In this document: piece by piece, positions 1-64,000 of the stretch
Position numbering within the stretch: the first letter of the stretch is position 1
Layout of the letters: each line of letters opens with the position of its first letter
Origin: Apostichopus japonicus
Taxonomy: Eukaryota > Echinodermata > Holothuroidea > Aspidochirotida > Stichopodidae
Assembly (NCBI RefSeq): GCF_037975245.1
Contig: NC_092582.1
Coordinates: 1,655,001-1,719,000 of the forward strand
Direction of reading: 5' to 3'
Length of the DNA stretch: 64,000 nucleotides
Position numbers and translations under genes: made by a program
Notes under the pieces: model-generated
Seen by the model: the letters and a program-made list of their open reading frames with translations, nothing else
What the model was told of the DNA's origin: nothing
Databases searched by the model: none

Positions 1-451
1 AGAAAGTATATATCTGATTTTTCATTACACCTCGCAAAAGCCATAAATGCCCTAACCTCGTTCCTAATTACAACAGCTCAGATCTCATGTTTATATGCAG
101 AGCATAGTGTAGGCTAGGGTACCTCTGATACAAATGTATGGAAGGCTCAGTCTAAGTGATGAACTTTGCTGTGAAAAAACAAGATATTTTTGGCATCAAA
201 CTAACATGATGCGAATACGGTATCGATAATCCGAGTGATCCTACTACCTAACCAGTTTCTTTTAACGTAGGCCCTATGGTAAAATAATACACAATTTATT
301 GAAAGTTGTACATCTGTGCGATTGTGTATATAGCTCATTCGAGCTTACTAGGAAAGCACAACAATATTGTCCAGTTTAATGAATCATCTAATATAGAATT
401 GACTGAAATAAACAGACCCATATAATTTGTTCTTGCTTCTTCTAAACACAG
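1..451 (+). other. Intron of the CAP gene (5' side cut by the window edge)
   Basis: AT-rich sequence leading to the acceptor at 450-451. No CAP-type coding block is recognisable here, so the first exon of the upstream domain lies left of the window. Confidence 0.6.
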
Positions 452-529
452 GCAAAGACGCTTCAGATCATTGGTATAGCGAGCTTAGTAAATACGACTT
501 TGAGAAGCCTGGATTCCAAAAAGGCGCAG
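452..529 (+). CDS. CAP gene exon: middle exon of the upstream CAP domain
   Basis: 78-nt exon after a pyrimidine-rich acceptor (AAACACAG) and before donor GTAGG. It encodes GKDASDHWYSELSKYDFEKP and onward to GAG, entering and leaving in phase 1. It is the counterpart of exon 8386-8463 in the next domain. Confidence 0.85.
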
Positions 530-3500
530 GTAGGATGTTATAGTTACATGCTACCAGTAGCTCTCATTGGTCGCCATAGAAACGAGGGTTGCATGCACTT
601 TATACCAACGAACCAAAAAAAACAAAAAAACAGTGGAAGATATTGCATGTTGGTGGACTCAATAGTGCATGTGAATTTTGATGAACTATGCAATAATGGA
701 GTGTATAACGTGTAGTAATGTATTAAGTTGAGTGATTCCTAAGACATGGTGTTATCCTTCTTATGACCTTATGATCAACATATGTTTATCAAACATTCAG
801 TCTAGTCGGGGCCTTTGTTTATAATACTTTCCTCTTCTAAACTTGACAACCCTGACTTAAAAACAAACAATTGTAATTGTTTGTTATATTAATTATTAAG
901 TACAGTGTACTGTTTATGTTTTTTATAAAAAGAGATCATATGTTGACCATACATTAATGTATATAATACCGTAGCTAACAGCTAACAACACACATCTATG
1001 TGTTAACTCTTATACTATTCATATGCATACATTTATATGTATAGAGCCAAACATGTTTACGTACATTACAGTATCTCGTGATTAATAGATAGCCTAACAT
1101 GTATTAATATAGCCTATCATACAGGAAGACTACTTTATGTTTTACACTTTATTATTTATTTATTGTTTCTATTCATATAATTAATGAGGCTGGTAAAGGA
1201 TCAGATGTTATATAGGTCAGAAGTGTCTCGTAGATTTTTATCTTTCTTTTTAAAACGAGTACAACAGAACGGGTACAAGATGTAAAACACCCTTTTCTAT
1301 GACTACGAGTACAATGTTGTAAGCGTAAGTACGAGTACAGTTAAACAGGCTTGCACCAGTAGCTAGGATTTGAAAATATCTCGAGTAAACGTAAACCACG
1401 AGTAACATTGAATGAGGATGATTTCTGAGTACTCAACTATGGTGCAATAGTATATGTATCATATTATAACCATGCAATATTGAGAAGAGCATAAAAACAC
1501 AGTCAAAGAAGAATTCAGGCAGAATAAATTCAACAGACAGTCACAAAACAATATGATAAAGACTAACCAGTCAGTTTGTTGACAGTGAAGATAAGCCGGG
1601 TACTGGTCAAGGCTTGTTAACAATGCAGGTCAAATTAGGGTAAACAATGTTAGAAACTAATAGAGTTGAAGGTTGAAGGAATGAATTTATCCTACATCCT
1701 TTTTTTATCTTCTTGTACAAAGATAAGTAAGAAAGGGGAAACAACACTCAAGTGATGTTATTTTGTGTTCAAACATAAGGAATTGCATGAAAAGTATGAG
1801 AAAAAAACCCTACTACAGTTATTGCAGGAACAGAAAGGGGGAAAAAAGAAAAAATGCAATCGAATCTAGTTGAGACCCATTATACAGTGCGTTGATATTA
1901 GGCGTATACTTAATAGGTTTTGTAACGCATGTGCTTTTGCATTGAATGGGTTAAACATTAATGACAGTTTGCAGGACATAATTTTTAAGTAGATCAATAA
2001 ATAAAGACTTGAGATTAATCAAAATGCCTATTATTTTATTAAATTTATCATTCCGTTCGTTTTTATTTTGTCTGTGGAAGGTCACTTCACTCAGATGGTT
2101 TGGAAAGATAGTCGTGAATTTGGCATCGCAAAAGCCATTACCAAAGAAGGGAAGGTGATCATCGTAGGACAATATCGACCGCCTGGTAACGTCATTAACC
2201 ATTTTGATAAAAATGTCTTCAAAAGGGATGATGGGTACGTCCCACCCCCGCCACAACGCGGTGATACCAAGGTAACCAGGATCGTACGCAGTGATGAACC
2301 AGACACGCGCACAGTCTCCCAACAGGAGCTGGATGACACCATTAGGAGGGTGATTATGATAGTTTTATATTATCATACGCAAGGGCTGCACAGTCTGATA
2401 TATCCCGCACTTCGAAATGACCAGCCCTTCCCATTATTTTGTTGACGTGCCAAACCGCATTCCCCTGTTTTACTATTCGTCCAACGCAGGAGTGAATATC
2501 TTGGTGTGGGTGTGTGTGTGGAGGGGGGGGGGGTCAATGGAAGTTGTGGGAAGGGGTTTCCTGGAGTGTTTTTTTTTCATTTCATTTTCATTTATTGAAA
2601 CCAGTATAAATATAGCATATTTATAAAAAGGAGTACACATGTCAAACTCAAAAATAAATAAATATGAAAACCATGATAGATAAGATGTTCAAAAGATTGC
2701 ATATCAAGATAGTGTTAAAACTATGTACATTACTAGAACTAGGTGAAACAATTAAAGAATATGAAAACCGTGATAGATAAGATGTTCAACAGATTGCACA
2801 ACAAGAAAGCGTTAAAACTATGTACATTACTAGAACTAGGTGAAACAATTAAAGAATATGAAAACCGTGATAGATAAGATGTTCAAAAGATTGCATATCA
2901 AGATAGTGTTAAAACTATGTACATTACTAGAACTAGGTGAAACAATTAAAGAATATGAAAACCGTGATAGATAAGATGTTCAAAAGATTGCACAACAAGA
3001 AAGCGTTAAAACTATGTACATTACTAGAACTAGGTGAAACAATTAAAGAATATGAAAACCGTGATAGATAAGATGTTCAAAAGATTGCATATCAAGATAG
3101 TGTTAAAACTATGTACATTACTAGAACTAGGTGAAACAATTAAAGAATATGAAAACCGTGATAGATAAGATGTTCAAAAGATTGCACAACAAGAAAGCGT
3201 TAAAACTATGTACATTACTAGAACTAGGTGAAACAATTAAAGAATATGAAAACCGTGATAGATAAGATGTTCAAAAGATTGCACAACAAGAAAGCGTTAA
3301 AACTATGTACATTACTAGAACTAGGTGAAACAATTAAAGAATATGAAAACCGTGATAGATAAGATATTCAAAAGATTGCACATCAAGAAAGCGTTAAAAC
3401 TATGTACATTACTAGAACTAGGTGAAACAATTAAAGAATATGAAAACCGTGATAGATAAGATGTTTAAATGATTGCACATCAAGAAAGCGTTAAAACTAT

Positions 3501-6500
3501 GTACATTACTAGAACTAGGTGAAACAATTAAAGAATATGAAAACCGTGATAGATAAGATGTTCAAAAGATTGCACAACAAGAAAGCGTTAAAACTATGTA
3601 CATTACTAGAACTAGGTGAAACAATTAAAGAATATGAAAACCGTGATAGATAAGATGTTCAAAAGATTGCACAACAAGAAAGCGTTAAAACTATGTACAT
3701 TACTAGAACTAGGTGAAACAATTAAAGAATATGAAAACCGTGATAGATAAGATGTTCAAAAGATTGCACAACAAGAAAGCGTTAAAACTATGTACATTAC
3801 TAGAACTAGGTGAAACAATTAAAGAATATGAAAACCGTGATAGATAAGATGTTCAAAAGATTGCATATCAAGATAGTGTTAAAACTATTTACATTACTAG
3901 AACTAGGTGAAACAATTAAAGAATATGAAAACCGTGATAGATAAGATGTTCAAAAGATTGCACAACAAGAAAGCGTTAAAACTATGTACATTACTAGAAC
4001 TAGGTGAAACAATTAAAGAATATGAAAACCGTGATAGATAAGATGTTCAAAAGATTGCACAACAAGAAAGCGTTAAAACTATGTACATTACTAGAACTAG
4101 GTGAAACAATTAAAGAATATGAAAACCGTGATAGATAAGATGTTCAAAAGATTGCATATCAAGATAGTGTTAAAACTATGTACATTACTAGAACTAGGTG
4201 AAACAATTAAAGAATATGAAAACCGTGATAGATAAGATGTTCAAAAGATTGCACAACAAGAAAGCGTTAAAACTATGTACATTACTAGAACTAGGTGAAA
4301 CAATTAAAGAATATGAAAACCGTGATAGATAAGATATTCAAAAGATTGCACATCAAGAAAGCGTTAAAACTATGTACATTACTAGAACTAGGTGAAACAA
4401 TTAAAGAATATGAAAACCGTGATAGATAAGATGTTTAAATGATTGCACATCAAGAAAGCGTTAAAACTATGTACATTACTAGAACTAGGTGAAACAATTA
4501 AAGAATATGAAAACCGTGATAGATAAGATGTTCAAAAGATTGCACAACAAGAAAGCGTTAAAACTATGTACATTACTAGAACTAGGTGAAACAATTAAAG
4601 AATATGAAAACCGTGATAGATAAGATGTTCAAAAGATTGCACAACAAGAAAGCGTTAAAACTATGTACATTACTAGAACTAGGTGAAACAATTAAAGAAT
4701 ATGAAAACCGTGATAGATAAGATGTTCAAAAGATTGCACAACAAGAAAGCGTTAAAACTATGTACATTACTAGAACTAGGTGAAACAATTAAAGAATATG
4801 AAAACCGTGATAGATAAGATGTTCAAAAGATTGCATATCAAGATAGTGTTAAAACTATGTACATTACTAGAACTAGGTGAAACAATTAAAGAATATGAAA
4901 ACCGTGATAGATAAGATGTTCAAAAGATTGCACAACAAGAAAGCGTTAAAACTATGTACATTACTAGAACTAGGTGAAACAATTAAAGAATATGAAAACC
5001 GTGATAGATAAGATGTTCAAAAGATTGCACAACAAGAAAGCGTTAAAACTATGTACATTACTAGAACTAGGTGAAACAATTAAAGAATATGAAAACCGTG
5101 ATAGATAAGATGTTCAAAAGATTGCACATCAAGAAAGCGTTAAAACTATGTACATTACTAGAACTAGGTGAAACAATTAAAGAATATGAAAACCGTGATA
5201 GATAAGATATTCAAAAGATTGCACATCAAGAAAGCGTTAAAACTATGTACATTACTAGAACTAGGTGAAACAATTAAAGAATATGAAAACCGTGATAGAT
5301 AAGATGTTTAAATGATTGCACATCAAGAAAGCGTTAAAACTATGTACATTACTAGAACTAGGTGAAACAATTAAAGAATATGAAAACCGTGATAGATAAG
5401 ATGTTCAAAAGATTGCACAACAAGAAAGCGTTAAAACTATGTACATTACTAGAACTAGGTGAAACAATTAAAGAATATGAAAACCGTGATAGATAAGATG
5501 TTCAAAAGATTGCACAACAAGAAAGCGTTAAAACTATGTACATTACTAGAACTAGGTGAAACAATTAAAGAATATGAAAACCGTGATAGATAAGATGTTC
5601 AAAAGATTGCACAACAAGAAAGCGTTAAAACTATGTACATTACTAGAACTAGGTGAAACAATTAAAGAATATGAAAACCGTGATAGATAAGATGTTCAAA
5701 AGATTGCACAACAAGAAAGCGTTAAAACTATGTACATTACTAGAACTAGGTGAAACAATTAAAGAATATGAAAACCGTGATAGATAAGATGTTCAAAAGA
5801 TTGCACAACAAGAAAGCGTTAAAACTATGTACATTACTAGAACTAGGTGAAACAATTAAAGAATATGAAAACCGTGATAGATAAGATGTTCAAAAGATTG
5901 CACAACAAGAAAGCGTTAAAACTATGTACATTACTAGAACTAGGTGAAACAATTAAAGAATATGAAAACCGTGATAGATAAGATGTTCAAAAGATTGCAC
6001 AACAAGAAAGCGTTAAAACTATGTACATTACTAGAACTAGGTGAAACAATTAAAGAATATGAAAACCGTGATAGATAAGATGTTCAAAAGATTGCACAAC
6101 AAGAAAGCGTTAAAACTATGTACATTACTAGAACTAGGTGAAACAATTAAAGAATATGAAAACCGTGATAGATAAGATGTTCAAAAGATTGCACATCAAG
6201 AAAGCGTTAAAACTATGTACATTACTAGAACTAGGTGAAACAATTAAAGAATATGAAAACCATGATAGATAAGATGTTCAACAGATTGCACAACAAGAAA
6301 GCGTTAAAACTATGTACATTACTAGAACTAGGTGAAACAATTAAAGAATATGAAAACCGTGATAGATAAGATGTTCAAAAGATTGCACAACAAGAAAGCG
6401 TTAAAACTATGTACATTACTAGAACTAGGTGAAACAATTAAAGAATATGAAAACCGTGATAGATAAGATGTTCAAAAGATTGCACAACAAGAAAGCGTTA

Positions 6501-9320
6501 AAACTATGTACATTACTAGAACTAGGTGAAACAATTAAAGAATATGAAAACCGTGATAGATAAGATGTTCAAAAGATTGCACAACAAGAAAGCGTTAAAA
6601 CTATGTACATTACTAGAACTAGGTGAAACAATTAAAGAATATGAAAACCGTGATAGATAAGATGTTCAAAAGATTGCACATCAAGAAAGCGTTAAAACTA
6701 TGTACATTACTAGAACTAGGTGAAACAATTAAAGAATATGAAAACCGTGATAGATAAGATGTTCAAAAGATTGCACAACAAGAAAGCGTTAAAACTATGT
6801 ACATTACTAGAACTAGGTGAAACAATTAAAGAATATGAAAACCGTGATAGATAAGATGTTCAAAAGATTGCACATCAAGAAAGCGTTAAAACTATGTACA
6901 TTACTAGAACTAGGTGAAACAATTAGTAAAATTAAATGAAAGGTTCCAAATTACCAAACTGTATGTATATTGCAGCACGGTAGATGAAAGAGTTCTTATA
7001 AAGTTGAATTCTATATTTTGGCAAGATATGAGGGTTCCTAAGATTCCTGGTAGCTTTCACCAACATAATGCATGGCACCTGTTGGTGAGGGCCAGTCGAA
7101 TTCAATGGGTAACGTATCCATCATTCATCAGCTTTATGATTAGTTTGGATGGTTTTGCCGAGAAAGTAACTTGTATCCCTTCAGACGGTCTTCCTTACCT
7201 ACCAAAGTTCAAATTTATGACATTGCTTAAGAGTGAGCGGGAGATACATGTATTCTTTTTAATTGTGCAACACTGCTATTATATTCATTAACTTCTTATG
7301 CAGTAATATGTTTGTGTGTGTGTTTGTTGGAGGCGGACGGGGGGTGGTGGGGGGGGGAGGTGATGGTTGGTGGAGAGGTGTTCAATCGTATATCCATTCT
7401 AAAGTTCTTTCTAACATTATTTTCGCTGTTCCAAAGTTCCAGTTCAATGTCTAATATTTCTTACATGTATTTTTAATAATGCTGTTATTACATTGATCTA
7501 TTCTTTTATTCTTCACGATATAGGTTGGCCAAACGAAACTCGACAAAGCTGACACGAGTCCCAAAGATTTAAAATCTTTCCAAAAAGACGCTGTGAAGGC
7601 TCAGAATGAATACCGTAAGAATCACGGAGTGGATAAACTAAAGGAATCTCCAGATTTGATGGAGAGAGCTCAGAAATTCGCGGCCTACCTAGCAGAGAAA
7701 GATTTATTCCAGAATAGTAGTGAGAGTGATGTAGGGGAAAACATTGCCATGCATTATAGCAGTGCCTCGACGGAGTTTTCAGGTAAACACTTGCAGCATT
7801 TTGATGAATGATTAATTTCCATTACCATTTATATATTGATTTACGGTAAACGTTTGATCGATTTTAGAATGTTATTTGAGACTATTACTAAATTGTCTAC
7901 TAAATTCACATAATTCCTATGTTAAGCGTTTCGTATCTTCGATTCAGTTGAAATAAAAGTTGACTGCTCTGGCTAATGAATGTATGAGTTTTAGGCAATC
8001 TTGCTCTCAAAATATTATAATTTACCAAAAGCAACGCAAAATGCATATAAGTACTTGCATTTCCACAATAGGAAAACACTAATTCCAAAAGTAGGATTGA
8101 AGCTACATTGTGATGACTTCAGACATTTTAGAAGCACTGTACTATACATTTACAGTCATAGTTCTATAATATAATATAAAGTAAACCTTCCGATATTCCT
8201 GCTTACTGACGTCATAGTCTTGTACACTTATTATATAAATTAAATTATATACGGTCAATGCCAATGTCATTATATAGTATTACAAAACTGTCTTCTTGAT
8301 TACCGGGGCTATCCAAGTAGCCTAGATTCTAGAATGCCTTTACTTAAAGTACACATTTCTTTATGCTTCTTTATTCCGCTTGCAGGTCAGGCATGCGCAG
8401 ATATGTGGTACAAACAAGCTGAAAAATACGATTTCAAGAATCCGGGATTTGCCAAGGGTGCCGGTAAGTAAACGTATATGACATTGGCTCACTATGATGG
8501 TGAAATCTTATTTGGAATCACAGGAAAAGAATGAGTAGGTGGAGGGAGGAGAATGGAGAAGAAGGGAGGAGGGAGAATAAGGGAGGAGGGAGGAGGGAGG
8601 GGAGGGGAGGGGGAGGGGGAGGAGGGAGGAGGGAGGAGGGAGGAGGGAGGAGGGAGGAGGGAGGAGGGAGGAGGGAGGAGGGAGGAGGGAGGAGGGAGGA
8701 TGATGAAGGTATGAGTGAGGAGTGAGGAGGAAGGAGGGAGGAAGGAGGAAGGAGGAGGGTGGAGGGTGAAGGTAGGAAGGAGGAGTTACTTAGTTATTAA
8801 CTGTTCAATCTAATGCAGAAATATTTGTGTCCCACAAATGTAATATATTATATTTCATTGTTGCGTTCATGTGCAGCTGGTTAAGAAAGCATACAATTTC
8901 TGCAACGTGCATACCACAATCCTGTTAGTTACTGCATTGGCTGTAGCAAGACCAGATTATTAATTATAATTAAAATAAAATTATTTAACACCCTGAACAG
9001 ATTCATTGCATATCGTATTTGTACCTCATGATTCTAAACATGTGTTACATTTGTTTTAACCTATTTTGTAAGTGATTCTGTCAATATGAAAATTCCTTAA
9101 TAATAAAGTTTTTTTTGTTGTCAATACTATAGTGTTTGACTGGTTACGTCACTGTATTCTTGCAGGTCATTTTACCCAGATGGTTTGGAAAGACAGTAAA
9201 GAATTCGGAGTTGGAAAGGCCATCACGAAATCAGGAAAGGTAATACTTGTAGGCTTCTACAAACCACCTGGTAACGTCATGAGAAAATTTGAGGATAATG
9301 TCCTACCTTTGAAAAAATAA
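452..9320 (+). CDS. Multi-CAP-domain GAPR-1/GLIPR2-like protein, 3' part of gene (5 exons)
   Basis: Spliced gene, exons 452-529, 2081-2349, 7524-7782, 8386-8463 and 9166-9320, encoding about 278 residues up to a TAA stop. All junctions are GT-AG and phases agree. The product contains the end of one CAP (SCP/PR-1) domain, a charged linker, and one complete CAP domain. Family hallmarks seen are GENIA, the tryptophan of ADMWY, the HFTQMVWKDS signature (once per domain) and a terminal NVLPLKK very like the end of vertebrate GAPR-1. GAPR-1 proteins are intracellular, Golgi/lipid-raft-associated CAP proteins without signal peptide; no signal peptide can be judged here because the N-terminus is outside the window. 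Each domain is built from the same exon triplet (the two middle exons are both 78 nt), so the gene grew by exon-triplet duplication. A secreted CAP protein remains possible but fits the motifs less well. Confidence 0.88.
530..2080 (+). other. Intron of the CAP gene, no other feature recognised
   Basis: AT-rich intron between the 78-nt exon and the signature exon. Short open frames here (for example 530-715) are AT-rich and show no motif. Confidence 0.6.
2081..2349 (+). CDS. CAP gene exon: CAP signature and inter-domain linker
   Basis: Carries HFTQMVWKDS and YRPPGNV, then a proline- and charge-rich linker (GYVPPPPQRGD to DDTIRR). I end it at donor GTGATT in phase 0 because the next exon also starts in phase 0. 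Reading on without splicing reaches a stop at 2445, so an alternative short isoform is possible. Confidence 0.8.
2560..2656. repeat. T-rich stretch at the minisatellite edge, possible retroelement tail
   Basis: A run of T followed by TTCATTTCATTTTCATTTATTG leads directly into the first degenerate minisatellite unit. Such tails are common at LINE 3' ends inserted in reverse; no coding part is visible, so this is only a possibility. Confidence 0.3.
2657..6925 (+). repeat. 97-bp minisatellite, 44 tandem copies, in a CAP-gene intron
   Basis: The anchor ATGAAAACC(G/A)TGATAGA recurs every 97 bases from 2664 to 6835, giving 44 units. Variants are few: CACAACAAG, CACATCAAG or CATATCAAGATAGTG in the middle, GATATTC for GATGTTC, and a unit with GTTTAAATG. 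The variant pair GATATTC then GTTTAAATG returns at 3363, 4333 and 5206, that is after 10 and then 9 units, so the array has higher-order structure. 97 is not a multiple of three, so no continuous reading frame exists. Confidence 0.95.
7524..7782 (+). CDS. CAP gene exon: first exon of the last CAP domain
   Basis: Starts after acceptor GATATAG and ends before GTAAAC in phase 1. It encodes VGQTKLDKADTSPKDLKSF, then the helix AQNEYRKNHG and the GENIAMHYSS segment that forms the start of a CAP fold. No ATG is needed; the exon is internal. Confidence 0.87.
8386..8463 (+). CDS. CAP gene exon: middle exon of the last CAP domain
   Basis: 78-nt exon between TTGCAG and GTAAGT, encoding QACADMWYKQAEKYDFKNPG and onward to GAG. 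Same length and phase as exon 452-529, which supports both. Confidence 0.88.
8531..8790 (+). repeat. Polypurine GGGAGGA microsatellite
   Basis: About 260 bases of almost pure G and A on the plus strand, with perfect GGGAGGA repeats in the middle, starting 67 bases after the 8463 exon end. It could form G-quadruplex or triplex DNA. The open frame across it is a composition artefact. Confidence 0.9.
9166..9320 (+). CDS. CAP gene terminal exon
   Basis: Begins after TTCTTGCAG and encodes HFTQMVWKDSKEFGVGKAI, FYKPPGNV and the C-terminus NVLPLKK followed by TAA. The final residues match the C-terminus typical of GAPR-1-type CAP proteins, so this is taken as the true end of the gene. Confidence 0.9.
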
Positions 9321-11990
9321 GCTGGAGGTCTGATGTGCTTTAAAGCCTATCATCTTCAAGTAGGTTTTTTTTTTGCCTTATTATGAGGAAAAGTTTTATT
9401 TCATATTTTGTGATTTTTCGTTTTGATGTTTGACTTTATTGAACACCTTTTCAAGGATTCGGCAGGATATTTTTTACAGGATTAATACACACCTTGCAAG
9501 ACTCAACCCGTTATAAAATACCTTATATGCAAGTACGGGGGCGGCGAGCCCCTCTAACCCACCCCTCTCGGCAGGCCTGTGCAAGTATACATTGTTACAT
9601 TCTCTTTGGGTAGGCGAAATCACATAAAGGTTCTTTTCCTACGTCATCACCCATATTACTTAAGTGCCTTTTCAGATACATGTCAAAACAGCTGATAAAT
9701 ATTTCAGTTATAATCCTTTCGACAGGATCAGATTTAGACATATCCCCTGTTTTGGGAAGATCTTTCGGTCACTAAAAGCGCAATATCTATATAAAAAAAC
9801 CATCAATTTTAATGATTATTGTGACGATAATTAAGAAATGACTGAAAAGTCCTCATTAGTGTTTATTTATTCATTTAGTTTTGGGTAAATTTGGTGGCGT
9901 TTTAAAATTTTCTAAATTGAACGACATTTAAATCTACAATATATATGGTACACCTGAAATATGTTAGGCTATTAGTTATTCTTACGTTTATTATACTTAT
10001 GTAATGAAGTTTGCATGTTGCCTATACCTGATTTCATCAGTAATTAGTTAGTATGTTCTAATGAATTAATTTTCTTCTCCCATTTTTACATTTAGTGTTA
10101 TTTATCTTTTGTTTTACGGAAATCTACGTTGATTCAAATGTTTTTTGTTTGTTTTGGTTGGGGTCGATTCGTCGCAATATTTATTATCAGGAATTCCATG
10201 TACAATCCATTCCTTTAATCACGCGTATAACACAATTTCAACTAATTTCTTTTGTGTATATCGTGCAATTGTTTCCTCTTTCTATTCTTCTTTCTTTAAC
10301 TTATTTATTTCCAATCTAGTTTGGTTATTATATTTCAAAAGCACAAAATCACTCCCACGGAGAACAATAACGTTTTCGTTATATTTTGTATCTATCGGTT
10401 AAACTGTATGGGCATGAATATATACCTTACCACATTGTAAATCATAATTTAATGAAGCATAATTTGTTACCAAGGATAAGACACTTGGACAGACAAGCAT
10501 TTGACATGTATAATAAAGTGATATTTTTCTTGGTGACAAAGGAATTTATTTAAGCGCAGGTATTAGGTACACTTTAGTCATGTATTGCTAATGTATTGCT
10601 CATAATGTCACTATCGTTTCATTAGTTTCCATAATTTTCTATAATTGAAATAATTTCCATGTTTTTCTAAAACATGTTTGCAAAAGAAATGTAATCAGTG
10701 ATCCTTTAAAAAAGCAAAAAAATCTTCTCATAACATGACTAAAAATATGTTAATTCATAGTTACCATATATAGTAATTTTAAAGGTCAATTCCATTTTAT
10801 TTGAGAGATGCCGAGGATATCTATTTGTTTTCAATTAACAACTAATACAGGTAATGATATTCCTTTAACTTACCGAGTGTTTTTAAACATGTCTTTCTAC
10901 AAATATTAAGCTATGTACTCTTAAAGAAGGGCGATACTACAATGGATCAGGAATTTTCAAGATATTCAAATATTACTCCTGACTTTTACCATAATTAACA
11001 TATTTTTCTATACTCCTTTGTTCTTTCTTAAATGTCTTCATTCATTTTTGGTATCACAAAGATGAGAGGATTTGTCGTGTTTATTGTCTTTATCAAAGTA
11101 GCATGCCCACTTTGGCCCACACTGCCTTTGTCTGCTTGGAGTGGGCTAAGGAGGGATATGGAGGTTTATGACTCTCAAGTGTGTTGGTTTCACTTCAACT
11201 CCAGTGACATAAGATTCCAGATTGTCTAATAAGGGTCAATTGTAATGCCATATGAAATCCACTTTTAGCCGCTTTGGAGTTTTAATTTAATCATCTAATT
11301 TAGACAGATTGATGCATATACTGTAAGTATAATTGGACTAGGTAGACTATACCGCCTGAGAAAACTTCGGTCCATAGAAGTAATTCATGATTTGCGATCC
11401 ACTTAGGCTCGCTGAATAGGATATTTAATAAAACCATAAGTAGGCCTACAGCAATCCGATCACATTACTGAAATAATTTAAACATCCTTATGCTAATCAA
11501 GTATTAAAAAATAAATTTATACCTTAAACATTGTTCTTCTTGTGTAAATTTTCTGCTGTTCACTATGTAAAGGGTAGGGAAAATAATAAGAACAGTTAAA
11601 TCCACATTTAACTTTAATAAATGCTATGGCTTTATCACAAATGTTCCATGATATAAAAAAAATTGATTAATCTAAAATTGGATTTGGTTAAATTGGTTTT
11701 ATTATCTTTATTATTCATATATATATATATCCTTAATATCATATGTGTTTCCTATAGAGACCCATTGTTTACCCAGGATGCATTACTTCAAGCACAACTT
11801 TCATTTTTATTTCATTAGCCAATTTTCTTTCTTTTGTTGTATTCCTTTCTATTTGTTTGAATATTTACTCAACTGTTATAAATTAATCACATTGGAGAAA
11901 ACAATAAAAACTAAAAAGACAAGTTTTTTCATTTTCTGATTATTTCTTCATTTTCTTATTATATTTTCATATATGACAATATATAGCGGT
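9321..11990. other. Intergenic AT-rich region
   Basis: Lies between the CAP-gene stop codon and the first 5S fragment and should include the CAP 3' UTR. I see no AATAAA close after the stop, no further CAP exon, no RNA gene and no element ends. Short open frames at 10.1-10.4, 11.0-11.2 and 11.7-11.9 kb are AT-rich and motif-free. Confidence 0.6.
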
Positions 11991-12050
11991 GCTGCTTGAC
12001 TTCGGTGATCGGACGAGAACCGGTATATTCAACGTGATATGGTCGTAGAC
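11991..12050 (-). pseudogene. Truncated 5S rRNA gene at the left array edge
   Basis: Holds nucleotides 1-60 of the 118-nt 5S gene, then breaks into unrelated AT-rich DNA. It lacks most of the internal control region and the 3' stem strand, so it cannot make 5S rRNA. Confidence 0.9.
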
Positions 12051-13224
12051 ATTAGAAGGATTGAATTTAAGCCTTTTATACCCGCCCCGAGACTATAGCC
12101 ACTAGAGTACGTACGGCGATCATTCTCACAATTTTGCAAAGTTGGACGACATTCAACTCTTGACCACCTATATGGCTACTTATCCCATTAAACTAATGTT
12201 ATATGACGATATAGCGCAAACAACGTTTGACTTGAGAAGCTATACGGTAGCATATACGCCACATGATTGCCCCATTGACTGACGTACGCACACACGCTGA
12301 GAACCCGACTTGTCAACAAACCTCTTTACTCAGTATAGTAAACAATTTTCGTACGCTGCCATTGGGAAGCCTAAAAGTGGTCTAAAATTGCCTCAATCGA
12401 CGCATTTTTGGGCATCACATTTACTTCCCGTTGTGTACTCCGACATCCAAGCCACAAAAACAGCAGAGTTTGTTTGAGAACACATCAAGAAAGATGTTCT
12501 CCTGTTTCTTTTCGGCACTTTTCCTGAGGGAGAACACTCGTGCGTGAGTGCGTGCATGCGGAATGATACAGCCCTAGTGTAGGCTACATATATGCCACCA
12601 TAAAACTAAATATGACGCACTTTAAAAGTCGGGGCTAGTTTGCTTCCGCACGTACTCCACCTATATCTACTCAGTAGTGTAACGGAAATGTATCCCTTTA
12701 AGTAAATTGTTATTGCAATATTCGTTTTGGGATTGAGCGTTCCCTCAGTTCTACCCGTCGATGGCCCCTCTCCAAAAATGTGTATAGATTTTGCGAGTTA
12801 CAGGTGGGGACAGCCAATGAAAATCGTACCCCTGTTTGTTTATAAATCTTGCTGAATCAGCACCCGAATTTTGAGATGTTTCCCCTTGTTAGTGGTAGCG
12901 CAGATTGTTTTATTAGTTTTAGCTCACCACGCTCACGAGGTATTCCGAGATTGGCCCCTGGCGGAGAGAGAACTGAGAGAACCGCCTATATTCTATTTTT
13001 TTTTTTTTTTTTTTATTAGTTCAAGCAGCTGGACTTCGGGAGACACTGGTCAACGTTACACTACAATAGTCTCGAATAAAAGTTCGATATGGCAAGTCAG
13101 TGTCTTCAAGGGTGGTGGGGGTAGAATGCGTGAGGGGGGTGGGGGGCAGAAAATGACAGGACACAACAATAGTGACAGAGATAGAAACTGGGGTGCGGTT
13201 GTGGGTGAGGAAAAAAATGAAAAA

Positions 13225-13315
13225 GTCTACGGCACCTAGTATTCCCAGGCGGTCACCCATCCAAGTACTGACTAGGCTCGACGCTGCTTGACTTCGGTGA
13301 TCGGACGAGAACCGG
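13225..13315 (-). pseudogene. 5S rRNA gene, 3' part (nt 28-118), split by LINE copy 1
   Basis: 91 nt identical in layout to the intact genes, including the internal control region. The 5' part is displaced to 14223-14252 by the LINE poly(A) end at 13316. Confidence 0.93.
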
Positions 13316-14222
13316 TTTTTTTTTTTTTTTTTTTTTTTTTATTGACGGATGAACCCACTGGTTCTCCGATTGAATGTACAGATATTAACATGTTTACAAG
13401 AAATAAAGAAAGAGAATATATATAAAACTATAACAATAATACAACACTATCAATACAATCATGCACAACAATAAAAGAGTAATCCTAGAATGGGGAAGGC
13501 AAGAGAAAATTAACTGTCAAACTTGTACTCGTAGGAGCCATCTTCAAGAGGATTGAGAATGACGTCACCTTGAGTAAACAACTCCCAAAATGTAGAAATG
13601 TCTTTTTTCTTTACAAAATAGTGGAATAAGAAATCGATTTTCTTTCGTAGTGAATTATGAAAGAAGTTTTGAATATTAATGTGTTTTTCTCCGTTCAGGA
13701 GGCTAACACGAGTGGTCCAAACAACTTTTTTGAAAGTGTTTAGAATAAAATCAATCAAAATTGTCTCATGCCTCCTATGATTGAGTTCCATACCTAAGAT
13801 AGTTATTTGCCTCCATTTATCATTGTTGTTGATTTTACAGATTTTCTGAAGCTTCTTGATAATATCTCTCCAGAGAAGATTTACGGTTTTGCAATCGACA
13901 AAAAGATGCAAGACAGTTTCATTATGGTTCTTACATAAGGTACATAAAGGAGAATCAACTAGCTTAAAAAGATACAACTTATCGTTACAGAATAAAATAT
14001 TATGAAGAATACGGAAATCGAGGTCACTATCGTGAAAAGCTTTTAAACCTTTGTAGACATTGGTCCACCTATGTTCAAAAGAGACATCGTTAAAAACGTG
14101 TTTCCAGTGGATTTCGCCTTTTGGAATTGTTGAGACGGCCTCCCTTAGGAGATCAGTTGCATTCCTGACACTAACGGTGGACGCATCTAGAGTGGTGTCA
14201 CCACAAGAGAGGGTGAGTGAAA
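13316..14222 (-). mobile_element. 5S-targeted LINE, copy 1, strongly 5'-truncated
   Basis: 907 bp. The plus strand begins with a 25-base T run (poly(A) on the coding strand) next to 5S nucleotide 28, then the 3' UTR, then an uninterrupted frame from the junction to a stop at 13510. It encodes only the C-terminal part of the LINE protein including the CTLC...HLFVDC zinc-knuckle-like motif. Nucleotides 28-30 of the 5S gene (CCG) are present on both sides, a 3-bp target duplication. Confidence 0.93.
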
Positions 14223-14252
14223 CGGTATATTCAACGTGATATGGTCGTAGAC
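14223..14252 (-). pseudogene. 5S rRNA gene, 5' part (nt 1-30), split by LINE copy 1
   Basis: 30 nt of 5S including the duplicated CCG at the LINE junction. The upstream TATA-like box follows at the normal distance. Confidence 0.9.
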
Positions 14253-15435
14253 ATTAGAAGGATTGAATTTAAGCCTTTTATACCCGCCCCGAGACTATAG
14301 CCACTAGAGTACGTACGGCGATCATTCTCACAATTTTGCAAAGTTGGACGACATTCAACTCTTGACCACCTATATGGCTACTTATCCCATTAAACTAATG
14401 TTATATGACGATATAGCGCAAACAACGTTTGACTTGAGAAGCTATACGGTAGCATATACGCCACATGATTGCCCCATTGACTGACGTACGCACACACGCT
14501 GAGAACCCGACTTGTCAACAAACCTCTTTACTCAGTATAGTAAACAATTTTCGTACGCTGCCATTGGGAAGCCTAAAAGTGGTCTAAAATTGCCTCAATC
14601 GACGCATTTTTGGGCATCACATTTACTTCCCGTTGTGTACTCCGACATCCAAGCCACAAAAACAGCAGAGTTTGTTTGAGAACACATCAAGAAAGATGTT
14701 CTCCTGTTTCTTTTCGGCACTTTTCCTGAGGGAGAACACTCGTGCGTGAGTGCGTGCATGCGGAATGATACAGCCCTAGTGTAGGCTACATATATGCCAC
14801 CATAAAACTAAATATGACGCACTTTAAAAGTCGGGGCTAGTTTGCTTCCGCACGTACTCCACCTATATCTACTCAGTAGTGTAACGGAAATGTATCCCTT
14901 TAAGTAAATTGTTATTGCAATATTCGTTTTGGGATTGAGCGTTCCCTCAGTTCTACCCGTCGATGGCCCCTCTCCAAAAATGTGTATAGATTTTGCGAGT
15001 TACAGGTGGGGACAGCCAATGAAAATCGTACCCCTGTTTGTTTATAAATCTTGCTGAATCAGCACCCGAATTTTGAGATGTTTCCCCTTGTTAGTGGTAG
15101 CGCAGATTGTTTTATTAGTTTTAGCTCACCACGCTCACGAGGTATTCCGAGATTGGCCCCTGGCGGAGAGAGAACTGAGAGAACCGCCTATATTCTATTT
15201 TTTTTTTTTTTTTTTTTTTTTTTTTATTAGTTCAAGCAGCTGGACTTCGGGAGACACTGGTCAACGTTACACTACAATAGTCTCGAATAAAAGTTCGATA
15301 TGGCAAGTCAGTGTCTTCAAGGGTGGTGGGGGTAGAATGCGTGAGGGGGGTGGGGGGCAGAAAATGACAGGACACAACAATAGTGACAGAGATAGAAACT
15401 GGGGTGCGGTTGTGGGTGAGGAAAAAAATGAAAAA

Positions 15436-15526
15436 GTCTACGGCACCTAGTATTCCCAGGCGGTCACCCATCCAAGTACTGACTAGGCTCGACGCTGCTT
15501 GACTTCGGTGATCGGACGAGAACCGG
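15436..15526 (-). pseudogene. 5S rRNA gene, 3' part, split by LINE copy 2
   Basis: Nucleotides 28-118 of 5S, directly followed by the T run of LINE copy 2. Same breakpoint as in the other two split genes. Confidence 0.93.
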
Positions 15527-16582
15527 TTTTTTTTTTTTTTTTTTTTTTTTTTATTGACGGAAGAACCCACTGGTTCTCCGATTGAATGTACAGATATTAA
15601 CATGGTTACAAGAAATAAAGAAAGAGAATATATATAAAACTATAACAATAATACAACACTATCAATACAATCATGTACAACAATAAAAGAGTAATCCTAG
15701 AATGGGGAAGGCAAGAGAAAATTAACTGTCAAACTTGTACTCGTAGGAGCCATCTTCAAGAGGATTGAGAATGACGTCACCTTGAGTAAACAACTCCCAA
15801 AATGTAGAAATGTCTTTTTTTTTTACAAAATAGTGGAATAAGAAATCGATTTTCTTTCGTAGTGAATTATGAAAGAAGTTTTGAATATTAATGTGTTTTT
15901 CTCCGTTCAGGAGGCTAACACGAGTGGTCCAAACAACTCTTTTGAAAGTGTTTAGAATAAAATCAATCGAAATTGTCTCATGCCTCCTATGATTGAGTTC
16001 CATACCTAAGATAGTTATTTGCCTCCATTTATCATTGTTGTTGATTTTACAGATTTTCTGAAGCTTCTTGATAATATCTCTCCAGAGAAGATTTACGGTT
16101 TTGCAATCGACAAAAAGATGCAAGACAGTTTCATTATGGTTCTTACATAAGGTACATAAAGGAGAATCAACTAGCTTAAAAAGATACAGCTTATCGTTAC
16201 AGAATAAAATATTATGAAGAATACGGAAATCGAGGTCACTATCGTGAAAAGCTTTTAGACCTTTGTAGACATTGGTCCACCTATGTTCAAAAGAGATATC
16301 GTTAAAAACGTGTTTCCAGTGTATTTCTCCTTTTGGGATTGTTGAGACGGCCTCCCTTAGGAGATCAGTTGCATTCCTGACACTAACGGTGGACGCATCT
16401 AGCGTGGTGTCACCACAAGAGAGGGTGAGTGAAAGTGACTCATTGTCATTTTGACTGACAATTTTATCGCCCGAATAGATTTGTTCGAGCCAATCTTTTG
16501 GAAAAGCGTTCAAAATAGATGTGACGTAATCAAATACGTCATCAACATCAAGTTTACAATTTGGGTTGGCCATAGTAATGGC
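15527..16582 (-). mobile_element. 5S-targeted LINE, copy 2, 5'-truncated
   Basis: 1,056 bp with poly(A) against 5S nucleotide 28. The open frame (stop at 15722) runs uninterrupted to the 5' junction and reads on into 5S sequence. It covers the C-terminal third of the protein and differs from copy 3 by scattered substitutions (for example KRVVW for KKVVW). As in copy 1, a 3-bp CCG target duplication flanks it. Confidence 0.93.
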
Positions 16583-16612
16583 CGGTATATTCAACGTGAT
16601 ATGGTCGTAGAC
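16583..16612 (-). pseudogene. 5S rRNA gene, 5' part (nt 1-30), split by LINE copy 2
   Basis: 30 nt of 5S joined to the truncated LINE 5' end. One junction base could belong to either side. Confidence 0.9.
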
Positions 16613-17744
16613 ATTAGAAGGATTGAATTTAAGCCTTTTATACCCGCCCCGAGACTATAGCCACTAGAGTACGTACGGCGATCATTCTCACAATTTTGCA
16701 AAGTTGGACGACATTCAACTCTTGACCACCTATATGGCTACTTATCCCATTAAACTAATGTTATATGACGATATAGCGCAAACGACGTTTGACTTGAGAA
16801 GCTATACGGTAGCATATACGCCACATGATTGCCCCATTGACTGACGTACGCACACACGCTGAGAACCCGACTTGTCAACAAACCTCTTTACTCAGTATAG
16901 TAAACAATTTTCGTACGCTGCCATTGGGAAGCCTAAAAGTGGTCTAAAATTGCCTCAATCGACGCATTTTTGGGCATCACATTTACTTCCCGTTGTGTAC
17001 TCCGACATCCAAGCCACAAAAACAGCAGAGTTTGTTTGAGAACACATCAAGAAAGATGTTCTCCTGTTTCTTTTCGGCACTTTTCCTGAGGGAGAACACT
17101 CGTGCGTGAGTGCGTGCATGCGGAATGATACAGCCCTAGTGTAGGCTACATATATGCCACCATAAAACTAAATATGACGCACTTTAAAAGTCGGGGCTAG
17201 TTTGCTTCCGCACGTACTCCACCTATATCTACTCAGTAGTGTAACGGAAATGTATCCCTTTAAGTAAATTGTTATTGCAATATTCGTTTTGGGATTGAGC
17301 GTTCCCTCAGTTCTACCCGTCGATGGCCCCTCTCCAAAAATGTGTATAGATTTTGCGAGTTACAGGTGGGGACAGCCAATGAAAATCGTACCCCTGTTTG
17401 TTTATAAATCTTGCTGAATCAGCACCCGAATTTTGAGATGTTTCCCCTTGTTAGTGGTAGCGCAGATTGTTTTATTAGTTTTAGCTCACCACGCTCACGA
17501 GGTATTCCGAGATTGGCCCCTGGCGGAGAGAGAACTGAGAGAACCGCCTATATTCTATTTTTTTTTTTTTTTTTTTTTTATTAGTTCAAGCAGCTGGACT
17601 TCGGGAGACACTGGTCAACGTTACACTACAATAGTCTCGAATAAAAGTTCGATATGGCAAGTCAGTGTCTTCAAGGGTGGTGGGGGTAGAATGCGTGAGG
17701 GGGGTGGGGGGCAGAAAATGACAGGACACAACAATAGTGACAGA

Positions 17745-19679
17745 CAGTGGCGGAGAAACAGGGGGGTTGGGGGGGTTTTAACCCCCCCACTTTTTGAAGA
17801 GGGGGGGTTGGCCCACACAATCAACCCCCCCTAGTTTTTGCCAGTAATGTTCTGTTATAGCCTATGTTATGTGCTCCAAATGGCGTAATAAATCAAATTA
17901 TTAAATTTGAAATTGTTAAAGTCATTTCAACCTTGTACCTGGTAGGCTACATCAACAATTAACGACCGAAAACCGAGTTAGAATTGACCCACACATTATT
18001 TCTAGCCCCTGTCCCCCACCTTGCGCATTGGAACTTGTAGCTCATAGCGCCAACTTCACCCCACAACAGACATACACAAAATAACGTTTTGTTGCTGTTG
18101 AATAGCTTTGGAACTGTATACACTTGCCAACTTCAACGAGGTGAAGGAAGGAAAAGAAAAAGAAGAATGAGAGAAAAGGAGAAAAGGATGGAGTAGAAAA
18201 TACGGCAAGAAAACGGGAAGAGAAAGAGGAACAGTGACAAAATTATTCGAATTTGTAAAGCAAACAGCAGATATCACATCATATCATTGAGCATGAAAAT
18301 GGCGTTCCACGATAAACAGCCTCCAAACCATGGGCGCAGATCCTGGTGAGGACAGCAGGGCGCGTCCCCACCAACTTTTTTCAGTAGTGGGGACATGATA
18401 TACCGCGTCCCCACCAATTTGTCTTGACCAATAGCTGCATTTCAAGTTCCCCTGTATTGAACTTTGGCGCAGTTTGATCCAGCATTGTGCAAATGACATG
18501 CAGCAGTTCTCATTTTATTGTATTTTATCCACAGTTGTTAAATATAGGACGGAAATCGCTTTTGCGGCAGTCTATATTTGTTTTCTGGGAGAGGACCCCA
18601 GACCCATCGTATATACAAAAGTCTACTTGGATTATTTGTCCCCTGATTTTCTTTCTGCAGACGCCCATGTATTTCTCCAAACTAAATTTCTAAGCCATGA
18701 GATCTAAAACTTAAGGAGGTTTAGGAGCATCATTAGGTCTGGGAAGTGTTATTTCCGGCGATCTGGGAGGTATATTTGCCTAAAAAAAATCGTACGCTAC
18801 GCGCGAACCCATGGTCGCGCTCCGCTTAGATAGTGTCATAGAACAGACACGCGTCCCCACCATTATCCAAGACTGATCTGCGCCCATGCTCAAAACTGTC
18901 GATGTGTGTAGTGTTCGGTTTCGGAAATATCTGGTATATTTTTATTTCCTTCAACGAAATTTTTTAGTAGCCGTCTGAATTTTCGAAAATTCCCTAACCA
19001 ACATTCTTCATCATACTCGTGCAATTTTGACCCGTCTGTTAGGGTTTGAAGGAGGTTTTGCTATATCGGTTGTCCATAGATGATATTTTGTGCAACATTA
19101 TGGGTATGTTTTGAAGTGAATTTATTCACGAGAATTGTGAATTTTCAAATTCTGAACAGTGGGGCTGACGGATATTGTGGGCCGCGATGAAGAATCACCT
19201 ACAAAAGCAATGATCCACAGGATATGTGATGAAGTCGAACATGATGTGTGACTGGTGACGAAGTTATAGATGAGAAAATAAGTATTTGGAAAAACTTGGT
19301 TCTCAGGCAAAAGTGTACATCTGGTTGGTCATTTTCAAGCCCGAGAAGTGCCATTTCCGGTGATCTGGGGGTACCAAAACCAGAAATTTGCTTGTACGCT
19401 GCGCGCCAACCAATGGTGGCGCTCCGCTTAGATAGTAATACGCGCCCCCCCCCCCCGGGTTAGAAAATCCTGCATACGCCACTGGTTAAATGCAGCTTTT
19501 CAAGGCCTGGGCAGTGCCATTTCCTGCAATCTGGGAGGCAATATTTGCCAAAAAATTCTTGTGCACTTCGCGCCAACTTATGGTCGCGCTCCACTTAGAT
19601 AGTGAGCCAGCAGTTATGACTTTTTATTTCATCAATGGCCTGCAACCCCCCCACTTCTGACAAGAAATCTCCGCCACTG
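17745..19679. mobile_element. Non-autonomous hAT-type DNA transposon in the 5S spacer (copy 1)
   Basis: 1,935 bp bounded by inverted ends CAGTGGCGGAGA and TCTCCGCCACTG. It is flanked by an exact 8-bp duplication GTGACAGA (17737-17744 and 19680-19687); spacers without the element have this octamer once. 8-bp duplications and CAG(T/G)GGCGGA-type ends are hAT signatures. No transposase frame is present. It contains a second element at 18329-18888 and two degenerate copies of a roughly 105-bp module (19335-19445, 19497-19612). Confidence 0.9.
18329..18888. mobile_element. Small hAT-like element nested inside the first hAT (copy 1)
   Basis: 560 bp with perfect inverted ends CATGGGCGCAGATC / GATCTGCGCCCATG. 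Flanking octamers CTCCAAAC and CTCAAAAC agree at 7 of 8 bases. The motif GCGTCCCCACCA recurs near both ends. It has no coding capacity and is a MITE-like passenger that inserted into the outer element. Confidence 0.82.
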
Positions 19680-19732
19680 GTGACAGAGATAGAAACTGGG
19701 TTGCGGTTGTGGGTGAGGAAAAAAATGAAAAA

Positions 19733-19850
19733 GTCTACGGCACCTAGTATTCCCAGGCGGTCACCCATCCAAGTACTGACTAGGCTCGACGCTGCTTGAC
19801 TTCGGTGATCGGACGAGAACCGGTATATTCAACGTGATATGGTCGTAGAC
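19733..19850 (-). rRNA. 5S rRNA gene (uninterrupted)
   Basis: 118 nt, RNA-sense GTCTACGACC...CCGTAGAC; the two ends pair as helix I. It shows the conserved GGATGGGTGACCGCCTGG block (box C region) and AAGCAGCGTCGAGCC (box A region). TTTTT follows the 3' end as a Pol III terminator. It sits next to the hAT-bearing spacer. Confidence 0.95.
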
Positions 19851-20793
19851 ATTAGAAGGATTGAATTTAAGCCTTTTATACCCGCCCCGAGACTATAGCC
19901 ACTAGAGTACGTACGGCGATCATTCTCACAATTTTGCAAAGTTGGACGACATTCAACTCTTGACCACCTATATGGCTACTTATCCCATTAAACTAATGTT
20001 ATATGACGATATAGCGCAAACGACGTTTGACTTGAGAAGCTATACGGTAGCATATACGCCACATGATTGCCCCATTGACTGACGTACGCACACACGCTGA
20101 GAACCCGACTTGTCAACAAACCTCTTTACTCAGTATAGTAAACAATTTTCGTACGCTGCCATTGGGAAGCCTAATAGTGGTCTAAAATTGCCTCAATCGA
20201 CGCATTTTTGGGCATCACATTTACTTCCCGTTGTGTACTCCGACATCCAAGCCACAAAAACAGCAGAGTTTGTTTGAGAACACATCAAGAAAGATGTTCT
20301 CCTGTTTCTTTTCGGCACTTTTCCTGAGGGAGAACACTCGTGCGTGAGTGCGTGCATGCGGAATGATACAGCCCTAGTGTAGGCTACATATATGCCACCA
20401 TAAAACTAAATATGACGCACTTTAAAAGTCGGGGCTAGTTTGCTTCCGCACGTACTCCACCTATATCTACTCAGTAGTGTAACGGAAATGTATCCCTTTA
20501 AGTAAATTGTTATTGCAATATTCGTTTTGGGATTGAGCGTTCCCTCAGTTCTACCCGTCGATGGCCCCTCTCCAAAAATGTGTATAGATTTTGCGAGTTA
20601 CAGGTGGGGACAGCCAATGAAAATCGTACCCCTGTTTGTTTATAAATCTTGCTGAATCAGCACCCGAATTTTGAGATGTTTCCCCTTGTTAGTGGTAGCG
20701 CAGATTGTTTTATTAGTTTTAGCTCACCACGCTCACGAGGTATTCCGAGATTGGCCCCTGGCGGAGAGAGAACTGAGAGAACCGCCTATATTC

Positions 20794-20827
<34 letters not shown>

Positions 20828-21038
20828 TAGTTCAAGCAGCTGGACTTCGGGAGACACTGGTCAACGTTACACTACAATAGTCTCGAATAAAAGTTCGATA
20901 TGGCAAGTCAGTGTCTTCAAGGGTGGTGGGGGTAGAATGCGTGAGGGGGGTGGGGGGGGCAGAAAATGACAGGACACAACAATAGTGACAGAGATAGAAA
21001 CTGGGGGTGCGGTTGTGGGTGAGGAAAAAAATGAAAAA

Positions 21039-21127
21039 GTCTACGGCACCTAGTATTCCCAGGCGGTCACCCATCCAAGTACTGACTAGGCTCGACGCTG
21101 CTTGACTTCGGTGATCGGACGAGAACC

Positions 21128-21129
<2 letters not shown>
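21039..21129 (-). pseudogene. 5S rRNA gene, 3' part, split by LINE copy 3
   Basis: Nucleotides 28-118 of 5S, directly against the poly(A) of LINE copy 3. Confidence 0.93.
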
Positions 21130-21162
<33 letters not shown>

Positions 21163-24100
21163 TGACGGAAAAACCCACTGGTTCTCCGATTGAATGTACA
21201 GATATTAACATGGTTACAAGAAATAAAGAAAGAGAATATATGTAAAACTATAACAATAATACAACACTATCGATACAATCATGCACAACAATAAAAGAGT
21301 AATCCTAGATTGGGGAAGGCAAGAGAAAATTAACTGTCAAACTTGTACTCGTAGGAGCCATCTTCAAGAGGATTGAGAATGACGTCACCTTGAGTAAACA
21401 ACTCCCAAAATGTAGAAATTTCTTTTTTCTTTACAAAATAGTGGAATAAGAAATCGATTTTCTTTCGTAGTGAATTATGAAAGAAGTTTTGAATATTAAT
21501 GTGCTTTTCCCCGTTCAGGAGGCTAACACGAGTGGTCCAAACAACTTTTTTGAAAGTGTTTAGAATAAGATCAATCGAAATTGTCTCATGCCTCCTATGG
21601 TTAAGTTCCATACCTAAGAGAGTTATTTGCCTCCATTTATCATTGTTGTTGATTTTACAGATTTTCTGAAGCTTCTTGATAATATCTCCCCAGAGAAGAT
21701 TTACGGTTTTGCAATCGACAAAAAGATGCAAGACAGTTTCATTATGGTTCTTACATAAGGTACATAAAGGAGAGTCAACTAGCTTAAAAAGATACAACTT
21801 ATCGTTACAGAATAAAATATTATGAAGAAGACGGAAATCGAGGTCACTATCGTGAAAAGCTTTTAGACCTTTGTAGACATTGGTCCACCTATGTTCAAAA
21901 GAGACATCGTTAAAAACGTGTTTCCAGTGGATTTCGCCTTTTGGAATTGTTGAGACGGCCTCCCTTAGGAGATCAGTTGCATTCCTGACACTAACGGTGG
22001 ACGCATCTAGCGTGGTGTCACCACAAGAGAGGGTGAGTGAAAGTGACTCATTGTCATTTTGACTGACAATTTTATCGCCCGAATAGATTTGTTCGAGCCA
22101 ATCTTTTGGAAAAGCGTTCAAAATAGATGTGACGTAATCAAATACGTCATCAACATCAAGTTTACAATGTGGGTTGGCCATAGTAATGGCTTCATGGATA
22201 CCCTCTGCGGGAAGCCGTCTTGGGATCATTTCATACATAAGATCGCCTACAAAAAGTATACCACCTTCAATGAAATCTCTATTAAAGAGGGTTTCGTCAG
22301 TTTCATTTACAATAAATGGATTATGGAACAGCGGTTGCATAAGAATTTCTTCCCTGTTCACTGGAGGGCATAACTTTTTATCCGTTAACTTTTTCCAGGC
22401 ACTCAACAACTCATAATAATACGGTAAAAGTTTTCTCATAGAATTGCTATGAGGTAAAATACGAAATACGTGTAAACCTAGTTTCATATATTCATAATGG
22501 TTCAGAAAATAGAGCATTAAATCTTTTAACATCGGATTGATACTGTTGCTAAGTAGTTTACAGATGTACTTCATACGTAAAGCGTCTCTCTTTATAAAAA
22601 TGTCACAAAGGTTAAGGCCACCTTTGTCTACAGGTTGAAGAAGAACATTGTAGGATATGCCAGGTTTCTTACCTCCCCACATAAATTCGATAACACTTTC
22701 TTTCAAAGAGTCTCCTACCCATTTAGGGACCGGAATAATAGTAGCAAGATATGTCAGTCTTGAGACAACTAGAGAATTTACAACAAGAGCTCTGCCTTTA
22801 AAGGAGAGGTTCCGCCCTTTCCACCTCTTGAGAACATTGCAACAAGAGGCAGTCTTGGCTTTCCAGTTTTCTCTTTCAAGAGCATCCTTATCATTGCCGA
22901 TACAAACACCAAGCACTTCTATAAAATCGTTCCTAATCGGAAAATTGAACTCGTCTTTTCGTACTTTGCCTTTTCCGAGCACTAGTAACTCGGTTTTCTC
23001 TACATTACACTTAGAGCCAGAGGCGCCTTCATACAGGTTAATAACATTTTGTACGGACTTAACACTAGAAGTATCAGAGAGAAAGAAAGTGGTATCATCT
23101 GCATGTTGAAACATTTTAGCTTCATGATGCATAAACTTAATACCAACTATACTCTTACTTTTGTAAATAGCGTCATGAAATGGTTCAGCAGATAATACAT
23201 ATAAAATAGCAGAAATTGGACAACCCTGGCGAACCCCTCTCTGAATATGAAAAGCATCTGAAATATAACCATTGTGTTTAATACAGCCTTGAATATCGTT
23301 GTAGAGGATTTTAACCCAGTTAATTAAATTAGTACCGAAACCCATCCTTTGTAAAACATTAATAAGATATTCATGGTTTACTCGATCGAAGGCTTTTAAT
23401 TGATCAATTTTAAGAACATAGCCCTCCAGCTTGTTTTCGTTAACATAATTAATAATATTTCTCATAGCCAGAACATTGTCGGCAATATCTCTGCCGGGAA
23501 CACAACAGGTCTGATCACTAGAGACAAGGCAATTGATAACCCTAGAGATTCTATTGGCCAGGGCCTTTGTGATTATTTTGTAGTCTGTGTTCAAAAGACT
23601 AATCGGTCTCCAATTCTTAAGTTTTCTCAAATCCCCTTTCTTGGGTATCAAGGTAATTAGGCCTGTTTTCATAGATTTACACATTTCATTTGTGTTGTAA
23701 ATTTCTTTCGTCAGTTTGAGAAAAACCTCCCCCAATACATCCCAAAATTCCTTATAAAACTCAACAGTGAGTCCGTCTAAACCAGGGCTTTTACTCGACT
23801 CCATATCAAAAAGTGATTTTTGGAGTTCTGCAGCCGAAATGTCCCCCTCACATGACTGAGAATCAGGTTCGGACAACGTTTTAGAAAGCTGACTAAGTAG
23901 TACCTCCCTCTGAATACTCACTGACGGTTCTGCGGTGTACAGCGTTTTGTAAAATCTGGCCTGTTCGTGGATAATATCGTCTTGATCGTTAATGATCGCG
24001 CCCTCGTCGGTGAGAATCTGGCGCATTACTTTTTTGCTTTGTCGAGATTTTTCTAAATTGAGGAAAAATTTTGACGAACGTTCTCCTTCTTCGAACCACT

Positions 24101-24272
24101 TGATTCTCGATCTAAGCGCGGCTCCTCTGATATCTGCGCGGGTCGTCTCGTCTAGCTGAAATTCTAAATTCCGTAGCCTTGTAGTGTCGTAGTCTTGATA
24201 TTTTTGCGCTTTCGCCCTTTCGTGGTTGATTTGTTTCCTTAGTTTTCTTTGATGTGTACGCGAGAGTCTGCT
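21130..24272 (-). mobile_element. 5S-targeted LINE, copy 3, longest copy
   Basis: 3,143 bp from a 31-base T run (poly(A)) at 5S nucleotide 28 to an abrupt 5' junction with 5S nucleotide 27. No 5S base is lost or duplicated, unlike the 3-bp duplications at copies 1 and 2. The 5' end begins inside the coding frame, just upstream of the RT domain, so ORF1 and the expected apurinic-type endonuclease are missing. RT motifs and the C-terminal Cys/His motif place it in the L1/Tx1 group; insertion in 5S genes is the habit of the Mutsu-type Tx1 elements. Confidence 0.94.
21330..24272 (-). CDS. LINE ORF2 reverse transcriptase, N-terminally truncated but uninterrupted
   Basis: Open frame of about 980 codons ending in TAA. 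Counting from the TTG codon lying in 5S sequence: a basic N-terminal region 1-115; RT domain about 155-440 with NWRPISLLN (223-231), motif A KIDQLKAFDR (291-300), RQGCPIS (351-357) and catalytic HADD (393-396); then a long linker and CTLCKNHNETVLHLFVDC (840-857), the CCHC-like motif found near the end of many LINE ORF2 proteins. The protein would copy its own RNA at the nicked 5S target. The endonuclease is absent, and no native start codon is visible: the frame simply continues out of the 5S gene. Absence of stops or frameshifts suggests recent insertion. Confidence 0.93.
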   Translation of the reverse strand, partial: SRLSRTHQRKLRKQINHERAKAQKYQDYDTTRLRNLEFQLDETTRADIRGAALRSRIKWFEEGERSSKFFLNLEKSRQSKKVMRQILTDEGAIINDQDDIIHEQARFYKTLYTAEPSVSIQREVLLSQLSKTLSEPDSQSCEGDISAAELQKSLFDMESSKSPGLDGLTVEFYKEFWDVLGEVFLKLTKEIYNTNEMCKSMKTGLITLIPKKGDLRKLKNWRPISLLNTDYKIITKALANRISRVINCLVSSDQTCCVPGRDIADNVLAMRNIINYVNENKLEGYVLKIDQLKAFDRVNHEYLINVLQRMGFGTNLINWVKILYNDIQGCIKHNGYISDAFHIQRGVRQGCPISAILYVLSAEPFHDAIYKSKSIVGIKFMHHEAKMFQHADDTTFFLSDTSSVKSVQNVINLYEGASGSKCNVEKTELLVLGKGKVRKDEFNFPIRNDFIEVLGVCIGNDKDALERENWKAKTASCCNVLKRWKGRNLSFKGRALVVNSLVVSRLTYLATIIPVPKWVGDSLKESVIEFMWGGKKPGISYNVLLQPVDKGGLNLCDIFIKRDALRMKYICKLLSNSINPMLKDLMLYFLNHYEYMKLGLHVFRILPHSNSMRKLLPYYYELLSAWKKLTDKKLCPPVNREEILMQPLFHNPFIVNETDETLFNRDFIEGGILFVGDLMYEMIPRRLPAEGIHEAITMANPHCKLDVDDVFDYVTSILNAFPKDWLEQIYSGDKIVSQNDNESLSLTLSCGDTTLDASTVSVRNATDLLREAVSTIPKGEIHWKHVFNDVSFEHRWTNVYKGLKAFHDSDLDFRLLHNILFCNDKLYLFKLVDSPLCTLCKNHNETVLHLFVDCKTVNLLWGDIIKKLQKICKINNNDKWRQITLLGMELNHRRHETISIDLILNTFKKVVWTTRVSLLNGEKHINIQNFFHNSLRKKIDFLFHYFVKKKEISTFWELFTQGDVILNPLEDGSYEYKFDS

Positions 24273-24299
24273 TATATTCAACGTGATATGGTCGTAGAC
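24273..24299 (-). pseudogene. 5S rRNA gene, 5' part (nt 1-27), split by LINE copy 3
   Basis: 27 nt of 5S followed upstream by the spacer with its TATA-like box. The base variant AACGATTG just upstream is shared only with the unit at 27.5 kb. Confidence 0.92.
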
Positions 24300-25429
24300 A
24301 TTAGAACGATTGAATTTAAGCCTTTTATACCCGCCCCGAGACTATAGCCACTAGAGTACGTACGGCGATCATTCTCACAATTTTGCAAAGTTGGACGACA
24401 TTCAACTCTTGACCACCTATATGGCTACTTATCCCATTAAACTAATGTTATATGACGATATAGCGCAAACGACGTTTGACTTGAGAAGCTATACGGTAGC
24501 ATATACGCCACATGATTGCCCCATTGACTGACGTACGCACACACGCTGAGAACCCGACTTGTCAACAAACCTCTTTACTCAGTATAGTAAACAATTTTCG
24601 TACGCTGCCATTGGGAAGCCTAAAAGTGGTCTAAAATTGCCTCAATCGACGCATTTTTGGGCATCACATTTACTTCCCGTTGTGTACTCCGACATCCAAG
24701 CCACAAAAACAGCAGAGTTTGTTTGAGAACACATCAAGAAAGATGTTCTCCTGTTTCTTTTCGGCACTTTTCCTGAGGGAGAACACTCGTGCGTGAGTGC
24801 GTGCATGCGGAATGATACAGCCCTAGTGTAGGCTACATATATGCCACCATAAAACTAAATATGACGCACTTTAAAAGTCGGGGCTAGTTTGCTTCCGCAC
24901 GTACTCCACCTATATCTACTCAGTAGTGTAACGGAAATGTATCCCTTTAAGTAAATTGTTATTGCAATATTCGTTTTGGGATTGAGCGTTCCCTCAGTTC
25001 TACCCGTCGATGGCCCCTCTCCAAAAATGTGTATAGATTTTGCGAGTTACAGGTGGGGACAGCCAATGAAAATCGTACCCCTGTTTGTTTATAAATCTTG
25101 CTGAATCAGCACCCGAATTTTGAGATGTTTCCCCTTGTTAGTGGTAGCGCAGATTGTTTTATTAGTTTTAGCTCACCACGCTCACGAGGTATTCCGAGAT
25201 TGGCCCCTGGCGGAGAGAGAACTGAGAGAACCGCCTATATTCTATTTTTTTTTTTTTTTTTTTATTAGTTCAAGCAGCTGGACTTCGGGAGACACTGGTC
25301 AACGTTACACTACAATAGTCTCGAATAAAAGTTCGATATGGCAAGTCAGTGTCTTCAAGGGTGGTGGGGGTAGAATGCGTGAGGGGGGTGGGGGGGCAGA
25401 AAATGACAGGACACAACAATAGTGACAGA

Positions 25430-27366
25430 CAGTGGCGGAGAAACAGGGGGGGTTGGGGGGGTTTTAACCCCCCCACTTTTTGAAGAGGGGGGGTTGGCCC
25501 ACACAATCAACCCCCCCTAGTTTTTGCCAGTAATGTTCTGTTATAGCCTATGTTATGTGCTCCAAATGGCGTAATAAATCAAATTATTAAATTTGAAATT
25601 GTTAAAGTCATTTCAACCTTGTACCTGGTAGGCTACATCAACAATTAACGACCGAAAACCGAGTTAGAATTGACCCACACATTATTTCTAGCCCCTGTCC
25701 CCCACCTTGCGCATTGGAACTTGTAGCTCATAGCGCCAACTTCACCCCACAACAGACATACACAAAATAACGTTTTGTTGCTGTTGAATAGCTTTGGAAC
25801 TGTATACACTTGCCAACTTCAACGAGGTGAAGGAAGGAAAAGAAAAAGAAGAATGAGAGAAAAGGAGAAAAGGATGGAGTAGAAAATACGGCAAGAAAAC
25901 GGGAAGAGAAAGAGGAACAGTGACAAAATTATTCGAATTTGTAAAGCAAACAGCAGATATCACATCATATCATTGAGCATGAAAATGGCGTTCCACGATA
26001 AACAGCCTCCAAACCATGGGCGCAGATCCTGGTGAGGACAGCAGGGCGCGTCCCCACCAACTTTTTTCAGTAGTGGGGACATGATATACCGCGTCCCCAC
26101 CAATTTGTCTTGACCAATAGCTGCATTTCAAGTTCCCCTGTATTGAACTTTGGCGCAGTTTGATCCAGCATTGTGCAAATGACATGCAGCAGTTCTCATT
26201 TTATTGTATTTTATCCACAGTTGTTAAATATAGGACGGAAATCGCTTTTGCGGCAGTCTATATTTGTTTTCTGGGAGAGGACCCCAGACCCATCGTATAT
26301 ACAAAAGTCTACTTGGATTATTTGTCCCCTGATTTTCTTTCTGCAGACGCCCATGTATTTCTCCAAACTAAATTTCTAAGCCATGAGATCTAAAACTTAA
26401 GGAGGTTTAGGAGCATCATTAGGTCTGGGAAGTGTTATTTCCGGCGATCTGGGAGGTATATTTGCCTAAAAAAAATCGTACGCTACGCGCGAACCCATGG
26501 TCGCGCTCCGCTTAGATAGTGTCATAGAACAGACACGCGTCCCCACCATTATCCAAGACTGATCTGCGCCCATGCTCAAAACTGTCGATGTGTGTAGTGT
26601 TCGGTTTCGGAAATATCTGGTATATTTTTATTTCCTTCAACGAAATTTTTTAGTAGCCGTCTGAATTTTCGAAAATTCCCTAACCAACATTCTTCATCAT
26701 ACTCGTGCAATTTTGACCCGTCTGTTAGGGTTTGAAGGAGGTTTTGCTATATCGGTTGTCCATAGATGATATTTTGTGCAACATTATGGGTATGTTTTGA
26801 AGTGAATTTATTCACGAGAATTGTGAATTTTCAAATTCTGAACAGTGGGGCTGACGGATATTGTGGGCCGCGATGAAGAATCACCTACAAAAGCAATGAT
26901 CCACAGGATATGTGATGAAGTCGAACATGATGTGTGACTGGTGACGAAGTTATAGATGAGAAAATAAGTATTTGGAAAAACTTGGTTCTCAGGCAAAAGT
27001 GTACATCTGGTTGGTCATTTTCAAGCCCGAGAAGTGCCATTTCCGGTGATCTGGGGGTACCAAAACCAGAAATTTGCTTGTACGCTGCGCGCCAACCAAT
27101 GGTGGCGCTCCGCTTAGATAGTAATACGCGCCCCCCCCCCCCCGGGTTAGAAAATCCTGCATACGCCACTGGTTAAATGCAGCTTTTCAAGGCCTGGGCA
27201 GTGCCATTTCCTGCAATCTGGGAGGCAATATTTGCCAAAAAATTCTTGTGCACTTCGCGCCAACTTATGGTCGCGCTCCACTTAGATAGTGAGCCAGCAG
27301 TTATGACTTTTTATTTCATCAATGGCCTGCAACCCCCCCACTTCTGACAAGAAATCTCCGCCACTG
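25430..27366. mobile_element. Non-autonomous hAT-type transposon in the 5S spacer (copy 2)
   Basis: 1,937 bp with the same ends, nested insertion and GTGACAGA duplication (25422-25429, 27367-27374) as the copy about 7,686 bp to the left. The only differences I see are lengths of G or C runs. Identical position in the spacer means one insertion multiplied by rDNA recombination, not two transpositions. Confidence 0.9.
26015..26574. mobile_element. Small hAT-like element nested in the outer hAT (copy 2)
   Basis: Same 560-bp element with the same 14-bp inverted ends and imperfect octamers as at 18329-18888, carried along when the unit was copied. Confidence 0.82.
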
Positions 27367-27419
27367 GTGACAGAGATAGAAACTGGGTTGCGGTTGTGGG
27401 TGAGGAAAAAAATGAAAAA

Positions 27420-27537
27420 GTCTACGGCACCTAGTATTCCCAGGCGGTCACCCATCCAAGTACTGACTAGGCTCGACGCTGCTTGACTTCGGTGATCGGA
27501 CGAGAACCGGTATATTCAACGTGATATGGTCGTAGAC
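27420..27537 (-). rRNA. 5S rRNA gene (uninterrupted)
   Basis: 118 nt, same sequence features as the other whole copies, with TTTTT after the 3' end. Its upstream region uniquely carries a duplicated TATA/GC block. Confidence 0.95.
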
Positions 27538-27557
27538 ATTAGAACGATTGAATTTAA

Positions 27558-27603
27558 GCCTTTTATACCCGCCCCGAGAAGCCTTTTATACCCGCCCCGA
27601 GAC
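27558..27603 (-). promoter_or_regulatory. Duplicated 23-bp TATA/GC-box block upstream of a 5S gene
   Basis: The plus-strand segment GCCTTTTATACCCGCCCCGA occurs twice with a period of 23 bases (from 27558 and 27581). The proximal TATAAAA lies at -24 to -30 from the 5S start as in the other units; the second lies 23 bases further upstream. Only this unit has it. Confidence 0.75.
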
Positions 27604-28733
27604 TATAGCCACTGGAGTACGTACGGCGATCATTCTCACAATTTTGCAAAGTTGGACGACATTCAACTCTTGACCACCTATATGGCTACTTATCCCATTA
27701 AACTAATGTTATATGACGATATAGCGCAAACAACGTTTGACTTGAGAAGCTATACGGTAGCATATACGCCACATGATTGCCCCATTGACTGACGTACGCA
27801 CACACGCTGAGAACCCGACTTGTCAACAAACCTCTTTACTCAGTATAGTAAACAATTTTCGTACGCTGCCATTGGGAAGCCTAAAAGTGGTCTAAAATTG
27901 CCTCAATCGACGCATTTTTGGGCATCACATTTACTTCCCGTTGTGTACTCCGACATCCAAGCCACAAAAACAGCAGAGTTTGTTTGAGAACACATCAAGA
28001 AAGATGTTCTCCTGTTTCTTTTCGGCACTTTTCCTGAGGGAGAACACTCGTGCGTGAGTGCGTGCATGCGGAATGATACAGCCCTAGTGTAGGCTACATA
28101 TATGCCACCATAAAACTAAATATGACGCACTTTAAAAGTCGGGGCTAGTTTGCTTCCGCACGTACTCCACCTATATCTACTCAGTAGTGTAACGGAAATG
28201 TATCCCTTTAAGTAAATTGTTATTGCAATATTCGTTTTGGGATTGAGCGTTCCCTCAGTTCTACCCGTCGATGGCCCCTCTCCAAAAATGTGTATAGATT
28301 TTGCGAGTTACAGGTGGGGACAGCCAATGAAAATCGTACCCCTGTTTGTTTATAAATCTTGCTGAATCAGCACCCGAATTTTGAGATGTTTCCCCTTGTT
28401 AGTGGTAGCGCAGATTGTTTTATTAGTTTTAGCTCACCACGCTCACGAGGTATTCCGAGATTGGCCCCTGGCGGAGAGAGAACTGAGAGAACCGCCTGTA
28501 TTCTATTTTTTTTTTTTTTTTTTTTTATTAGTTCAAGCAGCTGGACTTCGGGAGACACTGGTCAACGTTACACTAAAATAGTCTCGAATAAAAGTTCGAT
28601 ATGGCAAGTCAATGTCTTCAAGGGTGGTGGGGGTAGAATGCGTGAGGGGGGAGTGGGGGGCAGAAAATGACAGGACACAACAATAGTGACAGAGATAGAA
28701 ACTGGGGTGCGCTTGTGGGTGAGGAAAAAAATG

Positions 28734-28738
28734 AAAAA
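28734..28738 (-). terminator. Pol III terminator of 5S genes (representative)
   Basis: In RNA sense, five T residues follow the terminal GTAGAC directly, with a seven-T run a few bases on. The arrangement is the same in all units examined. Confidence 0.8.
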
Positions 28739-28856
28739 GTCTACGGCACCTAGTATTCCCAGGCGGTCACCCATCCAAGTACTGACTAGGCTCGACGCTG
28801 CTTGACTTCGGTGATCGGACGAGAACCGGTATATTCAACGTGATATGGTCGTAGAC
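28739..28856 (-). rRNA. 5S rRNA gene (core unit 1)
   Basis: 118-nt whole gene at the start of the regular 1,296-bp series; Pol III terminator T5, and a second T7, just downstream. Confidence 0.96.
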
Positions 28857-28879
28857 ATTGGAAGGATAGAATTTAAGCC

Positions 28880-28886
28880 TTTTATA
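28880..28886 (-). promoter_or_regulatory. TATA-like upstream element of 5S genes (representative)
   Basis: TATAAAA at -30 to -24 from the 5S start, preceded by a GGGGCGGG box. The same block occurs at the same distance in every unit, including those with split genes. Upstream TATA-like elements are known to help Pol III start at 5S genes in several animals; the role here is inferred. Confidence 0.65.
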
Positions 28887-30034
28887 CCCGCCCCGAGACT
28901 ATAGCCACTGGAGTACGTACGGCGATCATTCTCACAATTTTGCAAAGTTGGACGACATTCAACTCTTGACCACCTATATGGCTACTTATCCCATTAAACT
29001 AATGTTATATGACGATATAGCGCAAACAACGTTTGACTTGAGAAGCTATACGGTAGCATATACGCCACATGATTGCCCCATTGACTGACGTACGCACACA
29101 CGCTGAGAACCCGACTTGTCAACAAACCTCTTTACTCAGTATAGTAAACAATTTTCGTACGCTGCCATTGGGAAGCCTAAAAGTGGTCTAAAATTGCCTC
29201 AATCGACGCATTTTTGGGCATCACATTTACTTCCCGTTGTGTACTCCGACATCCAAGCCACAAAAACAGCAGAGTTTGTTTGAGAACACATCAAGAAAGA
29301 TGTTCTCCTGTTTCTTTTCGGCACTTTTCCTGAGGGAGAACACTCGTGCGTGAGTGCGTGCATGCGGAATGATACAGCCCTAGTGTAGGCTACATATATG
29401 CCACCATAAAACTAAATATGACGCACTTTAAAAGTCGGGGCTAGTTTGCTTCCGCACGTACTCCACCTATATCTACTCAGTAGTGTAACGGAAATGTATC
29501 CCTTTAAGTAAATTGTTATTGCAATATTCGTTTTGGGATTGAGCGTTCCCTCAGTTCTACCCGTCGATGGCCCCTCTCCAAAAATGTGTATAGATTTTGC
29601 GAGTTACAGGTGGGGACAGCCAATGAAAATCGTACCCCTGTTTGTTTATAAATCTTGCTGAATCAGCACCCGAATTTTGAGATGTTTCCCCTTGTTAGTG
29701 GTAGCGCAGATTGTTTTATTAGTTTTAGCTCACCACGCTCACGAGGTATTCCGAGATTGGCCCCTGGCGGAGAGAGAACTGAGAGAACCGCCTGTATTCT
29801 ATTTTTTTTTTTTTTTTTTTTTATTAGTTCAAGCAGCTGGACTTCGGGAGACACTGGTCAACGTTACACTAAAATAGTCTCGAATAAAAGTTCGATATGG
29901 CAAGTCAATGTCTTCAAGGGTGGTGGGGGTAGAATGCGTGAGGGGGGAGTGGGGGGCAGAAAATGACAGGACACAACAATAGTGACAGAGATAGAAACTG
30001 GGGTGCGCTTGTGGGTGAGGAAAAAAATGAAAAA

Positions 30035-30152
30035 GTCTACGGCACCTAGTATTCCCAGGCGGTCACCCATCCAAGTACTGACTAGGCTCGACGCTGCTTG
30101 ACTTCGGTGATCGGACGAGAACCGGTATATTCAACGTGATATGGTCGTAGAC
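30035..30152 (-). rRNA. 5S rRNA gene (core unit 2)
   Basis: Whole 118-nt gene exactly 1,296 bases from the previous one, with no visible change. Confidence 0.96.
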
Positions 30153-31330
30153 ATTGGAAGGATAGAATTTAAGCCTTTTATACCCGCCCCGAGACTATAG
30201 CCACTGGAGTACGTACGGCGATCATTCTCACAATTTTGCAAAGTTGGACGACATTCAACTCTTGACCACCTATATGGCTACTTATCCCATTAAACTAATG
30301 TTATATGACGATATAGCGCAAACAACGTTTGACTTGAGAAGCTATACGGTAGCATATACGCCACATGATTGCCCCATTGACTGACGTACGCACACACGCT
30401 GAGAACCCGACTTGTCAACAAACCTCTTTACTCAGTATAGTAAACAATTTTCGTACGCTGCCATTGGGAAGCCTAAAAGTGGTCTAAAATTGCCTCAATC
30501 GACGCATTTTTGGGCATCACATTTACTTCCCGTTGTGTACTCCGACATCCAAGCCACAAAAACAGCAGAGTTTGTTTGAGAACACATCAAGAAAGATGTT
30601 CTCCTGTTTCTTTTCGGCACTTTTCCTGAGGGAGAACACTCGTGCGTGAGTGCGTGCATGCGGAATGATACAGCCCTAGTGTAGGCTACATATATGCCAC
30701 CATAAAACTAAATATGACGCACTTTAAAAGTCGGGGCTAGTTTGCTTCCGCACGTACTCCACCTATATCTACTCAGTAGTGTAACGGAAATGTATCCCTT
30801 TAAGTAAATTGTTATTGCAATATTCGTTTTGGGATTGAGCGTTCCCTCAGTTCTACCCGTCGATGGCCCCTCTCCAAAAATGTGTATAGATTTTGCGAGT
30901 TACAGGTGGGGACAGCCAATGAAAATCGTACCCCTGTTTGTTTATAAATCTTGCTGAATCAGCACCCGAATTTTGAGATGTTTCCCCTTGTTAGTGGTAG
31001 CGCAGATTGTTTTATTAGTTTTAGCTCACCACGCTCACGAGGTATTCCGAGATTGGCCCCTGGCGGAGAGAGAACTGAGAGAACCGCCTGTATTCTATTT
31101 TTTTTTTTTTTTTTTTTTATTAGTTCAAGCAGCTGGACTTCGGGAGACACTGGTCAACGTTACACTAAAATAGTCTCGAATAAAAGTTCGATATGGCAAG
31201 TCAATGTCTTCAAGGGTGGTGGGGGTAGAATGCGTGAGGGGGGAGTGGGGGGCAGAAAATGACAGGACACAACAATAGTGACAGAGATAGAAACTGGGGT
31301 GCGCTTGTGGGTGAGGAAAAAAATGAAAAA

Positions 31331-31448
31331 GTCTACGGCACCTAGTATTCCCAGGCGGTCACCCATCCAAGTACTGACTAGGCTCGACGCTGCTTGACTT
31401 CGGTGATCGGACGAGAACCGGTATATTCAACGTGATATGGTCGTAGAC
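31331..31448 (-). rRNA. 5S rRNA gene (core unit 3)
   Basis: Whole 118-nt gene in the 1,296-bp series. Confidence 0.96.
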
Positions 31449-32626
31449 ATTGGAAGGATAGAATTTAAGCCTTTTATACCCGCCCCGAGACTATAGCCAC
31501 TGGAGTACGTACGGCGATCATTCTCACAATTTTGCAAAGTTGGACGACATTCAACTCTTGACCACCTATATGGCTACTTATCCCATTAAACTAATGTTAT
31601 ATGACGATATAGCGCAAACAACGTTTGACTTGAGAAGCTATACGGTAGCATATACGCCACATGATTGCCCCATTGACTGACGTACGCACACACGCTGAGA
31701 ACCCGACTTGTCAACAAACCTCTTTACTCAGTATAGTAAACAATTTTCGTACGCTGCCATTGGGAAGCCTAAAAGTGGTCTAAAATTGCCTCAATCGACG
31801 CATTTTTGGGCATCACATTTACTTCCCGTTGTGTACTCCGACATCCAAGCCACAAAAACAGCAGAGTTTGTTTGAGAACACATCAAGAAAGATGTTCTCC
31901 TGTTTCTTTTCGGCACTTTTCCTGAGGGAGAACACTCGTGCGTGAGTGCGTGCATGCGGAATGATACAGCCCTAGTGTAGGCTACATATATGCCACCATA
32001 AAACTAAATATGACGCACTTTAAAAGTCGGGGCTAGTTTGCTTCCGCACGTACTCCACCTATATCTACTCAGTAGTGTAACGGAAATGTATCCCTTTAAG
32101 TAAATTGTTATTGCAATATTCGTTTTGGGATTGAGCGTTCCCTCAGTTCTACCCGTCGATGGCCCCTCTCCAAAAATGTGTATAGATTTTGCGAGTTACA
32201 GGTGGGGACAGCCAATGAAAATCGTACCCCTGTTTGTTTATAAATCTTGCTGAATCAGCACCCGAATTTTGAGATGTTTCCCCTTGTTAGTGGTAGCGCA
32301 GATTGTTTTATTAGTTTTAGCTCACCACGCTCACGAGGTATTCCGAGATTGGCCCCTGGCGGAGAGAGAACTGAGAGAACCGCCTGTATTCTATTTTTTT
32401 TTTTTTTTTTTTTTATTAGTTCAAGCAGCTGGACTTCGGGAGACACTGGTCAACGTTACACTAAAATAGTCTCGAATAAAAGTTCGATATGGCAAGTCAA
32501 TGTCTTCAAGGGTGGTGGGGGTAGAATGCGTGAGGGGGGAGTGGGGGGCAGAAAATGACAGGACACAACAATAGTGACAGAGATAGAAACTGGGGTGCGC
32601 TTGTGGGTGAGGAAAAAAATGAAAAA

Positions 32627-32744
32627 GTCTACGGCACCTAGTATTCCCAGGCGGTCACCCATCCAAGTACTGACTAGGCTCGACGCTGCTTGACTTCGGT
32701 GATCGGACGAGAACCGGTATATTCAACGTGATATGGTCGTAGAC
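32627..32744 (-). rRNA. 5S rRNA gene (core unit 4)
   Basis: Whole 118-nt gene in the 1,296-bp series. Confidence 0.96.
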
Positions 32745-33922
32745 ATTGGAAGGATAGAATTTAAGCCTTTTATACCCGCCCCGAGACTATAGCCACTGGA
32801 GTACGTACGGCGATCATTCTCACAATTTTGCAAAGTTGGACGACATTCAACTCTTGACCACCTATATGGCTACTTATCCCATTAAACTAATGTTATATGA
32901 CGATATAGCGCAAACAACGTTTGACTTGAGAAGCTATACGGTAGCATATACGCCACATGATTGCCCCATTGACTGACGTACGCACACACGCTGAGAACCC
33001 GACTTGTCAACAAACCTCTTTACTCAGTATAGTAAACAATTTTCGTACGCTGCCATTGGGAAGCCTAAAAGTGGTCTAAAATTGCCTCAATCGACGCATT
33101 TTTGGGCATCACATTTACTTCCCGTTGTGTACTCCGACATCCAAGCCACAAAAACAGCAGAGTTTGTTTGAGAACACATCAAGAAAGATGTTCTCCTGTT
33201 TCTTTTCGGCACTTTTCCTGAGGGAGAACACTCGTGCGTGAGTGCGTGCATGCGGAATGATACAGCCCTAGTGTAGGCTACATATATGCCACCATAAAAC
33301 TAAATATGACGCACTTTAAAAGTCGGGGCTAGTTTGCTTCCGCACGTACTCCACCTATATCTACTCAGTAGTGTAACGGAAATGTATCCCTTTAAGTAAA
33401 TTGTTATTGCAATATTCGTTTTGGGATTGAGCGTTCCCTCAGTTCTACCCGTCGATGGCCCCTCTCCAAAAATGTGTATAGATTTTGCGAGTTACAGGTG
33501 GGGACAGCCAATGAAAATCGTACCCCTGTTTGTTTATAAATCTTGCTGAATCAGCACCCGAATTTTGAGATGTTTCCCCTTGTTAGTGGTAGCGCAGATT
33601 GTTTTATTAGTTTTAGCTCACCACGCTCACGAGGTATTCCGAGATTGGCCCCTGGCGGAGAGAGAACTGAGAGAACCGCCTGTATTCTATTTTTTTTTTT
33701 TTTTTTTTTTATTAGTTCAAGCAGCTGGACTTCGGGAGACACTGGTCAACGTTACACTAAAATAGTCTCGAATAAAAGTTCGATATGGCAAGTCAATGTC
33801 TTCAAGGGTGGTGGGGGTAGAATGCGTGAGGGGGGAGTGGGGGGCAGAAAATGACAGGACACAACAATAGTGACAGAGATAGAAACTGGGGTGCGCTTGT
33901 GGGTGAGGAAAAAAATGAAAAA

Positions 33923-34040
33923 GTCTACGGCACCTAGTATTCCCAGGCGGTCACCCATCCAAGTACTGACTAGGCTCGACGCTGCTTGACTTCGGTGATC
34001 GGACGAGAACCGGTATATTCAACGTGATATGGTCGTAGAC
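33923..34040 (-). rRNA. 5S rRNA gene (core unit 5)
   Basis: Whole 118-nt gene in the 1,296-bp series. Confidence 0.96.
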
Positions 34041-35218
34041 ATTGGAAGGATAGAATTTAAGCCTTTTATACCCGCCCCGAGACTATAGCCACTGGAGTAC
34101 GTACGGCGATCATTCTCACAATTTTGCAAAGTTGGACGACATTCAACTCTTGACCACCTATATGGCTACTTATCCCATTAAACTAATGTTATATGACGAT
34201 ATAGCGCAAACAACGTTTGACTTGAGAAGCTATACGGTAGCATATACGCCACATGATTGCCCCATTGACTGACGTACGCACACACGCTGAGAACCCGACT
34301 TGTCAACAAACCTCTTTACTCAGTATAGTAAACAATTTTCGTACGCTGCCATTGGGAAGCCTAAAAGTGGTCTAAAATTGCCTCAATCGACGCATTTTTG
34401 GGCATCACATTTACTTCCCGTTGTGTACTCCGACATCCAAGCCACAAAAACAGCAGAGTTTGTTTGAGAACACATCAAGAAAGATGTTCTCCTGTTTCTT
34501 TTCGGCACTTTTCCTGAGGGAGAACACTCGTGCGTGAGTGCGTGCATGCGGAATGATACAGCCCTAGTGTAGGCTACATATATGCCACCATAAAACTAAA
34601 TATGACGCACTTTAAAAGTCGGGGCTAGTTTGCTTCCGCACGTACTCCACCTATATCTACTCAGTAGTGTAACGGAAATGTATCCCTTTAAGTAAATTGT
34701 TATTGCAATATTCGTTTTGGGATTGAGCGTTCCCTCAGTTCTACCCGTCGATGGCCCCTCTCCAAAAATGTGTATAGATTTTGCGAGTTACAGGTGGGGA
34801 CAGCCAATGAAAATCGTACCCCTGTTTGTTTATAAATCTTGCTGAATCAGCACCCGAATTTTGAGATGTTTCCCCTTGTTAGTGGTAGCGCAGATTGTTT
34901 TATTAGTTTTAGCTCACCACGCTCACGAGGTATTCCGAGATTGGCCCCTGGCGGAGAGAGAACTGAGAGAACCGCCTGTATTCTATTTTTTTTTTTTTTT
35001 TTTTTTATTAGTTCAAGCAGCTGGACTTCGGGAGACACTGGTCAACGTTACACTAAAATAGTCTCGAATAAAAGTTCGATATGGCAAGTCAATGTCTTCA
35101 AGGGTGGTGGGGGTAGAATGCGTGAGGGGGGAGTGGGGGGCAGAAAATGACAGGACACAACAATAGTGACAGAGATAGAAACTGGGGTGCGCTTGTGGGT
35201 GAGGAAAAAAATGAAAAA

Positions 35219-35336
35219 GTCTACGGCACCTAGTATTCCCAGGCGGTCACCCATCCAAGTACTGACTAGGCTCGACGCTGCTTGACTTCGGTGATCGGAC
35301 GAGAACCGGTATATTCAACGTGATATGGTCGTAGAC
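35219..35336 (-). rRNA. 5S rRNA gene (core unit 6)
   Basis: Whole 118-nt gene in the 1,296-bp series. Confidence 0.96.
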
Positions 35337-36514
35337 ATTGGAAGGATAGAATTTAAGCCTTTTATACCCGCCCCGAGACTATAGCCACTGGAGTACGTAC
35401 GGCGATCATTCTCACAATTTTGCAAAGTTGGACGACATTCAACTCTTGACCACCTATATGGCTACTTATCCCATTAAACTAATGTTATATGACGATATAG
35501 CGCAAACAACGTTTGACTTGAGAAGCTATACGGTAGCATATACGCCACATGATTGCCCCATTGACTGACGTACGCACACACGCTGAGAACCCGACTTGTC
35601 AACAAACCTCTTTACTCAGTATAGTAAACAATTTTCGTACGCTGCCATTGGGAAGCCTAAAAGTGGTCTAAAATTGCCTCAATCGACGCATTTTTGGGCA
35701 TCACATTTACTTCCCGTTGTGTACTCCGACATCCAAGCCACAAAAACAGCAGAGTTTGTTTGAGAACACATCAAGAAAGATGTTCTCCTGTTTCTTTTCG
35801 GCACTTTTCCTGAGGGAGAACACTCGTGCGTGAGTGCGTGCATGCGGAATGATACAGCCCTAGTGTAGGCTACATATATGCCACCATAAAACTAAATATG
35901 ACGCACTTTAAAAGTCGGGGCTAGTTTGCTTCCGCACGTACTCCACCTATATCTACTCAGTAGTGTAACGGAAATGTATCCCTTTAAGTAAATTGTTATT
36001 GCAATATTCGTTTTGGGATTGAGCGTTCCCTCAGTTCTACCCGTCGATGGCCCCTCTCCAAAAATGTGTATAGATTTTGCGAGTTACAGGTGGGGACAGC
36101 CAATGAAAATCGTACCCCTGTTTGTTTATAAATCTTGCTGAATCAGCACCCGAATTTTGAGATGTTTCCCCTTGTTAGTGGTAGCGCAGATTGTTTTATT
36201 AGTTTTAGCTCACCACGCTCACGAGGTATTCCGAGATTGGCCCCTGGCGGAGAGAGAACTGAGAGAACCGCCTGTATTCTATTTTTTTTTTTTTTTTTTT
36301 TTATTAGTTCAAGCAGCTGGACTTCGGGAGACACTGGTCAACGTTACACTAAAATAGTCTCGAATAAAAGTTCGATATGGCAAGTCAATGTCTTCAAGGG
36401 TGGTGGGGGTAGAATGCGTGAGGGGGGAGTGGGGGGCAGAAAATGACAGGACACAACAATAGTGACAGAGATAGAAACTGGGGTGCGCTTGTGGGTGAGG
36501 AAAAAAATGAAAAA

Positions 36515-36632
36515 GTCTACGGCACCTAGTATTCCCAGGCGGTCACCCATCCAAGTACTGACTAGGCTCGACGCTGCTTGACTTCGGTGATCGGACGAGA
36601 ACCGGTATATTCAACGTGATATGGTCGTAGAC
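36515..36632 (-). rRNA. 5S rRNA gene (core unit 7, last whole copy)
   Basis: Whole 118-nt gene. The spacer upstream of it continues normally to about 37182 and then breaks off. Confidence 0.96.
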
Positions 36633-37242
36633 ATTGGAAGGATAGAATTTAAGCCTTTTATACCCGCCCCGAGACTATAGCCACTGGAGTACGTACGGCG
36701 ATCATTCTCACAATTTTGCAAAGTTGGACGACATTCAACTCTTGACCACCTATATGGCTACTTATCCCATTAAACTAATGTTATATGACGATATAGCGCA
36801 AACAACGTTTGACTTGAGAAGCTATACGGTAGCATATACGCCACATGATTGCCCCATTGACTGACGTACGCACACACGCTGAGAACCCGACTTGTCAACA
36901 AACCTCTTTACTCAGTATAGTAAACAATTTTCGTACGCTGCCATTGGGAAGCCTAAAAGTGGTCTAAAATTGCCTCAATCGACGCATTTTTGGGCATCAC
37001 ATTTACTTCCCGTTGTGTACTCCGACATCCAAGCCACAAAAACAGCAGAGTTTGTTTGAGAACACATCAAGAAAGATGTTCTCCTGTTTCTTTTCGGCAC
37101 TTTTCCTGAGGGAGAACACTCGTGCGTGAGTGCGTGCATGCGGAATGATACAGCCCTAGTGTAGGCTACATATATGCCACCATATTATTAAGCCACGAAG
37201 CTTAATGATACTTCCCACCCTTTGACTGACGACACACACACG

Positions 37243-37289
37243 CGGTGATCGGACGAGAACCGGTATATTCAACGTGATATTGTTGTAGA
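37243..37289 (-). pseudogene. Truncated 5S fragment at the right array edge
   Basis: About 46 nt of the 5S 5' half with changes (TGTTGTAG for TGGTCGTAG), preceded at 37183-37242 by a scrambled piece resembling the spacer (TGACTGACGACACACACACG). It is a decayed end of the array. Confidence 0.85.
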
Positions 37290-39671
37290 ATCAAGTTACT
37301 TGCCATCATTGGCTTACCAAAGCCGCAAGCTGATCGAAGTCAGTCTCTTAGATTCATAATTAACGTCCATGATTATGAATTGTCAATTGTCAACAACTCT
37401 GTACCTGGACGACATACATTAATCTTGAGTGACTCGACCTCGGGACCTTATAATTGAAAGGCACTCATAATAACTCAAATAATGATTACTGATTACGAAA
37501 AAGCCAGAGATAAATTCATTCGTTGTTAAATTTGTCACACTATAGGCCTAGTGGTATATGTATTCCACACTTCCACAAACCGTTACAGGAAAGGTAAGAT
37601 AACAGAAAATACATTCTGGTACTATTGTTTAGCAAAACTCACACAACAATGCTGAAATTAGGGATAGTTGGCAAGTGAAACAATCAAACACAACATCAAA
37701 TTTATCGTTTGGATAAAAGTTGTTGGTTAATAATAAATCTTGTATATGAACTGTTTCACAAATATCTCTCATCAGCTCAGTATATTGGATGGGTGACCAA
37801 GCTTCAGAAAGCTTGTACGCCATGTCCTGTAACAATGTTTGTACGTAACGGAGGCAAATATAGCAATGCGGCTGCAGCAGAAATAACAGACTCTGACTAA
37901 TCCTTTATTCCATGTTGTTAAAAATTGTACGATAAGTTAAACTCACGCATGCGCATCGTGACTGTAATAAGTTACAAACATGTAAAATAACTTGATACGT
38001 ATTTAAAACCCTATAGATTCGAGTTATACGAAAAAAACGAGCAATGTCCTAACTTATAAATAACGCATTAAAAACAATCAAGATGAACTTGAGCATGCCC
38101 ATGCAAATATTTTCAACTTTTGGTTGGAATGTTTGATTTGAATGGCAAAAGAGGGGTGTTGTTCCCCTCTCTCACGTACGGGCAACACCGCCCCCACCGT
38201 TGTTCCATAGCACACTTTAAAAAAAAACAGCATCGTACATTTAGAAAGAAATATGTTAATACATCATTGCGCGGAATACTCAAAACCTTGAGTACGCTCC
38301 TATTTCATAAGAAGACAAAAAAAGGGGGGGGGGATATTTTCACATGCTTGTAAATTATTTACATTCAACTTACCAGTCGTGCAAGATATACAAACTTATA
38401 TAAAATAAATATAAATAAATATACAAAATAAATTTGTCGTAAACAGTACACACTTATGGTATTCAAATTCTTAAAGTAGCGTTTTGCGTTGATTTTGGAG
38501 AAGTTTGATACTACACGATGTTTAAATTTCCTAGGCTTCAAACTGGTCATAGTTCTAATATAAGAATTTAAACAATAAAATAATTAAATTCTTCGGAAAT
38601 TTACAACATTCGAAATCATGTGTTTCCTATTAATTAACTTCAATCTGGTTGATATCTTCAGAATCGAATGAAGTCTTTAATTACCCAATTGTTCTATCTT
38701 TTGCAACACTATTAATTGTTTAAAGTTCTAAGTAACTTCTCTGTCCTCACTCCCCCACCCACCCCTCCCCCACCCCCCCTATCTCTGTTCTTAACGTGTT
38801 CCATATATTTTGGCTTAAGTCTGCATGCTACGGAAATTCCTGCTATAGGATTGAAATGAAAGCCAATCTTTCAATGTTTATGCAATAACGTTCAACCGGT
38901 AAAGAAAATATACAAGGGAGTTTTAGTTTGCTATCTTCAACTTCTTTGTAACTGCAAACTCAACGTGAACAGTCGCTTTTTCACAAGTATAAAATATGAG
39001 CAGTTTAATATAGCAAACTTAATTATGCCAGATACAATTAAAAAACTTCCATACAATTAACTTCGCCAACAACATAATATTTCACAATACATTTTGCATA
39101 TTCATAATTTAGGTATTATCGTATAATGGCTGTACACTATCGTTGTTCATTCGAAATATTACGTACCAGACACAATTAAAAAAAAACCTCCATACAGTTC
39201 ACTTCGCCATCAATAATATTTCACAATAGTTTTTTTTTTTGCATATACATAATTTAGGTATTATCGACTGATGGCTGTACACTATCGTTGTTCATTCGAA
39301 TTATTACTTACGCTCTTCCTTCACTGCAAATACAACGTTCAATCGAAAATCCAATTGAAATGCTACACGGCAAATTCTGTGGCGTCATAAGATGAGTTAC
39401 AAATCTCTGTATGTTGCTTGCTGAAAGTTATAGTGTTTAGCTTTCTTTAAACTCGAATTTGTAAACAAAGTTCCATTGTTGTTAACTTATTAAAAACACT
39501 CTTGCTCCAATTGAGATTCAACATTTCAATCTAAGTGTCGATTTTAAGTTTGTACGTTCATTTTATGACGTCATCATGACACTAATTCATTCTAGATTTT
39601 GTCGTAAATGTAACATTGTTGTATTGTTTTGTAATGATAACAAAGCATTATTGTTCTTTAATAATTCTTGT
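37290..39671. other. Region between the 5S array and the amine oxidase stop
   Basis: AT-rich, presumably including the amine oxidase 3' UTR at its right end. It holds a 138-bp tandem duplication (39028-39303). Small open frames around 37.6-37.9, 38.1-38.3 and 38.4-38.5 kb show no motif. Confidence 0.6.
39028..39303. repeat. 138-bp tandem duplication
   Basis: Two diverged copies start at CCAGATACAATTAA (39028) and CCAGACACAATTAA (39166), each ending TATCGTTGTTCATTCGAA. They differ by substitutions and by A- and T-run lengths. It lies about 370 bases downstream of the amine oxidase stop. Confidence 0.85.
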
Positions 39672-57185
<17,514 letters not shown>

Positions 57186-57265
57186 CTCGGCTTAACCAAA
57201 AGGCATAAACGACAATTGCTTGTTTACCGTCTGCACTGTACGACCAACTATAGTGAGAATAGGCC

Positions 57266-57273
57266 TATATATA
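57266..57273 (-). promoter_or_regulatory. Candidate TATA box upstream of the amine oxidase gene
   Basis: TATATATA about 80 bases before the proposed ATG. The surroundings are AT-rich, so chance occurrence is quite possible; no transcript start is known. Confidence 0.3.
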
Positions 57274-57817
57274 ACGTGTACGTACAATATTCACGTATTA
57301 CCCTGGTTTTTCACGACAAAATACCACCAGATGTTAACTATACACGTTCTCGCGAAACGAATAATTAACTCATTTGGTTTGATGGACTTTTATACCCTGC
57401 AATGATTCAAAACCCAGATTGGTAATGTGTTTAGCATGGCTACCCGCGCAGAGGCATGTTTGACTGTATCACTGTTTGTTATAGCTACTTTATTTTTCAT
57501 TTGTACACACACACATGGTTATTTATATACTGTGGCGTTTGACACCAGTCTTCCGTGTTCACGGTAAGGACATATCCTTATTCCATATAGTTATGATATG
57601 TATTTACAGAGAAGATAGAGAGAGCACAGCTGAAAGCTCCACCTAACAACGCACTTACACAGATTTAATCTACATATGACTTTTGCTGGTATAGTTTCCT
57701 AAAAGCAGAAATCCGAATACTTTCAACATAGCGGTCGTCCTGTGTGACATAAAATCGGTATAAACTGCACGACTGTTTGACCAGAATGAACGATATCGGT
57801 AGTAGGCCTATGAAGGC

Positions 57818-61043
<3,226 letters not shown>

Positions 61044-61106
61044 CAGGCGCGTAGCGAGGAATTTGCCAAGTGCGGGCGAATCCTGTAAGTTGGATAAACT
61101 ATCTAA

Positions 61107-62357
61107 TGCAGCATTTACACTAGGCCACGTTGTCCACGATTCCCACAATTTGAGAGAATCGTGAGGAGCGTGGGAGGTCGTGTGACAGAATCGTGGTGGT
61201 CTTGAGGGAACTTGGTTGAATCGTGATGATCGTCATGAACGTGACAAAATTTTTGACAGTCAAAAATTTCCCCACGATTGTCCCGATCTGAGACCAAACC
61301 GTGAAAGCGCGTGAAAGAACGTGGGAATCGTAGTACAGCTGAACTGAGCGTAACAGAGCGAAACAGACCTTGGTGCACTATCGCAGGGGATCTTGCTGGA
61401 TTTTGAAACACGATATCCTCAAGTTTCACTACGATCCACTACGTGAGGAACACGCTCTACTACGATTCGTCAAGATGCTTTGAGAAGCGTGAGTAATTTA
61501 TTCACGCTCTGTTACGATCTGCTGCGGTCGCCGCGTTTGGCTCCCACGATCTGACACGTTAGGTTAGGTCCCCGCACGATTCCTATTTTGCATATGAAAG
61601 GGCCCCCACGCTCTCCAAGATTCATTGCCATTTGAGCGCTTCACACGAAAACATCTGACCTTTGAGACCAGCTATAGCCTAGTTTCTTTTATTTGTCTTG
61701 TGTTTTAGGACCCAGGTTGTGCTAAGAAGTTGAGAATGGTGCCCCAACTGGTTCCTTCTTTCTGCACTTAACCACCGTCTCACCCACCACCTTCTAGGTC
61801 TTCTCCTTGGCCTCCTCAGCCTTCCACTCTTTTCCACCCTGCTCCGTTCTGCCTCTTCTTCTTGCCGCTGCCTTCTTTTTTTAGCGACAATATAAGCATA
61901 AACCAGAATTGCCAATTCAATATCTTCTTCATCTCTTGGAAGCATGCTTCCTCATTGTTTCTCTGGAACGAATGAGAGAGTGGCCCCGGCCTCCTCTTTA
62001 TACCCCAATCGGGATTCAAGCGTGGTAATTTTAGTCAAATCGTGAACATAAATCTTAGGAGATCTTAACAGAACTTGATGAACCTGAGGGACCTCAACAG
62101 AACTTAGCAGAACGTGGCAGAACGCGAGAGCTTATCGTGGTGATCGTAAGATAACTTGAGGGAACGTAATGAAAATCGTCGCAGGCCTTGACCGGAAGGC
62201 ACTGGTTTCCTAGCAAAGCGTTATAAATCGTAACAAAACGTTTGCAAGCGTCTGAAAGCGTGGAAAAAGAAAAAAAAACATTAATATATCGTGGAGCTCC
62301 ACGCTTTTTGAAAAATCGTGGCGATCGTGGGAATCGTGGTCTAGTGTAAATGCAGCA
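61107..62357. mobile_element. PIF/Harbinger DNA transposon, internally deleted
   Basis: 1,251 bp with inverted ends TGC(A/T)GCATTTACACTAG and a TAA duplication on both sides (61104-61106, 62358-62360), the 3-bp TWA target typical of PIF/Harbinger. The inverted similarity continues inward (CCACGATTCCCAC). Subterminal regions are packed with CGTG/CACG and AATCGTG motifs. It retains only the N-terminal piece of a transposase. Confidence 0.85.
61679..61945 (-). pseudogene. Harbinger transposase N-terminal remnant
   Basis: 88-codon frame with an acidic start, a long Lys/Arg/Glu-rich stretch and RRWWVRRWL (about residues 51-59). The last resembles the RRWWVRPWL motif near the N-terminus of Harbinger transposases. 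The DDE catalytic domain is absent. The residue order and the surrounding TAA-flanked inverted repeats support the call. Confidence 0.7.
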
Positions 62358-62364
62358 TAAGGGT

Positions 62365-62455
62365 AGTGCCACCATAAGTTGGCGCGAAACGTACAAGAAA
62401 ATTTTGGCCGAAAATGCCTCCCAGATCGCTGGAAATGGCAATTCCCAGGCCTTGT
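62365..62455 (-). repeat. Copy of the shared hAT module
   Basis: Reverse complement of the segment AGTGCCATTTCC...ATCTGGGAGGC...CGCGCCAACTTATGG found at 19497-19612 and 27183-27297. Similarity is clear by eye but imperfect. Confidence 0.75.
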
Positions 62456-62550
62456 AAGTTGTATCTTAGCATTTTCTATTTGAAATTACTAGCGATACCA
62501 TAAAAAAAAATATTAAAAAAATCTCCCCCCCCCCCTTGGCTACGCGCTTA

Positions 62551-64000
62551 CATGTCTACGCTCTTGAAACTATCAAATGGAGTTTTTTGTTAGCAATTTT
62601 TTCCCACTAGGAGGATTGTGGTGGAGGATAAGGAGGAGCGTGTACAATAGTTAGTTTCTTAAACCAAATTGTGTTTGATAAACACTGAAGTTGTACGGCG
62701 GGCAGAAGCAGTACTGATATCAATTAACTGTCTGGCAGTGGGTGCCCGGTGTTGTCTTCACTGTGTGTATTTGTATTTGTGTGTACGTGTGCATGTGTGT
62801 GTGAAGTCTCTGACTAAAGCTCAGGATAGGTTTCGGTAGTTACATTATGTTAAAACAATATATTAACATCAGTATGAAACCTGGGTTGAGCTGAGGTGAG
62901 GTCATCATCATATTACAATACAATGTTGATTTCACATAACTTACATCTCAAACTGATCGGAATAGAGGTAAAAACAATACTATGTATCCACCTTTGTGTT
63001 TTAGTCTCAATGTAACACTGTCATATCAACATGAATAATTAAGTTGTTGACTAAAGTCATCCTGGAACACCTGTTGACCTTCTATTGGCATCAAACTGTC
63101 TTTTCTGAATCCCTGGATGCATATTATGGTTTGTGCATATCGTGGCTATGACGATGAGTCTGCTATTATATATAGATAACTATTACTATTAGGCCATCCG
63201 ACCAGCATGTTTAATAAAAACTTGGCACTTTCGACTGCGCCTTTAGTACAGCATCTGTATTTCTTTTTCCACAAACGAAGCTTTAACGCACCGATATTAC
63301 CAGAAGAATATTTTTAATCGTATACATGTTGGCTTCAGTAGTTAATGGTAGTAAGGTACACCTTTCAATGGCGCTCTCTGCTCTTCCGCAGTTAGCTTGT
63401 AGTAAGTAGAATTACATAATGACGAAAACAGCCCATTAATGACCACATTGGTATGCAAATTATTGGCTAGGTAGATATAGATGTTTCGATCCCTTATTAG
63501 AAATTTAGCAATCACATGTCATTATGCGATGTGGTGATAGCTCAATTTATTCGAAAGAAGTCAGGTATAAATAACAACACAAAGATTTACGATAATATAC
63601 GCACAGAGGTCCTTGTTTTTTTGTGTTCATGAAAATAGACGTGGCAGAAGTTTCACTGCAATGAATTTCACAACACAAATGGTCCTAAATATTTTATTAT
63701 TATTTTTTCCATTGTTAACAATCTTATTTATAAATACATATTTCAATATAGCCTTAGTCTGGAAGTTAATGGTTTGAAATCAAATTTGGCGTTGTTGAGC
63801 TCCATACCCAAGCAACTCACTATGGGACGTGTGACTCACTCTGTTGTGCGAGAAGTTCGGACTAGGGGTCACGGACCCGAAGAAAAAGAGGACCCGTGAC
63901 TGTCAATAGTTTTGTAAAGATAATCTCAAAGTGCCCCTTTTTTACAAGTAAGAGGCCTGTCCATATTTGTTAATGAAAAGGACTTTCTTTTGTCATTTTG
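62551..64000. other. Right-hand intergenic region
   Basis: AT-rich, with a short GT-rich stretch near 62.76-62.8 kb. No exon, RNA gene or element ends recognised. Confidence 0.5.

Follow-up and report, generated by a model that had tools for sequence, protein, structure and literature searches.

Insertions of an L1-like non-LTR retrotransposon family at one position of 5S rRNA genes in Apostichopus japonicus

RESULTS

Three LINE copies in split 5S rRNA genes

The window analysed here is a 64,000-nt stretch of Apostichopus japonicus contig NC_092582.1 (positions 1,655,001 to 1,719,000), in which the 5S genes lie on the minus strand (Rfam RF00001) and three of them are interrupted by 5'-truncated LINE copies of one family, termed F1 (Table 1). 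We mapped the 5S/LINE junctions by BLAST using the 119-nt 5S sequence as query. Because nt 27 of the 5S is an A, the same letter as the poly(A), the 3' junction is placed at nt 28 in copies A, B, and C. A first-pass annotation had described three sense-oriented insertions within 5S genes, with poly(A) directly against nt 28 and lengths of 907, 1,056, and 3,143 bp, and both BLAST and the junction letters bear this out. Its further statement that a single base is hit in all three copies is correct for the 3' junctions (nt 28 in each case) but not for the 5' junctions, which fall at nt 30, 31, and 27 in copies A, B, and C, respectively, with target duplications of 3, 4, and 0 bp.

Table 1. Features at the 5S/LINE locus (positions within the window)
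Feature	Position	Strand	Remarks
5S nt 28-119, downstream of copy A	13224..13315	-	100% match (BLAST; nt 27-119 = 13224-13316)
LINE copy A (F1), 5'-truncated	13316..14222	-	poly(A) 13316-13340; 97.9% to copy C over 907 positions
5S nt 1-30, upstream of copy A	14223..14252	-	CCG duplicated; BLAST
5S nt 28-119, downstream of copy B	15435..15526	-	BLAST; nt 27-119 = 15435-15527
LINE copy B (F1), 5'-truncated	15527..16581	-	97.8% to copy C over 1,056 positions
5S nt 1-31, upstream of copy B	16582..16612	-	CCGG duplicated; BLAST
hAT-like transposon, copy 1, in spacer	17745..19679		8-bp duplication GTGACAGA; internal control for array exchange
Intact 5S gene between LINE-bearing units	19732..19850	-	Rfam 108.5 bits
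5S nt 28-119, downstream of copy C	21038..21129	-	BLAST; nt 27-119 = 21038-21130
LINE copy C (F1), 5'-truncated	21130..24272	-	ORF2 from before RT domain to stop at 21330
zf-RVT, C-terminal zinc motif of copy C	21690..21893	-	26.9 bits; position derived from residue range
RVT_1 (reverse transcriptase) of copy C	22932..23648	-	Pfam E 3.9e-34; position derived from residue range
5S nt 1-27, upstream of copy C	24273..24299	-	no duplication; BLAST
hAT-like transposon, copy 2, same spacer position as copy 1	25430..27366		0 mismatches in 1,935 aligned positions, 2 gap columns
Eight intact 5S genes	27419..36632	-	Rfam, BLAST; units 28738-36513 are identical 1,296-bp repeats

The window copies are separate insertions

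Unequal exchange or gene conversion could have spread one insertion through the 5S array, with later divergence or 5' loss of the copies. Exchange is real in these arrays: two LINE-bearing units share the mismatch-free duplicate of the spacer transposon, and outside the window two pairs of F1 loci (L012/L013 and L015/L016) apparently arose by array duplication. However, copies B and C differ at 23 of 1,029 bases (2.2%), whereas the neighboring transposon shows 0 mismatches in 1,935, which argues that the window copies are separate insertions rather than array copies. Moreover, (i) the three LINE 5' ends are distinct, each adjoining the 5' part of a 5S gene; (ii) the poly(A) lengths are unequal (24, 25, and 30); and (iii) copy C is identical, at 3,112 of 3,112 bases, to a full-length copy on a different chromosome (contig C8). 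Copy A, for its part, is nearest to L012 among five F1 loci compared (13 differences in 882). Array copying of the window trio is refuted by these features, leaving it highly improbable, and the proposal of at least three separate insertions is upheld.

A full-length copy encodes an endonuclease and an L1-like reverse transcriptase

A full-length copy with its endonuclease, for which the first-pass annotation had called, was found: it spans 5.36 kb and reads 5S-ORF1 (388 aa)-ORF2 (1,303 aa)-poly(A)-5S. ORF1 bears a zinc knuckle (Pfam zf-CCHC, 29.9 bits; three CCHC motifs by eye), and ORF2 has an AP-type endonuclease (Exo_endo_phos, E 2.4e-13, residues 28-249) ahead of the reverse transcriptase (RT). 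The latter matches RVT_1 at E 3.9e-34 in copy C and 6.2e-34 in the full-length copy, and the zf-RVT motif scores above the Pfam cut-off of 27.5 bits in copy B (29.5) and just under it in copy C (26.9) and the full-length ORF2 (26.5). Among solved proteins, to which the RT clade comparison was limited and whose matches comprised human L1 and R2 but no Tx1, R1, or Jockey protein, the nearest to the RT was human L1 ORF2p (E 8.5e-62 to 7.5e-61; 26-30% identity over the RT region), with R2 at 9.6e-20 or worse. A search of viral contigs with ORF2 gave no match.

All detected F1 3' ends in the genome lie at the 5S site

The mitochondrial genetic code and gene order indicate that the host is probably an echinoderm. 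We searched the whole genome (671.6 Mb; one genome, one assembly) with a 25-base poly(A)+5S junction pattern, allowing up to two mismatches. This pattern gave 28 matches (18 exact) versus 2 for the reversed control, which excludes chance. All 16 F1 3' ends detected genome-wide lie at the 5S site; 15 came from the junction list, and the 16th belongs to a copy that is 84% identical and adjoins a degenerate 5S. The first-pass annotation would have abandoned 5S targeting had copies lain mostly outside 5S genes; together with the junction count, the 16 on-target ends instead support site-specific insertion. Since L012/L013 and L015/L016 appear to be array duplicates, the 16 copies do not represent 16 events. 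An 11-bp duplication (5' junction at nt 38) was present at eight distinct 5' junctions outside the window, four from F1, three from a second family (F2), and one from a truncated F1, and F1 was found in both 5S sequence types.

Tandem arrays are difficult to assemble, and recombination within poly(A) is a conceivable source of sister-type copies at the 5S site (see below), so that we weighed whether misassembly or recombination in repeats could have produced the junctions. The same 5S junction nevertheless recurs on three chromosomes, in three 5S unit types (853, 1,296, and 195 bp), and with several LINE families. We rejected an artefactual origin of the window trio on these grounds and give it hardly any credence.

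Related families target the same 5S nucleotide or fixed satellite positions

F2, which shares about 50% aa identity with F1, inserts at the same 5S nucleotide, and five sister families occupy fixed positions within two satellites, one of which has 47,875 matches. In the literature searched, we found no report of such LINE families targeting these two satellite repeats. A few sister-type copies (F3-, F4-, and F5-like) are found on contig C17, either at the 5S site or about 2 nt away from it; this contig carries a 195-bp 5S-derived satellite. A tRNA-like nature of the 165-bp satellite, suggested by a B-box-like GGTTCGAACCCC, was dropped, as ARAGORN found 0 tRNA genes in the typed units and loci L022, L030, and L038 gave no Rfam match at E 0.1.

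All seven families have in common a 3'-terminal hairpin with covariation. The hairpin is 98.0% paired with 13 double-change cells, and none of 500 shuffles was as high on these two measures; double changes affect 3 of its pairs, a count that 52 of 500 shuffles reached.

When the tree was rooted with human L1, the L1 branch exceeded 7 changes per site and the backbone collapsed, and thus we claim no direction of target switching. A tentative reading is that one LINE clade may have divided its targeting among 5S genes and two satellites, with no loss of single-nucleotide precision or of the common 3' hairpin. The C17 sister-type copies on or close to the F1/F2 target nucleotide would then reflect recent and repeated target switches, possibly aided by the 195-bp 5S-derived satellite. 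Under the same reading, should the 165-bp satellite prove centromeric, centromeres would be home to a site-specific LINE system.

DISCUSSION

Beside the observed positions, truncations, duplications, protein domains, genome-wide target use, and hairpin covariation, we set a reading held with high confidence: F1 is an L1-like non-LTR retrotransposon with specificity for 5S rRNA genes, its clade is most likely Tx1, and it would insert as follows. Its AP-type endonuclease would nick the antisense strand of the 5S gene between nt 28 and 27 (a nicking order that we infer), and the freed 3' end would prime reverse transcription of the F1 poly(A) RNA, which the RT may pick partly through the 3'-terminal hairpin. 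The sense strand would usually be cut after nt 38, yielding the 11-bp duplication, and 5' truncation, as in copies A, B, and C, would follow when reverse transcription stops early. Tandem 5S arrays would tolerate the resulting gene losses.

5S-specific LINEs were already known; what is new is a second 5S family at the same nucleotide, five satellite-targeting sister families, and a 3' hairpin shared by all. With its seven related families, this single genome offers a natural comparison, in which two unlike families converge on a single 5S nucleotide or have kept it, and the other five insert at fixed satellite positions. It allows one to ask which endonuclease residues change with target, and if LINEs follow Pol III genes or satellites. 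The 3,112 identical bases on two chromosomes point to recent activity, making the system testable in the living animal.

An ORF1 with CCHC zinc knuckles, as in F1, is a feature of the Tx1 clade; so is a C-terminal zinc motif, for which the zf-RVT scores of F1 copies fall on either side of the Pfam cut-off. F1 also resembles the clade (Keno, Dewa) in the APE-type endonuclease of ORF2; its RT is L1-like among the solved proteins compared, and membership probably fits. The sister families of F1 differ in targeting two satellite repeats. Excerpts of PMC4640811 describe the clade as having an APE-type endonuclease and strict target choice for multicopy sequences. Alternatively, F1 could be 5S-specific yet belong to another APE clade, or be an L1 merely without randomness, its Tx1 likeness being convergent. 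The RT comparison covered only human L1 and R2, identity to L1 is low as given above, and a 5S-associated LINE of Tribolium is termed Jockey-like (PMC11202950, in part). Against this, L1 scored far above R2 among solved relatives, the named clades of site-specific APE-type LINEs are Tx1 and R1 in the portions of PMC4640811 and PMC13295347 used here, and Mutsu is named for a 5S target (PMC3706591, excerpt). We consider this alternative unlikely and retain Tx1 as the most likely placement.

Human LINE-1 ORF2p is the best solved-structure match to the F1 RT region (E 2.7e-61), but at 26-30% identity, and excerpts of PMC13295347 call L1 site preference weak. The 28S-specific R2 is like F1 in its rRNA-gene target and 5' truncation, and in the target-primed reverse transcription proposed for F1; in contrast, R2 proteins match the F1 RT far less, and F1 has its APE-type endonuclease ahead of the RT. 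In Tribolium freemani, Jockey-like LINEs lie regularly inside 5S arrays, and the available portion of that report (PMC11202950) links them to satellite/5S arrays but describes no constant nucleotide within the gene such as F1 shows. A close parallel by description, rather than by sequence or 5S nucleotide, is Mutsu, a zebrafish non-LTR retrotransposon specific for 5S rRNA genes (PMC3706591, excerpt), which has a length of about 5,500 bp and two ORFs (PMC11202950, excerpt). F1, from a different host group, likewise targets 5S rRNA genes and has two ORFs in 5.36 kb. For zebrafish, target sites are said to vary with the 5S type (PMC5513064, excerpt), whereas F1 occurs in both 5S sequence types here.

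Separate LINE insertions in the 5S array

The minus strand of the window carries the 5S array, in which three 5'-truncated copies (A, B, and C) of the 5S-specific L1-like LINE family F1 each split one 5S gene. As the first-pass annotation had claimed, all three lie at one position of the gene, their poly(A) tracts (lengths 24, 25, and 30) adjoining nt 28; its wording "exactly the same base" holds for this 3' junction and fails for the 5' side, where the upstream 5S part ends at nt 30 (A), 31 (B), or 27 (C). Beyond these copies, BLAST detected no LINE body in the window, the remaining matches being poly(T) tracts of the spacer. The copies differ at 13/882 (A-B), 19/882 (A-C), and 23/1,029 (B-C) positions.

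A transposon that we take, from its traits, to be hAT-like (ends CAGTGGCGG/CCGCCACTG; 8-bp duplication GTGACAGA) occupies the matching spacer position in the B and C units with 0 mismatches over 1,935 aligned positions (2 gap columns), so these units were recently exchanged. Despite this exchange, the B and C LINEs remain unlike in sequence and 5' end, which bears out the earlier view of A, B, and C as separate insertions. Copy C matches a C8 copy at 3,112/3,112 bases, poly(A) left out.

Coordinates of 5S settings and other features
Feature	Contig	Position	Details
5S setting	C8		units ~853 bp
5S setting	C22, the window		units 1,296 bp
5S setting	C17		repeats ~195 bp, different 5S sequence
195-bp satellite	C17	near 17.1-17.4 and 22.6-23.6 Mb	holds whole 5S-like sequence, type unlike C8/C22 genes
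Partial 5S remnants	window	11991-12050; 37243-37289	both edges of array
Presumed hAT-like DNA transposon	window	17745-19679; 25430-27366	duplicated along with 5S units
97-bp tandem repeat	window	2661-6925	44 copies at 98%, between exons resembling CAP-family genes (Pfam CAP)
Exons of flavin amine oxidase-like gene	window	39672-43298; 53500-53895	downstream of 5S array
Match to copy C	C8	38366501-38373995
Full-length F1 with additional 5S piece	C8	L067:773-830	about nt 17-38, before 5' end
Clustered sister-family copies	C12	14.78-17.59 Mb	14 of 16
Broken COX1-like matches	C29	14745-31219	several, with TGA codons

Genome-wide use of the 5S site

The window corresponds to C22:1655001-1719000. We searched the assembly (671,581,487 bases, 35 contigs), which contains 468 intact 38-mer targets; the protein search gives a lower bound (at least 50 matches listed; 47 of 4,360 candidates scored). 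The junction pattern occurred at 28 places on C8, C17, and C22 (18 exact, 6 with one mismatch, 4 with two) versus 2 for the reversed control. By BLAST these were F1 (15), the second 5S family F2 (4), F4-like (2), F5-like (4), F3-like (1), and loci L057 and L062, whose DNA-level match is confined to the tail; L062 is a diverged relative at the protein level. Three loci (L063, L064, and L066) keep TA ahead of CCGG, ~2 nt off the site. Of the copies matched by a 771-bp F1 3' probe, 15 showed 95-100% identity, and one more, hit as two pieces, showed 84%. The first-pass annotation had held that copies mostly outside 5S genes would count against it; all 16 detected F1 3' ends are at the 5S site, because 15 coincide with junction places and the sixteenth continues into degenerate 5S. 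F1 was found in all three 5S settings.

Full-length copies, 5' junctions, and 3' hairpin

The full-length copy with endonuclease that had been proposed as a check was recovered at L067 and L010, which read 5S nt 1-38, ORF1 (388 aa), ORF2 (1,303 aa), short 3' UTR, poly(A), and 5S nt 28-119. Pfam matched zf-CCHC, Exo_endo_phos, and RVT_1; zf-RVT and Exo_endo_phos_2 fell slightly below cut-off. Eight 5' junctions, distinct by coordinates although some of the copies are array duplicates, stop at nt 38 (four F1, three F2, one truncated F1), giving an 11-bp duplication, CCGGTTCTCGT. The additional 5S piece at L067, a single case, perhaps reflects RNA started in upstream 5S sequence.

A hairpin (7-bp stem, 4-base loop) fits fourteen 3' ends with 98.0% pairing, versus 25-53% in slid controls. 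It has 13 double-change cells and a covariation of 0.485; on pairing and these two measures, 0/500 shuffles scored as high. Three pairs carry double changes, a number reached in 52/500.

Sister families and satellite targets

By ORF2, F2 and five further families (F3-F7) are 45-60% apart. The 3' ends of F3, F5, and F6 lie at fixed positions of a 165-bp tandem satellite (47,875 matches to a 39-mer, ≤2 mismatches allowed), F3 four bases from F5/F6; those of F4 and F7 lie at fixed positions of a second. At L021 and L036, for which the 5' flank was also sequenced, satellite borders the copy on either side. Sister-type 3' ends numbered 94 (F7 left out, its tails differing) versus 0 for the control: 39 and 12 at two positions of the first satellite, 7 at the 5S site, 2, matched by hand, at the second satellite, and 34 without assigned target. 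Copies cluster in certain stretches, which we would guess to be centromeric.

Mitochondrial-like contigs

COX1 on C35 has 11 internal TGA codons, nine AAA at what we take to be Asn places of animal COX1, and ATA at presumed Ile places, a codon use as in table 9; the frames next after it resemble nad4L and cox2. The table 9 code and COX1-nad4L-cox2 order are echinoderm traits, and flatworms also use this code. C29 is perhaps a second mitochondrial-like contig.

Relationships to known elements

The unrooted tree without outgroup splits F1+F2 from F3-F7 (support 100/100), with F4+F7 (96/96), F5+F6 (98/99), and F3 joining F5+F6 (83/86). With human L1 added, the backbone collapses and F5 groups with F3 (81/77). 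Since the tree is unrooted, its backbone collapses in this way, and F1-F2 identity (50%) is not above F1-F3 (52%), F1 and F2 need not, on these sequences, be sister families.

Literature on Tx1/5S/echinoderm/satellite combinations, in a scope without Repbase and key papers of the field, contained no report of this LINE system. Related work comprises PMC3706591, PMC4640811, PMC11202950, PMC8869645, PMC12953832, PMC5513064, and PMC13295347.
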